From Magnetospirillum sp. XM-1 (GTDB taxonomy: Bacteria; Pseudomonadota; Alphaproteobacteria; Rhodospirillales; Magnetospirillaceae): a stretch of DNA of 64,000 nucleotides. Positions 1 to 64,000 of this stretch are shown here, one piece after another. The notes below the pieces were generated by a model, which saw nothing but the letters and a program-made list of their open reading frames with translations, did no database searches and was not told the DNA's origin. The position numbers and the translations under genes were made by a program. The stretch is taken from assembly GCF_001511835.1 (NCBI RefSeq), contig NZ_LN997848.1, positions 806,001-870,000 on the forward strand. The letters are read 5' to 3'. How positions within the stretch are numbered: the stretch's first letter is position 1; each line of letters starts with the position of its first letter.

Positions 1-1
1 C

Positions 2-799
2 TGGGTGTGGATGATGGACGAGAAGGGCACCGCCACCGGCTTCCTGGGCGCCATGGGCGTGCTGGACTTCGCCGGCGGCACCGTGGTCCACATCAACGCG
101 GGCATCGCCGGTCTGGTCGCCTGCTTGGTCATCGGCCCGCGCAAGGGCTACGGCACCGACAACATGGCTCCCCATAACCTGTCGCTGTCCATCATCGGCG
201 CCGCCCTGCTGTGGGTGGGCTGGTTCGGCTTCAACGCCGGTTCCGCCGTGGCCGCCGACGGCCGTGCGGGCATGGCCATGGCCGTGACCCAGGTGGGTGC
301 CGCCGCCGCCGCCGTGTCGTGGATGTTCGCCGAGTGGCTGCTGCGCAAGAAGCCGTCCGCTCTGGGCATCATCTCGGGCGCCGTGGCCGGTCTGGTCGCC
401 ATCACGCCTGCCGCCGGCTTCGTGGACGTCAAGGGCGCCCTGGTCATCGGCTTGGTCGCCGGTGTGGTCTGCTACTGGGGCGCCACCGGCCTCAAGCATG
501 CGCTCAAGTACGACGACTCGCTGGACGCCTTCGGCGTGCATGGCATCGGCGGCATCACCGGCGCCATCCTGACCGGCGTCTTCGCGGTCGAGAAGATCGG
601 CGGCACCGCCGGCCTGCTGGAAGGCAATGCCGGCCAGGTGATGACCCAGGTCTACGGCGTGCTGATCACCGGCGTCTACACCGCCGTGGTGTCGTTCATC
701 CTGCTCAAGGCCATCGACATGGTCATGGGCCTGCGCGTCACCGCCGAGGAAGAGCGTGAAGGCCTGGACATCGCGCTGCACGGCGAGACCGTCCACTAG
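2..799 (+). CDS. amt: Ammonium transporter Amt/AmtB, C-terminal part (5' end outside window)
   Basis: This is an inner-membrane channel that conducts ammonia/ammonium. The visible part (about 265 residues) carries both pore histidine motifs of the family: DFAGGTVVHINAG near its start and DAFGVHGIGG in the middle. Several hydrophobic helices follow each other, and the short charged C-terminal tail ends in HGETVH. Full Amt proteins have about 400-450 residues, so roughly the first 40% lies upstream; the reading frame is open to the window edge and the GTG at position 5 is not the real start. A PII gene (glnK) often precedes amt but cannot be seen here. A strong terminator follows the stop codon. 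Confidence 0.95.
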   Translation, partial: WVWMMDEKGTATGFLGAMGVLDFAGGTVVHINAGIAGLVACLVIGPRKGYGTDNMAPHNLSLSIIGAALLWVGWFGFNAGSAVAADGRAGMAMAVTQVGAAAAAVSWMFAEWLLRKKPSALGIISGAVAGLVAITPAAGFVDVKGALVIGLVAGVVCYWGATGLKHALKYDDSLDAFGVHGIGGITGAILTGVFAVEKIGGTAGLLEGNAGQVMTQVYGVLITGVYTAVVSFILLKAIDMVMGLRVTAEEEREGLDIALHGETVH

Positions 800-844
800 G
801 ATCCTCCGGCCTCGACCCGTCGCCGCGGGAGAGAGGTTGAGGCA

Positions 845-871
845 GGGCGCCGGGGCAACCCGGCGCCCTTT
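845..871 (+). terminator. Rho-independent terminator after amt
   Basis: A perfect 10-bp inverted repeat, GGGCGCCGGG at 845-854 and CCCGGCGCCC at 859-868, encloses a GCAA tetraloop and is followed by a short T run. It lies 45 bases after the amt stop, so it most likely ends the amt transcript. Confidence 0.8.
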
Positions 872-890
872 CCCGTTATATGTCCAACCG

Positions 891-985
891 TTTTCTCCCT
901 CCCCCGGCTTTGCTGGGGGAGGGTCGGGGAGGGGGGGCCCCCCCCCCTCCCGGCCTCCCCCCGGCAAGCCGAGGGGAGGAGAAAA
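891..985. repeat. Large imperfect inverted repeat (REP/MITE-like)
   Basis: The block begins TTTTCTCCCTCCCCCGGC and ends with its near reverse complement, GCCGAGGGGAGGAGAAAA. Nested C/G-rich arms run through the middle, including a G run directly followed by a C run. The whole can fold into one long cruciform or hairpin of about 95 nt. It has no coding character. It resembles the palindromic intergenic repeats of many GC-rich proteobacteria, but no second copy was seen in this window, so its repeat status is inferred from its architecture. Confidence 0.55.
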
Positions 986-1084
986 TGGCTGCTCGGCTGG
1001 GTCTGCGCCCTTTCCCTTTGGGCCGGAGGATAAATTGAGGTAATGAATGTTCCACCAACGTTTGCCTGAGCCCGTACCGGACCC

Positions 1085-2284
1085 ATGACCATCGCGCCCA
1101 ATCTCGACGCCCGCCTCGACGGCCTGCCCGACTATCCCTTCGCCCGGCTGGCCAAGCTGCTGGGCGCGCCGGCCAGGCCCGATTCCATCGTCATGTCCAT
1201 CGGCGAGCCCCAGCACAAGCCGCCCGCCATGGTGGCCGAGGCGCTGGCCGCCAACGCAGGCCTGTGGGGCAAGTATCCGCCGGCCAACGGCCCGGCCGAG
1301 CTGCGCCGGGCGGTGGTCGACTGGGCCGGGCGGCGCTATGGCCTGCCCCAGGGGCTGATCGACCCGGAAAAGGCCGTCCTGCCGGTGGCCGGTACCCGTG
1401 AGGCCCTCTACCTGATCGCCCAGACGGTGTGCGGCGACCGGGGCGGGGAGCGGCCGCTGGTGCTGCTGCCCAACCCCTTCTATCAGGTCTATGCCGGCGC
1501 GGCGGTGATGGCCGGGGCCCATCCGGTCTTCGTGCCCGGCGCCAACGGTCCCGCCAGCCAGCCCGATTATTCCACCCTGCCGCCCGATCTGCTCGACCGC
1601 ACGGCGCTGGCCTATCTGTGCAGCCCGGCCAACCCCCAGGGCATGGTGGCCGACGCCGCCCTCTTGGAGCGCCAGGTGCTGACGGCGCGCAAGCACGGCT
1701 TCGTGCTGGCCGCCGACGAGTGCTATTCCGAGATCTGGGACAAGGCGCCGCCGCCCGGCGTGCTGGCCACCTGCGCCGCCCTGGGCGAGGGACTGGCCAA
1801 TGTCGTCATGTTCAATTCGCTGTCGAAACGGTCCAGCGTACCGGGCCTGCGCTCCGGCGTGGTGATGGGCGACGAGACGGTGATTCACGCCTTCGCCCGC
1901 CTGCGCTCCTATGGCGGCGCGGCCACGCCGCTGCCCATCGCGGCGGCCGCCACCGCCCTGTGGCAGGACGAGGCGCATGTGACCGAAAGCAACGACCTCT
2001 ACCGCGCCAAGCTGGACGCGGCCGAGCGCATCTTAAGCGGCCGTTTCGGCTTCTACCGCCCGGCCGGCGGCTTCTTCCTGTGGCTGGACGTGGGCGACGG
2101 CGAGGCGGCGGCGGTCAAGCTGTGGCGCGAGGGCAATATCCGGGTGCTGCCCGGTGCCTATCTCGCCGCCGAGGATTCCGAGGAGGGCAATCCGGGCAGC
2201 CGCTTCATCCGCGTCGCCCTGGTCCACGACCTCGCCACCACCCAAAGTGCGCTGACCCGCCTGGCCGAGATTCTGGGAGGATAA
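1085..2284 (+). CDS. dapC: Class I/II aminotransferase, succinyldiaminopimelate transaminase type
   Basis: This is a PLP enzyme of fold type I with 399 residues. The N-terminal pattern ([33 protein letters not shown]), the DECYSEIW segment near residue 211 and the Schiff-base lysine at about residue 248 in NSLSKRS match the DapC-type group, which transaminates N-succinyl-2-amino-6-ketopimelate in lysine and peptidoglycan-precursor synthesis. The exact substrate is inferred from family likeness; other class I aminotransferases are possible. The ATG start has only a weak purine stretch upstream. ftsK begins 7 bases after the stop, so the two genes are probably co-transcribed. Confidence 0.85.
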
Positions 2285-2291
2285 GGGGAAG

Positions 2292-4712
2292 ATGGCGGCT
2301 CCATCGCGCAAGACCATGCCGTCGGGCGGGTTCCTGCCGCGGGGAACCGTGGACTTCCTGCGCCGCCGCCTGACCCAGTTGGGCGGCCTCGCCCTGCTGG
2401 CCTTGGGCGTGGCCGGGCTGGCTGCCCTGGGCACCGCCGATTCCCATGACCCCAGTTTCGACACCGCCGCCAGCGGGCCGGTGATCAACGCGCTGGGCCG
2501 TCCCGGCGCCTGGTTCGCCGACTTCCTGTTCCAGGCGGTGGGCTGGGGCGGCGCCGTGCTGGCGCTGACCTGGGCGGTGTGGGGATTGCTGGTGCTGGTG
2601 CGGGTCCGGCTGCCCGGGCACTGGCTGGTGCGCCTGATGATCCTGCCGCCGGCCATGGTGCTGTGGGGCTTGGCCCTGGCGGCGCTGCCCCTGCCCGCGT
2701 TGCCGTCGCTGCCCGCCGGGCCCGGCGGCGCGCTGGGGTTGCTGCTGGTCAAGGGCCTGGGCCTGCTGCTGCCTCCCGAATTTGCCTGGATCGCCGGTCC
2801 CGCCGCCTTGCTGGTCGCCCTGGGGGCGACGGTGTTCGTGCTGGGCCTGACCGGGGCCGAATGGGCCGGGTTGGGGCGCCGGTCGCTGGACATGGCCAGC
2901 GCCGCTGGCCAGGCGGCGTCCCATCTGCGCAGCCATCCCTTCGCCGAGCCCGAACCCGGCATCCGCCGGGTGGACCCGGTCTTGCGCCCGGTGCCGGCCC
3001 GCGCCGAACCGGCCTTCTCGCCGCCGCCGCCGGACGAAGAGGACGACGACGATCCCTTCGTGCCGCCGCCCCTGGACGAGGCCGCCGACGAGCCGGCGCG
3101 TCCGGCCGGCTCGCTGGTCCAGCCCAAGCGTCCGCCGGTGACGCCGGGCAAGCGCGAGCGCGCCGCCCGCCAGGGCACCCTGGATCTCGGCGCGCCGCCG
3201 CCCGGTTCGGGCTACCAGCTGCCGCCGCTGACCTTGCTGGCGCCCGCCCCCGACCAGGGACAGGCCCGCATCAACCAGGATGGACTGGCCCAGAACGCCC
3301 GCCTGCTGGAAGAGGTGCTGTCGGATTTCGGCGTCAACGGCAAGGTGGTGAAGGTCCGCCCCGGCCCGGTGGTGACGCTCTACGAGCTGGAGCCGGCGCC
3401 CGGCACCAAGACCAGCCGGGTGATCGGCCTGGCCGACGACATCGCGCGCTCCATGAGCGCCCTTTCGGTGCGCATCGCCACCGTGCCCGGGCGTAGCGTC
3501 ATCGGCATCGAGCTGCCCAATCAGAAGCGGGAAACCGTATTCTTGCGCGAATTGCTGGCCGCCGAGCAGTTCGAGAAGGCCTCGGCCAAGCTGACCCTGG
3601 TGCTGGGCAAGGATATCGGCGGCGCGCCGGTGATGGTCGACCTCGCCCGCATGCCCCACCTCTTGATCGCCGGCACCACCGGCTCGGGCAAGTCGGTGGC
3701 CATCAACACCATGATCCTGTCGCTGCTCTACCGCCTGACGCCGGAAGAGTGCCGCATCATCATGATCGACCCCAAGATGCTGGAACTCTCCGTCTATGAC
3801 GGCATTCCCCACCTGCTGGCCCCGGTGGTGACCGAGCCGGGCAAGGCGGTGGTGGCGCTGAAATGGGCGGTGCGCGAGATGGAAGACCGCTACCGCGCCA
3901 TGAGCCAGCTGGGCGTGCGCAATATCGCCGGCTACAACCACCGTCTGGCCGAGGCCCGCGACCGGGGCGAGGTGCTGACCCGCACGGTGCAGACCGGCTT
4001 CGACCCCGAGACCGGCAAGCCGCTCTACGAGGAGCAGACCCTGGCGCTCGAGCCGCTGCCCTTCATCGTGGTCATCGTCGACGAGATGGCCGACCTGATG
4101 CTGGTGGCGGGCAAGGACATCGAGGCGGCGGTGCAGCGTCTGGCCCAGATGGCGCGCGCCGCCGGCATCCACATCCTGATGGCCACCCAGCGTCCCTCGG
4201 TGGACGTCATCACCGGCACCATCAAGGCCAATTTCCCCACCCGCATCTCCTTCCAGGTGACCAGCAAGATCGACAGCCGCACCATCCTGGGCGAGCAGGG
4301 CGCCGAGCAGCTGCTGGGCCAGGGCGACATGCTCTATATGGCGTCGGGCGGCCGCGTCACCCGCGTGCATGGCCCCTTCGTCTCCGACGACGAGGTGGAG
4401 AAGGTGGTCGAGCACCTGCGGGCCCAGGGCGAGCCCTCCTATGTGGAGGCGGTCACCGAGGAGGAGCAGGGCGAATTCGGCATGGGCGGGGCCGAGGGCG
4501 GCGGCGGTTCGGGCGACGATCTCTACGACCAGGCGGTGGCCCTGGTCTGCCGCGAGAACAAGGCGTCGACGTCCTTCGTGCAGCGGCACCTGCAGATCGG
4601 CTACAACCGCGCCGCCCGCCTGATCGAGCGCATGGAATCCGAAGGCGTGGTGGGCAAGCCCAACCACGTGGGCAAGCGCGAGGTGCTGGCGCGGACCGGG
4701 GTCGATTACTAA
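2292..4712 (+). CDS. ftsK: DNA translocase FtsK
   Basis: This is the septum-anchored motor that moves chromosome termini before division and activates dif recombination. It has 806 residues. The first ~200 hold several hydrophobic segments (membrane anchor), then comes an acidic, proline-rich linker (about 220-300). The alpha/beta motor follows with Walker A GTTGSGKS (residues 461-468) and the acidic stretch [12 protein letters not shown]. The C-terminal winged-helix gamma domain ([18 protein letters not shown] onward) reads KOPS sites. The linker is short compared with E. coli FtsK, as in many alphaproteobacteria. It lies directly after the dapC-like gene and before lolA, a common order in the group. 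Confidence 0.97.
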
Positions 4713-4762
4713 AGGCCTTATTTCCTCCATAATCCCGGGGTCTATGTGGCGTTTTACGAGCA

Positions 4763-5419
4763 ATGGAATGGATGGCGATGAGACGGATTCTTCTTCTGGC
4801 CCTGGCGGCGCTTTTCGCAACGGCGGCCCAGGCCGCCTCGCCGGCGCGCACGCCTCTCACCCCCCAGGACAAGGCCGACATCGCCCGCGCCGAGGACTAT
4901 CTCAACGGCGTCACCACGCTGAAGGCCCGCTTCCTTCAGGTCTCGCCCAACGGAAGCTCCGTCGAGGGCGACGCCTATCTGTCGCGGCCGGGCAAGCTGC
5001 GGCTGCAATACGATCCGCCCAGCCCGCTGCTGGTGGTGGCCGACGGCAGCTTCCTGATCGTCCATGACAGCCAGCTGGGCGAGCCCAGCTACATTCCCCT
5101 GGGCTCCACCCCGGCCGGCATCCTGGTGCGCCCCGGCGTCAAGCTGGACGGCGGCGACGTGACGGTGACCCGGGTGGTCCGCCAGCCCGGCGTGGTGCGC
5201 ATCTCGGTGGTGGAAGCCGAGGACCCGGCGGCGGGCGAGATCACCCTGGTGTTCTCCGACAAGCCCTTCCTTCTGCGCCAATGGCAGATCAAGGACGCCC
5301 AGCATCAGGTGACCACCGTCTCGCTGTATCAGGCGCAGAGCGGATTGTCCCTGGATTCCAAGCTGTTCGAGTTCAAGAACCCCAAGTTCACCGCGCCCAC
5401 CCTCAACACCGGCAATTGA
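4763..5419 (+). CDS. lolA: Outer-membrane lipoprotein carrier LolA family
   Basis: This periplasmic chaperone takes lipoproteins from the LolCDE complex to the outer membrane. It has 218 residues with a clear signal peptide (MRRILLLALAALFATAAQA, cleavage after AQA). The mature part has the LolA pattern: a TTLKARFLQ segment, the GDAYLSRPGKLRLQYD strand pair and a hydrophobic cradle. The start is ambiguous between ATG 4763, 4772 and 4778; the last puts the arginines directly before the hydrophobic core and may be the true start. It follows ftsK by 50 bases. Confidence 0.92.
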   Translation: MEWMAMRRILLLALAALFATAAQAASPARTPLTPQDKADIARAEDYLNGVTTLKARFLQVSPNGSSVEGDAYLSRPGKLRLQYDPPSPLLVVADGSFLIVHDSQLGEPSYIPLGSTPAGILVRPGVKLDGGDVTVTRVVRQPGVVRISVVEAEDPAAGEITLVFSDKPFLLRQWQIKDAQHQVTTVSLYQAQSGLSLDSKLFEFKNPKFTAPTLNTGN

Positions 5420-5425
5420 GCCATG

Positions 5426-5456
5426 CGCTAAACGCATGACGCCCATGCGTCTAGCG
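5426..5456 (+). other. Strong stem-loop directly after lolA
   Basis: CGCTA-A-ACGCATG (5426-5438) pairs with CATGCGT-C-TAGCG (5444-5456) around an ACGCC loop: 12 pairs and one A/C mismatch. It starts seven bases after the lolA stop. No T run follows, so it is more likely a 3'-end stabiliser or part of the following RNA than a classical terminator. Confidence 0.5.
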
Positions 5457-5607
5457 CGCCTGTGAAGGGAAGAACGGCACCCCAGATTCCAAGGAGCACG
5501 GCCGCGACTGCAATGGTCCGGCCCTGCGGGGTTGGTTTCCCCTGCCACCCCGCGCTCCACACGGAGCAATAGGGCGCCCGGTTACCCCCCTGACCGGGCG
5601 CCCTTTT
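5457..5607 (+). ncRNA. Candidate structured RNA / leader between lolA and xthA
   Basis: This 150-nt non-coding stretch folds by eye into a three-way junction. GGAGC (5493-5497) pairs with GCTCC (5554-5558), closing two hairpins: GGCCG/CGGCC (5500-5504, 5519-5523) and GCGGGGT/ACCCCGC (5526-5532, 5547-5553). GCTCC can instead pair with a second GGAGC at 5563-5567, giving a competing ACAC-loop hairpin. A strong terminator closes the segment. It matches no RNA family I recognise: no SRP, RNase P or tmRNA hallmarks, and 6S RNA normally lies beside zapA. It could be an independent small RNA or an attenuator. Confidence 0.35.
5572..5607 (+). terminator. Rho-independent terminator upstream of xthA
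   Basis: A perfect 11-bp inverted repeat, GGGCGCCCGGT (5572-5582) and ACCGGGCGCCC (5593-5603), is followed directly by TTTT. It ends either the lolA transcript or the candidate RNA before it. Confidence 0.8.
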
Positions 5608-5757
5608 CGTTTATATACTGTCCCTCAATCGCCGGGCGGGTTTCTCGCGAAACCCTTGGCTCTCGCGGCATAAGCCGCGGCGGCCTTTGGCCTTGCCTCC
5701 TCGCCTTGGGGCTCGTCGGAGTTCCTCCTGTTCCAAGCAAGCCGGAGTCTGCCGTAA

Positions 5758-6549
5758 TTGCGTCTCGTCACCTGGAACATCAATTCGATCCGCCTTCGTA
5801 TCGACCTGCTACGGCAGGTGACGTCGGTGATGAACCCCGACATCGTCTGCCTGCAGGAGATCAAGGTCGACGACCCGCTGTTTCCCTTGGACGAGTGCCG
5901 CGCCATGGGATTTCCCCACGTCGCCTTCCACGGCATGAAGGGCTATAACGGCGTCGCCATCCTGTCGCGCCTGCCCATCGCCGAATCCCGGCCGCTGTCG
6001 CGCTGCGGCCGCGACGACCGCCGCCACCTGATGGCGCGCCTGGAAAACGGGGTGGAGGTGCATTGCCTCTACATTCCGGCCGGCGGTGACATCCCCGATC
6101 CCGATCTCAACGACAAGTTCGCCCACAAGCTGGACTTCGTGCGCGAGGTCACCGACTGGGCGGCGGCCACCTTCACGCCGGACTCCCGCGCCATCCTGGC
6201 CGGCGACTTCAACATCGCGCCCCTGGAAAGCGACGTGTGGTCGCACAAGCAGCTGCTCAAGGTGGTCAGCCACACCCCGGTGGAAGTAGAGCTGCTCAAC
6301 GCCTTCCAGGCCTCGGTGCCCTTCGTCGACGCGGTGCGCCACTTCGTGCCGCCCACAGAAAAGCTGTTCACCTGGTGGAGCTATCGCTCCCCCGACTGGC
6401 AGAAGAACGACCGGGGACGGCGCCTCGACCATGTCTGGGTGACGCCCGCCCTGGCTCCGATGCTCCGCTCGACCCTGGTGGCGCGTGAGGCCCGCGCCTG
6501 GACCCAGCCGTCCGATCACGTGCCGGTGATGGTGGATTTCGACCTGTAG
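5758..6549 (+). CDS. xthA: Exodeoxyribonuclease III
   Basis: This AP endonuclease and 3'-5' exonuclease of base-excision repair has 263 residues and belongs to the exonuclease-endonuclease-phosphatase fold. Visible motifs are the N-terminal LVTWNINSIR, LQEIKVDD (metal-binding Glu), LAGDFNIAP (catalytic Asp/Asn) and the C-terminal SDHVPVM (catalytic Asp-His). The start must be TTG at 5758: an in-frame TAA lies immediately before it, and the essential TWN motif begins only four codons later. CCGGAG about 10 bases upstream can serve as ribosome site. A multi-hairpin repeat follows the gene. Confidence 0.95.
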   Translation: MRLVTWNINSIRLRIDLLRQVTSVMNPDIVCLQEIKVDDPLFPLDECRAMGFPHVAFHGMKGYNGVAILSRLPIAESRPLSRCGRDDRRHLMARLENGVEVHCLYIPAGGDIPDPDLNDKFAHKLDFVREVTDWAAATFTPDSRAILAGDFNIAPLESDVWSHKQLLKVVSHTPVEVELLNAFQASVPFVDAVRHFVPPTEKLFTWWSYRSPDWQKNDRGRRLDHVWVTPALAPMLRSTLVAREARAWTQPSDHVPVMVDFDL

Positions 6550-6556
6550 GTGAAAG

Positions 6557-6669
6557 CGGGGCTTCGCCCCGGCCCCAATCGGGAGGCATGCCTCCCGAAC
6601 CCTCCTTTTCTTCAATAAGACTGGAGGTCTGGAGGCCTTGCCTCCGGGCGGGTTTGGGCGGCAGCCCAA
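6557..6669. repeat. Multi-hairpin intergenic repeat, copy 1
   Basis: Four palindromes lie in line: GGGGC-TTC-GCCCC (6558-6570), the perfect CGGGAGGCATGCCTCCCG (6580-6597), GGAGGC-CTT-GCCTCC (6631-6645) and TTGGGC-GGCA-GCCCAA (6654-6669). A spacer with CCTTTTCTTCAATAAGA separates the second and third. The same architecture with related sequence recurs at 11088-11192. Both copies lie between convergent genes, so they may terminate transcription in both directions. Confidence 0.75.
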
Positions 6670-6675
6670 CTGGCT

Positions 6676-7305
6676 TCAGGCTTTTTCTTCCAGCCGGTAG
6701 CCGCCGTTCTCGCTGACCAGCACGCCGCCGCCCAGCTTGCGGCGCAGCTTGTAGATGTGGGTTTCCAGGGTGTGGGTGTCGATGCCGGCCCCATAGCCCC
6801 AGACCTCGTCCAGCAGGGTATCGCGGCCCACCACCTGGCCTTCGGCGCGGTGGAGCCGGGCTAAGATGGCGGTTTCTTTGGCGGTCAGGCGGACCATGGC
6901 GCCGCCGGCGCCGTCCAGTACCGAGCGGCCTTCGTCGAACCGCCAGCGGCCGATGGTGATTCCGGCCGGACGGGACAGCAATTCGCGGATGCGGGCCGCC
7001 AGGATGGGCAGGCGCAGCGGCTTGGGCACCACCGCCTCGATGCCGCAACAGCGCGCGGTGGCGGCGGCGCCCAGCAGCAGCAGGGGCAGCGCGATTCCGG
7101 CCTCGCGCAGCTGCAGGCAGAGCGCCGGACCGTCCAGGGCCTCGTCGATGACGGCAAGGTGATGGTTCGGGGCCTGTTCCAATACCTCTGCGACGACGGC
7201 GACCTCGGTCACCGACCAGCCGGCGACCTGGCGCAGATGGCCGGCGACGCCCTGGCTCAAGGGGGCGTCGGCGATGGCGAGGAGAATGCGGGGTTCTGGA
7301 ATCAT
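6676..7305 (-). CDS. Response regulator with degenerate receiver and winged-helix DNA-binding domain
   Basis: This 209-residue protein has a CheY-like N-terminal domain (1-115) and an OmpR-type winged helix (about 120-209: LTAKETAILARLHRAEGQVV, THTLETHIYKLRRKLG). In the receiver the paired acidic residues that normally follow strand 1 are missing (RILLAIADAP), but an Asp (LAVIDEAL) and the conserved Lys (VVPKPL) remain, so phosphorylation may be weak or absent. The ATG at 7305 begins MIPEPRILL, a normal receiver start; longer readings upstream have no domain character. No histidine kinase lies nearby. It may act as an atypical, phosphorylation-independent regulator. Confidence 0.85.
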   Translation of the reverse strand: MIPEPRILLAIADAPLSQGVAGHLRQVAGWSVTEVAVVAEVLEQAPNHHLAVIDEALDGPALCLQLREAGIALPLLLLGAAATARCCGIEAVVPKPLRLPILAARIRELLSRPAGITIGRWRFDEGRSVLDGAGGAMVRLTAKETAILARLHRAEGQVVGRDTLLDEVWGYGAGIDTHTLETHIYKLRRKLGGGVLVSENGGYRLEEKA

Positions 7306-7465
7306 GACCGGCCCTTGCGACACTCCCCCTATATCACACCCCTTTGTGTCATGGCGATGGCTGGGCGATGGCCGGACCATGGCGGAACCGGGCGCAGCGA
7401 GACGGATTGGCTTTTCCATTTCAAAGGCTGTATGGTTCCGGCCGGCCGAAAAACAAAGCCCGTTC

Positions 7466-8578
7466 ATGACCCGAAGCCTCGATACCACACCCAAGCCGGA
7501 ACTTGCGGCTCCCCCCTCGCTCATCGCCGTGGATCGCGCCATCGCCGAGCTGCGCCGTGGCGGGCTGGTGCTGGTGGAGCATGCGGACGGGGCGGCGCTG
7601 ATGATGGCGGCCGAGGCGGTGTCGGACGAAAGCCTGGCCCTGCTGGCCGCGGCCGGCGGTTCGGGCGTCCTGCTGGCCCTGACCGGGCGGCGCGCCGGCG
7701 TGCTCGGCCTGGGCGATACCGAGGCCGGGGTGTTCCGGGTGGTCGCCGCGAACGGTTTCGACACTCAAACGATTGCCTGGCTGGCCGATCCCGGCGCCCG
7801 CTCGCTGCCCATGCCGGCCTTTTCCGGCCTGGATGCGCGCCGTGCCGGCGGCCTGGACGAGGCCTGCGTCGCCCTGGCCAAGCTGGCCCGGCTGCTGCCG
7901 GCGGCGGTCCTGGCCCTGGCTGCGGATGTTCCGGCCCGGGCGGTGCGGGTGGCGGCGGCCGAGATCACCGGATATCAGGAAAACGCGGCGCGTTCGCTGC
8001 GCCAGGTGAGCCAGGCCCGCGTGCCGCTGGAAAATGCCGAGAACGCCCGCATCGTCGCCTTCCGTCCCTCCGACGGCGGCATCGAACACCTGGCCATCGT
8101 CATCGGCGATCCCGATCCCGACCAGCCGGTGCTGACCCGGCTGCATTCCGAATGCTTCACCGGCGATCTGCTGGGGTCCTTGCGCTGCGATTGCGGCGAC
8201 CAGCTGCGAGGCGCCATCGCCGAGATCGCCCAGACCGGCAGCGGCGTGCTGCTCTATCTCGCCCAGGAAGGGCGCGGCATCGGGCTGGTCAACAAGCTGC
8301 GGGCCTATCAGTTGCAGGATGACGGCTTCGATACCCTGGACGCCAATCTCCAGCTGGGATTCGACGACGACGAGCGCATCTACCTGCCGGCCGCCCAGAT
8401 GCTGCTTCTGTTGGGCATCGGAAGGGTGCGGCTGCTCACCAACAATCCCATGAAGGTGGACGCCCTGGCCCGTCACGGCGTCGAGGTCATCGAGCGGGTG
8501 CCGCACGTCTTCCCCTCCAACGATCACAACCAGGGCTATCTGCGCACCAAGGCGACGCGCAGCGGCCATCTGTTCTGA
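7466..8578 (+). CDS. ribA: GTP cyclohydrolase II with decayed RibB-like N-terminal domain
   Basis: The first committed enzyme of riboflavin synthesis (GTP to a diaminopyrimidinone phosphate). It has 370 residues. The C-terminal half is typical RibA: HSECFTGDLLGSLRCDCGD supplies the zinc cysteines, and YLAQEGRGIGLVNKLRAYQLQ and LTNNPMKVDAL follow. The N-terminal ~165 residues follow the layout of dihydroxybutanone-phosphate synthase (AVDRAIAELRRGGLVLVE, MMAAEAVSDESLALL) but lack that enzyme's acidic DDEDRENEGD-type catalytic stretch. It therefore looks like a RibBA fusion that lost RibB activity. ATG 7466 is chosen because the homologous region starts just after it. Confidence 0.92.
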   Translation: MTRSLDTTPKPELAAPPSLIAVDRAIAELRRGGLVLVEHADGAALMMAAEAVSDESLALLAAAGGSGVLLALTGRRAGVLGLGDTEAGVFRVVAANGFDTQTIAWLADPGARSLPMPAFSGLDARRAGGLDEACVALAKLARLLPAAVLALAADVPARAVRVAAAEITGYQENAARSLRQVSQARVPLENAENARIVAFRPSDGGIEHLAIVIGDPDPDQPVLTRLHSECFTGDLLGSLRCDCGDQLRGAIAEIAQTGSGVLLYLAQEGRGIGLVNKLRAYQLQDDGFDTLDANLQLGFDDDERIYLPAAQMLLLLGIGRVRLLTNNPMKVDALARHGVEVIERVPHVFPSNDHNQGYLRTKATRSGHLF

Positions 8579-8587
8579 TCGTCATCC

Positions 8588-8612
8588 CGGCAGGAATTGC
8601 CGTCCGGTTTTT
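8588..8612 (+). terminator. Weak terminator after ribA
   Basis: CGGCA (8588-8592) pairs with TGCCG (8598-8602) and a five-T run follows at 8608-8612. The stem is short, so confidence is low. Confidence 0.35.
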
Positions 8613-8658
8613 GCCCCATGGCGGCTTCTGCCCGGTTGGGTCTGGCAAAAACGTAATA

Positions 8659-8673
8659 TTATCAACACGATAA
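8659..8673. promoter_or_regulatory. Candidate operator: perfect inverted repeat in AT-rich promoter region
   Basis: TTATC-AACAC-GATAA is a perfect 5-bp inverted repeat in the only distinctly AT-rich stretch between ribA and the next gene, about 50 bases before its ATG. Its position suits a regulator site or a -10 region; no known regulator is assigned. Confidence 0.3.
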
Positions 8674-8724
8674 AACTGGCATCACAGTTGCAAAGATGAT
8701 GGCGTCTTTCCTCCGAGGTGCGCC

Positions 8725-9789
8725 ATGTCGCTGTCCGCCGTGTCTTCCTTCCAGTCGTCCAGCCTGATGGCGGATACGCTGGTGCCGACTCTGCCCTCCG
8801 AGAACGCGGTGACGGCGGCGGAAGCGGCCAAGGCCAGGGCCAATCCGGACGCCAAGCAGCTGACCATGTTCGCCGAAGGCGACGACGAGGCGTCGTTCTG
8901 GGACTTCCTCGACGTCATCAACCCGCTGCAGCACATTCCCATCGTCAACAACCTCTATCGCGAAGCCACCGGCGACAAGATCGGCGTCGCCGCCCGTCTG
9001 GTGGGCGGCACCCTGTTCGGCGGGCCGCTGGGTCTGATCGCCTCGGCCGCCAATTGCATTTTGGAAGAATCCACCGGCCACGACGCCGGCGGCCATGTGA
9101 TCGCCCTGTTCCGCGACGAGGATCCGACGAGCACGGGGACCGGCACCGCCCTGGCAGCCGCGGAGGAGAAGGCGCCGGCGCCGGAGGCCCAGGCCGCCCG
9201 CCTCGAGGCTTCCATGCCGCAGCAGAGCCAGGTTCTGGCCGCCGCCGCCGAACCCAAGATCACCGAACCCAAAGCTGCGGATTCCAAGGCCGACGATGCC
9301 GCCAAGGCCCAGCCGCTACTTATGCCCGATCTGGTGGGCGGGGATGCCCAGCCGACCGCCGCCGCTGCCGCCATCAAGCCGGTGGCCGCCGCTGCGACCG
9401 CCGTTCCGGTCCAGACCGCCACCGAGCAGGTGGCCTCTGCCGCCAACCGTCCCATGCCGCTGGGGCGCGAATCCCGCCTGATGCCCATTCCCGGCCGCAC
9501 AACGCCCCTGGCCACCCAGAGCCCGCCCGCCATCGGCACCACGGTCTCGAGCACCGGCTATCGCGCCAACGCTCCCATCGCCGGCCAGCGTCCGAGTGCC
9601 CAGCGCACCACTTCGGCCGCCATGGCGCAGCAGATGGTGGCGGCCCAGGCGGATTCCTCCGTCCAGGGTGGCGCCGTCGGCGGACAATCGGGGGACTGGT
9701 TCTCCGCCTCCATGATGCAGGCCATGGACAAGTACGAGAAGTCGTCGCGGCTGGGCCGCCCGGCCCAGAACACCATTACGGAACAGTAA
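8725..9789 (+). CDS. Conserved-looking hypothetical protein with Ala-rich C-terminal tail
   Basis: I do not recognise this 354-residue protein. Residues ~52-130 form an ordered block (FWDFLDVINPLQHIPIVNN, then REATGDKIGVAARLVGG and TLFGGPLGLIASAANCILEE) with a Gly-rich, weakly hydrophobic segment that could be a membrane-associated or glycine-zipper helix. The rest (~130-354) is low complexity, rich in Ala, Gln, Thr and Pro, and probably disordered. There is no signal peptide. The codon pattern fits its neighbours, supporting a real gene. It is transcribed alone, convergent with yggS three bases after its stop. ATG 8725 is preceded by CCTCCGAGGTGCGCC, a usable ribosome site. Confidence 0.75.
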   Translation: MSLSAVSSFQSSSLMADTLVPTLPSENAVTAAEAAKARANPDAKQLTMFAEGDDEASFWDFLDVINPLQHIPIVNNLYREATGDKIGVAARLVGGTLFGGPLGLIASAANCILEESTGHDAGGHVIALFRDEDPTSTGTGTALAAAEEKAPAPEAQAARLEASMPQQSQVLAAAAEPKITEPKAADSKADDAAKAQPLLMPDLVGGDAQPTAAAAAIKPVAAAATAVPVQTATEQVASAANRPMPLGRESRLMPIPGRTTPLATQSPPAIGTTVSSTGYRANAPIAGQRPSAQRTTSAAMAQQMVAAQADSSVQGGAVGGQSGDWFSASMMQAMDKYEKSSRLGRPAQNTITEQ

Positions 9790-9792
9790 CGG

Positions 9793-10443
9793 CTACCCCC
9801 GATGGCCGAAGATGGCCGAGCCCACCCGCACATGGGTGGCGCCCTCGGCAATGGCCGTCTCGAAATCGCCGCTCATTCCCATGCTGACCACCCCCAGACC
9901 GTGGCGGGCCGCCAGGCCGGCCAGCAGGTGGAAATGGGGGGCGGGATCTTGATCGGCCGGCGGGATGCACATCAGCCCGGCGAGGGGGAGGCGGAATTCA
10001 TCGCGGCAGATGGCCACCATGGCATCGACCTGATCCGGGTCAATGCCGGCCTTCTGCGGCTCGCGACCGGTGTTGACCTGAATCAGCACAAGGGGCCGTC
10101 TGCCGCTCCGCTCCATCTCGTCGGCCACGGCGCGGGCCAGCTTGGGGCGGTCGATGGTCTCGATGACGTCGAACAGGGCGACGGCGTCCCGGACCTTGTT
10201 GGTCTGCAAGGGGCCGATCAGGTGCAGCTCGAGGTCGGGATGGTTCTGGCGCAAATCGGGGAACTTGGCCTTGGCCTCCTGCACCCGGTTCTCGCCGAAT
10301 ACCTTCTGCCCGGCGGCCAGGGCTTCGCGTATCGCTTCGGTCGGGTAGGTCTTGCTGACCGCCACCAGGGTGACAGCCCGCCCCTGTGCGGCGGCGGCGA
10401 TGCGAGACTGGACGGCATGAAGACCGGCGGTGATGGCGGACAA
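9793..10443 (-). CDS. YggS/PROSC family PLP-binding protein
   Basis: This is a PLP homeostasis protein of the YggS family with a single-domain alanine-racemase-like barrel and no known catalytic reaction. Family marks are the PLP lysine in LVAVSKTYP, FGENRVQEA, HLIGPLQTNK, SMGMSGDFETAI and the end VRVGSAIFG. The reading frame extends to a TTG at 10485, overlapping the divergent ThiE-like gene. TTG 10443 has a GGAG about 12 bases upstream and gives the usual start a few residues before the AGLHAVQSRIAAA helix, so it is preferred (216 residues). The start remains uncertain. Confidence 0.9.
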   Translation of the reverse strand: MSAITAGLHAVQSRIAAAAQGRAVTLVAVSKTYPTEAIREALAAGQKVFGENRVQEAKAKFPDLRQNHPDLELHLIGPLQTNKVRDAVALFDVIETIDRPKLARAVADEMERSGRRPLVLIQVNTGREPQKAGIDPDQVDAMVAICRDEFRLPLAGLMCIPPADQDPAPHFHLLAGLAARHGLGVVSMGMSGDFETAIAEGATHVRVGSAIFGHRG

Positions 10444-10472
10444 GGCGGCGGGAACTCCGATAGAATGCGGCC

Positions 10473-11072
10473 ATGACCGTAGCAAACCGCCGCAATCGAC
10501 TCAACACGGCCTCCCGCATCCCGCGCGGTTGGCTGGTGCTGGTCACCGACGAGCAGCGCCTGCCCGACCCGCGTGCCGCCATGGCGCGGCTGCCGCCCGG
10601 CGCCGGAATCATCCTGCGTCATTACGCAAGCGAAAGACGCCAATCCCTGTCGAGGGAAGTGGCGGCGCTGGCGCGGCGGCGGCGTCTGGTGCTGCTGGTG
10701 GCCGGCGATTGGCGTCTAGCGGCGGAACTGGGGGCGTCCGGCCTCCATCTGCCCGAGGGAATGGCTCGCCACGGAATGTTGGCCGGGGCGCTGGGATGGG
10801 TCCGGCGGCGCGGACGTCTGCTGCTGGTGGCCTGCCATGGGCCCATGGCCCTGGGGCGGGCCAGGGATCTCGGCGCCGACGGGGTCCTGCTGTCGCCGGT
10901 CTATCCCACCGCCAGCCATCCCGGCGCGGCCACCATCGGGCCGGTCCGCTTCGGCCTGTGGGCGCAACGTTCGCCAATTCCGGTGATCGCCTTGGGCGGC
11001 ATGACCCGTCGCCGCCTGCGGCACCTGCCGGGGGCGGCGGGCATGGCGGCCATCGGTGGGCTTGTGGGCTGA
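10473..11072 (+). CDS. Thiamine-phosphate synthase-like (ThiE/TenI) protein
   Basis: This 199-residue protein belongs to the ThiE/TenI TIM-barrel family. Visible elements are WLVLVTDEQRLPDP (strand 1), GAGIILRHY, LGASGLHLPEG, VACHGPMALGRARDLGADGVLLSPVYPTASHPGA split over strands 5-6, and the phosphate-binding IPVIALGGM. Canonical ThiE couples HMP-PP with thiazole phosphate. The pyrimidine-binding region is altered (ILRHYASERR replaces the usual R..K pattern), so it may be a TenI-like paralogue or have another ligand. It is divergent from yggS and followed by the second multi-hairpin repeat. Confidence 0.8.
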   Translation: MTVANRRNRLNTASRIPRGWLVLVTDEQRLPDPRAAMARLPPGAGIILRHYASERRQSLSREVAALARRRRLVLLVAGDWRLAAELGASGLHLPEGMARHGMLAGALGWVRRRGRLLLVACHGPMALGRARDLGADGVLLSPVYPTASHPGAATIGPVRFGLWAQRSPIPVIALGGMTRRRLRHLPGAAGMAAIGGLVG

Positions 11073-11087
11073 GGTTCATGTTGGGCT

Positions 11088-11192
11088 ATCGCCTAAACCC
11101 ATCCGGGGGCTATGTCCCGGACCCCTTTTATATTCAAATCAAAGAGAGGTCTGGAGGCATCGCCTCCAGCCGGGGGCGGGGCGGGAGCCCCG
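11088..11192. repeat. Multi-hairpin intergenic repeat, copy 2
   Basis: This copy has the same order of elements as copy 1: a GGGC/GCCT hairpin, CCGGGGGCTATGTCCCGG (11103-11120), an ACCCCTTTTATATTCAAAT spacer, CTGGAGGC-ATC-GCCTCCAG (11151-11169) and GGGGC-GGGA-GCCCC (11178-11191). Arms differ from copy 1 by paired changes while the pairing is kept. It again lies between convergent genes. Confidence 0.75.
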
Positions 11193-11195
11193 ATA

Positions 11196-12734
11196 TCAAC
11201 GGGTGGCGAGCGCCTCGGCGATGGCGGCGGCCACCGGGCGCCAGTCGCCCACACCAGGCTGGCGGAACAGCCGGGCGGTGGGGTACCAGGGCGAATCCGC
11301 CCGCTCGTCCAGCCAGCGCCATTCGGGGTAGGCCGAGGCCATCAGCCACAGGGGACAACCCAGCCCTCCGGCCAGATGGGCGGTCGAGGTATCCGACGAC
11401 ACCACCAGATCGCAGGCCTTCATCAGGGCGGCGGTGCCGAGGAAGGCGCCGGCGGCGTCGCAATCCTTGGGCAGCGGATTGAGCGGAAACGGCGCCAGCT
11501 CGACCCGTTCGTCGCCGCCATGGACGCTGAAGAAATCCACCCGGTCGGCCACTGTCGCCAGCGGCCCCAGATGGTCCAGCGGCACCGAACGGAAGTGATC
11601 GAGATCATAATCCGGATTGCCCTGCCAGTTGATGGCCACCGCCAGCTTTCCGGGACGGCGGATGCGGTGCCGCCAATCCGCAATGGCCTCTTCGGGGGCA
11701 TGGAGATAGGGAACCCGACCGGCGCCAAACGGTTCGGTCGGCCATAGCAGAAGCGGCAGGCTGGCGATGCCGACCTTGTGGTCGTGGCCGGGTTCGGGCG
11801 TGCCCAGGACGTGATAGTCCAGGCGGGGGTGGCTGACGAAGCAGACGCGCAGCATGGCGCCCAGGCGGGCGGGCAGGGACAGGACAATGCGGGCGCCGCG
11901 CTCCAGCAGGGGCAGGACGAAGCGGATATACTGGAATGTATCGCCTGCGTACTGATCCTGGTCGACCAGAATCACCTGCCCTTCGAGGCGGTCGGGCAGG
12001 TGGGCGAAGGGACGGTCGTGGCGCGATTCGTAATCTGCCCAGCCGATGGCGTAATCTTCCTGGCGCAACGCCGCGAAGCCGCGGTTGAAGCGGGCCCTGG
12101 TGTTGTCCGGAGCCAGTTCGACCGCCCGGTCGAGGGCCGCGCGGGCGGCGGCGACCTCGCCCTTCAGCAGGTGGGCGTTGCCGCGATTGATCCATCCTCC
12201 CACATGGTCGGGATGGGCGGCGATCACTTGGGCGCACAGGTCGAGAGCCTCATCGGGCTCGCCGGCCAGATGCAAGGCGGAAGCCAGGGTAGCGGTGACA
12301 TCGGGATGGCCGGGGACGAGATCCAGGGTCTGGCGTAGCTCTGCTACTGCATCCTGGTAGCGGCGGGTGGCCTGCAACACCTCGCCCAGAGTAAGCCGAA
12401 ACGAAAGATCGGTCGGCACGGCGGCGATGGCGCGCCGGATGGCGGCTTCCGCCTCCCCGAGATCGGCGACAGATTTTCCCGCCAGCAGAGCGCGGGCCAG
12501 ATTGGCGTGGGCGGCGGGATTGGAGCCGTCGGTGGCGATGGCGTGGCGGATATGCCGGGCGGCTTCGTCCGGTTGCCCGAGCTGGAGCCGGGCGCATCCC
12601 AGGAGATGCCACAGTCTGGCGTTGCCGGGCTGGGCGGCAAGCAGTTTTTCGGCAAGGTCCCCGGCCTCGGCCGGCCGACCCTGGCCCATGAACAGCACGG
12701 CCTGGTCGAAACTGCTGGTGGGGTCGTTCATCAC
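11196..12734 (-). CDS. TPR-repeat protein with glycosyltransferase-like C-terminal domain
   Basis: This 512-residue protein has about seven tetratricopeptide repeats in residues 1-240 (for example GNARLWHLLGCARLQLGQPDEA) ending with the GWADYESR motif. A C-terminal domain (about 250-510) resembles GT-B heptosyltransferase/O-GlcNAc-transferase-like folds: VDQDQYAGDTFQYIRFV, KLAVAINWQGNPDYDLD and DLVVSSDTSTAHLAGGLG. Proteins of this build are widespread in Rhodospirillales, and most have no proven acceptor. Role inferred: protein or glycan glycosylation in the cytoplasm. ATG 12734 and 12731 are both possible. It lies downstream of the porin gene but behind that gene's terminator, so it may have its own transcript. 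Confidence 0.82.
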   Translation of the reverse strand: MMNDPTSSFDQAVLFMGQGRPAEAGDLAEKLLAAQPGNARLWHLLGCARLQLGQPDEAARHIRHAIATDGSNPAAHANLARALLAGKSVADLGEAEAAIRRAIAAVPTDLSFRLTLGEVLQATRRYQDAVAELRQTLDLVPGHPDVTATLASALHLAGEPDEALDLCAQVIAAHPDHVGGWINRGNAHLLKGEVAAARAALDRAVELAPDNTRARFNRGFAALRQEDYAIGWADYESRHDRPFAHLPDRLEGQVILVDQDQYAGDTFQYIRFVLPLLERGARIVLSLPARLGAMLRVCFVSHPRLDYHVLGTPEPGHDHKVGIASLPLLLWPTEPFGAGRVPYLHAPEEAIADWRHRIRRPGKLAVAINWQGNPDYDLDHFRSVPLDHLGPLATVADRVDFFSVHGGDERVELAPFPLNPLPKDCDAAGAFLGTAALMKACDLVVSSDTSTAHLAGGLGCPLWLMASAYPEWRWLDERADSPWYPTARLFRQPGVGDWRPVAAAIAEALATR

Positions 12735-12742
12735 GGGCTCAC

Positions 12743-12772
12743 AAAAAGAAGAGGGCGGCCGAAGCCGCCCTC
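12743..12772 (-). terminator. Rho-independent terminator of the porin gene
   Basis: On the minus strand AGGGCGGC pairs with GCCGCCCT (12764-12771 and 12752-12759) around a short TTCG-containing loop and is followed by CTTCTTTTTG. It lies 27 bases after the porin stop. Confidence 0.8.
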
Positions 12773-12798
12773 CCCCATAACAAGGTGTCGACGTCCTA

Positions 12799-14070
12799 TT
12801 AGAAGGACAGCGACAGACCGGTCATGGCAGTCCAACCGGAGTTGGAGTACTGCTTGTTCTGGTTGGCAGTGATGCCAGCAACGCCGTCGCGCTGGTCCTT
12901 GTACTCGATGTAACCGATCGAGGCGAGGACGTCCACGCCCGGGCCGAGGTTGTACTTGCCCGAAGCCTGGTAGGCGTCGATGGTGTCGTCCTTGCCATTG
13001 CGCAGGGTGGTGTTGGTCAGACCAATGACCGACGAATGGAAGTAGGCGAACGACACGGCATACGGGCCGGAGGCGTACTGCAGACCCACGTCGTAGGCCA
13101 CGCCGCCGAAGTCCAGCTCGCCGCCCTTGCCGGCGGTGCCGATCTGCGAGGTGCCGGACAGAGCAGCGGCGCTGTTGCCACCGTTGCGACGGTCGTCAGA
13201 GGCGCGCTGCACCGAACCACCCAGGGTGAAGCCGGCATACGACAGCTGAGCGCCGTAGGTCTGCTGGGTGTAGGCGTTCTCAGCCTTGTTGCCAACGGCC
13301 TTCAGGTCGACCCACACGTAGCCGGCCGAAGCCTTCACGCCCACCGGGCCGAAGGTGTTGGCGTACAGAGCACCACCGCCCCAAGCTTCGAGACGGTCGT
13401 TGCCGTTGCCACGGCCGTGCTGGCCGAGGCCAGTGGCGCCGTTGCGGACGGCGTTCGGGATGTACGAAGCGCCCAGGGTCAAACCGTAGAAGGACGGAGC
13501 AACGTAGGTCAGCTTCTCGGCCTTGTCGTCGGCGATCGCCTGAGTGGTGTTCGACGACGCGGTGTAGCCAACGCGCTGGTTCATGCCCATCACGCCAGAC
13601 GGCTTGGTGATGGCCCAGTTGCCCAGCATCACGCCGCCCGAGGTGAAGTTGCCGGCGGCGTCCGGAGCCTGCACGTGCAGCAGGGCGGTGCCATTGTTGT
13701 GCATGCCGGCCAGGACCTTACCGAAGCCACCCTCGACCCAGGCGTAGCTGTTGTCGATGACGTCGGTGACGGTGTCGGAGTGACCGCCAGCGATCAGGTC
13801 AAAGCGCACGCCGACCTTCAGGCCGTTGTCCAGAGCGGTCGAACCGTCGAAGGTGATCAGGTTGAAGCCCTTGACGTCGGCATTGCTGCGCCAGGAAGCG
13901 GCACCGAAACCGGCCTGCTCCTGGAAGTCCTGGTCCTGCCAAGCGCCGACGACCCACCACTTGGAGAAGCCGGACATGTTCAGCTTGATCTTCTCAGCGG
14001 CGGAGGCGGCGCCGGCGCTCATCATGCCGGCGGCGACCAGCGCGGTGCTGGCGAAAAGAATCTTCTTCAT
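12799..14070 (-). CDS. Major outer-membrane porin
   Basis: This 423-residue gram-negative porin has a signal peptide (MKKILFASTALVAAGMMSAG, cleavage after ASA near residue 24) and alternating beta strands with Tyr/Trp-rich turns throughout. It ends in SLSF; a C-terminal Phe is the Bam insertion signal. It probably forms a trimeric general diffusion pore. The start is well supported: GAGGAGATACC directly precedes ATG 14070. Codons are strongly biased to a few GC-ending forms, and a strong terminator follows; both suggest high expression. The closest relatives should be the abundant porins of Magnetospirillum and allied genera. Confidence 0.92.
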   Translation of the reverse strand: MKKILFASTALVAAGMMSAGAASAAEKIKLNMSGFSKWWVVGAWQDQDFQEQAGFGAASWRSNADVKGFNLITFDGSTALDNGLKVGVRFDLIAGGHSDTVTDVIDNSYAWVEGGFGKVLAGMHNNGTALLHVQAPDAAGNFTSGGVMLGNWAITKPSGVMGMNQRVGYTASSNTTQAIADDKAEKLTYVAPSFYGLTLGASYIPNAVRNGATGLGQHGRGNGNDRLEAWGGGALYANTFGPVGVKASAGYVWVDLKAVGNKAENAYTQQTYGAQLSYAGFTLGGSVQRASDDRRNGGNSAAALSGTSQIGTAGKGGELDFGGVAYDVGLQYASGPYAVSFAYFHSSVIGLTNTTLRNGKDDTIDAYQASGKYNLGPGVDVLASIGYIEYKDQRDGVAGITANQNKQYSNSGWTAMTGLSLSF

Positions 14071-14380
14071 GGTATCTCCTCTCTTTGGCCTTGCGATGTC
14101 GACCCCCAATGGCCGTACCCGCTATCCAAATGAACGAACGGTCGCCATCACGCCATGGTCGGCCGCCGCAGTCAAGCAAGGTGGGGTGTGTCCTGTATCG
14201 AAAACTCCGCACTGTGGCATCGTTGCAACACAGGCCTAAGTGGGAGCGTTCCGGCCGTTACCGCTTGCAGGGGGGCCGCCTCTCGTAGCATTGTTGCCTG
14301 TCGCGACGGCGGGTCCCTGCCGTCGGAGGCATTTCGCGTGCCAACAGGCCGCGCGCTGGCGCGGCGGGGTGAAGACGGTG
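14071..14380. other. Intergenic region between divergent porin and DUF3576 genes
   Basis: This 310-base stretch must hold the porin promoter (minus strand) and the promoter of the leuS operon (plus strand). I see the porin ribosome site at its left edge and CTTGACTGCG on the minus strand (about 14167-14176) as a possible -35, but no convincing -10 partner. Open frames here have no protein-like composition. Confidence 0.5.
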
Positions 14381-14929
14381 ATGACGAGGAAGATTTCGGT
14401 GGGCGGAAAGATTTTGACGGGTGCCGTGGCGCTGCTCGGCGCGACTCTTGTCCTGTCGGCCTGCGACAAGACCCAGGCGGTTTTTCCCGATAAGGACAAG
14501 GGCGATTCGGCGCCGCGCATGTCCAATGAGAAGCGCGAGACCATCTTCGGGCCGGAAGGCCTGTTCGGCAAGAGCAAGCCCGAGGGCGAGGGCGCGGGCA
14601 TCGGCGTCAACGCCTTCCTTTGGCGGGCGTCGCTCGACACCGTGTCGTTCATGCCGATCACCACGGCGGATGCCTTCGGCGGCACCATCATCACCGACTG
14701 GTACCAGCTGCCCGAGACGCCGAGCGAGCGCTATAAGGTCAACGTCTTCATCCTCGACCGGACGCTGCGCGCCGATGGCGTCAAGGTGTCGCTGTTCAAG
14801 CAGGTGCGCGACGGGTCGGGCAGCTGGGTCGATGTGCGCGTCGATCCCAAGATGGTCGTCGACCTGGAGAACTCGATCCTGACCCGGGCCAGGCAGCTGA
14901 GGGTCGTGTCGAGCGAACCGACGCAATAA
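14381..14929 (+). CDS. DUF3576 family lipoprotein
   Basis: This 182-residue predicted lipoprotein has a lipobox (LVLSAC, Cys near residue 27) after a charged N-terminus (MTRKISVGGKIL). The mature part contains a GINAFLWRASLDTVSFMP-like segment (here GVNAFLWR), TDWYQLPETPSERYKVNVFI and a strand-rich C-terminus, the pattern of DUF3576. The function is unknown; the family sits just upstream of leuS in many alphaproteobacteria, as here. ATG 14381 is preferred, GTG 14378 is an alternative. Location is probably the inner face of the outer membrane. Confidence 0.85.
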   Translation: MTRKISVGGKILTGAVALLGATLVLSACDKTQAVFPDKDKGDSAPRMSNEKRETIFGPEGLFGKSKPEGEGAGIGVNAFLWRASLDTVSFMPITTADAFGGTIITDWYQLPETPSERYKVNVFILDRTLRADGVKVSLFKQVRDGSGSWVDVRVDPKMVVDLENSILTRARQLRVVSSEPTQ

Positions 14930-14940
14930 GCAAGAGATGC

Positions 14941-14969
14941 GGGCGGCCCTCGAGCGCCGCCCGATCCTT
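14941..14969 (+). terminator. Hairpin between DUF3576 gene and leuS
   Basis: GGGCGGC (14941-14947) pairs with GCCGCCC (14956-14962), then GATCCTTAATC. The T run is poor and leuS starts 20 bases later, so it may be a partial terminator, an attenuating hairpin or an RNA-processing site. Confidence 0.35.
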
Positions 14970-14989
14970 AATCTTCCCAACCAAGAGCA

Positions 14990-17605
14990 ATGGACAAGCC
15001 CATGTCGCGCCCGGAAGGCATCAGCGGCGACCGCTACAACGTCAAGGAAACCGAAGCCCGCTGGCAGAAGGCCTGGGAGGAGAAGCGCTGCTTCGAGGCT
15101 GAGATTGCGCCGGGCAAGCCTAAATATTACGTGCTGGAGATGTTCCCCTATCCGTCGGGGCGCATCCACATGGGCCATGTGCGCAACTACACCCTGGGCG
15201 ACGTGGTGGCGCGTTACAAGCGGGCCCGGGGTTTCAACGTGCTGCACCCCATGGGCTGGGACGCCTTCGGCCTGCCGGCCGAGAACGCCGCCATCTCGAA
15301 CAACGTCCATCCCGCCAAGTGGACGCGGGAAAACATCGCCGCCATGCGCGAGCAGCTGAAGTCCATGGGCCTGTCCTACGACTGGCGCCGCGAGGTGGCC
15401 ACCTGCGAGCCCGAATACTACCGCCATGAACAGAAGATGTTCCTGGACTTCCTCAAGGCCGGCCTGGTCTACCGCAAGGAATCCTGGGTCAACTGGGATC
15501 CGGTGGAGAACACCGTGCTGGCCAACGAGCAGGTGATCGACGGGCGCGGCTGGCGTTCGGGCGCCCTGGTGGAAAAGCGCCTGCTGTCCCAGTGGTTCCT
15601 GAAGATCACCCATTACGCCCAGGATCTGCTCGATAGCCTGACGACGCTGGAGCGCTGGCCCGAGCGGGTGCGCCTGATGCAGGAGAACTGGATCGGCCGC
15701 TCCGAGGGCGCCCGGCTGATGTTCGACCTGGCCGGTCGTTCCGATCGACTGGAGATCTTCACCACCCGTCCCGACACCCTGTTCGGCGCCAAGTTCGTCG
15801 CCATCGCCGCCAACCATCCCCTGGCGGCCGAGCTGGCGGCGGGCAATCCGGCGCTGGCGGACTTCGTGGCCGAATGCAACCGCATGGGCACTTCGGAAGC
15901 GGCCATCGAGACCGCCGAGAAGAAGGGCTTCGACACCGGCCTCAAGGCCGTGCATCCCTTCGATTCCAGCTGGACGCTGCCCATCTACGTGGCCAATTTC
16001 GTGCTGATGGATTACGGCTCGGGCGCCATCTTCGGCTGTCCCGCCCACGACCAGCGTGACCTGGACTTCGCCAACAAGTACGGCCTGGGCTGGACCCAGG
16101 TGGTTGAGCCCGCCTCGGAGAAGGAGGCGGTTCTCGCCGCCATCGCCAAGGGCGAGGCCTATACCGGCGACGGCAAGGCCATCAATTCGAAGTTCCTGGA
16201 CGGCTTGGCCGTGGACGAGGCCAAGGCCGAGGCCATCCGCCGCATCGAGGAAATGGGACGCGGCGAGCGCACCATCAATTACCGCCTCAGGGATTGGGGC
16301 GTGTCGCGCCAGCGCTATTGGGGCTGCCCCATTCCGGTGATCCATTGCGAGGCCTGCGGCACCGTGCCGGTTCCGGCCGAGCAGCTGCCCGTGGTGCTGC
16401 CCGAGGACGTCAGCTTCGACAAGCCGGGCAATCCGCTCGACCACCATTCCACCTGGAAGAACGTGGACTGCCCCTGCTGCGGCAAGCCGGCGCGGCGCGA
16501 GACCGACACCTTCGACACCTTCTTCGAATCCAGCTGGTATTTCGCCCGTTACACCTCGCCTGACCGCGCGGACGTGGCCTTCGACCGGGAAGCGGCCGAT
16601 TACTGGATGAGCGTCGACCAGTATATCGGCGGCATCGAGCATGCGGTGCTGCACCTGCTCTATTCCCGCTTCTTCACCCGCGCGCTCAAGGATTGCGGCT
16701 ATCTCGGCGTCAAGGAGCCCTTCGCCGGCCTGCTGACCCAGGGCATGATCTGCCACGAGACCTACAAGTCCGAGGACGGCGCCTGGCTGTTCCCCACCGA
16801 GGTGGTTCCCGGTGCCGACGGCAAGCTGGTCCATGCCGAGACCGGGGCGCCGGTGACCGGCGGCCGTTCCGAGAAGATGAGCAAGTCCAAGAAGAACGTG
16901 GTGGACCCGGCCGGCATCATCGACGGCTACGGCGCCGACACGGCGCGGCTGTTCATGCTGTCGGACAGCCCGCCCGAACGTGACCTGGACTGGACCGAGG
17001 CCGGCGTCGACGGCGCCTGGCGCTACGTCAACCGACTGTGGCGCATGGTGGCGTCGGCCGAGCTGCCGCCGGTGGGCGCGCCCATGCCGGAGCTGTCGGG
17101 CGAGGTGGCCAAGATCCGCCGTCTGCTGCACAAGACCATCGCCCAGGTGGGCGATGATCTCGAACGCTTCCACTTCAACAAGGCCGTTGCCCGCATCCGC
17201 GAGATGACCAACGGCCTCGGAGAACTAACGGGGGGCGAGCTGCCCGCCGGCGATGCCGGGGCCGCCTGGGTGCTGCGCGAGGGTCTGGAGGCCACCGCCC
17301 GCCTGATCGGCCCCATGATGCCTCACTTGGCCGAGGAGATGTGGCAGGCTCTGAATGGTTCCGGCCTGCTGGCCGAGGCGGCCTGGCCGGTGGCCGATCC
17401 CGCCCTGCTGGTGGAGGACAGCGTCACCGTCGCGATTCAGGTCAACGGCAAGCTGCGCGCCACCATCGAGTTGCCCAAGGATGCCGACGCCGCCCTGGCG
17501 GAGCAGACGGCCCTTGCGCAACCCCAGGTGATTTCGGCAATGTCGGGGAAGCCCGCGCGCAAGGTCGTGGTCGTGCCCAATCGGATCGTCAATGTGGTGG
17601 TCTAG
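14990..17605 (+). CDS. leuS: Leucyl-tRNA synthetase
   Basis: This class Ia aminoacyl-tRNA synthetase charges tRNA-Leu. It has 871 residues, normal for bacteria. The HIGH-type motif is HMGHVRNY near residue 60, the CP1 editing domain spans about 230-420 ([25 protein letters not shown]), and KMSKS lies at 629-633. Zinc-type cysteine pairs (CEACG and CPCCG) lie before the catalytic half resumes, followed by the anticodon-binding helix bundle. ATG 14990 begins [10 protein letters not shown]; a second ATG five codons on is possible. lptE overlaps the 3' end by 14 bases, pointing to coupled translation. Confidence 0.98.
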
Positions 17606-18161
17606 AGCGCTTCTTCTGTTCGCTGTTCTGGCGCTGGGCCCGACGGGCTGCGGCTTCAAGCCCATGTACGGCACGCCGTCGGGTGCCGCCGCCGGCGTGG
17701 ACGTGGATCTGGCCGCCATCCGCATCGAGCCCATCAAGGACCGCGTCGGCCAGCAGTTGCGCAACGCCCTGGTGCAACGCCTGTCGCCGCGCGGCGAGGC
17801 GGCGGATTACACCTACACGCTGACGGTCAGACTGACCGAATCGGTGAGCAATCTCGGCTTCCGCAAGGATACCTTCGCCACCGTCGCCAATCTCACCATG
17901 TCGGCCCAGGTTCAGCTGACCAAGGAAGCATCGACGATTCTCGGCGATTCGGTCAGCACCACCGTCTATTTCGACCATCTGGGGCCGCGTTATGCCAGCG
18001 TCGCCACCGAGCGCGACGCGGAAGAGCGGGCGCTTACCCAATTGGCCGACGATATCCGCAATCGTATCGCGGTGGCCATCCAGCGCTATCAGGCCAATCC
18101 CAATGCGGAGCGCTACAAACGGCGCACCATTTTCCGGGACTCCCAGGACGAGGTCCGCTGA
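17592..18161 (+). CDS. lptE: LPS-assembly lipoprotein LptE
   Basis: This outer-membrane lipoprotein plugs the LptD barrel during LPS insertion. It has 189 residues, a hydrophobic N-terminus and the lipobox LGPTGC, followed by the typical GFKPMYG start of mature LptE. The body is a mixed alpha/beta domain ([18 protein letters not shown], then [10 protein letters not shown]). Its place between leuS and holA is the standard order in proteobacteria and strongly supports the call. Stop and next start overlap by one base (TGATG). Confidence 0.92.
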
Positions 18162-19183
18162 TGAAGCTCGCGGGATCGCGGGCCGAGGCGTTCCTCAAGG
18201 CGCCGGATCCTGCCATGCGCGCCGTGCTGGTCTTCGGTCCCGACCTTGGCCTGGTGCGTGAGAGGGTGCAGCGGCTGATCCGTTCGGTGGTTCCCGACGT
18301 TTCCGATCCCTTCCGGGTGGCCGAACTCAGCCCCGCCGCGCTCAAGGAGGTTCCCTCCCGTCTGGCCGACGAGGCCGCGGCCATGGCGCTGGGCGGCGGA
18401 CGGCGTGCCGTGGTGCTGCGTGACGCCGGCGACGCCCAGACGGGGGCGGTGTCCTCCTTCCTGGCGCGGCCCATGGGCGACGCCCTGGTGGTGATCGAAG
18501 GCGGCGAGCTGGGGCCGCGCTCCTCGCTTCGCAAGCTGTTCGAAGGCGCCGACAATGCCGCCGCCCTGGCCTGCTACGGCGATGAGGGCGGTTCACTGGC
18601 CGGGGTGATCCAGGAGGAATTGAAGGCAGCCGGGCTGATGGCCGAACCCGACGCCATGGCGTATCTCACCGAGCATCTGGGCGGCGACCGCCGCCTGACC
18701 CGGGCCGAGCTGGGCAAGCTGGCGCTGTATATGGGCGGACCCGGCCGGGTGGGCCTGGAGGACGCCATCGCCTGCGTTGGCGATACCGCCGCGCTCGGCC
18801 TCGACGACCTGGCGCTGGCCACCGCCGACGGCGACCACGCCGGGGCGCAGCGGGTGCTCGACCGCCTGCTGCGCGAGGGCAACCAGCCAGTGGGCATGCT
18901 GCGCTCGGTGGCGCGGCACTTCCAGCGGCTGCACCTGGCCGCCGGACTGATGAACCAGGGCAAGTCCACCGACCAGGCCATGGCGGCCTTGAAGCCGCCG
19001 GTGATCTTCAAGGCCGCCGACCGCTTCAAGCGCCAGCTGTCGCGCTGGCCCGCCGACCGTCTGGGCAAGGCACTCGACCTGCTGACCGAGGCCGAGGTGG
19101 ATTGCAAGACCACCGGCATGCCGGCCGCCGAGATCACCTCGCGCGCCCTGATGATGATTGCCCGAGCGGCGGCGAGGCGATGA
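18161..19183 (+). CDS. holA: DNA polymerase III delta subunit
   Basis: This clamp-loader subunit opens the beta clamp. It has 340 residues and an AAA+-like fold without a Walker A motif, as usual for delta. Recognisable stretches are VLVFGPDLGLVRERVQRLI near the N-terminus, DALVVIEGGELGPRSSLRKLFE, and the C-terminal collar helices GNQPVGMLRSVARHFQRLH. It lies in the leuS-lptE-holA block. Its stop overlaps the next start by four bases (ATGA). Confidence 0.93.
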   Translation: MKLAGSRAEAFLKAPDPAMRAVLVFGPDLGLVRERVQRLIRSVVPDVSDPFRVAELSPAALKEVPSRLADEAAAMALGGGRRAVVLRDAGDAQTGAVSSFLARPMGDALVVIEGGELGPRSSLRKLFEGADNAAALACYGDEGGSLAGVIQEELKAAGLMAEPDAMAYLTEHLGGDRRLTRAELGKLALYMGGPGRVGLEDAIACVGDTAALGLDDLALATADGDHAGAQRVLDRLLREGNQPVGMLRSVARHFQRLHLAAGLMNQGKSTDQAMAALKPPVIFKAADRFKRQLSRWPADRLGKALDLLTEAEVDCKTTGMPAAEITSRALMMIARAAARR

Positions 19184-20214
19184 TTCGAATCCTCGGCATA
19201 AACGCCGCCATCTTAGTGGTGGGGCTGATCATCGCCGAGTTGATCTTCGGCAGCTGGCTGTTCGGCCCCAGCTGGGGAACCATGAACATCCCCCGCGACA
19301 TCCACCGGGTCTTTGATGTCAGCGGCCTCTACAATGGGCCCAAGGAGGCGGTCTATTCCCGCGACCGCTGGGGGTTGCGGGGCCAATATGCCAATCCCGG
19401 GGCCATCGACATCCTGACCATCGGCGGTTCGACCACCGACCAGCGCTTCATCGGCGATGGTGAGACCTGGCAGGACTATCTGGCGCATGACCTGGGCGGC
19501 AAGGTGGTGGTCAACGCCGGCATCGACGGCCAGTCCACCTTTGGCCATCTGCGGGCCTTCGATCGCTGGCTATCGCAGATTCCCGGCCTGAAGCCCCGCT
19601 ATGTGCTCGCCTATATCGGCGTCAACGACGCCCATCTGGAGGGCCAGCAGCAATGGGACGACATGGCGTCGCCCTCACTGCGTCGTCGGGTGGAACGCTA
19701 CATCACCAACCATTCCGCCCTGGTTCAGGTGGTGACGACCATCCAGGGGACGTTGAAGGCCCGCAAAGCCCACGTGGTGCATGGCGGTAGCGAGTACGCG
19801 CGCGGACCCTGGATAGCCGGCACGCCGCCCGATCCGGACAAGGTGGTCGATGCGGCCCTGCTCGGCGCCTACGAGCAGCGGGTCGAGGCCCTGATCGCGC
19901 GGATCAGGGCCATGGGCGCCGAGGCGGTCATCGTCACCCAGAGCCGCTCCGACTACCGGGTGACAGAGGCGGGCAAACCCCTGGGCCGGGGAACATCGCC
20001 GGATTCCTTGAATTTCGGTTCGTGGGCCATGCAGACCGCCTTCAACCGCCGGGCCATGGCGGCCTGCGCCAGGGCCGGCGCCGTCTGCCTCGACCTGGGC
20101 GGCGGGCTGACCTTCGAGGACGGCGATTTCTACGATTGGGTTCACACCACGCCGGCGGGAAATCGCCGTATCGCCGCATGGCTTGCCCCGCGTCTGAGGG
20201 CGGTCCTGCAATAG
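19180..20214 (+). CDS. SGNH/GDSL-type hydrolase, membrane-anchored
   Basis: This 344-residue protein has an N-terminal membrane anchor (residues 3-28) and an SGNH hydrolase domain. Block I is IGGSTTDQ with the nucleophile Ser near 84, the oxyanion Gly is in NAGIDGQST, Asn is in YIGVNDA (about 149), and the Asp/His pair is in YDWVHTTPAGN (about 319/322). All four catalytic blocks are present, so it is probably an active esterase or acyl-hydrolase in the periplasm. Substrate unknown; glycan O-acetyl groups are a reasonable guess. The four-base overlap with holA suggests the same operon. Confidence 0.82.
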   Translation: MIRILGINAAILVVGLIIAELIFGSWLFGPSWGTMNIPRDIHRVFDVSGLYNGPKEAVYSRDRWGLRGQYANPGAIDILTIGGSTTDQRFIGDGETWQDYLAHDLGGKVVVNAGIDGQSTFGHLRAFDRWLSQIPGLKPRYVLAYIGVNDAHLEGQQQWDDMASPSLRRRVERYITNHSALVQVVTTIQGTLKARKAHVVHGGSEYARGPWIAGTPPDPDKVVDAALLGAYEQRVEALIARIRAMGAEAVIVTQSRSDYRVTEAGKPLGRGTSPDSLNFGSWAMQTAFNRRAMAACARAGAVCLDLGGGLTFEDGDFYDWVHTTPAGNRRIAAWLAPRLRAVLQ

Positions 20215-20331
20215 AGCGCTGAATTCGAACACTATTCGATTTCACCTGCGTCTTGTAGAAACCAGGAAAGCCCCCCATTCTTCTCTTTCAGAAGGCAGGC
20301 GCAGACTCTGCCGGTATAAGGGGGGTGGGCC

Positions 20332-23300
20332 ATGGAGATCTCCGCTTATCTGGACCGGCGCATCGCCGAATTGTCCGAAACCCTGGCCAAGGCGGGGGCC
20401 GAGCGCCTGATCCGCGCCTATGCCGGCGGCTTTCCCCTGGCCGACCTGGCCGAGGCCGAGCCGGAGATGGTCTATGGCGCGGCGCTCGGCCTGTTCGCCT
20501 TCATGCGCGAACGCAAGCCGGGCACGCCCGCCATCCGGGTGTTCGATCCCGACCTCGACCGTCACGGCTGGGTGTCCAGCCATTCGGTGGTGGAGATCGT
20601 CAACGACGATATGCCGTTCCTGGTGGATTCGGTGGCCATGGAGCTGGCCCGGCGCGGCATCAAGGTACATCTGCTGGTCCACCCGGTGGTGCGGGCCGAC
20701 CGTGACGGGGCCGGCGGTCTGGTCCGGGTGACGGTCAACGGCGACGGCGCGCTGCAGGAATCGCTAATGCATGTGGAGATCGACCGCCAGCCGGCGCCGG
20801 TCCAGGCGGACCTGGCCGCCTCGCTGGCCGACGTGCTGGAACAGGTCCGCCAGGCGGTGGCCGACTGGCGCCGCATGCTGGACACCCTGTGGGCGGGGGT
20901 GACGGAATTCGAGGCGACTTCGGCCAAGGTGCCGGCCGACGAGAAGCAGGAGGCGCTGGCCTTCCTGGAATGGCTGGCCGACAACCATTTCACCTTCCTG
21001 GGCTATCGCCGCTTCGACCTTTCCAAGGGGGTGGCCGCCGATCCGGCCAGTGGGCTGGGCATCCTGTCCGACCCGCAAGCCCATGTGTTCGACGAGACGC
21101 TGACCCTGGCCGACATGCCGGCCGAGCTGCGGGCCTTCGTGCAGCGGCCCGACCCCCTGATGGTCACCAAATCGGCCCGCCACGCGGTGATCCACCGTCC
21201 GGTGCGCATGGACATCATCGGGCTGAAGCAATTCGACGCCAAGGGCAGGGTGGTGGGGCTGCACGCCTTTCTCGGCCTGTTCACCTCGGCCGCCTATAAC
21301 GACCGCCCGGCCCAGATTCCGCTGCTGCGCCACAAGATCGCCCGGGTCGAGGCCCGGGCCGGCTTCAACAGGTCCGGCCACGACGCCAAGGCGCTGACCA
21401 ATATCCTAGAGACCTATCCCAGGGACGAGCTGTTCCAGGTGTCCGAGGACGCGCTGTTCGAGACCAGCATCGGCATCCTGCACCTGCAGGACCGCCAGCG
21501 GGTGGCGGTGTTCCTCAGGAACGACGAGTTCCAGCGCTTTGTCTCCTGCCTGGTGTTCGTGCCGCGCGACCGCTACGACACGCCGCTGCGCTTGAGCATC
21601 ACCGCCATGCTGGAAGAGGCGGTGGGCGGCACGCTGGACGCCTTCTACACCCAGGTGGCCGACCTGCCGCTCGCCCGGCTGCATTTCATCATCCGCACCA
21701 CCCCCGGCCATCTGCCCAAGGTGGATGCCCAGGCGCTGGAGGTCCGCATCGCCGACGCGGCGCGCACCTGGCACGAGCATCTACAGGACGCCCTGATCCA
21801 GACCCATGGCGAGGCCGGCGGGCTGGCGCTGTCGCGGCGCTGGGGCCGGGGCTTCCCTGCCTCCTACCGCGAAAGCCACAGCGCGCTGGCGGCGGTGGGC
21901 GACGTGGGCCGCATCCAGGCGGCGTCGGGCGGCGACATCGTGCTCAATCTCTACCGCCCGGTGGAGGCCGAGCCGCACCAGGGCCGCCTCAAGCTGTACC
22001 GTTCGGGTCAGCCGGTGCCCCTGTCGGGCATCCTGCCCATGCTGGAAGCCATGGGGCTGATCGTCATCGCCGAGATGCCCCACGAGATCGTCCCGGAATC
22101 CGGTCCCGACGGGACGGTGTGGATACACGATTTCGAGGTGGAAAGCGCCGATGGTGGGCCGCTGGACGTGGCCGAGCGGCGCGACTTGTTCCACGACGCC
22201 CTGGCGGCGGTGTGGCGCGGCGATTTCGAAAGCGACGGTTTCAACCGGCTGGTGCTGTCGGCCGGCCTGTCGTGGCGCGAGATCATGGTACTGCGCGCCT
22301 ACACCAAGTATCTGCGCCAGGCCGGCATCACCTACAGCCAGGCCTATATCGAGCAGGCCCTGGCCGGCAACGCCGACATGACCGCCGCCCTGGTCCAGCT
22401 GTTTCTCGCCGGCTTCGACCCTAAGGGAGATCCGGGCAAGGCGCTGGCGGCCGAGGCTATTCTGCTGGCCGGACTGGACAAGGTGGTCAGCGCCGACGAC
22501 GACCGTATCCTGCGCCGCTTCCTCAACCTGATCCGTTCCACCTTGCGAACGAATTACTTCCAGGCCGATGCGGCCGGCCGGCCCAAGGCCTATCTGTCCT
22601 TCAAGCTGGATTCCCGGGCGGTGGACGAGTTGCCGGCGCCGCGGCCCATGGTCGAGGTGTTCGTCTATTCGCCCCGGGTCGAGGCCATCCACTTGAGGGG
22701 CGGCAAGGTGGCGCGCGGCGGCATCCGCTGGTCCGACCGCCGCGAGGATTTCCGCACCGAGATCCTGGGCCTGATGAAGGCCCAGATGGTCAAGAACGCG
22801 GTGATCGTGCCGGTGGGCGCCAAGGGCGGCTTCGTGGTCAAGAAGCCCCCGGCGACGGGCGGGCGCGAGGCTTATCTGGCCGAGGGCATCGAGTGCTACA
22901 AGACCCTGATGCGGGGTCTTCTGGACCTTACCGACAACCTGACCCCGGAAGGGGTGAAGCCGCCCAGGGACGTGGTGCGCAAGGACGGCGACGACCCCTA
23001 TCTGGTGGTGGCCGCCGACAAGGGCACCGCCACCTTCTCCGACATCGCCAATTCGGTTTCCCTGGATTACGGCCACTGGCTGGGCGACGCCTTCGCCTCG
23101 GGCGGGTCCCAGGGCTACGACCACAAGAAGATGGGCATCACCGCCAAGGGCGCCTGGGTGGCGGTGGAGCGCCACTTCCGCGAAATGGGACTCGACACCC
23201 GGACCCAGGACTTCACCATGATCGGGGTGGGCGACATGTCGGGCGACGTGTTCGGCAACGGGTTGCTGCGCTCGCCCCATGCCGGGCTGGTGGCGGCCTT

Positions 23301-25146
23301 CAACCATGCCCACATCTTTCTCGATCCCAATCCCGACCGGGAAAGGACCTTCGCCGAGCGCGAGCGGCTGTTCAACGCCGTCAAGGCCTGGCCCGATTAC
23401 GACACCACGCTGATTTCCGAAGGCGGCGGCATCTGGCCCCGGACGGCCAAGACCATCCCCATCTCTCCCCAGGCTAAGGAACGTTTCGGTATCGAAGCCG
23501 ATACCCTGACCCCCACCGAACTGATCCGTGCCCTGCTGAAGGCCCCCGTCGACCTGCTGTTCCTGGGCGGTATCGGCACTTATGTGAAGGCGGCAAGCGA
23601 GAGCAACGCCGACGCCGGCGACCGCGCCAACGATTCCCTTCGCGTCAACGGCTCCGAGATCGGGGCCAAGGTGGTGGGCGAGGGCGCCAATCTGGGCTTC
23701 ACCCAGCTGGGCCGTATCGAATACGCGCAAGAAGGAGCCGGCGGCGAAGGCGGGCGCATCGACACCGACGCCATCGACAATTCCGCCGGGGTGGATTGCT
23801 CGGACCACGAGGTCAACATCAAGATTCTGGTCAACGATCTGGTGTCGGCCGGCGACCTTACCCCGAAGCAGCGCGACAAGCTGCTGGCCGAGATGACCGA
23901 GGAAGTGGGCGCCCTGGTGCTGCGCGACAATTACCTTCAGACCCAGGCGCTTTCCATGCTGCAGGCCCAGGGGCCCGAACTGCTGGACGCCGAGGCGCGC
24001 TTCATGCGCCTTCTGGAAAAGGGCGGTCGTCTCGACCGGGGCATCGAGTTCCTGCCCACCGACGAGACGCTGACCGAGCGCGCCGCCAGGAAGCAGGGCT
24101 TTACCCGCCCCGAACTGGCGGTGCTGCTGGCCTATGGCAAGATCTGGCTCTACGACCACATCCTGGCCTCGGAGCTGCCCGACGACCCGTTCATGGCCAT
24201 CGACCTCACCAACTATTTCCCCACCCAGCTCCGGGATCGTTTCGGCCACGACATCCAGCGCCACCGGCTGCGGCGCGAGATCATCGCCACGGTGGTGACC
24301 AATTCCATCGTCAACCGGGTGGGCGGGGCCTTCGTCTCGGAACTGATGGAGACCACCGGCCATCCTCCCGCCCAGGTGGCCCGGGCCTATATCGTGGCCC
24401 GCGACGCCTTCCGCATGCGCGAGGTCTGGCGGGCCATCGAGGAACTGGACGGCAAGGTCCCGGCCTCGGCCCAGACCGCCATGCAGATCGAGGCCAACCG
24501 GCTGGTGGAACGCGCCACCCTATGGGTGCTGCGCTCCATGCCGTCGCCCTTCGCGCTGGGGGCGGGCATCGCCGAACTGTCGCCCGGGGTCCGTGCGCTG
24601 GAAGGCGCGGTGCCGGCCATCCTGCCGCCCGACGCGGCGGCGGCCGTGCTGGCCCGCATCGAGTATTTCGTCGGCCAGGGCGTGCCCCACGATCTGGCCC
24701 AGCGGGTGGGCAACCTGATCGTGCTGGCTTCGGCCGCCGACATCCTGCGCATCGCCACCCGCCAGAACCTCACCATTGAGACGGCGGGGCGGCTGTATTT
24801 CGCGGTGGGGGCGCGGTTCTCGCTGGGCTGGCTCAGGGCCTCGGCCGAGAAACTGTCGGGGCGCGGCCACTGGCTGAAGCTGGCGGCGGCGGCGGCCATC
24901 GAGGACCTCTACGGCCACCAGCGCGACATCACCAGCGTGGTGGCGGCCTCCTATCCCGACCTCGAGCCCGACGCGGCGGTGCAGGCCTGGCTGGAGGCCA
25001 ACCGGGCGGCGGTGGAACGGGCCGAGACCCTGCTGGCCGAGCTGAAGGCGGCCTCCCACATCGACCTGCCCATGATCATGGTGGCCAACCGGCAATTGCG
25101 GACCCTGACCGAGTCGGGTGTTGCGGCGCCGGGCGGGAACGGCTAA
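20332..25146 (+). CDS. gdhB: NAD-specific glutamate dehydrogenase, large (180-kDa class)
   Basis: This enzyme oxidises glutamate to 2-oxoglutarate and ammonium, mainly for glutamate catabolism. At 1604 residues it belongs to the very large class known from Streptomyces, Pseudomonas and alphaproteobacteria. A long N-terminal region with ACT-like segments precedes the catalytic core at about residues 790-1250: [34 protein letters not shown] and [17 protein letters not shown], with the NAD-binding part after. The helical C-terminal third is family-specific. The gene stands alone with a 117-base upstream gap. The symbol follows common alphaproteobacterial use. Confidence 0.95.
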
Positions 25147-25178
25147 GGGAAAGGCATCAACGACATGAGGGCCGCGTC

Positions 25179-25757
25179 ATGAAGTTTGCCGCCTTTCTCG
25201 ATCAGCAGATCGCCGAGCATGCCGAGACGCTGGCCGTCACCGGCCAGGCGGTGCGCGAACCCTTCCAGCGCCTGGTCCAGGCCTGCGTCGACAGCCTGGC
25301 GGCGGGGGGCAAGATCCTGTTCTTCGGCAATGGCGGCTCGGCGGCCGACGCCCAGCATCTGGCGACCGAGTTGGTGGTCCGCTACCGCTACAACCGCAAG
25401 GCCCTGGCTGCCTTGGCGCTGACCACCGATACCTCGCTGTTGACCGCCTGCGCCAACGACTTCTCGTTCGAGGAAATCTTTTCGCGCCAGATCGAGGCGC
25501 TGGGCCGGCCCGGCGACGTGGCCATCGGCATCACCACCTCGGGCAACAGCCCGAACGTGCTGACCGCGCTCGCGGTAGCCCGCGACATGGGCCTGGTGGC
25601 GGCCGGCTTCTCGGGCCGCGATGGCGGCAAGATGGTGGGGCTGGCCGATCCGCTGCTGATTGTGCCCTCCAACGTCACCGCCCGCATTCAGGAAATGCAC
25701 ATCCTGATCGGCCATGCGCTGTGCGATCAAGTGGAAGCCGTCTCGGCTCCGGCCTGA
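25179..25757 (+). CDS. gmhA: Sedoheptulose-7-phosphate isomerase (phosphoheptose isomerase)
   Basis: This SIS-domain enzyme converts sedoheptulose 7-phosphate to glycero-manno-heptose 7-phosphate, the first step to LPS core heptose. It has 192 residues. The phosphate-binding [22 protein letters not shown] and the [13 protein letters not shown] loop are both typical of GmhA. The start ATG 25179 follows GAGGGCCGCGTC. It opens the glycan-related part of the window; later heptose genes (hldE, gmhB) are not present here. It might instead form GDP-heptose for a capsule. Confidence 0.93.
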
Positions 25758-25827
25758 GCGGTTTGCCTCCAAGGTCCTCGCTGTGCTAGAAGTCCGGCGT
25801 ATTCGACCGAGTGGGCGATATTCGGGC

Positions 25828-26262
25828 ATGAGCAAATCACAAGTTGGCATCGACGGCGGCTCCCACGCGCGCGCGGTGGAGATGGGGTCGGACCGGTCGT
25901 TCGGGCTGGTCTTCGCCGCCGTCTTCGCCATCGTTGCCCTGCTGCCGCTCAAGGACGGCGGCGAAGTCCGGCTGTGGGCCGGCGCTGTGGCCGGTGCCTT
26001 TCTGCTGGTGGCCCTGGTATACCCCAAGGCATTGAAGCCGCTTAACAAGCTGTGGTTCCTGATCGGTATGGCGCTACATCACGTGGTGACTCCGCTGGTG
26101 ATGGGGCTGCTGTTCTTTCTCACCGTCACGCCCATCGCCCTGATCATGCGGGCAGTCGGCAAGGACCCGCTGCATCTGGCCCGTGACGACAAGGCCGCCA
26201 GCTATTGGATCAATCGTACCCCGCCGGGCCCGGCGCCCGACAGCATGCGGCGCCAGTTCTAG
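25828..26262 (+). CDS. SxtJ family membrane protein
   Basis: This 144-residue protein has a short polar N-terminus and three or four hydrophobic helices (FGLVFAAVFAIVALLPL, AGAVAGAFLLVALVY, LWFLIGMALHHVVTPLVMG, LLFFLTVTPIALIM). It ends in a basic/polar tail with SYWINRTP. This arrangement matches the SxtJ family named from saxitoxin clusters, whose function is unknown. Its genes regularly sit beside a ~50-residue DUF5989 protein and a NodU/CmcH carbamoyltransferase, exactly as here, so it probably belongs to a membrane-linked carbamoylation module. Confidence 0.82.
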   Translation: MSKSQVGIDGGSHARAVEMGSDRSFGLVFAAVFAIVALLPLKDGGEVRLWAGAVAGAFLLVALVYPKALKPLNKLWFLIGMALHHVVTPLVMGLLFFLTVTPIALIMRAVGKDPLHLARDDKAASYWINRTPPGPAPDSMRRQF

Positions 26263-26273
26263 GAGATCGAGAG

Positions 26274-26423
26274 TTGAGCTTCCTCATCGAGCTTTGGCAA
26301 TTCCTGCGCGAGCGCAAGAAGTTCTGGCTGCTGCCCATCCTGATCATGATGGTGGTGTTCGGCGGCCTGATCGTCCTGTCGCAGGGTTCGGCGGTGGCGC
26401 CTTTCATCTACACCCTGTTCTAG
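26274..26423 (+). CDS. DUF5989 family small membrane protein
   Basis: This 49-residue peptide begins with TTG 26274 (L/MSFLIELWQFLRERKKFW) behind an AGGAGA ribosome site overlapping the previous stop. It has a basic stretch and then one transmembrane helix (LPILIMMVVFGGLIVL). Size, layout and position between a SxtJ protein and a carbamoyltransferase identify it as DUF5989. Function unknown; it probably docks or scaffolds the carbamoyltransferase at the membrane. Confidence 0.8.
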   Translation: MSFLIELWQFLRERKKFWLLPILIMMVVFGGLIVLSQGSAVAPFIYTLF

Positions 26424-26434
26424 CGAGGGCGGAT

Positions 26435-28273
26435 TTGCGCATCCTCGGCCTCTCCGCCCTGTACCACGACAGCGCCGCCGCCCTGATCGAGGATGGCCGC
26501 ATCGTCGCCTGCGCCCAGGAAGAGCGCTTCACCCGCAAGAAGCACGACGCCGCCTTTCCCGAGAATGCCGTCGCCTATTGCCTGGCCGAGGCCGGGATCG
26601 GTCTCAACGACCTGGACAACGTGGTGTTCTACGACAAACCGTTCCTCAAATTCGAGCGGCTGCTGGAAACCTATGTGGCCTTCGCCCCCAAGGGCTTTTC
26701 GTCGTTCAAGACCGCCATTCCGGTGTGGCTGAAGGAAAAGCTGTTCCAAAAGGATCTGCTGGCCAAGGAATTCAAGCGCTTCGCGCCCGATTTCGACTGG
26801 ATGAATAAGCTGCTGTTCGCCGAGCACCATCTCAGTCACGCGGCCAGCGCCTTCTTTCCCTCCCCCTTCGAGGACGCGGCGGTGCTGACCATGGACGGGG
26901 TGGGCGAGTGGACGACCACCTCGCTGGCCATGGGTTCGGGCAACAAGCTCGAGATTCACAAGGAGCTGCACTTCCCCCATTCCCTGGGGCTGCTCTATTC
27001 CGCCTTCACCTACTACACCGGCTTCAAGGTCAATTCCGGCGAATACAAGCTGATGGGCCTGGCGCCCTATGGTGAACCGAAATACACCAGGCTGATCCTC
27101 GACACTCTGGTCGATCTCAAGGAAGACGGCTCCTTCCGCCTGGACCAGTCGTATTTCGACTACTGCACCGGGCTCACCATGACCAACGGGCGTTTCGCCG
27201 CGCTGTTCGGCCAGCCGGTGCGCAAGGCGGACAAGGACCCGCTGACCCAATTCCACATGGACATCGCCGCCTCCATCCAGGAGGTGACCGAGATCATCGT
27301 CTCCAAGCTGTGCCGCGGCATCAAGAAGGAGACGGGTGCGAGGAACCTGTGCCTGGCCGGCGGCGTGGCGCTCAACTGCGTCTCCAACGGCAAGATCCTG
27401 CGCGAAGGCATCTTCGACAATATCTGGATTCAGCCGGCGGCCGGCGACGCCGGCGGGGCGCTGGGTGCGGCTTTGGCCGGCTATCACATCTTCAAGGGCC
27501 AGCCTCGCACCGTCACACCCGGCAAGGATGCCATGAAGGGCTCCTATCTCGGCCCCGTCTTCGAACAGGCCGATATCGAGGCGCGCCTCGCCGCCGCCGG
27601 CGCCAGGTTCGAGGTGATGGGCGAGGATCAGGTGATCGAGGCGACCGCTCAGGCCCTGGCCGAGGAAAAGGCGGTGGGCTGGATGCAGGGCCGCATGGAA
27701 TTCGGCCCGCGCGCGCTGGGCGGCCGCTCCATTCTGGGCGATCCCCGTTCGCCCTCCATGCAGAAGACGCTGAATCTCAAGGTCAAGTACCGCGAAAGCT
27801 TCCGCCCCTTCGCCCCCAGCGTGCTGCGGGAGGACGTGGCCCAGTGGTTCGACCTGGACGGCGATTCGCCCTATATGCTGCTGGTCGCCCCGGTGGCGGA
27901 AAAACACCGCCGCGCCATGACCGCGGACGAGGAGAAGCTGTTCGGCATCGACAAGCTGAACGTGCCGCGCTCAGGGATTCCGGCGGTGACCCACGTGGAT
28001 TACTCGGCCCGCGTCCAGACCATCCACGCCGACACCAATCCGCGCTACCACGCGCTGATCTCGGCCTTCAAGGCGCGGACAGGCTGCCCCGTGGTGGTCA
28101 ACACCAGCTTCAACGTGCGCGGCGAGCCCATCGTCTGCACCCCCGAGGATGCTTTCCGCTGCTTCATGGGCAGCGAGATCGAGGTGCTGGTGGTGGGCAA
28201 TTGCTTCCTCAGGAAGGAAGAGCAGGATCCGGCGCTCAAGCTGGATTACAAGAACGCCTTCGAACTGGATTAG
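26435..28273 (+). CDS. NodU/CmcH-type carbamoyltransferase
   Basis: This enzyme transfers a carbamoyl group from carbamoyl phosphate to a hydroxyl, here probably on a sugar. It has 612 residues. The N-terminal ASKHA-like domain starts ILGLSALYHDSAAALIEDG; the metal-binding HHLSHAAS and GEYKLMGLAPYG follow. The C-terminal YrdC-like domain has GRMEFGPRALGGRSILGDPR and VVNTSFNVRGEPIVC. The start is TTG 26435 (LRILGLSALYHD), 11 bases after the small membrane gene; family alignments begin here. No amino-acid or antibiotic synthesis genes adjoin it, so surface-glycan carbamoylation is the best inference. Confidence 0.93.
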   Translation: MRILGLSALYHDSAAALIEDGRIVACAQEERFTRKKHDAAFPENAVAYCLAEAGIGLNDLDNVVFYDKPFLKFERLLETYVAFAPKGFSSFKTAIPVWLKEKLFQKDLLAKEFKRFAPDFDWMNKLLFAEHHLSHAASAFFPSPFEDAAVLTMDGVGEWTTTSLAMGSGNKLEIHKELHFPHSLGLLYSAFTYYTGFKVNSGEYKLMGLAPYGEPKYTRLILDTLVDLKEDGSFRLDQSYFDYCTGLTMTNGRFAALFGQPVRKADKDPLTQFHMDIAASIQEVTEIIVSKLCRGIKKETGARNLCLAGGVALNCVSNGKILREGIFDNIWIQPAAGDAGGALGAALAGYHIFKGQPRTVTPGKDAMKGSYLGPVFEQADIEARLAAAGARFEVMGEDQVIEATAQALAEEKAVGWMQGRMEFGPRALGGRSILGDPRSPSMQKTLNLKVKYRESFRPFAPSVLREDVAQWFDLDGDSPYMLLVAPVAEKHRRAMTADEEKLFGIDKLNVPRSGIPAVTHVDYSARVQTIHADTNPRYHALISAFKARTGCPVVVNTSFNVRGEPIVCTPEDAFRCFMGSEIEVLVVGNCFLRKEEQDPALKLDYKNAFELD

Positions 28274-28294
28274 ACCCTTTGGGGGAGGGTGGCG

Positions 28295-29875
28295 ATGAGG
28301 CTGTGGCGGACTCTGCGGCATCTGCGCCCTGCTCAGGTGGCTCACCGCCTGTGGTACCGGGCGCGCTTGGCGTATTTCCGCACGGCTCTGGCCTCGGGCC
28401 GCTTGGGCAAGGAGACGGCCGCTCCGGTTCTTGCGCCACCGTTCGCCCCGGGGCATGAGGCCAACGGGCGGCTGATCCTGACCGGCCGGATCAGGCTGGT
28501 GGGCCTGGAAGGCCCGGCCGATGGCTGGGCCGCGCCCGGCCTGCCCCTGTTGTGGCGCTTCACCCTGCATTACTTCGAATGGCTGGCCGATCTGCGTGCC
28601 CTGGGGGAAGAGGGCCGCCCGCCCGCCCGCGCCCTGGTCGCCCAATGGCTGGCGCGCTTCGAGCGCTTCGACCCGGTGGCCTGGCATCCCTATCCCCTGT
28701 CGCTGCGGCTGGTGTCGTGGCTGGCCCATGCCCAATTCCTGTGCCAGGGGGCCGATACGGCATTCGTCGAAGCCTTTCACCGCTCGCTGCATCGCCAGGC
28801 CCGGCACCTGGAGCGGGTGTGGGAGCGCGACGTGGGCGGCAATCACCTGATCAAGAACCTCAAGGCTGCCATTACCGCTGCCTTGTGCCTGCCCGGTCAT
28901 GAGGGAACCTTGGCCGGAGCGCTGAGGGTGCTGGAGGGCGAGATCGGGCGGCAGATTCTTTCCGACGGCTGCCATTACGAGCGCTCGCCCAGCTACCATT
29001 ACCAGGTATTGGGCGATCTGGAGGATCTGGCCGCGCTGTTCGAGGCGCCGCCCGCCTTCCTCGCCGAGGCCATCGGGCGCATGCGCCCGGCGGCGGCCTT
29101 CTTCGTCATGGCGCCCGGCATGCTGGCCCAGTTCAACGACGGGACCGCCGACGGTCCGGCGGACGTGCCCGAGGGGGCGGTGCCTGCAGCGCTCCCCCAG
29201 GCGGGGTATTGGCGGCTGGAGGCCGGAACGGCCCGGCTGATGGTGGATTGCGGTCCCTGCTGCCCCGACGATCTGCCGGCCCACGCCCATGCCGACACCT
29301 TGTCGTTCGAATTCTTCGACGGCGGCCATCCGCTGGTGGTCAATTGCGGCACCTATGCCTATCAGGATGCGGCGTGGCGCAATCGTTTCCGGGGCACCGC
29401 CTTCCACTCCACCTTGAGCGTGGATGACGGCGACAGCGCCGAGGTCTATGGTGGCTTTCGCCTCGGCCGCCGGCCGGGGCGTTTCGCCGTGACGTGTGGA
29501 GAAGGCCGGTTCTCAGGGGAATTCGATGGCTGGAGCCGTCTGGGCTTGACCCATCGCCGCACCCTGGCCCTGGAGGAGGGACGGCTGGAGGGAACCGACG
29601 AGGTGTTTTCGGCGCGTCCCGGGGCCGCCCACACTCTGACGGCGCGGTTCCACCTGCATCCGTCGGTGACGGCGCGGCCGGACGGCGACGGGATCGTGGC
29701 GTCCACGGCGGGCGGCGCGGTCTGGCGCTTCGCCGCACCCGGCCTGGCGGTGTCCCTGACCGAGTCCCGCTATTCCCCCCGCTTCCATGAGATGGAGCTC
29801 ACCCGCTGCATCCGGGTGGACGTCCCGCTGACAGGGGAGAAGGCGGTTCTGGCGTGGCGGTTCTACCGCCCGTAA
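28295..29875 (+). CDS. Heparinase II/III family protein
   Basis: This 526-residue protein has an N-terminal helical (alpha/alpha toroid) domain and a C-terminal beta-sandwich typical of the heparinase II/III alginate-lyase-like family. The toroid holds GNHLIKNLKAAITAA and the ERSPSYHYQVLGDL region. The linker carries HAHADTLSFEFFDGGHPLVVNCGTYAY with the conserved His-x-His-x-Asp and Gly-Thr. No signal peptide is evident. Such proteins lie in exopolysaccharide clusters and cleave or modify uronate polymers. ATG 28295 is chosen over GTG 28289 because GGGGGAGG lies seven bases upstream. The 3' end overlaps the convergent manC gene by 13 bases. Confidence 0.87.
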   Translation: MRLWRTLRHLRPAQVAHRLWYRARLAYFRTALASGRLGKETAAPVLAPPFAPGHEANGRLILTGRIRLVGLEGPADGWAAPGLPLLWRFTLHYFEWLADLRALGEEGRPPARALVAQWLARFERFDPVAWHPYPLSLRLVSWLAHAQFLCQGADTAFVEAFHRSLHRQARHLERVWERDVGGNHLIKNLKAAITAALCLPGHEGTLAGALRVLEGEIGRQILSDGCHYERSPSYHYQVLGDLEDLAALFEAPPAFLAEAIGRMRPAAAFFVMAPGMLAQFNDGTADGPADVPEGAVPAALPQAGYWRLEAGTARLMVDCGPCCPDDLPAHAHADTLSFEFFDGGHPLVVNCGTYAYQDAAWRNRFRGTAFHSTLSVDDGDSAEVYGGFRLGRRPGRFAVTCGEGRFSGEFDGWSRLGLTHRRTLALEEGRLEGTDEVFSARPGAAHTLTARFHLHPSVTARPDGDGIVASTAGGAVWRFAAPGLAVSLTESRYSPRFHEMELTRCIRVDVPLTGEKAVLAWRFYRP

Positions 29876-31257
29876 TCGTCTTCGATGCGGACGATGTCGT
29901 CCTCGCCCACATATTCGCCCGACTGCACCTCGATCAGGCGCAGCGGTACCTTGCCGGGGTTTTCCAGGCGGTGGTTGGTGCCGGCGGGAATGAAGGTGGA
30001 TTCGTTCTCGCGCAGCACGAAGGTGTTGTCGCCGCAGGTGACCAGGGCGGTTCCGCGCACCACCACCCAATGCTCGGAGCGGTGCCAGTGCTTTTGCAGC
30101 GACAGCTTGGCGCCCGGGTCCACGTGGATGTGCTTGACCTTGAAGCGCTCGCCCTGCTCGACGGTCTGGTACCAGCCCCAGGGGCGCCAGCCGCGGGTGC
30201 CCTGGGTGGCTTCGGGGCGGCCCTCGCGCTTCAGGGCCTCGACCACCGCCTTGACCTCCTGGTCGCGGGCCTTGTCGGCCACCAGCACGGCGTCGTCGGT
30301 GGCGATTACCACCAGATCCTTGACGCCCACCGCCGCGACCAGCCGGCCTTGGCTGCGCAGGTAGCAGCCCGAGCTTTCCAGGGCCAGGACGTCGCCCTGG
30401 ATGGCGTTGCCGTCGAGATCGCGGCCCGATTCCTGCCACAGCGCCGACCACGAGCCGATGTCGGACCAGCCCATCTCCACCGGCACCACCGCCACCTTGT
30501 CCGACTTTTCCATCACCGCGTAGTCGATGGACTGGCCGGCGATGGCGGCGAAGGCCTTGTCGTCCAGGCGGAAGAAGAACAGGTCCGAGCGGCCCTGGTC
30601 GATGGCGGCCTTGCACGATTCGGCCATGCCGGGGGCGTGGCGGGACAATTCGTCGAGGAACAGGCGCACCGGCAGTAGGAAAATACCGCTGTTCCAGGTG
30701 TAATCACCCGAGGCGACATAGGTTTCGGCGGTGGCCAGATCGGGCTTCTCGACGAAGCGCTCCACCTCGAAGCCGCCGTCCAGCGCCTTGCCGCGCTTGA
30801 TGTAGCCGTAGCCGGTGTTGGGATTGGTGGGCTGGATGCCGAAGGTGACCAGACGCCCCGCCTCGGCCAGCGGAATCGCGGATTCCAGGGCTTTGTGAAA
30901 GGCGGGCACGTCGCCGATCAGATGGTCGGACGGCATCAGCAGCATCAGGCCGTCGGGATCGCTGTCTGTCAGGATCAGGGCGGCCACCGCCGCGGCCGGG
31001 GCGGTGTTGCGTCCCACCGGCTCGATGACCACGGCGCGGGGTTCCAGCCCAACCTCGCGCAGCTGCTCGGCGACGACGAAGCGGTGTTCCACATTGCACA
31101 CCACCACCGGCGGCACGCCCAGGCGAAGCGCTGTATCCTGCAGCAAGGTCCGCTCTCCGGTCAGCTTCAGCAGCTGCTTGGGCATCAATTCCCGCGACAG
31201 CGGCCACAGCCGGGTGCCGGCGCCACCGGACAGGATGACGGGAATGAGGGTGGTCAT
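29863..31257 (-). CDS. manC: Mannose-1-phosphate guanylyltransferase / mannose-6-phosphate isomerase
   Basis: This bifunctional enzyme makes GDP-mannose. It has 464 residues. The nucleotidyltransferase domain opens with PVILSGGAGTRLWPLSRE and includes NPNTGYGYIK, FVEKPD and TWNSGIFLL. The C-terminal cupin (isomerase) carries LSLQKHWHRSEHWVVVRGTALVT. Length and both domains match the CpsB/AlgA class. It is the last gene of a minus-strand operon, three bases after the epimerase. The product can feed mannose, fucose or GDP-deoxyhexose residues of the surface polymer. Confidence 0.95.
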   Translation of the reverse strand: MTTLIPVILSGGAGTRLWPLSRELMPKQLLKLTGERTLLQDTALRLGVPPVVVCNVEHRFVVAEQLREVGLEPRAVVIEPVGRNTAPAAAVAALILTDSDPDGLMLLMPSDHLIGDVPAFHKALESAIPLAEAGRLVTFGIQPTNPNTGYGYIKRGKALDGGFEVERFVEKPDLATAETYVASGDYTWNSGIFLLPVRLFLDELSRHAPGMAESCKAAIDQGRSDLFFFRLDDKAFAAIAGQSIDYAVMEKSDKVAVVPVEMGWSDIGSWSALWQESGRDLDGNAIQGDVLALESSGCYLRSQGRLVAAVGVKDLVVIATDDAVLVADKARDQEVKAVVEALKREGRPEATQGTRGWRPWGWYQTVEQGERFKVKHIHVDPGAKLSLQKHWHRSEHWVVVRGTALVTCGDNTFVLRENESTFIPAGTNHRLENPGKVPLRLIEVQSGEYVGEDDIVRIEDDYGR

Positions 31258-31260
31258 CGC

Positions 31261-32217
31261 TTAATTCTCCTTGTTCCGCCACCAATGTGCGGTGGCGGCC
31301 AGTCCTTCGTCCAGAGTTTCGGGCGGCACCCAGCCCACGGCCTCGGCCAGGGCCGAACCATCCACTTCCAGTGAGGCGGTCAGGCGCTGGATGGCCGCGC
31401 CCCTGCCCAGCAGACCGGCGCCCAGGCGCATCAACCCGATGGGCACCGGCAGCAGCCGGGCCGGACGGCCCAGTGCCCTGGCCAGTCCCCGCACCAGCCC
31501 GGCGGTGCTTGGCGCCTCGGCGTCGCACAGGGTGAAGACGCGGCATTGGCCGGAAGCCGGCGGCTGGTCGAGGACGGCGCGGATGGCATCGACCAGGTTG
31601 CCCAGGCCGATCAGCGAGCGCCGGTTGGCGGTGCAGCAGCCCAGCGGCAGCGGCAGGCCGCGATCGACCAGGCCGATCAGCGAGCGGAAATTGCCCTTCA
31701 CTCCGGGGCCGTAGACCAGGGGCGGGCGCAGAACCGTCACCGCCAGCCCGGTACGGGCGGCGATGTCGGCCAGTCCCCGCTCGGCCTCCAGCTTGGAGAT
31801 GCCGTAAGGGTCCACCGGGGCGGCGTTCAGGGGGCCGAAGAGCGTGCCGGTGGTTTCCTCGCCATTGGCCTTGATGGAGCTGAGGAACACCAGATGACCG
31901 ATGCCCGCGCCTGCCGCCTGCTCGGCCAGCCGCAGGGTTCCCGCCACATTGGCGGCTCGGAACTCGGCCAGGGGATCGTGGGAGGTGTCGTGCATCACAT
32001 GGACGCGGGCGGCCAGATGCACCACCGCCTGCATTCCCTGAAGGGCGGCATTCCAGTCGCCATCCGCGGCCAGCCGCCCGGCTGGTCGCGGCAGGACGCG
32101 GTGGGGCAGATGGGGCTGGCCGCGTACCGCGCCGGCGACCGCGTGGCCCAGTTCGACCAGCCGGCGGCACAGGGGCTGGCCGACAAAGCCGTTGGCGCCG
32201 GTAACCAGGATGGTCAT
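31261..32217 (-). CDS. NAD-dependent sugar-nucleotide epimerase/dehydratase (WbpV-like SDR)
   Basis: This extended short-chain dehydrogenase has 318 residues. ILVTGANGFVGQPLCRRL is the NAD-binding loop, VHLAARVHV and FLSSIKANG give the active-site Ser region, and YGISKLEAE supplies Tyr-x-x-x-Lys. Sequence and pairing with a WecA/WbpL-like phosphoglycosyltransferase immediately upstream resemble WbpV/FnlA-region epimerases that supply UDP-QuiNAc or UDP-FucNAc to the priming transferase. The exact sugar cannot be told from the sequence. Its ATG overlaps the stop of the previous gene by four bases. Confidence 0.88.
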   Translation of the reverse strand: MTILVTGANGFVGQPLCRRLVELGHAVAGAVRGQPHLPHRVLPRPAGRLAADGDWNAALQGMQAVVHLAARVHVMHDTSHDPLAEFRAANVAGTLRLAEQAAGAGIGHLVFLSSIKANGEETTGTLFGPLNAAPVDPYGISKLEAERGLADIAARTGLAVTVLRPPLVYGPGVKGNFRSLIGLVDRGLPLPLGCCTANRRSLIGLGNLVDAIRAVLDQPPASGQCRVFTLCDAEAPSTAGLVRGLARALGRPARLLPVPIGLMRLGAGLLGRGAAIQRLTASLEVDGSALAEAVGWVPPETLDEGLAATAHWWRNKEN

Positions 32218-33230
32218 CGCAGGATTCCTCCCGCCCAGCGGGTCATCTGCGCCAGCATCGCGCCGACCACCAGCACGGCGGCGACCACCGCCGGGACGGC
32301 ATGACCGAGGGCGGCCAGCAGGGCGGCGCCGACCAGCAGGACATTACCGCCCAGGATCAGCAGCGATACCCGGGCGTGGCTTTGGCCGCCGCGCACGGCG
32401 CGCTGGTAGAAATGGCGGCGGTGGGCCTGCCAGATGCGCTCGCCGTCCCCGAGGCGCCACAGCAGGGTGATGGTGGCGTCGGCCAGGTAATAGGCGGGTA
32501 GAATCAGGGCGGCGGCCAAGTGCCCGGCAACCGCCAGCTGCACCAGCAGCCCACCCAGCAGGAAACCCAGGGGGATGGAGCCGGAATCACCCAGGAAGAT
32601 ACGGGCCGGGTGCCAGTTCCACACCAGAAAGCCCAGGGCGGCGGCGGCGATGATCAGGGCGGGTGGCAGCAGCCCGCCCAGGCCGATCACGGCGGCGATG
32701 GCCGCCAGGCCCAGGCCGATGGCGGCGCTCTCCACGCCGGTGATGCCGTCGATGCCGTCCATGAAATTGTAGAGATTGACGAACCACAGCCAGCCCAGGC
32801 CGATCAGCAGGCGGTCCGCCCACAGGGGCAGCAGGCCCTGGAAGGCCAGGGCCTCGGCGCCGAGGCCGATCAGGCTGGCGGCGATGACGGCGGCCTGGGC
32901 CAGGAAGCGGGGGAGCGGCGCCAGTCCCTTGCGGTCGTCCACCCAGGAGATGGCCATCAGCACCAGGGCACCGGCCGCCAGGGCGGTGGGCTGGCCGGGG
33001 ACGGCGAAGGCGGCCAGGATCAACGCCGCCACGGTGACCGGCGTGACCGCCAGCCCGCCGCCCCGGGGCGTGGGCAGGCTGTGGCTGGAGCGCTCGTTGG
33101 GATGGTCGAGGATCTGCCGGTGGCGCAGCCAGACCAGCACGGCGCGGGTGGCTCCCAGACTGGCGGCGAAGGTCGCCAAAGCCGCCCAAAGGGAAGCCTG
33201 CCCGATCTCCGTCAGCGTCTGGACCGCCAC
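32214..33230 (-). CDS. Undecaprenyl-phosphate sugar-1-phosphate transferase (WecA/WbpL-like)
   Basis: This polytopic inner-membrane enzyme starts lipid-linked glycan synthesis by adding a sugar phosphate to undecaprenyl phosphate. It has 338 residues with about ten hydrophobic helices. The polyprenyl-P transferase motifs are all present: HPNERSSHSLPTPRGGG, ISWVDDRKGL (the DD pair), NLYNFMDGIDGITG and IFLGDSGSIPLGFLLGG, with HRRHFYQR near the end. The start is GTG 33230 with GGAGG about eight bases upstream, right after the previous stop; longer frames run into that gene. It is probably the priming enzyme of this locus. Confidence 0.92.
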   Translation of the reverse strand: MAVQTLTEIGQASLWAALATFAASLGATRAVLVWLRHRQILDHPNERSSHSLPTPRGGGLAVTPVTVAALILAAFAVPGQPTALAAGALVLMAISWVDDRKGLAPLPRFLAQAAVIAASLIGLGAEALAFQGLLPLWADRLLIGLGWLWFVNLYNFMDGIDGITGVESAAIGLGLAAIAAVIGLGGLLPPALIIAAAALGFLVWNWHPARIFLGDSGSIPLGFLLGGLLVQLAVAGHLAAALILPAYYLADATITLLWRLGDGERIWQAHRRHFYQRAVRGGQSHARVSLLILGGNVLLVGAALLAALGHAVPAVVAAVLVVGAMLAQMTRWAGGILR

Positions 33231-33232
33231 CG

Positions 33233-35389
33233 CTAGTCCTCCAGGCCGATCCGGCGGCCGTCCCGCAGGCTCTCCAGTACGGCAATAGTGGCTAGGCTGG
33301 TCTCGACCAGTTCGGCCTCGTCGGCGGGGGCCGGGCCGCCATTGGCCACGGCGCGGACGAAGGCGTCCAGCTCGGCGCGATGGCCCTTGTCCTGGCCCAT
33401 GGACTTTTCCGTCCGGGTGCGGCCGCCCTGGGTAATGGCCAGCGTCAGGAAATTGTCGATCACCGCCACCGTTCCGCCTGCGAAACACTCGAAGCGTTCC
33501 TTGCTGTGGGCGGTATCGCCCTGGGCGGTGTAGACGATGGTGGCCAAGGAGCCGTCCTTGAAGGCGAGGGTGACGGACAGGTCGTTACAGCCGCCATGGG
33601 TCACGGCGGCGCTTTCCGCCTGGACCGTGGCGATGGGTGAACCGGCCAGGACGCGGGCGAGGTCGATGAAGTGGCAAAGCTCGCCCAGAATGCGTCCGCC
33701 CCCTTCCTCGGCGGCATTGACCCAGCTTTCCGCCGGCAAGGCGCCGGCATTGACCCGCAGCATCAGCACCTTGGGGCCGGGATGGCGGGCCAGATGGGCG
33801 CGGGCCTTGAGGGTCAGCGGCGCGAAGCGGCGGTTGAAGCCGATTGTGAAGAAGCCGGGCGAGCCTTGCCGGGCGGTGATCACCCGGTTGAGCTGATCCC
33901 GGTCCAGCGCCAGGGGCTTTTCCACCAGAACCGACTTGCCGGTCGCCAGAACCCGGGCGGTCATCTCGGCGTGGTTGCCGTGACGGGTGGCCACCAGCAC
34001 CGCGTTGATGGAAGGGTCGTTCAGCACCAGATCCACGTCGGTGGTGGCGTTGGCGAAGCCGAAGGTCTGCTGGCCATGCTCGGCGGTCTGGCCGCGCTGG
34101 GTGCATAGCGTCCGCAGCTCCACGTTGGGCAGGCGCGCCAGCTCGGGCAGCAGGACGGTGCGGGCGAAATTGCCGGCGCCAATCACCCCCATGGTGCAGC
34201 GTCCGGCTGCGGCCTTGGTCGCCGGGAAGACCTTGGATTCGGCTCTGGCCTGTCCTTCGCCATAGTTGAGAACCACGCCCAGATGGGGCTCGGAGCCGCC
34301 GGTGACCAGACGGTAGGCGTCTTCCGCGTCGTCGAAGGCGAAACGATGGGTGATCAGCGCCCCCACGTCCAGGCGGCGGGGGAGCGACCGGCTCATCAGG
34401 CGGACGCATTCGCGCAGGTTCTCGGCCTCGGTCCAGCGCACCCAGCCCACCGGATACTTGACGCCGCGGGATTCGAAATCCTCGTCGTAGCGTCCGGGGC
34501 CGTAGGAGCGCGACACGGACAGCGTCAGCTCTTTCTTCATATAGGCGGCATAGTCGAATTCGGTACCGGTCTTGCCCACCAGGACGACCTTGGCGCGGTC
34601 GCGGGCCAGTTCGGCGGCCAGGGCCAGGGGTTCCGACGACTCGGTCGCCGCGGCGATCAGCACCGAGTCGCAGCCGACGCCGCCGGTCAGCGCCGCCACC
34701 GCCTCGCTCAGGCCGTGCTCGCCCAGCACCCAGGTCAGTTCGGCCCCCATGGCCTTGGCCAGGGCCAGTCGTTCCGGGTTGACATCGAGCGCGATGACCC
34801 GGGCGCCCTGCAGCGCCAGCAATTGCACCGCCAGCTGTCCCACCAGTCCGACGCCCAGCACCGCCACCACGTCGCCCAATTGCGCGCCCAGCGAGCGCAT
34901 GCCGGCCATGGCGATGGCGCCCACCGTGCCGAAGGCGGCCTCCTCGTCGGTGACGTCGTCGGGGACGGCGGCCACCAGATTGCGTGGCACCACGTTCAGC
35001 TCGGCGTGATTGGCCAGCCCGGCTCCGGCCATGGCCACCCGCTGGCCGGCGGCGAAGGCGCCCTCCAGCCCGGCGCCGACGGCCGAGATGGTGCCGGCGG
35101 CGGAATAGCCCAGCGGCAGGGGCTCGTCCAGGCGGGCCATCACCGCCTTGAAGGTGGAGATCAGCCCGTCGCGCCGTGCCTTGTCCAGCACCTTGCGTAC
35201 CAGGTCGGGGCGGGCCGAGGCCTTGGCGGCCAGGCTTTTGCGGGCGAAGTCGATGACCATGCGCTCGGTACCGGCGCTGATCAGCGAGGCCCGGGTGGCG
35301 ACCAGGACATGACCGGCCCGGACCCTGGGGTCGGGGACCTGCTTCAGGGAGAGCTTGCCGCTGCGGGTGCTTTGGATGACTTGCTTCAT
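33233..35389 (-). CDS. Bi-domain oxidoreductase: MDR dehydrogenase fused to Gfo/Idh/MocA
   Basis: This 718-residue protein joins two NAD(P)-binding enzymes. Residues 1-~370 form a medium-chain alcohol-dehydrogenase-like domain (GHVLVATRASLISAGTERM, DVVAVLGVGLVGQLAVQLLAL). Residues ~395-718 form a Gfo/Idh/MocA domain (GVIGAGNFARTVLLPEL, SVLVEKPLALDRDQL). The usual catalytic zinc Cys of classical MDR enzymes is not seen at the expected place. Such fusions occur in exopolysaccharide clusters, often with heparinase II/III proteins as here. Probable role: oxidation/reduction of a nucleotide sugar, substrate unknown. It is eight bases downstream of the exonuclease gene. Confidence 0.88.
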   Translation of the reverse strand: MKQVIQSTRSGKLSLKQVPDPRVRAGHVLVATRASLISAGTERMVIDFARKSLAAKASARPDLVRKVLDKARRDGLISTFKAVMARLDEPLPLGYSAAGTISAVGAGLEGAFAAGQRVAMAGAGLANHAELNVVPRNLVAAVPDDVTDEEAAFGTVGAIAMAGMRSLGAQLGDVVAVLGVGLVGQLAVQLLALQGARVIALDVNPERLALAKAMGAELTWVLGEHGLSEAVAALTGGVGCDSVLIAAATESSEPLALAAELARDRAKVVLVGKTGTEFDYAAYMKKELTLSVSRSYGPGRYDEDFESRGVKYPVGWVRWTEAENLRECVRLMSRSLPRRLDVGALITHRFAFDDAEDAYRLVTGGSEPHLGVVLNYGEGQARAESKVFPATKAAAGRCTMGVIGAGNFARTVLLPELARLPNVELRTLCTQRGQTAEHGQQTFGFANATTDVDLVLNDPSINAVLVATRHGNHAEMTARVLATGKSVLVEKPLALDRDQLNRVITARQGSPGFFTIGFNRRFAPLTLKARAHLARHPGPKVLMLRVNAGALPAESWVNAAEEGGGRILGELCHFIDLARVLAGSPIATVQAESAAVTHGGCNDLSVTLAFKDGSLATIVYTAQGDTAHSKERFECFAGGTVAVIDNFLTLAITQGGRTRTEKSMGQDKGHRAELDAFVRAVANGGPAPADEAELVETSLATIAVLESLRDGRRIGLED

Positions 35390-35397
35390 AACGGACC

Positions 35398-35955
35398 TTA
35401 TAGCAGATCGGACGGAAGGACGCGCCCGGTCTTGAACAGATGGCGAAGCACCTGGGCTACCTGACGGGCATCGCCCAAAGCATCATGGGATTGCTGGTCG
35501 GTCGCCAGACCGAAGGTGGCGGCCATCTCGCAGCTGTAGATGTGGGCCTGGGCGCCGGCGGCGGCCATCAGCAGCGGCGCCAGGTCGCGGCAGCGCCGGT
35601 CGAAGGGAAAGTCGGTGCCGTTGAGGTCGCAATTCTCGCGCAATACGTCCTCGTCGGCACCGTTGGAGGCCAGCCGGGCGCCGGTGGCAAAATCGGCCAG
35701 CTGGCCGAGGGCCTCGGGAAAGTCCATTCCGTGGCGATCCACCTGATCCTGGGTGACGCCGGTCAGATCGGTGAAATAGGCGCTTAAGCGCGGATTGATG
35801 CGGGGCTTGACCAGCAGGGACAATTCGGCGCCGTCGTCGAGGCGGACGGCTCCGATCTGCACTACTTCGCGGTGTTCGCCGGGTCCCGACCATCGACGCT
35901 CGCGCGCTCCGGTCCAGGTGGTGTATTCCAGATCGTAGACAACGATACCCGTCAC
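35398..35955 (-). CDS. DEDDh 3'-5' exonuclease (DnaQ-like)
   Basis: This 185-residue exonuclease of the RNase T/DnaQ superfamily has Exo I in VVYDLEYTTW (Asp, Glu), Exo II around LASNGADEDVL and Exo III in HDALGDARQVAQVL (His-x5-Asp), so the catalytic set looks complete. The start is GTG, either 35955 (VTGIVVYDLEY) or 35964. It is the first gene of the minus-strand polysaccharide operon, an odd partner for glycan genes; the link may be only shared transcription. Substrate unknown (RNA, DNA or oligonucleotides). Confidence 0.82.
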   Translation of the reverse strand: MTGIVVYDLEYTTWTGARERRWSGPGEHREVVQIGAVRLDDGAELSLLVKPRINPRLSAYFTDLTGVTQDQVDRHGMDFPEALGQLADFATGARLASNGADEDVLRENCDLNGTDFPFDRRCRDLAPLLMAAAGAQAHIYSCEMAATFGLATDQQSHDALGDARQVAQVLRHLFKTGRVLPSDLL

Positions 35956-36020
35956 CCTAGCCACCCTGGCCCTTGAGGTCGGTCCTGAGGTACTGAAGCG
36001 GGTAGGGGATGTCAAGCAAA

Positions 36021-36033
36021 GGCCTAGCCTAGG
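36021..36033. promoter_or_regulatory. Palindrome in divergent promoter region
   Basis: GCCTAG-C-CTAGGC is a perfect 13-base palindrome in the 132-base gap between the divergent exonuclease and asnB genes. A GATATATA stretch (36046-36053) just after it may be the -10 of the asnB operon. This fits an operator serving both operons, but no regulator is assigned. Confidence 0.3.
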
Positions 36034-36087
36034 CTGATCCCGGCGCGATATATACGGACCAACTTCCTTTTCCGGAAACCAAGCTCC

Positions 36088-37845
36088 ATGTGCGGTCTGG
36101 CCGCCATCTTCGCCTATCAGCCCGAGGCTGCGCCGGTTCAAGGCGACGAACTGACCCGAATCCGCGACGCCATGCGGCTGCGTGGCCCCGACGGCGCCGC
36201 TAGCTGGGTCTCGCCCGGCGGCCGGGTCGGCCTGGCCCATCGGCGTCTGGCCATCATCGATCTGTCGCCGGCCGGGGCCCAGCCCATGGCCAGCGCCGAC
36301 GGGCGGCTCGCCCTGGTGTTCAACGGCGAGATCTACAATTACCGCGCCTTGCGGGCAGAGCTGGAGAGCCTGGGGGCGGTGTTCCGCTCCCACACCGATA
36401 CCGAGGTGATCCTGGAGGGCTGGCGGCATTGGGGCAAGGCCGTGCTGCCCCGCCTGCGCGGCATGTTCGCCCTGGCGCTGTGGGACCATGAGGCCCGGGG
36501 CATGCTGCTGGCCCGCGATTCCTTCGGCATCAAGCCCCTTTATGTCTCCGATCAGGGTGGCTGCCTGCGGGCGGCGTCCCAGGTCAAGGCGCTGCTGGCC
36601 GGCGGCGCCATCGAAACCGCACCCGATCCCGCCGGCCATGCCGGCTTCTTTCTGTGGGGCCATGTGCCCGAGCCCCATACCCTGTACCGTTCCATCCGCC
36701 CCCTGCCCGCCGGGTCCTGGCTGTGGCAGGACGAGGCGGGGCGACGTGACGAAGGCCGCTTCTTTGACCTGGGCCAGGAATTGGCGGCGGCGGGCGAGAG
36801 AAATTTCGATATCGATATGTTGCACGCGGCCCTGGCCGGCAGCGTCAAGGCCCACCTGGAAGCGGACGTGCCGGTGGGGCTGTTCCTATCGGGTGGGCTG
36901 GATTCCACCACCCTGGCGGCCCTGGTGCGCGAGGCGAGCGAGGGGCCGGTGAACTCCATCACCCTGGGATTCGCCGAATTCGAGGGCAAGCCCCAGGACG
37001 AAGTTCCCCTGGCCGAGCGGGTGGCCGCCCATTACCGCCTGGATCATACCACCAGCCGGGTGACCGCCGCCGATTTTGCCCAGGCGCGCGGCCAATTGCT
37101 GGCCGACATGGACCAGCCCAGCGTCGACGGGGTCAACACCTGGTTCGTGGCCCGCGCCGCCGCCCGTTCGGGATTGAAGGTGGCGCTATCGGGCCTGGGT
37201 GGCGACGAATTGTTCGGCGGCTATGATTCCTTTTCCCAGATTCCCCGTCTGGTCGGGGCGCTTGGTCCCCTGCGGCCCTTGCGTGGCCTGGGGAAGGTTT
37301 TGCGCATGGGCCTCAGTCCGTGGATCGGCTGCTTTGCCTCGCCCAAGACGGCGGGGCTGCTGGAATGGGGCACCAGCTTCGGCGATGCCTATCTGCTGCG
37401 CCGCGCCCTGTTCATGCCCTGGGAGTTGCCTGGGGTGATGGACCCCGACATGGCGCGGGACGGCTGGAAGGCGCTGGCGGCCCCAGCCCGTCTCGAGGCG
37501 GCCGCCGGCGGAATATCGTCGCCGAGGCTGCGGGTTTCGGCCCTGGAGACCGGGTTCTACATGCGCAATCAGCTGCTGCGCGACAGCGACTGGGCCGGCA
37601 TGGCCCATTCCCTGGAAATCCGCGTGCCCCTGGTGGATGTGGATCTGCTGCGCGCCGTGCTGCCCCTGGCGCGCGGCGCTCGCCCGCCGGGCAAGCAGGA
37701 CATGGCGGCTTGCGCCCGTCCGGCCCTACCGCCCGAATTGCTGAACCGGCCCAAGACCGGTTTCTTCGTTCCCGTGGCGCAATGGCTGGGGGCGTCCAGC
37801 CTGCGCGGCTGGGCGCGGCAGGTTCATGGGGCGTTTCAGGCATGA
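36088..37845 (+). CDS. asnB: Asparagine synthase-like glutamine amidotransferase
   Basis: This 585-residue class II amidotransferase has the catalytic Cys at residue 2 (MCGLAAIF). The glutaminase domain (1-~200) is followed by an ATP-pyrophosphatase domain with SGGLDST (268-274), GLGGDELFGGY and HSLEIRVPLVDVDLL. It could make asparagine, but position at the head of a coupled operon with FemAB, deacetylase and DegT-like genes fits a glycan-specific role, as for WbpS-type enzymes that amidate uronic acids. Shorter and more divergent in the C-terminal half than housekeeping AsnB. The stop overlaps the next ATG. Confidence 0.88.
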   Translation: MCGLAAIFAYQPEAAPVQGDELTRIRDAMRLRGPDGAASWVSPGGRVGLAHRRLAIIDLSPAGAQPMASADGRLALVFNGEIYNYRALRAELESLGAVFRSHTDTEVILEGWRHWGKAVLPRLRGMFALALWDHEARGMLLARDSFGIKPLYVSDQGGCLRAASQVKALLAGGAIETAPDPAGHAGFFLWGHVPEPHTLYRSIRPLPAGSWLWQDEAGRRDEGRFFDLGQELAAAGERNFDIDMLHAALAGSVKAHLEADVPVGLFLSGGLDSTTLAALVREASEGPVNSITLGFAEFEGKPQDEVPLAERVAAHYRLDHTTSRVTAADFAQARGQLLADMDQPSVDGVNTWFVARAAARSGLKVALSGLGGDELFGGYDSFSQIPRLVGALGPLRPLRGLGKVLRMGLSPWIGCFASPKTAGLLEWGTSFGDAYLLRRALFMPWELPGVMDPDMARDGWKALAAPARLEAAAGGISSPRLRVSALETGFYMRNQLLRDSDWAGMAHSLEIRVPLVDVDLLRAVLPLARGARPPGKQDMAACARPALPPELLNRPKTGFFVPVAQWLGASSLRGWARQVHGAFQA

Positions 37846-38834
37846 TCAGTCTGGCCCCCACCACCATGGACCAACCGGCCTGGGAAGCGGCCTTGGGCGG
37901 CTTTGCCGGGGCCAACCTGCTGCAAAGCTGGGCCTATGGCGCCGCCAAGGTGGACGAGGGCGGCTGGCAGGTGGAGCGGCTGGAGTACCGCGAGGCCGGT
38001 CTTCTGGTGGGAATGGTGCAGGTGATGATCCGCCATCTGCCCCTGGGTCTGGGTGGCCTCGCCTGGATCAATCGCGGCCCGCTTCTAGCTCCGGGCCGGG
38101 ATTCCGCTCCGGCTTTCGCCGCCCTGCGCCGGCATTACGGCGCCCGGGGGTTCTATCTGCGGGTCGCCCCGGCCGTGGCCGATCAGGCGCCACCGCCGGG
38201 ATTTCGCCCGGCGTCACGGTTGGGCTGGGCGTCCGCCCTGCTGGACCTGCGCCCTGATGAGGCGGTGCTGCGCAAGGGCCTGAGCGGCAAGTGGCGCAAC
38301 ACCCTGAACAAGGCCGAGCGGGAAGGCCCGGCGGTCGATGACGCCGAGGACGATCTTGGCGATTTCCTCGTCGGCTACGGCCGTTTCCTGGCGGAGCGCC
38401 GGGTGCCGACCACGGTGACCCCCGCCCTTCTGGCCGCCCTGAATGAGCGCAGCCTGGAGCATCTGCGTCCGCTGGCCTATGTGGCCCGTGTCGGGGACGA
38501 GGTGGTGGGCGGCGTGCTGATGGCCCGCTACGCCAAGGGCGCCGAATACCTGGCGGGCTATGGCACCGAGGCCGGGCGGCGCCTGGGCGCCGGCCAACTG
38601 CTGCTGTGGCGGGCCCTGGTGGACGTGAAGCGGCGGGGTGCTGAATTCCTGGATCTGGGAGGCCTGGACCCCGAACGTACGCCGGCGGGGATTCGGGATT
38701 TCAAGGAAGGAGTGTGCGGAATTCCCTATCGACTGGCCGAAGAGGTTGATTGCCTCGGGATCAATCCCCTGGCCCGGCTGGTCCGCTACAAAGTGGGCCG
38801 CACCCTGGCCCTGGCCGACGGAGCGCCATCATGA
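37842..38834 (+). CDS. FemAB/GNAT-fold peptidyl or acyl transferase
   Basis: This 330-residue protein contains a double GNAT (FemAB-like) fold. N-terminal FAGANLLQSWAYGAAK is the typical FemAB start; LSGKWRNTLNKAEREGP lies in the middle, and YLAGYGTEAGRRLGAGQLLLWRALVDVKRRGAEFLDLGGLD (motif parts GQLLLWRAL and FLDLGG) forms the second acyl-CoA/aminoacyl site. Members add amino acids or acyl groups to peptidoglycan or polysaccharide. Here a four-base overlap with both neighbours puts it in a glycan-modification operon, so transfer of an amino acid or acyl group to a sugar amine is likely. Confidence 0.8.
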   Translation: MISLAPTTMDQPAWEAALGGFAGANLLQSWAYGAAKVDEGGWQVERLEYREAGLLVGMVQVMIRHLPLGLGGLAWINRGPLLAPGRDSAPAFAALRRHYGARGFYLRVAPAVADQAPPPGFRPASRLGWASALLDLRPDEAVLRKGLSGKWRNTLNKAEREGPAVDDAEDDLGDFLVGYGRFLAERRVPTTVTPALLAALNERSLEHLRPLAYVARVGDEVVGGVLMARYAKGAEYLAGYGTEAGRRLGAGQLLLWRALVDVKRRGAEFLDLGGLDPERTPAGIRDFKEGVCGIPYRLAEEVDCLGINPLARLVRYKVGRTLALADGAPS

Positions 38835-39667
38835 GCCTGCGCACTTTGGCCGCTCCCCTGGCCCTGGCCGCCTGGCGTGCCACTGGCCCCCTGCGCGCCA
38901 ATCCGCCGGGCGCGGTACGGATCCTGATTCTGCACGACGTGCCCGAGGCGCAGTTCGCCGCCCTGGCGGATCTCATTGCCGTACTGCAACGAAGTGCCGG
39001 CTTGATCACCCCCGGCCAGGCCGAGGCCCGCCTGGCTGGGGGGGCACCCGCGGACGGCAAGGCCCCGGTTCTGCTGAGCTTCGACGATGGCTTTCGGTCC
39101 AACTTCCGGCTGACCCGGGAGATCCTGGACCCGCTGGGGGTCAAGGCGCTGTTCTTCGTCTGCCCTGCATTGGTGGACATGGCGCCGGAAGACCGCCGGG
39201 CGGCCATCGGCGCCAACATCTTTCGCGGCAGACGGGGGGCGGACGGCCTGGACCTGATGGATTGGGAGCAGCTCAAGGGATTGGCTGCGTCGGGCCATGA
39301 AATCGGCTGTCATTCCGCCCGGCACGTTTCCCTGGTCGGACTCGAGGCCGGGGAGCTGGAGGACGAGGTCGGAATCGCCAAGACCCGCATGGCGGCTGTC
39401 TTGGGGCAGACCTCGCCCTGGTTCGCCTTTCCTTTCGGCGATGTGGCCAATATCGATAGGACTGCTCTCGGAATCATCGGCCGCCACTTTCCCTTATGCC
39501 GGTCGGGCGTGCGGGGTTTGGCCCATGCCGGCAGCCATCCCCTGGCCCTGCCGGCGGAATCCGTCGATCTTGGCGCTCCGCCCGCATTGCGCCTGCTGGC
39601 GGCGGAAGGCGGGATGGCCCCCCTCTACCGAGGCCGCCTGCGCCGCCTGGAAGAGATGGCGTCATGA
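38831..39667 (+). CDS. NodB-type polysaccharide deacetylase
   Basis: This carbohydrate esterase 4-like protein has 278 residues. The metal/catalytic motif is LLSFDDGFRSN, the HSARHVSL segment gives the H-x3-H metal ligands and FAFPFGDV the later motif. It should remove N-acetyl or similar groups from glycan amino sugars; a free amine would be a substrate for the FemAB-like neighbour. The N-terminal LAAPLALAAWRA stretch is weakly hydrophobic and is not a clear signal peptide. ATG 38831 overlaps the previous stop by four bases. Confidence 0.85.
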   Translation: MSLRTLAAPLALAAWRATGPLRANPPGAVRILILHDVPEAQFAALADLIAVLQRSAGLITPGQAEARLAGGAPADGKAPVLLSFDDGFRSNFRLTREILDPLGVKALFFVCPALVDMAPEDRRAAIGANIFRGRRGADGLDLMDWEQLKGLAASGHEIGCHSARHVSLVGLEAGELEDEVGIAKTRMAAVLGQTSPWFAFPFGDVANIDRTALGIIGRHFPLCRSGVRGLAHAGSHPLALPAESVDLGAPPALRLLAAEGGMAPLYRGRLRRLEEMAS

Positions 39668-40752
39668 TCACCGGCGCCCCGCTGCCCGGCTGGATGGATC
39701 TGGCGGCGCTGCTGGGTGTCGCGACAGATGGCGACGTGGCGGCCGCGCCCTGGACCTTGCCCGCCGACAAGGCGGTATGGTTTTCGCGCTCCGCCCACGG
39801 CCTGGCCGCCATCGTCGCCTCCTGGCGCCGCCGGCACGGTCGTCCGCCCCGGCTCTGGGTGCCCGACTATTTCTGCAACGCCAGCCTTGACCCGGTGCGA
39901 CGGGACGGCATTTCCCCGATTTTCTACCCCGTGGGCCTCGATCTGGAGCCCGATTGGCAGGAATGCCGCCATCTGGCCCTGGCTGAGGCGCCCGATCTGG
40001 TCCTGGCGGTGCATTATTTCGGCCTGCCCGCCGCCATGGGTGCGGCCCTTGAATTCTGTCGCCAGGCGGGTGCCCTGCTGATCGAGGATTGCGCCCATGT
40101 GCTGGCGCCCATGGACGGTGTGGGTCAGACCGGCGACTTCGTGCTGTGGAGCCCGCACAAGCACTTGGCGGTGCCCCAGGGTGGTCTGGTGGTGTGCCGC
40201 GCGCCCGACGAGGCCCTCGCTGCGCCGCCGGGCTCTTCGCCCTCATTGCGCGGCTGGCTGGCCAAGCGGCTGATTCAGAAGGTGGCGCCCGGCTGGCTGC
40301 TGCCGCCGGCCACCCGCCAGGGACCCCAGCGCTTCGAGGATGATCCGCCCGAGGGCCACCTGCCCGACACGCCCACCCTGGCTCCTCGGGCCCTTGCCCT
40401 GCTGGCCGCGGTCCGCCCGTCCCTGCCCCGGGTGGTGGCCCGGCGGCGGCGCAACGCCCTGGCCCTGCTGGAGGTCCTGAACCGGGTCGCCGGTTGGGAG
40501 CCGCTGTTCGACCCGGGATCCGCCACCCCTTACCGGCTGGTCATGCGGTGCGGGTCGCCGGACGTCGCCTCCCAGCGCTTCGAGGTCTATCGCGGCCGGG
40601 GTATTCCCGTGGAAAGCTGGCCCGACCTAGCTCCCGAAGTGAAGGCCGCCCCCGCCAGCCATGCCCGCGCCCTGGCCCTGCGAGCCCATCTGCTGTGCTT
40701 TCCGGTGCATCAGGGCATCGAAACGGCGGAACTGATCCACCGGGCGGGCTGA
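39664..40752 (+). CDS. DegT/DnrJ/EryC1-like PLP protein
   Basis: This 362-residue fold type I PLP protein is a divergent DegT-like member. WVPDYFCNASLDPVRR replaces the usual PSxTFxAT segment, AGALLIEDCAHVLAP holds the PLP-ring Asp, and the Schiff-base Lys is near residue 166 in LWSPHKHLAVPQGG. The Lys is present, so catalysis is possible, but the divergent substrate loops prevent assigning a sugar. It closes the asnB-FemAB-deacetylase operon with four-base overlap. Convergent with the nucleotidyltransferase 9 bases downstream. Confidence 0.8.
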   Translation: MITGAPLPGWMDLAALLGVATDGDVAAAPWTLPADKAVWFSRSAHGLAAIVASWRRRHGRPPRLWVPDYFCNASLDPVRRDGISPIFYPVGLDLEPDWQECRHLALAEAPDLVLAVHYFGLPAAMGAALEFCRQAGALLIEDCAHVLAPMDGVGQTGDFVLWSPHKHLAVPQGGLVVCRAPDEALAAPPGSSPSLRGWLAKRLIQKVAPGWLLPPATRQGPQRFEDDPPEGHLPDTPTLAPRALALLAAVRPSLPRVVARRRRNALALLEVLNRVAGWEPLFDPGSATPYRLVMRCGSPDVASQRFEVYRGRGIPVESWPDLAPEVKAAPASHARALALRAHLLCFPVHQGIETAELIHRAG

Positions 40753-40761
40753 TATTCGCTT

Positions 40762-41496
40762 TCAGTTTGGAAGGCGGGGTAGAATGTCGGTGGCGGCCCG
40801 TTCCACATCGGCGGGAAAGTCGATTTCGACCCAGGGCAGGCCGGTGATGTCCGATGCGGTCTGGCGGCCGGTTCCAGCCAGGACCAGATCGCGAATGACC
40901 TCCTCATATGGCTCATCCAGGCGTCCGGCGGCCACGTATTCGGCAGCTCGCTTCGCCAAGCGTCCGGCCATGGTGGCGGAAAAACGGAAGAAGCCGACCG
41001 ATTCACCGACGGTGTCGTGGCGTACGGGATCAACCTTCTTTCGAAACTCCACCGGTTTACCATTGTCGAGCAGTAATTTGACCGGCTCGTCGCCCGGCTC
41101 GAAATCTCGGTCCAGCAGGAACCGGATGTCGTCGCCAGGTTCGAGCAACGGTCGGACCATATCGGGGTGACACAAGACGTCGGCGTCCATCACCAGCACG
41201 TCGCCGCCGGCGGTCAGGGCCGGCCCCAGACGATGCAGGGTGACGACACTGCCCCGTTCAAAATCGGGATTGGAAATAGTTCGGATTCCGGGGTGTCCAG
41301 CCAAGGCTTGCTCGATAATTCCGGCGTGAAAACCGGTGGCGATTACCACCTCGTTCACGCCGAAACCTTGCAGCATGGCAAGATGGCGTTTCAGCAAGGT
41401 CTTGCCACCGAAGGACAGCATGATCTTGGGCTGGTCGCCCAGGGGGCTTCCCAGCCGCAGGCCGCGGCCGGCGGCAAGGATGACGGCTCTCAGCAT
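40762..41496 (-). CDS. pntC: CTP-transferase of the PntC/phosphocholine cytidylyltransferase type
   Basis: This 244-residue nucleotidyltransferase-fold protein starts RAVILAAGRGLRLG (residues 3-16), then QPKIMLSFGGKTLL, VLVMDADVLCHP and the acidic metal site near LDEPYEEVIRDL. The family activates phosphocholine or 2-aminoethylphosphonate (AEP) with CTP. It overlaps the phnW stop by seven bases, so CMP-AEP formation is the best inference. Activated AEP would then be transferred to a glycan or lipid. Phosphocholine or another head group remains possible. No LicD-like transferase is seen nearby. Confidence 0.82.
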   Translation of the reverse strand: MLRAVILAAGRGLRLGSPLGDQPKIMLSFGGKTLLKRHLAMLQGFGVNEVVIATGFHAGIIEQALAGHPGIRTISNPDFERGSVVTLHRLGPALTAGGDVLVMDADVLCHPDMVRPLLEPGDDIRFLLDRDFEPGDEPVKLLLDNGKPVEFRKKVDPVRHDTVGESVGFFRFSATMAGRLAKRAAEYVAAGRLDEPYEEVIRDLVLAGTGRQTASDITGLPWVEIDFPADVERAATDILPRLPN

Positions 41497-42614
41497 TTGA
41501 TTTTCTCCCGCTTCATTGTCCCGAGTACTTCGGCCACCATGGCGACGGCCCGCTCCATATCGGCGATATCAAGGTCGCCGATACAGCCCATTCGAAAGGT
41601 TTCGCCCTGGGTCAGCTTGCCCGGATAAATCACCACCTGACGCTTTTCGAGCAGGTGATAGAAGGTGGAAAAACAAAAATCCGGGGCGGAGGGCATGTGA
41701 AAAGAGACGATGATGGGCGATTGCAGCGATAGCGGCAGCAGCGGCTCGAATCCCAATCGCGTCATCGCCTCGACCAGCCGGTCCCGGTTTCGGCTATAGC
41801 GGAGCAGCCGGGCGGCGGGACCGCCTTCGGCCTCCAGGGTAATCAGGGCCTGATCCAATGCGGCGATCACATGGGTTGGAGGGGTGAAACGCCACTGCCC
41901 GGTCTTGGTAAAACCCGTCCACTGGTCGTGCAAATCCAGGGACAGGCTGGGGCAATTGCCCGCGGCTGCCGACAGGGTCGCCTTGTCGGCCAGCACGAAG
42001 GCCAGGCCGGGGACACCTTCCAGGCATTTATTGGCCGAGCCCACCACCGCTTCTGCCGGTAGGGTGCTGAGGTCCAGGGGCAGGGCGCCAAAGGCGCTGA
42101 TGGCATCGACGATCAGCTTTTTCCCACGGGCGGCGGCGACATGGGCGATATCGTCGAGGGGATTGAGGATTCCCGATGTGGTCTCGCACCACACTACCGA
42201 CACATGGGTCATGTGGGGCGAGGCCGCCAGGGCGTCATCCAGCGCCTTGGCCGAGACCGGTTCGGTTTCGGGGAATTCCATGACCTGATGAGGGCGGCCA
42301 AGCCGGCGGCAGATTTCAGCCATTCGCCGGCCATAGACGCCGTTGGCCAAGATCAGGAGCATATCTGTGGGGCGCAGCAAGGTGCCCAAGGTCGCTTCCA
42401 CCGCGAAGGTGCCGCTGCCTTGAATAGGGACGCAGACATGGCTGTCGCCGGCCCCCGCCAAGGCTTCCAGCCGGGAACGGATGCTGCCGGTCAGGGCCAG
42501 GAAGCTTTCCTCCCGCGAGCCGTAATCGGTCAACATGGCCGCCCGAGTCGCCGACGCCACCGACAGTGGCCCCGGCGTCAACAGTAGCCGGCGAGGAAGC
42601 GGCGCGCTGCTCAT
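41490..42614 (-). CDS. phnW: 2-Aminoethylphosphonate:pyruvate transaminase
   Basis: This class V aminotransferase has 374 residues (family ~365-370). It aligns by eye with PhnW along its length: LLLTPGPLSVASATRAAML, VPIQGSGTFAVEATLG, CETTSGILNPLDDI, VDAISAFGALPLDL and the PLP lysine in GSANKCLEGVPG (about residue 196). It interconverts phosphonoacetaldehyde plus alanine with AEP plus pyruvate. Beside a CTP-transferase and with PEP mutase 9 kb away, the biosynthetic direction is more likely than degradation; no PhnX hydrolase is visible. The start ATG overlaps the radical SAM stop by four bases. Confidence 0.9.
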   Translation of the reverse strand: MSSAPLPRRLLLTPGPLSVASATRAAMLTDYGSREESFLALTGSIRSRLEALAGAGDSHVCVPIQGSGTFAVEATLGTLLRPTDMLLILANGVYGRRMAEICRRLGRPHQVMEFPETEPVSAKALDDALAASPHMTHVSVVWCETTSGILNPLDDIAHVAAARGKKLIVDAISAFGALPLDLSTLPAEAVVGSANKCLEGVPGLAFVLADKATLSAAAGNCPSLSLDLHDQWTGFTKTGQWRFTPPTHVIAALDQALITLEAEGGPAARLLRYSRNRDRLVEAMTRLGFEPLLPLSLQSPIIVSFHMPSAPDFCFSTFYHLLEKRQVVIYPGKLTQGETFRMGCIGDLDIADMERAVAMVAEVLGTMKREKIKC

Positions 42615-44092
42615 TTCAGGAATTCCCGGCGGTAACGCTCGGTGTATTCCATGAACAGGGCATTGCCTTCGGGAGTGTCGGCTTCGGCCCGGCGGATGTC
42701 GCCCCATTCCTCGCGGGGGAATTTGACATAGAGCGGGAAGGTGCGATGCAGTCCCGACAGCTCGACTTTGCTCATCTGCGGCATATCAAGGGTGGGGCCG
42801 ACCCGGTAATCGCCGGCGATTTCGTCCTCTCTGATCAGGCCCTCCAATTCGCAGACCTCGCGCAGCTTGCTGCCCTTGTAGGGGCTGAAATAGCCCACGA
42901 TCACCCCATCGGGGGCAATCTTGCGGTCCAACTCGATGGTTTCGAAGATCATTTCGCGGGTCTCGCCGGGAAACCCGATGACATTGTTGGCCGAAATCCG
43001 CAGCTTGGTCTCGCGTAGCACGTCGAAGGCTCGCAAAATGGTGTCGTCGCTGATCAGGCGGCCGAGCACGTTCTTGCGCAGGTCATAATTACCGCTTTCT
43101 ACCCCGACGCTGACGCTTTCGCAGCCGATGCCGACCAGCAGGTCGATCTTTTCGCGGGTTACCGATTCGGGACGGACTTCCACCCAGAACGGCAGATTGA
43201 CCTTCTCGCGATACAACTGGACGAAGCGTTCAATCCGCTTCAAAGGGGTGGTTAGGAAGCTTTCCGCCACTAAGTAGCAATAGGCCAGTTGGTAGCGTTC
43301 CTTCTTCTCGACCATCTCGTCGATCAGGCGATCGATATTCTTTTCGCGGTAATATTTATCCGAGTAGAGCTCATTGTATCCGGAATTGATGCAGTAGGTG
43401 CAGGAATAGGGGCAACCCCGGTTCATCTCGAACGCCCCAGTGACCGAAACCCGGCCACCCATGGGCTTCCAGAAGCGGCGACGGTCATAGACTTCCCAAT
43501 CCTGCGGCGGCAGGCTCGTCAGGTCCACCGGGGGACGGACGGCATTCTTGTAGACCTTACCGTTCTGCTTGACCCAGAGGTTGAGTACGTCCGAATGATC
43601 CTGGCCGTCACGCAGGCGCTGGCACAGTTCAACCAGGGCCTCCTCACCCTCGCCGACGCACACCATGTCCACCGCCGGGTGGCGGATGCACATCTCGGGA
43701 GCGAATGTGGGAAAGGGACCGCCGGCTACGGTGGGAATTCCCCGCCCGGCGACAGCCTCCAGCAATCTTGCGCCCAGTTCCCAGGTCACCTCGATACAGG
43801 ACAGGCCGATCAGATCGGGCTTGTACTCTTCGACCACCCGGACAAAGTCCTCGACTACGTCCACATCGGCGGGAGCGACCCCAAAATCCTCGAGTCGGGT
43901 GGGGCGGACCTGCAAGGCCCGGGCGCGGGCCTCGTCGCCGGTGATGTCGGCGGTGCGATAGAAAGTGGTGTCGAACAGACGGATACCGAATCCAGCCTCT
44001 TTGACACAACCGGCCAGGACGCCGATTCCTGCCGTGATCAACGTATCAAGCATAGTGTTGCTGTTGATCAACAGTACCCGAAATTCCTTCAT
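42611..44092 (-). CDS. B12-binding-domain radical SAM protein (first)
   Basis: This 493-residue class B radical SAM protein has an N-terminal Rossmann-like cobalamin-binding domain (1-~190: VLLINSNTMLDTLITAGIG, GLSCIEVTWELG, VAGGPFPTF). The cluster motif follows as RGCPYSCTYC (Cys 227, 231, 234). The B12 His motif (DxHxxG) is not seen, so cobalamin may bind base-off without a protein ligand or not at all. It is very likely a methyltransferase or another C-C bond enzyme, substrate unknown. ATG 44092 has an ideal AAAGGAG six to ten bases upstream. It is coupled to both neighbours. Confidence 0.87.
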   Translation of the reverse strand: MKEFRVLLINSNTMLDTLITAGIGVLAGCVKEAGFGIRLFDTTFYRTADITGDEARARALQVRPTRLEDFGVAPADVDVVEDFVRVVEEYKPDLIGLSCIEVTWELGARLLEAVAGRGIPTVAGGPFPTFAPEMCIRHPAVDMVCVGEGEEALVELCQRLRDGQDHSDVLNLWVKQNGKVYKNAVRPPVDLTSLPPQDWEVYDRRRFWKPMGGRVSVTGAFEMNRGCPYSCTYCINSGYNELYSDKYYREKNIDRLIDEMVEKKERYQLAYCYLVAESFLTTPLKRIERFVQLYREKVNLPFWVEVRPESVTREKIDLLVGIGCESVSVGVESGNYDLRKNVLGRLISDDTILRAFDVLRETKLRISANNVIGFPGETREMIFETIELDRKIAPDGVIVGYFSPYKGSKLREVCELEGLIREDEIAGDYRVGPTLDMPQMSKVELSGLHRTFPLYVKFPREEWGDIRRAEADTPEGNALFMEYTERYRREFLK

Positions 44093-44988
44093 GGTCGGCT
44101 CCTTTGCCACGGGGCGCCGAGCAGTCCGGCAATCCAGTCGTAGCCTTGCTGAATGTCTGAGGTGACCCGATCAACGGGGTATTCAAAGATGATGGCCGGG
44201 TAAGGGGCCTGGCCGAGAACCGTGTCCAGGAGCGCCGGGATATCGAACCAGCCATCTTTTGCTTGATTGTCGGGATGCAGGGGGCGCCTTTCGCGCAGGC
44301 CGGACCGTCCGTGCCACAGATGCATGGAGCGGATGCGGGAAGCCAGGATGGCGGCATCCTTGAGCGGATCACGACAGCGTCGTGCGGCGCCGATCCATAG
44401 GTGTCCCACATCCAGGCAGATTCCCAGTTCCGGCAGGTCTGCCAGCGCCTCCATAAAGCCCTCTGCGGAGTGAAAACCATCGCTGTAGGCGGCGAATTCC
44501 ACATCCACCATCACACCATGCGAGCGAGCCGCGGCGGCGATGCGTTTGCAGGCTGCATGAGCCAGACGCCGAGCCTCGATCGGATCGGTGGTATCCGTTT
44601 CGCCGAAGGTGAGATGGCAAACCGCATAATCGGCGTTCAGCCGACTAGCCCAGGCCAAGCCGTGTTCTAGCAATCGGAACGAGTGCTCCCGGCGCTCCCC
44701 GTCGGCATGCAGAAAATACCAATGGGTATGGCACTGAGGCGCCCAGTGAGGGCGGAATACCGGAAGGTGGACACTGAGACCCGTCCGGCCTTCTTCCGCC
44801 ATGGTCGCGCACAGGGATGGGATGTGCTCCACCATGGCCGGGTTCAGGTCGAGAATCTCGAACCGCCCCAATCCACGGTGAATGAGATTGGCGGGAGGGT
44901 GGTAGGGATGGTCGTGAACGACTGGAACCTGTTGCGGCACCGGCGGATCTTCGACTGAAGATGAGACCTGCAGCTGTCCGACAGCCAT
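44089..44988 (-). CDS. Xylose-isomerase-like TIM-barrel (sugar phosphate isomerase/epimerase)
   Basis: This AP-endonuclease-2-type TIM barrel has about 299 residues. VDVEFAAYSD (metal Glu), GICLDVGHLWIG (Asp and His of the metal site), MHLWHGRSGLR and IIFEYPVD (last metal Glu) are visible. Family members isomerise or epimerise keto sugars or act on similar small molecules; no specific reaction can be named. The start is uncertain: ATG 44988 or an upstream TTG at 45057, neither with a good ribosome site. It heads the operon leading to radical SAM, PhnW and PntC genes. Confidence 0.78.
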   Translation of the reverse strand: MAVGQLQVSSSVEDPPVPQQVPVVHDHPYHPPANLIHRGLGRFEILDLNPAMVEHIPSLCATMAEEGRTGLSVHLPVFRPHWAPQCHTHWYFLHADGERREHSFRLLEHGLAWASRLNADYAVCHLTFGETDTTDPIEARRLAHAACKRIAAAARSHGVMVDVEFAAYSDGFHSAEGFMEALADLPELGICLDVGHLWIGAARRCRDPLKDAAILASRIRSMHLWHGRSGLRERRPLHPDNQAKDGWFDIPALLDTVLGQAPYPAIIFEYPVDRVTSDIQQGYDWIAGLLGAPWQRSRP

Positions 44989-45106
44989 TTCCAAGGGCCA
45001 GCGGCCGTTGGCAAGGGGGCAGGAAACTCCTTGGGAAAAGCGCCGCCTTTGGGACAAGGGGTGTCTGTTCCGCGGCGGAACTTAAGAGATCGGACGCCGT
45101 CTTACT

Positions 45107-45120
45107 GTGACGACGGTCAA
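45107..45120. promoter_or_regulatory. FNR-like box upstream of the phosphonate operon
   Basis: GTGACGACGGTCAA differs from TTGAY-N4-RTCAA by one base and shares the GACGA core with the box at 47237. It overlaps the stop codon of the molybdo-enzyme gene and lies about 120 bases before the TIM-barrel start. A chance match is possible. Confidence 0.4.
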
Positions 45121-47168
45121 GCGGGCTGCAACCAGATGGCGGTATCGTGGAAAACCCCGCCGCCCCCAGGCATGCCAGGATCGGCGCTGGTCAGATGGTT
45201 GATACCCAGACCTCCGGAGAAGTCGGCATTGGGCCAGAGCCCTTCCACGACCACCACTCCGGGCCGCAGGCCGTCAAACGGTCGTAGCGTCGCCAGCACC
45301 TCGCCCCTGGCATTGCCAAGGCGTACCAGCATTCCTTCCTCCAGGCCCAACTGTTGGCAATCCTTGGGGTGGACGAGGGCGGTGGGGCGGCCCTCGGCGG
45401 CGCGGCCGGCGGGTGTTTCGGTGAAAGTGGTATTCAGAAAACTGCGGGCAGGTGGGGTTACCAGCCGAAAAGGATGGTCCGCATCGGCGGCCTCGATCAC
45501 CGTACAATGGTCAGGAAAGGTGGGCAATTTGGTATGATCGGCCCCCAAGGCTGCCCAATCGGGGCTGAAGTGGAAGCGACCATCCTTGTGCCCGAATCCG
45601 GTGGCGAAATGAGCAGTGGGGAAATCCAGGGCACAATCATGACCACCCGCTGCCAGAACCTCATCTGCCCCGGGCCAGCCCGAACGCCGTAATGTGGTGT
45701 CCACCAGTTCCCAAGCCGTCATGTGAAAGCCGGGATGGTCGGCTTCCAAAAGCTCTGCCAAGGCACAAATTACCTCATGGTTGGAGCGGGATTGGCCATG
45801 GGGCTCGATTAAGGCTCGTGCGACCCCTAGATAGGTATGGCCTCCGCCGCGATAAAGGTCGTCGTGCTCCAGGAAGGTGGTTGCGGGCAGAACGATGTCG
45901 GCGAAACGCGCCGTCTCGGTCATGAACTGTTCGTGCACGCACAAAAACAGGTCGTCGCGTGCCAAGCCGCGCCGGACCAGATTACTGTCGGGAGCAACCA
46001 CCGCCGGGTTAGTGTTCTGTACCAGCATGGCGGCTACCGGTGGACCATCGCCCAGGTCGCCGCGGTCACCGGTGAGAATGGGGCCGATGCGGGTCTGGTC
46101 CAACATCCGCACCGAGGCCTTCCGGCAGTCGGTTCCCTCGATCACGGTTGTATCCAGGTGATAAATGGCGGCATTGGAATAAAGCGCGCCGCCGCCAAGA
46201 TGGCGCCAGGCCCCGGTCATGGCGGGCAGGCAGGACGCGGCATGCATGGCTGCCGCTCCATTCCGGCTGCGGGTGAAGCCGTAGCCCAGACGCAGGAAAC
46301 TGCGCGGTGTGGTTCCATAAAGCCGGGCGAAGGATTCGATCTCGCAGGCGGGGATTCCGGTAATGGCTTCCGCCCAATGGGGAGAGCGGGATGCCAGATG
46401 TGCCTCGAGCTCCCGAGAGAAATCGGTGTGGGTGGCCATGTAGTCCCGATCGGCGTGGCCATCGCGCAGCAGGACGTGCATCACCGCCGTTGCCAGGGCG
46501 CCATCGGTTCCCGGGCGGGGCATCAGGTGAATATCGGCAGCCTCTGCGGTAGGCGTGCGGTAACAATCCACCACCACCAGGGGCGCTTGCCTGGCTCTGC
46601 GGGCCCGGTTAGCCCAGGATATGGCGTTGATCTGGGTATGGACGGCATTGCTGCCCCACAGGATCACTAGATCGGCTTCGGCCATTTCGCGGGGGTCGAG
46701 GCCGTGCTTCACCCCGGCGCCGGCCAGCCACCCCATATCCGCAAGGTAGTTGCATATGGTGGTTTTCTCGCCGGAATAGCCAAGCACATGGCGTAGGCGG
46801 TTGATGCCGTCGCGCTGAACCAGCCCCATGGTGCCGGCATAGTAGTAGGGCCAGACGGATTCCTCTCCAAATTGAGCGGCGGCCGAAGAGAAGGCATCGG
46901 CAACCGAGTGTAGGGCATCATCCCAGCTTATGGGTTCGAACCGTCCTTCGCCCTTGGCTCCGATCCGACGCAATGGCGTGGTCAGGCGGTCAGGATGATG
47001 CACCCGCTGGGCATAACGTGCCACCTTGGCGCAGATCACTCCATCGGTATAGGTGTTGCGGGCCGAGCCCCGAACACGGCCGATTGTGCGGGGGTCCAGG
47101 CGTTCCACGTCCAGTGCGCAGGTGCTGGGGCAATCGTGGGGGCAGACGGAAGGGAGGAATTCAGTCAT
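45117..47168 (-). CDS. Molybdopterin-dependent oxidoreductase with N-terminal [4Fe-4S] site
   Basis: This 683-residue protein of the DMSO reductase/formate dehydrogenase superfamily has an iron-sulfur site with Cys 9, 13, 17 (CPHDCPSTC) and 46 (GVICAKV). Molybdopterin-binding segments follow: LVILWGSNAVHTQIN, VVVDCYRTPTAEAADIHL, HLGGGALYSN, VQNTNPAV, and the C-terminal barrel (LVHPKDCQQLGLEEGMLVRLGNARG in part). No Tat signal is seen, so it is cytoplasmic. The usual metal ligand position cannot be read with certainty. No maturation or electron-transfer partner is adjacent. An FNR box lies 69 bases upstream of ATG 47168, pointing to low-oxygen expression. Confidence 0.85.
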   Translation of the reverse strand: MTEFLPSVCPHDCPSTCALDVERLDPRTIGRVRGSARNTYTDGVICAKVARYAQRVHHPDRLTTPLRRIGAKGEGRFEPISWDDALHSVADAFSSAAAQFGEESVWPYYYAGTMGLVQRDGINRLRHVLGYSGEKTTICNYLADMGWLAGAGVKHGLDPREMAEADLVILWGSNAVHTQINAISWANRARRARQAPLVVVDCYRTPTAEAADIHLMPRPGTDGALATAVMHVLLRDGHADRDYMATHTDFSRELEAHLASRSPHWAEAITGIPACEIESFARLYGTTPRSFLRLGYGFTRSRNGAAAMHAASCLPAMTGAWRHLGGGALYSNAAIYHLDTTVIEGTDCRKASVRMLDQTRIGPILTGDRGDLGDGPPVAAMLVQNTNPAVVAPDSNLVRRGLARDDLFLCVHEQFMTETARFADIVLPATTFLEHDDLYRGGGHTYLGVARALIEPHGQSRSNHEVICALAELLEADHPGFHMTAWELVDTTLRRSGWPGADEVLAAGGHDCALDFPTAHFATGFGHKDGRFHFSPDWAALGADHTKLPTFPDHCTVIEAADADHPFRLVTPPARSFLNTTFTETPAGRAAEGRPTALVHPKDCQQLGLEEGMLVRLGNARGEVLATLRPFDGLRPGVVVVEGLWPNADFSGGLGINHLTSADPGMPGGGGVFHDTAIWLQPA

Positions 47169-47236
47169 GGGGCCGACCATGCCTTGGTGCAACTGGGCAA
47201 GCGCTGAGAGCCTGGGCAGGCAAGAGCGCAGGGGCC

Positions 47237-47250
47237 TTGACGACGATCAA
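47237..47250. promoter_or_regulatory. FNR/Anr box
   Basis: TTGACGACGATCAA is an exact match to TTGAY-N4-RTCAA. It lies 69 bases before the start of the molybdopterin oxidoreductase (minus strand) and about 270 bases before the methyltransferase (plus strand), in a non-coding gap. Position and sequence both fit oxygen-responsive activation of the oxidoreductase. Confidence 0.65.
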
Positions 47251-47428
47251 GTGTCGGGAATGCCCAGGGTGCCGAAGTCGAAGTTCCGATTGGATCATAG
47301 GTCTTATCTTGGCCGGACGTGTTCCGGGCACCCAAGCCGGAGCGCTGCTGGAAAGGCAGTCAGGGGGGCTGCCCCTCTGGGCCACATGGACAAACCGATC
47401 CGTGGCAAGGGCGCGGCCTGTGTAAATC

Positions 47429-47457
47429 TTGACCAATGAAAATGTTTATGCTACAGG
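47429..47457 (+). promoter_or_regulatory. Candidate sigma-70 promoter of the plus-strand island operon
   Basis: TTGACC (47429-47434) and TACAGG (47452-47457) are separated by 17 bases in a locally AT-richer segment. The -10 is weak. It lies 65 bases upstream of the preferred methyltransferase start. Confidence 0.35.
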
Positions 47458-47521
47458 GAGCGCCTCGCCGGGCGTGGATTCCGCTCCGCCCGCTCCCATG
47501 CGATCGGGTCGTCACCCCAAC

Positions 47522-48187
47522 ATGACCGAAATCGATTTTCTGGCGCCTTTGCATAAGGCCACGACCCGAGACTACGTGCAGCGTGTGGTCGAATACGACA
47601 AGGCTGAGTGCGCCGCTGTCGCCAAGCAATGGGGCTACGATTACTGGGATGGTGACCGCCGCTTCGGCTATGGCGGCATGCGTTACGACGGTCGTTGGCG
47701 CCCAGTGGCCGAGGCGATGGTCGCCCATTACGGGCTGAAGGCGGGAATGCGGGTGTTGGACATCGGCTGTGGCAAGGCCTTCCTGCTCCATGAACTGACT
47801 CAGGTGGTACCCGGCATCGAAGTGGTGGGCCTCGACATTTCGGTCTATGCCATCGAACACGCCAAGGAAGAGGTCCGCCCCTTCCTAGTGCAGGGTGATT
47901 GTAGCTGCCGCCTGCCCTGGCCGGACCGCCACTTCGACTTCGTATTGTCCATTAATACGTTCCACAACCTGATCAACTTCCAGTTGATGGCAGCATTGAA
48001 GGAAATGGTGCGGGTGGCCCGTGGTCCCAAGTGGCTGTGTGTGGAAAGCTGGCGAAATGAACGCGAAAAGGCCAATTTACTTTACTGGCAGCTGACCTGC
48101 CACAGCTTCTACACGCCCGAGGAATGGCGGTGGTTCTACGATCTGGCCGGTTATGATGGTGATCACGGTTTCATCTATTTCGAATGA
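47522..48187 (+). CDS. Class I SAM-dependent methyltransferase
   Basis: This 221-residue protein has a Rossmann methyltransferase core. MRVLDIGCGKAFLLHEL is motif I, VVGLDISVYAIEHAKEEV motif II, LPWPDRHFDFVLSINTFHNL motif IV, then a C-terminal segment ending GDHGFIYFE. The substrate is unknown. Starts at 47498 and 47522 are both possible, neither with a good ribosome site; the frame also extends to a TTG at 47429 that is better read as a promoter element. It lies 15 bases before the second radical SAM gene, so the two may act in sequence. Confidence 0.83.
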   Translation: MTEIDFLAPLHKATTRDYVQRVVEYDKAECAAVAKQWGYDYWDGDRRFGYGGMRYDGRWRPVAEAMVAHYGLKAGMRVLDIGCGKAFLLHELTQVVPGIEVVGLDISVYAIEHAKEEVRPFLVQGDCSCRLPWPDRHFDFVLSINTFHNLINFQLMAALKEMVRVARGPKWLCVESWRNEREKANLLYWQLTCHSFYTPEEWRWFYDLAGYDGDHGFIYFE

Positions 48188-48202
48188 CGGAGATGATGTC
48201 AG

Positions 48203-49702
48203 ATGTCGAAGAAGGATAAGGTCCTCCTGGTACTGCCCAACAGCCGCTGGCATGAGCGCCGGCCGTGGCGGATCGCCAATAACGCCGCCTTCGTCCTTAC
48301 GGCCATTCTGAAACATGATTTTGACTTCGAGATTCTCGACGCCAACGGCGAAGATCTCGAAATGGATCAGGTGCGCGACCGCATCCGCGCCATCTCTCCC
48401 GACGCGGTCCTGGTCTCGGCGGTTTCATTGGAATACAGCCGCCAGACCCATACCACCTTCGCCCTGGCGCGCGAGGCCAAGCCCGGAGTGCTGACGGTGG
48501 TCGGCGGCCCCTATGCTTCGCTAATGCCCAAGCGGGTGATGCAGGATCCCAACATCACCTATTGCTTCCTGGGCCATGCCGAACACCGCCTGGACGACTT
48601 CATGAAGCTGGCCCTGGCGGGTGACGAGGAAGGCATCCGCAAGACCGAGGGCATCGCCTATCGCGACGAGGGTACGGTCCGCGTCGTCCCGCCGCCCTGC
48701 AACGTGGTCCAGATCAAGAAGAAGTATGGACTCGATCTTACCCATCCCGATTACAGCGCCTTCGATCTGACCCCCTATCTGGATCAGGAGCATATCGACT
48801 TCATGGCCAACGGGCCGGGTAAGACGTTCATGCTGATGTCGTCGCGCGGTTGCCCCCATAACTGTTCATTCTGCGCGAACAAGATTACCCAGGGACGCGG
48901 CATCGCCTATTACGACCCTCACCGGATTCTTGAGGACATCGACTATCTGATCGCCCGCTACGACATCAATCACCTGATCTTCATCGATGATTTGTTCCTC
49001 TATGACCGTGAAAGGGTGGAAATCATCATTCGCGGCATCGGCGAGCGGCGAAAAAATAACCCGAAGCTGACTTGGCACCACGCCAACGTCTCGGCTTGGC
49101 ACCTCGATCCGCCGCTGCTGGCGCTGATGCGCGAGACTGGCTGTTCGAAGATCATCATTTCGATCGAGTCGGGATCGCCGCGGGTGCTGAAGGAACTGAT
49201 CCGCAAGCCCTTCAAGCTCGATATCGTTCCCAAAGTGGTCAAGATGTGTCGCGACGCCGGCATGGATATCGGTGCCAACTTTGTCCTCGGCATGCCGGGT
49301 GAGACCTGGGAGGAGATCCGCCAGACCTTCCGCTTCGCCGAGGAAATGGATATCGATCTTTGTCATTTCCATATCGCCACGCCGCAGCCCGGCACCGATC
49401 TCTATCACATGGCCAATGACCAGGGCCTGCTGCCGCCGGACTTCTCATTCACGGACGAGCGCTTCTTCGGCTATGGAGAGGGCTTCATCGCCACCGACGA
49501 GTTCACCCCGACGGAACTCAAGGTCCTGCGTGCCTATGAGTGGGACCGCATCAACTTCAAGACGCCGGAGAAGTGTGCCAAGGTGGCCGAGATGTACATG
49601 CTGTCGCCGGCCGGGCTGGAGGAGCATCGCCGCCAGACCCGCCGCAAGCTGGGCCTGCATCATAACGAGGATGAAACCGGCCGGAACCGCATCCGCGCCT
49701 AA
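48203..49702 (+). CDS. B12-binding-domain radical SAM protein (second)
   Basis: This 499-residue class B radical SAM protein has an N-terminal B12-type domain (VLLVLPNSRWHERRPWR, ILDANGEDLE, SAVSLEYSRQT, VVGGPYASL). The cluster motif RGCPHNCSFC (Cys 217, 221, 224) and the SAM-binding FIDDLFL and ISIESGSP segments follow. It is similar in size to the first radical SAM protein but clearly different in sequence, so not a recent duplicate. No DxHxxG motif is seen. Substrate unknown; it lies between a methyltransferase and a broken sugar aminotransferase gene. Confidence 0.87.
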   Translation: MSKKDKVLLVLPNSRWHERRPWRIANNAAFVLTAILKHDFDFEILDANGEDLEMDQVRDRIRAISPDAVLVSAVSLEYSRQTHTTFALAREAKPGVLTVVGGPYASLMPKRVMQDPNITYCFLGHAEHRLDDFMKLALAGDEEGIRKTEGIAYRDEGTVRVVPPPCNVVQIKKKYGLDLTHPDYSAFDLTPYLDQEHIDFMANGPGKTFMLMSSRGCPHNCSFCANKITQGRGIAYYDPHRILEDIDYLIARYDINHLIFIDDLFLYDRERVEIIIRGIGERRKNNPKLTWHHANVSAWHLDPPLLALMRETGCSKIIISIESGSPRVLKELIRKPFKLDIVPKVVKMCRDAGMDIGANFVLGMPGETWEEIRQTFRFAEEMDIDLCHFHIATPQPGTDLYHMANDQGLLPPDFSFTDERFFGYGEGFIATDEFTPTELKVLRAYEWDRINFKTPEKCAKVAEMYMLSPAGLEEHRRQTRRKLGLHHNEDETGRNRIRA

Positions 49703-49711
49703 GGTGGCCCC

Positions 49712-49957
49712 GTGATCGTCAGGATTGATCTGCGGGTGACTGACGATCACGGGCACCACGAGTTGCCGGCGGCGGTGGACGCGGTTCTGCGTCACGGCCG
49801 CTTGGCGCTCGGGCCCGGGGCGGCCCGCTTCGAATCCCTGTTGGCCGAATGCATCGGCCGCACCCTGGCGGTCAGCATCAAGTCCGGCACCGACGCCCTG
49901 GTGCCGGTGCTCGCCGTCATCGGCGAGGATCTACACGCCGCACACCGACAGTCTTGA
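49712..49957 (+). pseudogene. DegT/DnrJ/EryC1 aminotransferase, N-terminal remnant
   Basis: Eighty codons starting at GTG 49712 encode the N-terminal part of a DegT-type sugar aminotransferase: LPAAVDAVLRHGRLALGPG, then FESLLAECIGRTLAVSIKSGTDALV. This aligns with the start of intact DegT proteins such as the one at 56616 (GWYVLGREVDAFEREFAEYLG...VNSGTDAL). After GEDLHAAHRQS the frame stops; the other ~280 residues, with the PLP lysine, are absent. The following ~220 bases have no recognisable homology, so this looks like a deletion scar. Confidence 0.75.
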
Positions 49958-50179
49958 TCTGGGTTGCCAGGCCCCCAACAGCCAGGAGATGCAGATGGGC
50001 AATTCGAAGACTCTATGGCTGCGGGAATGTAGTGCATTGCCCGACGACCGTTGTATGTTCGGCCCGCCGCCCTTGGACCTGCGGCGTCACGAGTGCATTC
50101 GCGCACGAGCGCGGCGGGTGATTGGGTTTCCTGGAGGAGCCCGCCGGGAAATTATGGATACAATCAAGGATTCCAGATC

Positions 50180-51295
50180 ATGAGTACGACCGAGGTGCGA
50201 TGCCTGCTGTGTGGCACCGGCGCTGTCGTGGCGCGCGCCGTGCCGCTGCCGATCATCGACGTGTCGATTGCGGTCTCGATTGTCCACGCCGATTGGCGAT
50301 TGGGCGTCTGCCAGGCCTGCGGCGCCAGCCACCGCCTTCTCAGCGCAACCGAGGCGGCGCGGATCGACGGCAGCTTCAAGAGCGCCGACTACATCGACCG
50401 TCGCCAGGTGCCGCAGACCGTTCACGTCAAGGACCGGCCGGCACCGACGGCGCGGCACGTCCTGCAAGCCGAACTGCTGATGGCGCGGATGGCGCCGCAT
50501 TCCCGGCTGCTGGATTTCGGCTGCCACGACGGTGCTCTTCTCGGCTGCCTGGCTGAACGCCGCGGTGACATGGATCTGGTCGGCTACGACGTCGGCGACC
50601 GCCCACCGGCCAGCTATCCGGCGGGCGTGGCGTGGATTGGCGGAGCACGCGATGCAATTCCCGGCCGCTTCGACGCCATCGTTCTGTCCTATTCGCTGCA
50701 ATACGTGCGTGATCTGGGCGCCCTTGGCGCCTTCTTGCGCGAGCGGCTGCTGCCGGGCGGTTTCGTCCTCATCCAGGTTCCCGACGTGGCGCGCAAGCCG
50801 GCGGTGCTGCTATTAGGCAATCAACACCATTTCTTCACCACGCAGGGAATGGCGGCCGTGCTCCATCACATCGGCTTCGCCTATGAACCGCTGGAGCGAG
50901 ACTGGGCCGCTCGCGACGCCCTCGGTTTCGCCACGCCTGCCGCCGAACCTGGGTCGGCGCTGGCTTCCGGTCCGGTATGCGACGCGGTGTTTGCGGCCCT
51001 CGATGAGATCGTCGCCACCGGCGAGGGGCTGGCCAAACTGGCCGGAGGCGGCCGTTACGGCGTGCTGGGGACCACAGTCGAGGCCGCCCTGGCCGGCGAC
51101 ATCCTAGGAGCCGACGCCGCCTATTTCGTCGACGAGAATCCCGGTAAGGCCGGGCAGACGTTCTTTGGGCGTGCTATTATTCACCCGCGGGAGCTGACGG
51201 CGGCGGATACGGTCATCCTTCCGTACGGCAAGGCCGGTGATGCCATCGGGCGACGGCTCGCAAGCGAATACAAGGGCAGATTCCTTGTCGTTTGA
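50180..51295 (+). CDS. SAM-dependent methyltransferase with N-terminal Cys motif (C-methyltransferase type)
   Basis: This 371-residue protein follows the three-part layout of NDP-sugar C-methyltransferases. It has N-terminal Cys pairs (CLLCG, CQACG) that could bind zinc, a central SAM domain (LLDFGCHDGALLGCL, FDAIVLSYSLQYV) and a C-terminal domain (YGVLGTTVEAAL, YFVDENPGKAGQTFFG, VILPYGKAG). Compare the gene at 55396, which has the same build. The acceptor may be a keto sugar or a small molecule of the island. ATG 50180 follows AAGGATTCCAGATC. It lies downstream of the DegT remnant. Confidence 0.82.
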   Translation: MSTTEVRCLLCGTGAVVARAVPLPIIDVSIAVSIVHADWRLGVCQACGASHRLLSATEAARIDGSFKSADYIDRRQVPQTVHVKDRPAPTARHVLQAELLMARMAPHSRLLDFGCHDGALLGCLAERRGDMDLVGYDVGDRPPASYPAGVAWIGGARDAIPGRFDAIVLSYSLQYVRDLGALGAFLRERLLPGGFVLIQVPDVARKPAVLLLGNQHHFFTTQGMAAVLHHIGFAYEPLERDWAARDALGFATPAAEPGSALASGPVCDAVFAALDEIVATGEGLAKLAGGGRYGVLGTTVEAALAGDILGADAAYFVDENPGKAGQTFFGRAIIHPRELTAADTVILPYGKAGDAIGRRLASEYKGRFLVV

Positions 51296-51771
51296 CACCA
51301 TCGGGCGGCCGCGCCTCGGCGATGGCAGCGGTGGCGAACTGTTCCAGGGCCTCCTCGCCGAGACTTCCTCGATGGCCATCCGCGGCGGCTGATGGTCTCC
51401 GGCCACCAGCCTGACATGCCACCGGTCTGCGGATCGCCGGAGGTTGGCTCTGTCGCGGCGGCGGGCTGGATGGATCATCGCGGTCAGGCCATAGCTGGGC
51501 CATGAGAGTCTTGACTAATCCCGACCCGCGCAGTATCCAGACCTTGTCCGGAGAACCCGATTGGTTTCCGGCGGGGGAACGCGCTCCCCCTTCCGTGTTC
51601 GACGGAGATACCGCTGTGGCGGTGGCGTAATCAGGCCGGTTCACAGCCGTGCCGAACAGCCTCCAATGCCCGTGCCGCACCAGATTTTCACCAAATATGA
51701 GCGTCTGCCCGCCGCCCCACCGGTCGCGGCCCTCCCCAGCCGCCTCGCCTAGCTTGAAAGAGGTCTACGCA
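51296..51771. other. Non-coding gap before the PEP mutase gene
   Basis: In this 476-base stretch open frames on both strands have no recognisable protein pattern. The best is a 42-codon plus-strand frame at 51502-51630 (MRVLTNPDPRSIQTL...), which I cannot identify. The last ~20 bases hold the pepM ribosome site (AAAGAGG, 51757-51763). The gap may contain a remnant of a lost gene and the pepM promoter; no transposon ends are evident. Confidence 0.5.
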
Positions 51772-52713
51772 ATGGTTCCTGTGGATCCCCACATGGTAGG
51801 CAATGTCAGCCGTTCCGGTCGCTTCCGGCAGATGCTGGCCCAGCCGTCCGCGTCGTTCCTGATGGAAGCCCATAACGGCCTGTCGGCGCGTATCGTCGAA
51901 CAGGCCGGCTTTGAAGGTATCTGGGCTTCGGGACTGTCCATCGCCACCTCGCTGGGCCTGCGCGACTGCAACGAGGCCTCGTGGACCCAGGTCCTCGATA
52001 TCGTCGAATACATGGCCGATGCCACATCGATCCCCATCGTGGTTGACGGTGATACCGGTTACGGCAATTTCAATAATGCCCGCATGCTGGTGCGCAAGCT
52101 GTGCCAGCGGCATGTGGCCGCGGTGTGCCTGGAAGACAAAATCTTCCCCAAGACCAATTCTTTCATCGGCGAAGAGCAGGAACTGGCCGACGTCGCCGAG
52201 TTCTGCGGCAAGATCGCGGCGTGCAAGGACAGCCAGAGCGATCCCAATTTCAGCGTCATCGCCCGTGTCGAGGCCCTGATCGCCGGCAAGGGCGTCAACG
52301 AGGCCCTCGACCGGGCCCATGCCTATGCCGAAGCTGGCGCCGACGCCATTCTTATCCACTCGAAGAAGGCCGATCCGGCGGAGATTCTTGAATTCGCCGA
52401 TCGCTGGCACCACCAGCGTCCTCTGGTGGTAGTGCCCACCATGTATTACAGAACGCCGACCGAGGTGTTCGAGAAGGCCGGCGTGTCGCTGGTCATCTGG
52501 GCCAATCACAATATGCGGGCGGCCATCGTCGCCATGCGCGAGACCTGCCGCCATATCGCCACCACCCGCAGCCTGGTCGGCATCGAAGAGAAGTTGCCGA
52601 CCGTCAAGGATGTGTTCAATCTGATGAATTACGACGAGTTGTTCGAGGCCGAGCGCCGTTACCTGCCGGGGGGCGAACCCGACGACGAACCGGCCGCCGG
52701 GCCGCGAAGCTGA
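51772..52713 (+). CDS. pepM: Phosphoenolpyruvate mutase
   Basis: This enzyme converts PEP to phosphonopyruvate, the entry step of nearly all phosphonate biosynthesis. It has 313 residues and belongs to the isocitrate-lyase/PEP-mutase TIM-barrel superfamily. The diagnostic EDK-x5-NS motif is present as EDKIFPKTNS (121-130), with IWASGLSIATSLGLRDCNEASW and VVDGDTGYGNFNNA around the metal site. Isocitrate and methylisocitrate lyases carry a Cys loop here instead. ATG 51772 has AAAGAGG eight bases upstream. The acidic C-terminal tail is variable. No phosphonopyruvate decarboxylase adjoins it. Confidence 0.93.
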   Translation: MVPVDPHMVGNVSRSGRFRQMLAQPSASFLMEAHNGLSARIVEQAGFEGIWASGLSIATSLGLRDCNEASWTQVLDIVEYMADATSIPIVVDGDTGYGNFNNARMLVRKLCQRHVAAVCLEDKIFPKTNSFIGEEQELADVAEFCGKIAACKDSQSDPNFSVIARVEALIAGKGVNEALDRAHAYAEAGADAILIHSKKADPAEILEFADRWHHQRPLVVVPTMYYRTPTEVFEKAGVSLVIWANHNMRAAIVAMRETCRHIATTRSLVGIEEKLPTVKDVFNLMNYDELFEAERRYLPGGEPDDEPAAGPRS

Positions 52714-52765
52714 GGGAAACGGAATTTTTGGCCTCTATCCCGAAACCAATGATAGTGACCCGATC

Positions 52766-53290
52766 ATGAGTACCAGCGATTTGAATCTGTGGATCATCGG
52801 ACCGCCGTGTTCGGGCAAGACGACACTGGCGCGGCTGGTGGTGGAGCATTTGCGGGTCCAAGGCCGGGCCGCCATGCTGGTGGACGGCGACGAGGTTCGA
52901 GATCTTTTCGACGCCAAGCTGGGTTATGACCGGGTGTCGCGTTCTCGCCAGACCATGCGGGTATTGTCTTTGACCCGCTGGATTCAGCGCCAGGGGGTGA
53001 TTCCCGTGGTGGCGCTGATCCATCCCTTCGAGGCCGATCGGGTGTTCTGCCGGGCCGAACTCGGCGGCTATGCCGAGGTTTACCTGCGCTGCGACATCAA
53101 GGAGCGCATTAACCGCGACGGCAAGAAGCTTTACCTGCCGGCCATCCGGGGCGAGAAGCGCAACGTGGTCGGGGTCGACATTCCCTTCGAGGACCCCGAG
53201 CATGCCGAGCTTATCCTCGACAGCGATATTCTCGATCCTGGGCAACTGCTGACCGAGCTGGCGGCCAGGCTGTTGTCGCCCCGGAACTGA
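52766..53290 (+). CDS. Adenylylsulfate-kinase-like (CysC-like) P-loop kinase
   Basis: This 174-residue P-loop kinase has Walker A GPPCSGKTT (12-20), the APS-kinase signature DGDEVRDLF, LGYDRVSRSRQTMRVL in place of the canonical LGFS region, and YLRCDIKERINRDGKKLY. The fold and DGD motif indicate the CysC family, but the P-loop (CysC usually GLSGAGKST) and substrate regions are divergent. It could make PAPS for sulfation or phosphorylate another small molecule. No cysD, cysN or sulfotransferase lies in this window, which favours a specialised kinase linked to PEP mutase. Confidence 0.8.
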   Translation: MSTSDLNLWIIGPPCSGKTTLARLVVEHLRVQGRAAMLVDGDEVRDLFDAKLGYDRVSRSRQTMRVLSLTRWIQRQGVIPVVALIHPFEADRVFCRAELGGYAEVYLRCDIKERINRDGKKLYLPAIRGEKRNVVGVDIPFEDPEHAELILDSDILDPGQLLTELAARLLSPRN

Positions 53291-53460
53291 AGCAGCCGGT
53301 TCAGCTTGCGGTTGCGCCTGTGCCGAACGCATTCCGTCTGGTTCGGCGCGGCATTGGCCCGCGCCCGGCCGCCCTCTTCCCGCTCATTGGCCCAGGTCAG
53401 ACGCTGATAGCCCTTGCCGCATGCAGGACCGTTCAATCAAGCCGCCGGCGAGCAAAATTT

Positions 53461-53481
53461 CCCCCTTTTCTGCCAAGGGGG
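53461..53481. other. Hairpin upstream of regulator promoter
   Basis: CCCCCTT (53461-53467) pairs with AAGGGGG (53475-53481). It could end transcription from the kinase gene (weakly) or serve as an operator before the promoter at 53510. The rest of the 53291-53509 gap shows nothing I recognise. Confidence 0.35.
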
Positions 53482-53509
53482 ATCGGTCCCTCTCACGGTG
53501 GTGATCCGG

Positions 53510-53539
53510 TTGACAAAATGACGAGCGATGACCTAATGT
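53510..53539 (+). promoter_or_regulatory. Candidate promoter of the regulator / O-antigen locus
   Basis: TTGACA (53510-53515, perfect -35) is followed after 18 bases by TAATGT (53534-53539). Transcription would start near 53546, which argues that the GTG at 53547 is not the true start of the regulator and ATG 53583 is. Confidence 0.45.
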
Positions 53540-53582
53540 TCGCGCCGTGAACAAGCTTGGTGCGGAAAGAGCCTGTCGGGGC

Positions 53583-54200
53583 ATGCCTCCCAACGAACAG
53601 CAGATCATTCTTGACCTTCTCAGCGAAGTCCATCGGGACAGCCGGGCGACCCAACGTGAGATCGCGACCAATCTGGGAATCGCCCTTGGCCTGGCCAACG
53701 GCTACCTGAAGCGTTGCGTCAAGAAGGGCCTGATCAAGGTTTCACAGGCGCCGCCCAACCGCTATCTCTATTATCTCACGCCTGCGGGCTTTTCCGAGAA
53801 GGCCCGCCTGACCGGCGACTATCTGGCGCAGTCCTTCGACTTCTTCCGCAATGCCCGCAGCCAGTGCCGTCAGGTCCTAGATGACGCCGCCCAGCGGGGC
53901 TGGCGGCGCGTCGCCCTGGTCGGCGCGTCCGAACTGGCCGAGATCATGGCCCTTTGCGCCACCGGTACCAATATCGAACTGGTCGGAGTGATCGACCCGG
54001 TGGCCCAGGGCGACCCGCTGCTGGCCGGTTTGCCGGTGTTGCCGTCCCTGGCCGCCGCCAATCGGGTGGATGGAATTGTCATCACCGCGCTGCAGGGGGC
54101 CCAGGCGGTCTACGATTCCTATGCGGCGGAACTGGGGCATCAGCGTCTGGCGGCTCCGGCGCTTCTGGGGCTGTCCACGCCCGAAAACGGGGGACGGTGA
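53583..54200 (+). CDS. Winged-helix transcriptional regulator with Rossmann-like C-terminal domain
   Basis: This 205-residue protein has a MarR/winged-helix N-terminus (QQIILDLLSEVHRDSRATQREIATNLG, LANGYLKRCVKKGLIKVSQ; motif parts). Its C-terminal domain has WRRVALVGASELAEIMAL and VIDPVAQGDPLLAGLPV, which looks like a nucleotide- or NAD-binding fold as in Rex-like sensors. Such proteins lie at the head of surface-polysaccharide loci in related bacteria; a role as locus regulator sensing a sugar nucleotide or redox cofactor is inference. A GTG at 53547 would add 12 residues. It overlaps the RfaH-like start by one base. Confidence 0.8.
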   Translation: MPPNEQQIILDLLSEVHRDSRATQREIATNLGIALGLANGYLKRCVKKGLIKVSQAPPNRYLYYLTPAGFSEKARLTGDYLAQSFDFFRNARSQCRQVLDDAAQRGWRRVALVGASELAEIMALCATGTNIELVGVIDPVAQGDPLLAGLPVLPSLAAANRVDGIVITALQGAQAVYDSYAAELGHQRLAAPALLGLSTPENGGR

Positions 54201-54703
54201 TGGAATCGTGGTTCGTGGTGCATACCCACGCCAATGCTGAGAAAACCGCCGCCAGCCATCTGCAGCGGCAGCATTTCGACATCTACCTGCCGCAATATTC
54301 CAAGCGCCGCAGCCATGCCCGCAAGGTGGAGTGGGTGAAGGCGCCGCTGTTTCCCCGCTATCTGTTTCTACGCATGGACCCGGAACTGACGCCATGGTTC
54401 AGCATCCGCTCGACCGTCGGAGTGCATTCCCTGGTCTGTCGCGGCGGAATGCCGGTGCCGCTGGGGCAGATGGTTATCGATGAAATCCGCGGCCGCGAGG
54501 ACGACAGCGGGCTGGTTAGCCTGGGCGAAGCGGCACCCTTCGCCTCGGGTCAGCGCCTGGAGATTGTCGAGGGGCCGCTGGCCGAGCAGTTAGGGCTGTT
54601 TCAGGGGCTCGACGACATGAACAGGGTGGTCCTGCTGCTGGATCTGCTTGGCCGGCAGGTCCGGGTGCGGGTGCCGCTGGAGGCCGTGCGCGCCGGGTCG
54701 TGA
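54200..54703 (+). CDS. RfaH-like specialised NusG antiterminator
   Basis: This transcription elongation factor has 167 residues, close to RfaH (~162). The NGN domain has SWFVVHTHANAEKTAASHL, FDIYLPQYSKRR and APLFPRYLFLRMD. The C-terminal KOW-like domain has GQRLEIVEGPL and RVVLLLDLLGRQVRVRVPLE, whose tail resembles RfaH more than housekeeping NusG. NusG itself normally lies next to secE/rplK, so this is a specialised paralogue. An ops-like element lies 60 bases after its stop, in the leader of the rfbC operon, suggesting local control of this long operon. Confidence 0.88.
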   Translation: MESWFVVHTHANAEKTAASHLQRQHFDIYLPQYSKRRSHARKVEWVKAPLFPRYLFLRMDPELTPWFSIRSTVGVHSLVCRGGMPVPLGQMVIDEIRGREDDSGLVSLGEAAPFASGQRLEIVEGPLAEQLGLFQGLDDMNRVVLLLDLLGRQVRVRVPLEAVRAGS

Positions 54704-54763
54704 CCGGCGGTATGGCACGGACGAATCCGTCGAATCAGCCCGGTGGAAGGTTTTCACCCGGAC

Positions 54764-54775
54764 TGCGGTAGCTTG
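54764..54775 (+). promoter_or_regulatory. ops-like element in the rfbC leader
   Basis: TGCGGTAGCTTG matches 10 of 12 positions of the enterobacterial ops element (GGCGGTAGCGTG), including the core GCGGTAGC and the TG pause position. It lies in the 102-base gap between the RfaH-like gene and rfbC, 31 bases before the rfbC start. The 8-base core occurs a few times by chance in coding DNA of this window; location and the matching TG end are what set this one apart. Confidence 0.55.
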
Positions 54776-54805
54776 CCTGGGATATGGCTTTAACAGAGAT
54801 CGCAC

Positions 54806-55399
54806 GTGCATATCGAATCCACCGCCCTTTCCGACGTGCTGATCCTCGAGCCTCGCCGGTTCCACGATGAACGCGGCACATTTTTCGACGCCCTGAACCC
54901 GGAGATCTGCGCCGCCGTGGGCATGGCCAACGCCTTCGTGCAGCACAGCCACTCGATCTCGCGCAAGGGCACGGTGCGCGGCCTGCACATCCAGCTCCCC
55001 CGGACTCAGGGCAAGCTGGTGCGGGTGGTGGGCGGTTCCGTCTTTGACGTGGTGGCCGATGTGCGCCCGCAATCTCCCACCTTCGGCCGCCATATTCACG
55101 TGGTGCTGTCCGCCGGGAACCGTCGCATGCTGTGGATCGGCCGTGGTCTCGCCCACGGCTTCATGGCGCTGGAAGACAACAGCGAGATGATTTATGCCCT
55201 GGACGACGTCTACGATCCTGGCGGGCAATGGACTATCCGCTGGAATGACCCGGATCTGGCCATTGCTTGGCCGGATCTGGAGCCGAATTTGTCGCCCAAG
55301 GACGAAGCCGGTCTGACCCTGGCGGCGTTCAGGGCTGCTGCCATCGACGGCCGTCCGGCCGGCACCGGGGACCTATCTGGAAGGACCAACGCTAAGTGA
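54806..55399 (+). CDS. rfbC: dTDP-4-dehydrorhamnose 3,5-epimerase family
   Basis: This cupin epimerase of dTDP-sugar synthesis has 197 residues. FHDERGTFFDALN, VQHSHSISRKGTVRGLHIQ (catalytic His), FDVVADVRPQSPTFG and IGRGLAHGFMALEDN are typical RmlC. The region around ALDDVYDPGGQWTIRWNDPDLAIAWP is also family-like. The start is GTG 54806 with a modest AGAG upstream. With rfbA and rfbB downstream it could form dTDP-4-keto-rhamnose, but no rfbD reductase is seen in the window; it may instead act in a branched deoxysugar route with the adjacent methyltransferase. GTGA overlap with the next gene. Confidence 0.92.
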   Translation: MHIESTALSDVLILEPRRFHDERGTFFDALNPEICAAVGMANAFVQHSHSISRKGTVRGLHIQLPRTQGKLVRVVGGSVFDVVADVRPQSPTFGRHIHVVLSAGNRRMLWIGRGLAHGFMALEDNSEMIYALDDVYDPGGQWTIRWNDPDLAIAWPDLEPNLSPKDEAGLTLAAFRAAAIDGRPAGTGDLSGRTNAK

Positions 55400-56619
55400 C
55401 CCAATGCCGCATTTGCAATGCGCCTATCAAGGCCTTCATGACCTTTGGCCGCATGCCCATCGCCAACGGCTTCCTGACCCCGGATCAGTTCGCCCAGGAG
55501 CACTTCTTCGAGCTGGCGCCCGCCTTCTGCCCCGAGTGCGGCATGCTGCAGATCGTCGAGCAGCCGGCCCCCGAGATGATGTTCCACGAGAACTACGCCT
55601 TCTTCTCGGGGACCTCGCGCTACATGCAGCTGCATTTCCAGCGTATGGCCGAGCAGGTGATGGCGACGATCCTGGCGGGCCGCTCCGACCCCTTCGTGGT
55701 CGAGCTCGGCAGCAATGACGGCATCATGCTCAGGAACTTTGCCGCCAAGGGCATCCGCCATCTGGGCTGCGAGCCGTCCGAGAACGTGGCCGCGGCGGCG
55801 CGCGCCCAGGGAGTCAACACCCTGTGCGCCTTCTTCGGGCGCGACACCGCCTTGAAGATCCGGGCCGAGCACGGCCCCGCCGACGTGATCCAGGCCGCCA
55901 ATGTCATGTGCCATATTCCCGACCTGCATGGCGTGGCCAAGGGCGTGGAGGCACTGCTCAAGCCCGACGGCGTGCTGATCTTCGAAGATCCCTATCTGGG
56001 TGACGTCATCGAAAAGACGTCCTACGACCAGATCTACGACGAACACGTCTTCGTCTTCTCGGCCATCTCGGTCAAGAACGCCTTCGCCCGCCACGGCCTG
56101 GATCTGGTCAACGTGGAGCCCCAGGTCACCCATGGCGGCTCCATGCGCTATACCCTGGCCCCGGTGGGCTCACGCCCCGTGGCCCCCGCGGTCGAGGCCC
56201 TGCTGGCCAAGGAAGCGGCGCAAGGCTTGGACAAGGCCGCCACCTACGAACGGTTCCGCGCCAACTGCGAGACCTCCAAGCGCGAACTGGTCGCCCTGCT
56301 GACCCGTCTCAAGGACGAAGGCAAGCGGGTGGTCGGCTACGGCGCCACGTCGAAGAGCACCACCGTTCTCAATTATACCGGGATCGGTCCCGACCTGATC
56401 GAGTTCATCTCCGACACCACGCCCATCAAGCAGGGCAAGCTGACGCCCGGCATGCACATCCCGGTGAAGCCCTACGGGGACTTTACCGCCCGCTATCCCG
56501 ACTACGCCTTGCTGTTCGCCTGGAACCACAAGGCGGAGATCCTGGAGAAGGAAGACGCCTTCAAGGCGGCCGGGGGGCAGTGGATCGTCTATGTCCCCTC
56601 CGTCGGAGTGGTGGCGTGA
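55396..56619 (+). CDS. NDP-sugar C-methyltransferase family (TylC3/NovU-like)
   Basis: This 407-residue methyltransferase has an N-terminal zinc-type domain (CRICNAPIKAF, FCPECGMLQ), the SAM domain (VVELGSNDGIMLRNFAAKG, ANVMCHIPDLHGVAKG) and the C-terminal domain (GYGATSKSTTVLNY, FISDTTPIKQGKLTPG, LLFAWNHKAEIL). This is the layout of 3-C-methyltransferases acting on dTDP-4-keto-deoxysugars. Next to rfbC it suggests a branched-chain sugar. GTG start at 55396 and GTGA overlaps at both ends show tight coupling. Confidence 0.88.
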   Translation: MTQCRICNAPIKAFMTFGRMPIANGFLTPDQFAQEHFFELAPAFCPECGMLQIVEQPAPEMMFHENYAFFSGTSRYMQLHFQRMAEQVMATILAGRSDPFVVELGSNDGIMLRNFAAKGIRHLGCEPSENVAAAARAQGVNTLCAFFGRDTALKIRAEHGPADVIQAANVMCHIPDLHGVAKGVEALLKPDGVLIFEDPYLGDVIEKTSYDQIYDEHVFVFSAISVKNAFARHGLDLVNVEPQVTHGGSMRYTLAPVGSRPVAPAVEALLAKEAAQGLDKAATYERFRANCETSKRELVALLTRLKDEGKRVVGYGATSKSTTVLNYTGIGPDLIEFISDTTPIKQGKLTPGMHIPVKPYGDFTARYPDYALLFAWNHKAEILEKEDAFKAAGGQWIVYVPSVGVVA

Positions 56620-57713
56620 TCCTGTTCTCCAATCCCGGTGCCCAGGTCCAGGCGCATCGGGCCGAAATCGATCAGGCCATCGCCCGTGTTCTCGATAGCG
56701 GCTGGTACGTGCTGGGTCGGGAGGTGGATGCCTTCGAGCGGGAATTCGCCGAATATCTGGGGACGACCCATGCTGTGGGCGTCAATTCCGGCACCGACGC
56801 CCTGGCTCTGGCCCTCCGCGCCTTGGGGATCGGTCCCGGCGATCAGGTGGCCGCGCCGTCCCATACGGCGGTGGCCACCATCGCCGCCATCGAGATGGCC
56901 GGTGCCGAGCCCCTGCTGATCGACATCGATCCGGTCCACTACACCATGGATCCCGTGGCGCTGGAGGCGGCCGTCACGCCCCGGACCAGGGCCGTTGTGG
57001 CCGTGCATCTCTATGGTCAGGCCGCCGACATGGATGCCATTCTCGGCATCGCCCGGCGCCACGGCCTCAAGGTCGTCGAGGATTGCGCCCAGGCCACCGG
57101 GGGCCGTTACAAGGGCCGGCGGGTGGGCACCTTGGGCGATGTGGGCTGCTTCAGCTTCTACCCCACCAAGAATCTGGGTGCGGTCGGTGACGGCGGCGCG
57201 GTGGTGACCGGCTCGGACGCCTTGGCTCAGAGCCTGCGATCCTTGCGCGAATACGGCTGGCGCGGCGACCGGGTCAGCCATGTGGCCGGCGTCAATTCCC
57301 GCCTGGACGAGATTCAGGCCGCCATCCTGCGGGCCAAACTGCCTTATCTGGACGCCGATAACGACCGCCGCCGGGCCATTGCCGACCGGTATGGAGCGGC
57401 CTTGGAAGGCCTGCTGGCGAGGCCGGCTCAGCGCCCTGACTGCCACCATGTTTTTCATCTCTACGTGGTGCGGACACCCGGCCGGGACGCCCGGATAGCG
57501 GCTTTGCGAGACGAGCAGGTGGGGGCCGCCGTCCACTATCTCCTCGCCGCGCATCAGCAGCCGGCCTATCTTTCGCGTCTGGCGGGCGCCGACAGGCTGC
57601 TGGAGACCGAGCGGGCGGTGTCCGAGATCATGACCTTGCCCATCTATCCCGAACTAAGCGATGCCCAGGTGGATACGGTCATCGATGCGGTCAGGAAGAC
57701 CGCCCGTGTCTGA
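56616..57713 (+). CDS. DegT/DnrJ/EryC1 sugar aminotransferase (FdtB/QdtB-like)
   Basis: This intact PLP sugar aminotransferase has 365 residues. GWYVLGREVDAFEREFAEYLG, NSGTDALALALRALGIGPGD, VVEDCAQATGG (PLP Asp) and the Schiff-base Lys 185 in FSFYPTKNLGAVGDGG are visible. The FdtA-like ketoisomerase further on in this operon makes a 3-keto sugar, so amination at C3 of dTDP-6-deoxy-3-ketohexose is the best inference. GTG start; the stop overlaps the next gene by eight bases. Confidence 0.9.
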   Translation: MILFSNPGAQVQAHRAEIDQAIARVLDSGWYVLGREVDAFEREFAEYLGTTHAVGVNSGTDALALALRALGIGPGDQVAAPSHTAVATIAAIEMAGAEPLLIDIDPVHYTMDPVALEAAVTPRTRAVVAVHLYGQAADMDAILGIARRHGLKVVEDCAQATGGRYKGRRVGTLGDVGCFSFYPTKNLGAVGDGGAVVTGSDALAQSLRSLREYGWRGDRVSHVAGVNSRLDEIQAAILRAKLPYLDADNDRRRAIADRYGAALEGLLARPAQRPDCHHVFHLYVVRTPGRDARIAALRDEQVGAAVHYLLAAHQQPAYLSRLAGADRLLETERAVSEIMTLPIYPELSDAQVDTVIDAVRKTARV

Positions 57714-58464
57714 ATTCTTCATCTGGGAAGGCGTCTACGACCACTACGACGATGTGGAAAAGAGCGGCGGCGGCTTCGATACGGATTTCTGGCGGGACCG
57801 CAACCGGGCCAGGATCGTTGCCGAGCTGGACACTCTCCGCAACTCCGGCCAACTCCCCGAAAGCGCCAAGTGCCGCGATTACGTGCTGCCCGTGGTCATC
57901 GCCATGGCGGCGGCGGGCCGCGAGCGTTTTCGAATCCTGGATTTCGGCGGCGGGCTGGGGAACGGCTTCGTTCCCGCGCTGTGCGACGTGGTGTCTCCCG
58001 AGCGCCTTGACTACGTCATCGTCGACAATGACCGTCTGTGCGATGCCGGGCGCTATCTGTTTCCCGAGGCCCCTGCTCCGATATTCCGGCCCGACCTGCC
58101 ACCTGATCAGGAAAGGTTCGACCTGCTCCATCTCGGCAGCGTCCTGCCCTATATCAGCGATTGGCGGGGTTTGCTGACCCGTTTGTGCGGGTACCGGCCA
58201 CGCCATGTGCTGCTTTCCGATCTGCTGGCCGGCGATTTCCCCGCCTTCGCCACGGCCCAGAACTGTTTCGGCGACAAGATTCCCCACTGGTTTCTCAATC
58301 TGGGCGATGTCATCGGCCAGGTTGAATCCCAGGGCTTCCGGCTGATCTTCAAGGCGCCGTTCGTCGGTACCTTCCTGGGCAAGCAGGGCCCGCTGCCCAT
58401 GGACAATTTCCCGCCCGAGTACCGTCTGCAGCACGCCTGCCATCTGTTGTTCGAAAAGCTATGA
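57706..58464 (+). CDS. TIGR04325-type putative methyltransferase
   Basis: This 252-residue protein matches in character the group of putative methyltransferases found in O-antigen/flagellin-glycan clusters. N-terminal IWEGVYDHYDDV is typical; FRILDFGGGLGNGFVPAL is the SAM-binding loop, and LLHLGSVLPYISDWRGLL and HVLLSDLLAGDFPAF follow. No biochemical role is known to me. GTG 57706 is the start (VSEFFIWEG), eight bases inside the previous gene. It ends with ATGA overlap to the epimerase. Confidence 0.82.
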   Translation: MSEFFIWEGVYDHYDDVEKSGGGFDTDFWRDRNRARIVAELDTLRNSGQLPESAKCRDYVLPVVIAMAAAGRERFRILDFGGGLGNGFVPALCDVVSPERLDYVIVDNDRLCDAGRYLFPEAPAPIFRPDLPPDQERFDLLHLGSVLPYISDWRGLLTRLCGYRPRHVLLSDLLAGDFPAFATAQNCFGDKIPHWFLNLGDVIGQVESQGFRLIFKAPFVGTFLGKQGPLPMDNFPPEYRLQHACHLLFEKL

Positions 58465-59426
58465 CCCTCTGGCAGGACAGGACCGTTCTCGTTACCGGCG
58501 CCGGCGGATATATCGGATCGGCTCTGGCCGCCGCGCTGGTCTCGGCCGGAGCCCAGGTCATCCGCCTGAGCCGTCGGGAACTGGCCCCCATGAGGGGCGC
58601 CCGGGACGTGATCGGCGACCCCCGCCGGACGGAGACCTGGAGCGGATCCGTGGTCGAGGCGGAGACCGTCTTTCATCTGGCGGGCGAGACCAGCACCTAT
58701 GCCGCCCTGGCCGATCCGCCGGCCAGCCTGGAGGCGAATGTGCTGCCGCTGGCCCATCTGGCCCAGGCCTTTCGCAAGGCCGGCCGGGTTCCCGTGGTGG
58801 TGGCCGCCAGCAGTTGCACCGTTTTTGGAATCCAGGACCGTCTTCCCGTTTCCGACGGCGCTTCCGTTCATCCCCTTTCCCACTACGATGCCCATAAGCT
58901 GATGGCCGAGATGCAACTGGCCCAGGACCAGCGCGAGGGGTTCGTCAAGGGCTGCGCGTTACGCCTTGCCAATGTTTATGGCCTGGGACCGACGGGCCAG
59001 GGTGCGGTTGATCGCGGCATTCTGGACCGCATGGTGCGCAAGGCCCTGGCCGGCGAGCCCATCACTCTGTACGGCGACGGAGCGCCCTTGCGCGACTATG
59101 TCCACCTGGACGACGTGGTGGCGGCGTTCATGGCCGCCGCCCTTTCCCCGGCCTGCTGGACCGGCCAGCCCATGATGGTCGCCAGTGGTCGAGGCTACAG
59201 CCTGGCTGAGGCCTTTGGCTTGGCGGCCCGCCGGGTGTCGCTGGCCGTGGGCCGCGAGCCGGTACCGCTGGTCTCGGTCCCCTGGCCGGCTTCGGCCCAT
59301 GCCATCGAGTTTCGAGATTTCGTGGGATCGCCGGATCGCCTGCGGACTCTCGCCGGCTGGGGCGCCGCCACGGAGCTGGTGGATGGCATCGACCGGACGA
59401 TCCAGGCGCTGACGAGGATGCAATGA
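58461..59426 (+). CDS. NAD-dependent epimerase/dehydratase (first)
   Basis: This 321-residue extended SDR has TVLVTGAGGYIGSALAAAL as the NAD loop, VFHLAGETSTY, VVAASSCTVFG (Ser/Thr) and YDAHKLMAE as Tyr-x-x-x-Lys. RDYVHLDDVVAAFMAA lies in the substrate domain. The substrate is presumably a dTDP- or other NDP-sugar of this operon (4-epimerase, reductase or dehydratase). Not RmlD-like in its motifs. Four-base overlaps with both neighbours. Confidence 0.87.
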   Translation: MTLWQDRTVLVTGAGGYIGSALAAALVSAGAQVIRLSRRELAPMRGARDVIGDPRRTETWSGSVVEAETVFHLAGETSTYAALADPPASLEANVLPLAHLAQAFRKAGRVPVVVAASSCTVFGIQDRLPVSDGASVHPLSHYDAHKLMAEMQLAQDQREGFVKGCALRLANVYGLGPTGQGAVDRGILDRMVRKALAGEPITLYGDGAPLRDYVHLDDVVAAFMAAALSPACWTGQPMMVASGRGYSLAEAFGLAARRVSLAVGREPVPLVSVPWPASAHAIEFRDFVGSPDRLRTLAGWGAATELVDGIDRTIQALTRMQ

Positions 59427-59857
59427 GCGGACCTATTTCGACGTCCACCCTTCATGTTTCCAGGACCCAGGTGATCAGCGATGATTCCGGCGTCCTGATG
59501 GTGGCGGAAGGCGGACGCCACGTTCCCTTCCCCATCAGGCGGACCTTTGTGGTGGCCGGTGTGGCGCCCGGTGTGAAGCGTGGCCATCATGCCCACAGGG
59601 AATGCCATCAATTGCTGATCTGTCTCGGTGGACGGATATCGGTGTCGGTTTCCGATGGTGGGGCCCCGCGGATCTTTACGCTGGAGCGGCTCGGCGACTG
59701 TCTGCATATTCCGCCTGGTCTCTGGGCGGAGCAGGTTTACGAGGAACCGGGGACGATCCTGATGGTTCTTTGCGACCAGCCCTATGACGAAGGCGATTAC
59801 CTTCGCGAATTCGACCAGTTTCTGGCTTGGCGCGCAGCCTTGCCCAAGGAGGCGTGA
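59423..59857 (+). CDS. FdtA/QdtA-like dTDP-ketohexose isomerase (cupin)
   Basis: This 144-residue cupin has PFPIRRTFVVAGVAPGVKRG followed by HHAHRECHQLLICLGG, LGDCLHIPPGLWAEQVYEE and CDQPYDEGDYLREFDQFL. These match FdtA/QdtA/WxcM enzymes, which move the keto group of dTDP-4-keto-6-deoxyglucose to C3 before transamination. With rfbA, rfbB and the DegT aminotransferase in the same operon this gives a dTDP-3-amino-3,6-dideoxyhexose route. The usual N-acyltransferase (FdtC/QdtC-like) is not seen in this window. Confidence 0.87.
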   Translation: MSGPISTSTLHVSRTQVISDDSGVLMVAEGGRHVPFPIRRTFVVAGVAPGVKRGHHAHRECHQLLICLGGRISVSVSDGGAPRIFTLERLGDCLHIPPGLWAEQVYEEPGTILMVLCDQPYDEGDYLREFDQFLAWRAALPKEA

Positions 59858-59862
59858 GACGC

Positions 59863-60807
59863 ATGAAGATCGTGGTTGCCGGCGCGCTGGGCCATATCGG
59901 CTCGGGCCTCATTCGAGGCCTTTCCAGCCATTTTCCCGGTCTTGACGTGGTCATGATCGATAATCTCTCCACCCAGCGCTATGCCTCGCTGTTCGACTTG
60001 CCGGCTTCGGGACGGTACCGCTTTGTCGAAGGCGACGTCACCACCATGGACCTGGCGCCGCTGATCACTGGCGCCGACGCAGTGGTGCAACTGGCGGCCA
60101 TGACCGATGCGGCGGGCAGTTTCGACCGCAAGGACGAATTGGAAATCAACAATTTCCACGCCACCAAGACCATCGCCGAAGCCTGCCTGAAGGCGGGCGT
60201 GCCCCTGGTTCACCCCTCCTCCACCAGTGTTTATGGCACCCAGAACGAGGTGGTGGACGAAGATTGCGGCCCTGACGAGTTGGCGCCGCAAAGTCCCTAT
60301 GCCGACTGCAAGCTGAAGGAAGAGGCGCTGCTGGCCGAGATGGGCAAGAGCGGCCTCAAATTCATCACCTGCCGTTTCGGCACCATCTTCGGCACCTCGC
60401 CCGGCATGCGCTTTCATACCGCGGTCAACAAGTTCTGCTGGCAGGCGGTCATGGGGCAGAAGCTGACCGTCTGGTCCACCGCCTATGATCAGAAGCGCCC
60501 CTATCTCGATCTCGCCGACTGCATCCGGGCCGTGTCCCACATCATCGGCAAGGGTCTGTTCGACGGGCGAATCCACAACGTGCTGACCGCCAATTGCACG
60601 GTGCGCCAGATCGTCGACGCCATTCGGGTGCATGTGCCCGACTTGGAGGTGGGATTCGTCGACGCCCGCATCATGAACCAGCTCAGCTACGAGGTGGCCA
60701 ACCGGCGGTTCCGCGACACCGGTTTCGAGTTCAAGGGGTCGGTGGAAAGGGGAATTGAGGACACGGTCCGCCGGCTTGCCGGGGCCGGGGGGCGCACCCT
60801 TTCATGA
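59863..60807 (+). CDS. NAD-dependent epimerase/dehydratase (second)
   Basis: This 314-residue SDR has KIVVAGALGHIGSGLIRGL (NAD loop), VVQLAAMTDAAGSFDRKDE, VHPSSTSVYGTQ and YADCKLKEEALL (Tyr-x-x-x-Lys). Only about a quarter of its residues would match the epimerase two genes upstream, so the two probably act at different steps. YDQKRPYLDLADCIRAVSHII is typical of the sugar-binding half. The ATG 59863 follows AAGGAGGCG at a somewhat long spacing. Ends with ATGA overlap to the GT2 gene. Confidence 0.87.
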   Translation: MKIVVAGALGHIGSGLIRGLSSHFPGLDVVMIDNLSTQRYASLFDLPASGRYRFVEGDVTTMDLAPLITGADAVVQLAAMTDAAGSFDRKDELEINNFHATKTIAEACLKAGVPLVHPSSTSVYGTQNEVVDEDCGPDELAPQSPYADCKLKEEALLAEMGKSGLKFITCRFGTIFGTSPGMRFHTAVNKFCWQAVMGQKLTVWSTAYDQKRPYLDLADCIRAVSHIIGKGLFDGRIHNVLTANCTVRQIVDAIRVHVPDLEVGFVDARIMNQLSYEVANRRFRDTGFEFKGSVERGIEDTVRRLAGAGGRTLS

Positions 60808-61841
60808 AACCCCTGCCCGACCGGCCTCTGGTCAGCATCGTCATCGACACCTATTACCGCCCGGCCATGTTGCGCCGCGCGGTAGAGGCGGTGCGCAACC
60901 AGACCTATGATAATCTGGACATCATCCTGGTGGATAATGGCTCGACCCCGGAGACCAAGACGGTCCTGGCGGAACTCGAGGCCGCCGATCCCCGCATCCA
61001 GCTGGTTCGCTTCGCCGAGAATCAATTCAGTTGGGACGATCCCCATGTGACCATTCGCCATTGCTATAACGCCGGTCTGGCGGCGGCCAAAGGCGACCTG
61101 ATCTTCCATCAGGCCGATGACGACTGGCTGGCCCCCGATTTCTTCGAGCGGATGGTGGCGCTGTTCCGAGAAAATCCCGCCTGCACCACGGCCATCGGCC
61201 TTTCCGTGGGCGTGCGTCCCGACGGCAGCGAAACCTCTGCGGCGGCCCTCAACCAGCGCCCTCGTTTCATGCCGGGACACGAGATGGCCTTGGCGGTGAT
61301 CGATGGCAAGCCGGTATTCGGCAGCCCCGGCTTCTGCTTCGTCATGCGGCGTGACGTCCTGGAAGCGGCGGGTGGGTTCCACGAGAGCTTTGAGCAGCAT
61401 CTTCTGTATGGCGTCGTTGCTTTTGGCGTTACCGGCTATGATTCCGGCGCCTTCATGTATTGGGGCTATCACGAGGGCCAACTGAACAAGGCCTTGCGTA
61501 AGCGAGGCTGGGTTTCTCTGGCCTACAGCCGCAGCCTGCTGGAGGGCTTTGGTCTAGAGCGGCGTTGGGCCGATGCCTTCGGCGCTGCTGCAGCGCGAAA
61601 GGTTACGGTGTTCATCGAAACGAAAGCCGTGAGAACTGCGGCCGACGTGTTTGCGGGCAACTTCGCTGAATTACGCCCAGCCTCAGCTTGGCGCGCTATG
61701 AGAGACAGCGCTCGTTATCTCGGCTTCTGGAAGGCTCTGCCCGGTAAGTTGTGGGCGGAAAAGCGTTTGTTCGCGGCAAATTTGGTGAGGTTCGCCGGCT
61801 TGAAGCCGATGTTGGACCGTCTGCGTGGACGAGGAGTTTAA
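60804..61841 (+). CDS. Glycosyltransferase family 2
   Basis: This 345-residue GT-A enzyme has PLVSIVIDTYYRPAMLRRAVEAV as the nucleotide-binding start, DIILVDNGSTPETK, and the metal-binding acidic triplet in FHQADDDWLAPDFFERM. Residues ~230-345 carry basic helical stretches that may contact the membrane. It should transfer one sugar, donor unknown, to the growing lipid-linked repeat unit. Its last ~200 bases look more AT-rich than the rest. rfbB starts seven bases after the stop. Confidence 0.88.
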   Translation: MKPLPDRPLVSIVIDTYYRPAMLRRAVEAVRNQTYDNLDIILVDNGSTPETKTVLAELEAADPRIQLVRFAENQFSWDDPHVTIRHCYNAGLAAAKGDLIFHQADDDWLAPDFFERMVALFRENPACTTAIGLSVGVRPDGSETSAAALNQRPRFMPGHEMALAVIDGKPVFGSPGFCFVMRRDVLEAAGGFHESFEQHLLYGVVAFGVTGYDSGAFMYWGYHEGQLNKALRKRGWVSLAYSRSLLEGFGLERRWADAFGAAAARKVTVFIETKAVRTAADVFAGNFAELRPASAWRAMRDSARYLGFWKALPGKLWAEKRLFAANLVRFAGLKPMLDRLRGRGV

Positions 61842-61848
61842 GGCGCCT

Positions 61849-62967
61849 ATGAAGACGGAAAACCCAAAGGGCGGTTGGCGTGTTCTGGTGACGGGTGGGG
61901 CCGGTTTCATTGGCTCGGCCCTGGTGGGTCAACTGCTGGGCACAGGCCATTTGGTTGTCACCTTCGACAAGCTGACCTATGCCGGCCATCTGGCCAATCT
62001 CGACGGCTGGCTGGATCACCCCAACCATTCCTTCGTGCAGGGCGACATTGCCGAGCGGGCACAGGTCGAGGCGGTGGTCGAGCAGTTCCAGCCCACCGTC
62101 ATCATGCATCTGGCGGCGGAATCCCACGTGGACCGGTCCATCGCCAGTGCCGGCGAGTTCGTGCGGACCAACGTTCTTGGGACCTTCACCATGTTGGAGG
62201 TGGCGGCCGCCTATCGGGTCCGGCTCGACGGCGATGCGCGGGAGACGTTCCGCTTCCTGCATGTGTCCACCGACGAGGTGTTCGGCAGCCTTGAGCCCGG
62301 CGAATCGTTTGACGAGAATTCCCGCTATCAGCCCAGTTCGCCCTATTCCGCCACTAAGGCGGCGTCGGATCATCTGGCGCGGGCCTGGAGCCACACCTAC
62401 GGCCTGCCCGTGCTGGTGTCCAACTGCTCCAACAATTACGGCCCGCGGCAGTTTCCCGAAAAGCTCATTCCGCTGATGATCCTCAATGCGATCGAGGGCA
62501 AGCCGCTGCCTGTCTACGGTGACGGCTGCCAGGTTCGCGACTGGCTTCATGTGGAGGACCACGCGCGTGCGCTGGCGACCATCGTCGAGCGCGGCCGTCC
62601 CGGCGAGGTGTACTGTGTCGGCGGAGAATCGGAGCGCACCAACATGGAGGTCGTGCAGACGCTTTGCGACCGTCTCGACGCTCTCCGCCCCCGTATCGGG
62701 GGCCGCTCCCACGCCGAGTTGATCCGCCATGTCACCGACCGGCCGGGTCATGATCGCCGCTATGCCATGAATATCGCCCGAATTCGCGCGGAACTGGAAT
62801 GGAGCCCGCGGGAAACCTTCGAGAGCGGCCTGGCCAAGACCGTCGAATGGTATCTGGCCAATGGGGATTGGTGCGCCAAGGTGGTGGAAGACGCCGCCGC
62901 CCGCCTGCCCCGCGCCCTGGCCCGCAAGACCGATGGCACCTTGTTCGAACGAAAGGCCTCCGCGTGA
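61849..62967 (+). CDS. rfbB: dTDP-glucose 4,6-dehydratase
   Basis: This enzyme forms dTDP-4-keto-6-deoxyglucose, the branch point for the operon's deoxy- and amino-sugars. It has 372 residues. [49 protein letters not shown] and [13 protein letters not shown] (Tyr-x-x-x-Lys) are diagnostic, as is [21 protein letters not shown] 61849 is chosen over GTG 61825, which lies inside the GT2 gene. The stop overlaps the GTG of rfbA. Confidence 0.96.
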
Positions 62968-63854
62968 CCCGTCTTCCCACCAAAGGCATTGTTCTCGCCG
63001 GCGGCACCGGTACCCGGCTGCATCCGCTGACCCTGGTGACCAACAAGCATCTGCTGCCGGTTTTCGACAAGCCGATGATCTATTATCCGCTCACCACCCT
63101 GATGCTGGGCGGCATTCGCGACATCTTGATCATCTCCACGCCGGAGGACCTGCCGCGCTTCGAGCGTCTGCTGGGCGATGGTCGCCGCTGGGGCATCAGC
63201 CTCAGCTATGCCGAACAGCCCAAGCCGGCCGGTCTGCCCCAGGCTTTCCTCATCGGCGAGGACTTCATCGATGGGGCGCGCGTCGGCCTGATGCTGGGCG
63301 ACAATATCTTCTACGGCCACGGGCTGCCTCCGCTGGTCCAGCAGGCGGCCGAGGGGCGCGGGGCGACGGTGTTCGCCCATACGGTGCGTGATCCCGAGCG
63401 TTTCGGCGTGGTGACTTTCGATGCCGCCGGAACCGCCATCTCCATCGAGGAGAAGCCCAAGGCGCCCAAATCCAACTGGGCGGTAACTGGGCTTTATTTC
63501 TACGACGCGGATGTCTGTCAGGTGGCCGCCACGTTGAAGCCGTCGGCCCGCGGCGAACTGGAGATCAGCCATCTCAACAGCGTCTACCTGGAGCGGGGCG
63601 GGCTTTCGGTGGAGTTGCTGGGTCGCGGCATCAGCTGGCTCGACGTGGGCACGCCCGAGGCGCTGGCCACCGCCAGCCAGTTCGTCCACACCATCCAAAG
63701 CCTGCAGGGCACCGGCGTCGCCTGTCCCGAAGAGGTCGCCTATCGCATGGGCTTCATCGATCGTGACGCCCTGGCCGACCTGATCCGGCCCGTCGCCACG
63801 TCGCAGTATGGGCGCTATCTTCAGGGCCTTCTTGATCATGTGGGTGCCCCTTGA
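62964..63854 (+). CDS. rfbA: Glucose-1-phosphate thymidylyltransferase
   Basis: This enzyme makes dTDP-glucose from dTTP and glucose 1-phosphate. It has 296 residues, typical for Rml[51 protein letters not shown] and [18 protein letters not shown] are diagnostic. GTG 62964 overlaps the rfbB stop (GTGA) and begins [14 protein letters not shown]; upstream frame continues into rfbB without RmlA homology. It is followed by the ABC exporter with TTGA overlap. Confidence 0.97.
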
Positions 63855-64000
63855 ACGGTCTTTCCCGCATCATTTCCCTGCTTGACGTTCAGGCGCGGCG
63901 GCAATTCGCCTTGCTGGCCGTCATGACCCTGATCGGCGCCTTATTCGAAGCCATGGGCGTCGGGCTTGTCTTTCCGTTTATCAAGATCATCACCGATCCC
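63851..64000 (+). CDS. ABC exporter (PglK/MsbA-like), N-terminal fragment
   Basis: Only the first 50 codons lie in the window, starting at TTG 63851. [20 protein letters not shown] is followed by [20 protein letters not shown], the first transmembrane helix typical of fused ABC exporters related to PglK and MsbA (LLDxxxRRRxxLL...GALLEALGIGLLLPF). It is probably a flippase or exporter for the lipid-linked product of this operon. The TTGA overlap with rfbA and the lack of an alternative ATG support the TTG start. Confidence 0.75.

Follow-up and report, generated by a model that had tools for sequence, protein, structure and literature searches.

The island under study comprises ten genes, A to J, carried on two divergent strands at positions 40762-53290 of the window, which is the whole 64-kb stretch of DNA analysed (Table 1). 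Domain and profile searches recovered every gene named in an earlier sequence-only reading at the place given there, including the two B12 radical SAM proteins, two methyltransferases, TIM-barrel protein, CysC-like kinase and molybdo-enzyme. The genes flanking the island on both sides are glycan genes, in agreement with the claim that it lies between surface-glycan loci. On the minus strand, A/B, B/C and C/D overlap by 7, 4 and 4 bases, respectively, and D and E are separated by 59 bp. A divergent gap of 353 bp separates E and F, and the plus-strand gaps measure 15 (F/G), 477 (G/H), 353 (H/I) and 52 bp (I/J). This spacing therefore indicates an operon-like A-E block, the pairs F-G and I-J, and an isolated H; a single plus-strand operon spanning F-J was rejected because of the 477- and 353-bp gaps. 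GC content is 0.60-0.66 over 42-54 kb versus 0.68-0.70 over 34-40 kb. Downstream, K-L scored 59 bits with TIGR04176 (cut-off 88) and 108.5 bits with the RfaH model (cut-off 144.5). No cobalamin riboswitch was matched in Rfam over window positions 26000-64000, and in a promoter and terminator scan the real sequence performed no better than shuffles.

Table 1. Genes of the island and the start of the following glycan genes (window positions).
Gene	Position	Strand	Features
A	40762-41496	minus	NTP transferase (NTP_transf_3, E 4.6e-16); stand-alone PntC-like, putative CTP:phosphonate cytidylyltransferase
B	41490-42614	minus	PhnW, 2-aminoethylphosphonate aminotransferase; TIGR03301 and TIGR02326 above cut-off
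C	42611-44092	minus	Class B (cobalamin) radical SAM protein, PF02310 and PF04055; CxxxCxxC at residue 227
D	44089-45057	minus	TIM barrel, AP_endonuc_2; start codon uncertain
E	45117-47168	minus	Single-subunit molybdopterin oxidoreductase
F	47522-48187	plus	SAM methyltransferase
G	48203-49702	plus	Second B12-binding and radical SAM protein; CxxxCxxC at residue 217
H	50180-51295	plus	SAM methyltransferase, Methyltransf_23
I	51649-52713	plus	PEP mutase, TIGR02320; start codon uncertain
J	52766-53290	plus	CysC-like kinase
K-L	53547-54703	plus	MarR_EPS-like regulator, RfaH-like antiterminator; first of the following glycan genes (dTDP-sugar)

The identification of I as a true PEP mutase holds: it scores 391.5 bits with TIGR02320 (cut-off 319.6) and carries EDKIFPKTNS at ORF residue 162, which fits the EDKx5NS motif. 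Apart from I, no PF13714 protein was found in the genome. B exceeds the cut-offs of both aminotransferase models (TIGR03301, 450.6 bits versus 360.8; TIGR02326, 444.4 bits versus 400.8) and is PhnW, as had been proposed. No curated PntC model matched A in the profile search, and A homologues carry the annotation phosphocholine cytidylyltransferase family. Residues 3-242 of A align with residues 4-238 of Treponema PntC (6pd1; E 5e-7), and R14, K24 and K153, counted by hand on the alignment, are the equivalents of PntC R15, K25 and K153, the catalytic roles of which are described in PMC6697681. The full-length alignment and the three retained residues bear out a PntC-like CTP-transferase, and A is assigned as a PntC-type CTP:phosphonate cytidylyltransferase with AEP as its predicted substrate.

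A comparison of 57 pepM loci, with counts tallied by hand, showed the similarity of A, B and I to AEP loci of relatives. Of these loci, 25 derive from C carriers, 16 from relatives searched for C, and 16 from gammaproteobacteria without a C search. A homologues (at least 39% identity) occur in 32/57 loci and B homologues (52-58% identity) in 9/57. B and A homologues are adjacent, together with Ppd and PepM, in loci L165, L166 and L195, which belong to two genomes of the same genus (G007 and G014) and one of the same family (G032). In Mycetohabitans pBRH01, aepX is likewise immediately preceded by an A-type gene. Since model cut-offs are passed, PntC is matched and A-B adjacency recurs in the pepM loci of relatives, we regard A, B and I as a genuine phosphonate core.

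Proteobacterial AEP loci, such as those of Mycetohabitans rhizoxinica pBRH01 (L213) and of G007 and G014, share with the window pepM, a PhnW-type aminotransferase and a stand-alone A-type cytidylyltransferase. In contrast, the window PepM is unfused (it is nested among PepM-NTP fusions of alphaproteobacterial relatives in a tree that left out Mycetohabitans), and the island lacks Ppd, a CDP-alcohol phosphotransferase and an HpnL-like gene, featuring C, D, E, F, G, H and J instead. Treponema denticola Tde1415 (PDB 6pd1/6pd2) likewise associates an NTP transferase, the catalytic residues of which are kept in A, with an AEP transaminase; according to PMC6697681, the two are fused there, whereas two overlapping genes, A and B, encode them in the window.

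Further pathway genes are located 27-43 kb beyond pepM in the same genome. A split phosphonopyruvate decarboxylase-like pair (genome 900616-901679) scores higher with the Ppd model than with that of sulfopyruvate decarboxylase in both halves (113.6 versus 101.7 and 178.2 versus 151.8 bits). An operon at genome 885613-890556 encodes an Fe-ADH, HEPD, an ALDH and a 2-hydroxyacid dehydrogenase. The HEPD gene (genome 886773-888134) matched no Pfam or NCBIfam model and no plasmid sequence at 1e-15, and its product scores 417 bits to PhpD (3g7d) over residues 5-449 of 454 and only 36 bits to MPnS. The best model for the ALDH is phosphonoacetaldehyde dehydrogenase (474 bits, cut-off 635.7); the ALDH, the Fe-ADH and both decarboxylase halves are all below their own curated cut-offs. 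The operon follows a phosphate-type ABC transporter, the PstS- and PstB-like genes of which are below cut-off and enclose two genes that appear permease-like by inspection. An ATP sulfurylase-like gene is found directly upstream of this transporter. Because the genome combines the PhnW core, the decarboxylase-like pair and the HEPD operon, both an AEP and a hydroxymethylphosphonate branch seem to be encoded, and, since only one PF13714 protein was found, the latter branch depends on I unless imported phosphonate is used. The island thus holds only part of the pathway, namely entry and activation, and makes up one half of a larger locus.

The same set of Fe-ADH, HEPD, ALDH and 2-hydroxyacid dehydrogenase occurs in the early phosphinothricin pathway, where we take these roles to be filled by PhpC, PhpD, PhpE and PhpJ. 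Unlike in the phosphinothricin and argolaphos systems, the genome has no CPEP mutase (single PF13714 protein), C and G are below PhpK grade, and the context is that of glycan genes. Argolaphos AlpG-L (PMC8976061) represent the same enzyme set as the operon outside the window.

C and D belong to a conserved operon encoding a Mo-enzyme, a TIM barrel, a B12 radical SAM protein and f4, a tartronate-semialdehyde-reductase-like dehydrogenase (order E-D-C-f4). Relatives of C (33-69% identity) were identified in 55 genome loci; C is rare in the class as a whole (2/385 genomes) and has no plasmid match at E 1e-60. D precedes C in 17/18 proteobacterial loci, and f4 lies downstream of C in 15/18, a place taken in the window by B and A. 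The side-by-side C and D are orthologous to those of other operons (C, 59-68% identity to 11 copies; D, 42-46% to the 8 copies compared). In contrast, window E is not orthologous to the E proteins of other E-D-C operons, being 31-36% identical to 11 of them, which are 51-81% identical among themselves. Its best 120 listed relatives are 61-72% identical and mostly alphaproteobacterial where named, identities that assign E to a common, mostly alphaproteobacterial family. In D, which has an AF2 model with a pLDDT of 88, H74, H125, E164, D193, H196, H223 and E269 are invariant in 27 sequences and are likely metal ligands.

PepM is over cut-off in 16/18 proteobacterial genomes carrying C, and is seldom adjacent to the C locus. 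PepM lies next to E-D-C in L018 and L023, each arranged differently from the other and from the window, and in three nanoarchaeal loci (L054, L061 and L063) a C homologue is clustered with PepM and Ppd; in L054, PepM carries a cytidylyltransferase-like domain and an Fe-ADH is also present. Among gammaproteobacteria, PepM occurs in 7/7 C carriers (G104, G110-G113, G137 and G138; G139, titled only Proteobacteria, was left out) versus 17/272 background genomes taken regardless of C content (p 1.4e-8). Among relatives, PepM is present in 5/5 C-positive versus 26/94 other genomes (p 0.0024), C-positive meaning E < 1e-200, with weaker C-like matches in 7 genomes scored negative. When the comparison is restricted to the same order, the co-occurrence is weak (5/5, own genome included, versus 19/40; p 0.051). 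The 41 genomes of the co-occurrence count were retrieved with C itself as the query and are mostly MAGs; being related, they are not independent, some (G066/G099, G068/G109 and G102/G225) are probable duplicates, and a missing PepM in a MAG may reflect incompleteness. In planctomycetes, 7/19 C genomes have PepM over cut-off and 12/19 have none over cut-off, and in Rokubacteria with C the count is 0/2; C therefore need not act on phosphonates.

C and G both show the class B radical SAM layout, with a B12-binding domain, a radical SAM core and CxxxCxxC. Both score 86 bits with the PhpK model TIGR04479 (cut-off 600), and 49.5 (C) and 127 bits (G) with the Sden_1168 model NF038361 (cut-off 575). 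P-methylation by C or G was rejected as the leading idea, given these scores far below the cut-offs and the lack of a CPEP mutase. By model scores, C is as similar to HpnJ and BchE as to PhpK, and among solved structures AprD4, a non-methylase by its NCBIfam name, is the closest to both C and G. C is a candidate methylase or tailoring enzyme, with a probable, if unproven, function in phosphonate tailoring. As in the window, Fom1, Fom2, FomC and Fom3 of the fosfomycin pathway combine a PEP mutase, CTP activation and a B12 radical SAM enzyme (PMC8158854).

The only plasmid-collection match of F, a 50% homologue, sits in a glycan locus of Solidesulfovibrio pDCAR1 that has no pepM in the 47 kb examined, and F is probably glycan-related. 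H, with one plasmid match at 27% identity, is perhaps a glycan gene. G has five homologues at 63-66% identity (MAGs included), the next being at most 53% identical, and its best homologue among 98 relatives reaches 41%. The idea that G is an archaeal pepM partner is weakened, as G-like proteins in nanoarchaeal loci are 24-27% identical and a search lacking a positive control gave no match at E <= 1e-60 in 10 genomes, four of them nanoarchaeal. Orthologues of G in the phylum of an omnitrophote numbered 0/384, again in a search without positive control. For F, G and H, glycan tailoring is the more likely function. J exceeds the cut-off of PRK05541, a model named adenylyl-sulfate kinase (131.5 versus 127 bits), and falls below that of the TIGR00455 APS kinase model (112.5 versus 138.7 bits). 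A J paralogue (52% identity; genome 878714-879265) lies near the ATP sulfurylase-like gene, both within 878.7-882.2 kb, which makes sulfation a live alternative for J and weakens its comparison with Cj1415, which we take to be CysC-like; J may be an APS kinase. The Campylobacter O-methyl phosphoramidate genes Cj1415-Cj1418 also place a cytidylyltransferase and a kinase in a capsule region, although the phosphorus source described in PMC11800397 is glutamine-based, in contrast to the PEP mutase of the window, and a PAPS role for J is equally possible. The ten island genes have different histories.

From these assignments, we infer all reaction steps from PEP to CMP-AEP and hydroxymethylphosphonate. 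I would convert PEP to phosphonopyruvate, and the split decarboxylase would yield phosphonoacetaldehyde. In one branch, B would form AEP, which A would activate to CMP-AEP; in the other, the Fe-ADH would produce HEP, which HEPD would convert to hydroxymethylphosphonate, possibly followed by phosphonoformate. The activated phosphonate would then be tailored, most likely through radical methylation by C, by analogy with the reaction of Fom3 on CMP-HEP, and would be linked to a surface glycan that the flanking loci produce. J could be either a 3'-kinase of the CMP-phosphonate, comparable to Cj1415 on CDP-phosphoramidate, or an APS kinase for sulfation. The scheme is weakest in what C acts on, in the parts played by D and E, and in the transferase. 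PF04991 (LicD) had 0 matches in the genome (2/14 control genomes were positive), and neither the window nor the following 40 kb contained a CDP-alcohol phosphotransferase like that of lipid loci, so no enzyme for the transfer to LPS or EPS was found. Hence, the earlier suggestion of a CMP-activated, modified phosphonate on LPS or EPS stands as far as the phosphonate core, the cytidylyltransferase and the glycan setting are concerned, but not for the attaching transferase.

We regard it as an even call that the window constitutes the entry and activation half of a phosphonate/glycan superlocus of ~55 kb, in which a CMP-phosphonate is tailored and attached to a surface glycan. A rather unlikely alternative is plain AEP modification of a glycan, for which A, B, I and the distant decarboxylase would suffice, with C-D-E, F-G and H being unrelated glycan or lipid modification genes assembled by recombination of the kind that polysaccharide loci typically undergo. 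What the window shares with AEP loci of relatives is indeed A, B and I, E is a common alphaproteobacterial protein, the pepM-less glycan locus holding the best plasmid-collection relative of F also matches H, weakly, and the G/H and H/I gaps argue against a single plus-strand operon. However, the 4-7-base overlaps of C, B and A make joint transcription of C with the AEP genes probable, pepM has C and D as neighbours in L018 and L023, C co-occurs with PepM genome-wide, and the HEPD operon suggests a phosphonate output beyond plain AEP.

An improbable reading is that the substrate of the D-C module is a hopanoid or another lipid, its co-occurrence with PepM arising because both are common in hopanoid makers. 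A gene of the HpnL-like f5 family (one member tested, 162 bits versus a cut-off of 196) is found downstream of C in 16/19 planctomycete loci, pepM lies beside HpnH, HpnA or HpnN in 9/25 C-carrier and 14/32 other loci, and the similarity of C to HpnJ and BchE fits a lipid substrate. Yet C directly overlaps PhnW in the window, the module adjoins pepM-Ppd in L018 and L122 (the L023 contig), where the hopanoid markers used were not found, and HpnL-like genes are also present in pepM loci of C-less genomes. There is similarly a small chance that the HEPD cassette, 27 kb away, serves the use of imported phosphonates and is unrelated to biosynthesis by the island. Its position after a phosphate-type transporter, the likeness of its ALDH to the catabolic enzyme PhnY and the absence of pepM from 53% of phpC genomes (PMC9381506) are consistent with import. 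In contrast, the HEPD product is hydroxymethylphosphonate rather than phosphate, the genome has pepM and a decarboxylase-like pair able to feed HEPD, and hepD neighbourhoods may include cell-surface genes and an adenylylsulfate transferase (PMC9381506), as with the ATP sulfurylase-like gene here.

A further-reaching proposal is possible, although we lean against it: C, usually with D in bacteria and often with a molybdo-enzyme, would be a tailoring module for CMP-activated phosphonates distributed across planctomycetes, including anammox bacteria, and both Alpha- and Gammaproteobacteria; some nanoarchaea have C homologues next to PepM. Here it would have merged with the hydroxymethylphosphonate/phosphonoformate branch, such that the surface bears a methylated or one-carbon phosphonate, not AEP. 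The locus is a new combination containing an undescribed candidate tailoring module, and no new enzyme class is shown; no description of this gene combination was found in the open-licence PMC literature. Cell-surface decoration is considered the main use of bacterial phosphonate capacity (PMC6697681), yet little is known of how such phosphonates are tailored beyond AEP. Should a CMP-phosphonate be the substrate of C and D, the two would represent a widespread candidate module for tailoring, with a directly testable substrate. The HEPD operon from this part of the genome would extend surface phosphonates to hydroxymethylphosphonate or phosphonoformate.

HEPD is a dioxygenase known mainly from antibiotic producers; Actinomycetia supply 79% of hepD sequences (PMC9381506).

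The ten genes that a sequence-only reading had assigned to a divergent phosphonate island are real, and the island is genuine and of a known kind, but it is larger and more mosaic than had been stated. Five genes run leftward in the tight order E-D-C-B-A (molybdopterin oxidoreductase, TIM-barrel protein, B12 radical SAM protein, PhnW and PntC-like cytidylyltransferase), separated by 59 bp at the E/D junction and overlapping from there on. The five rightward genes start from a 353-bp divergent gap and are arranged as F-G, H and I-J (methyltransferase F, second B12 radical SAM protein G, methyltransferase H, PEP mutase (PepM) I and CysC-like kinase J). GC content falls to 0.60–0.66 across 42–54 kb of the window. 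An exopolysaccharide-type locus flanks the island upstream, and its amidotransferase scores 372 bits, below cut-off, against the XrtA/PEP-CTERM amidotransferase model. A MarR_EPS-like regulator, an RfaH-like antiterminator and dTDP-sugar genes lie downstream.

Features in and beyond the window
Feature	Coordinates	Content
Phosphonate island	window 40762-53290	genes A–J
Exopolysaccharide-type locus abutting the island	window 36088-40752	asparagine-synthase-type amidotransferase, FemAB-like, polysaccharide deacetylase and DegT genes
Gene row	genome C1:876871-882166 (L162:6871-12166)	split transketolase-like pair, second CysC-like kinase, asparagine synthase-like, ATP sulfurylase-like
HEPD operon	genome C1:885613-890556 (L209:5613-10556)	Fe-ADH, PhpD-like dioxygenase, ALDH, D-2-hydroxyacid dehydrogenase
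Weak sulfotransferase-like gene	genome 899010-900494	
Split decarboxylase-like pair	genome 900616-901095 and 901095-901679	two adjacent short genes

A phosphonate is very probably made. Both the curated cut-off and the motif identify protein I as a PEP mutase, and no other PF13714 protein was found in the genome. B scores above cut-off with two PhnW models. By family, A is a weaker call, its top curated models being other cytidylyl-/uridylyltransferases, far below cut-off. Its alignment with PntC nonetheless spans the full length, and it retains three residues, one Arg and two Lys (R14, K24 and K153, counted by hand on the printed alignment), that, according to passages of PMC6697681, matter in PntC. 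Gene context in pepM loci also supports a cytidylyltransferase: among 57 such loci (25 in C carriers plus 32 others), 32 hold an A-like gene with 39% identity or more, and A adjoins B, alongside phosphonopyruvate decarboxylase (Ppd) and PepM, in three genomes, two from the same genus and one from the same family (L165, L166, L195). Similarly, in Mycetohabitans rhizoxinica pBRH01, an A homologue has aepX, aepY and the AEP aminotransferase gene immediately downstream. CMP activation by A is probable. A tree of 63 rows puts the window PepM on a long branch inside a clade of PepM-NTP transferase fusions. Its exact place there is weakly supported (87/54), and the program cautions about long-branch attraction. 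Most likely, this PepM once had a fused domain and lost it, so that A now serves as the cytidylyltransferase.

No decarboxylase is present in the window. The split pair farther along the genome scores higher with the phosphonopyruvate decarboxylase model than with sulfopyruvate decarboxylase models, though below cut-off. Between the window and this pair, 15.6 kb past the window, lies the HEPD operon. Its 454-residue protein matches PhpD, a hydroxyethylphosphonate dioxygenase (HEPD), from one end to the other, at 417 bits against 36 bits for methylphosphonate synthase, and the top models of its Fe-ADH and ALDH are TIGR03405 (182 bits, cut-off 424) and phosphonoacetaldehyde dehydrogenase (474 bits, cut-off 636). 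The operon would convert phosphonoacetaldehyde to hydroxymethylphosphonate (HMP); in phosphinothricin producers, such a set of functions continues to phosphonoformate. Of 64 genomes searched, only that of XM-1 yielded HEPD, and sections of PMC9381506 describe 79% of hepD sequences as actinomycete. The chances that the AEP and HMP branches are both in use are even. An AEP plus HEPD branch within a glycan superlocus is a new, testable combination.

The surface-glycan view proposed earlier fits the surroundings of the HEPD operon, but the chemistry is altered. Attachment of the product to a surface glycan is somewhat favoured. Surface-modification genes, including adenylylsulfate transferase, may occur in hepD neighbourhoods, according to parts of PMC9381506; here, the ATP sulfurylase-like gene is followed by a phosphate-type transporter and then the HEPD operon. 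LicD was not found in the genome. For J, which sits 52 bp after pepM, a role like that of Cj1415 (cf. excerpts of PMC11800397) would be tempting, but a 52% paralogue occurs in the same region, one gene from the ATP sulfurylase-like gene, with a weak match to sulfotransferases encoded farther on.

A search with C returned 55 genome loci. In the 18 proteobacterial loci with close homologues (L017-L031, L055, L057, L070), D is upstream of C in 17, a molybdo-enzyme is upstream of D in 16, and the f4 family follows C in 15; two of the three f4-less loci end at a contig edge. The f4 family is tartronate-semialdehyde-reductase-like (170 bits, cut-off 341, one member tested) and is absent from the window island. 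C is rare in the class (2/385 genomes at E 1e-120). C and pepM are physically linked in varying arrangements: pepM-Ppd-E-D-C-f4 lie on one strand in L018, Ppd-pepM diverge from E-D-C-f4 in L023 (also L122), and E-D-C-B-A diverge from the pepM-bearing arm in the window.

PepM exceeds the cut-off in 24 of 41 C genomes (proteobacteria 16/18, planctomycetes 7/19, Rokubacteria 0/2, nanoarchaea 1/2), the background being 31/99 in relatives and 19/274 in gammaproteobacteria, where two of the 19 are known C carriers. Fisher tests gave p 1.4e-8 for gammaproteobacteria (7/7 C carriers vs 17/272), 0.0024 for relatives (5/5 vs 26/94) and 0.051 for the same order plus the own genome (5/5 vs 19/40). Taken with the physical linkage to pepM and the nanoarchaeal clusters described below, the co-occurrence is evidence of moderate strength for phosphonate tailoring by C, and D-C is a candidate tailoring module, undescribed so far; that C acts on a phosphonate at all is roughly a toss-up. 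A lipid role for C is kept open by the planctomycete C genomes without PepM over cut-off and by the HpnL-like gene downstream of C in 16 of 19 planctomycete loci. The nearest solved structure for both C and G is AprD4, a dehydratase and not a methylase, so either protein may also catalyse a radical deoxygenation.

Several genes fit poorly. Window E is 31–36% identical to the E proteins of 11 E-D-C operons compared, which share 51–81% among themselves, and its close kin form a very common, mostly alphaproteobacterial family; a molybdo-enzyme of another subfamily at this position has either replaced the usual one or arrived by chance. Homologues of G do not exceed 41% among 98 relatives, and the protein database holds five of 63–66%. 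On Solidesulfovibrio carbinolicus pDCAR1, a glycan locus carries homologues of F (50%, adjoining a radical SAM gene) and H (27%); pepM does not occur in the 47 kb seen. Split transketolases, as in the gene row beyond the window, are also found in that locus.

PEP mutase-NTP transferase fusions adjoin the hopanoid genes HpnH, HpnA or HpnN in 9 of the 25 C-carrier loci (L103-L106, L108, L109, L111, L118, L193) and in 14 of 32 others (L172, L173, L176, L178-L181, L188-L191, L194, L196, L201), often with CDP-alcohol phosphotransferase-like and HpnL-like genes. These are likely phosphonolipid loci of hopanoid makers. In planctomycete G118, where PepM was not detected, the molybdo-enzyme, TIM-barrel and radical SAM module has split genes resembling Ppd and one resembling PhnW beside it (L036:414-5000); the pathway could conceivably have a sulfonate analogue there.

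In four nanoarchaeal loci (L053, L054, L061, L063), a C homologue (39–45%) shares a cluster with PepM, and in the last three also with Ppd. The gene after Ppd in L054 encodes an Fe-ADH, and the L054 PepM bears a cytidylyltransferase-like domain; this recalls the Fom1/Fom2/FomC/Fom3 layout as outlined in portions of PMC8158854. CDP-alcohol phosphotransferase-like proteins, recognized only by eye, accompany PepM and B12 radical SAM proteins in the nanoarchaeal clusters, a hint of phosphonate lipids in these small archaeal genomes.
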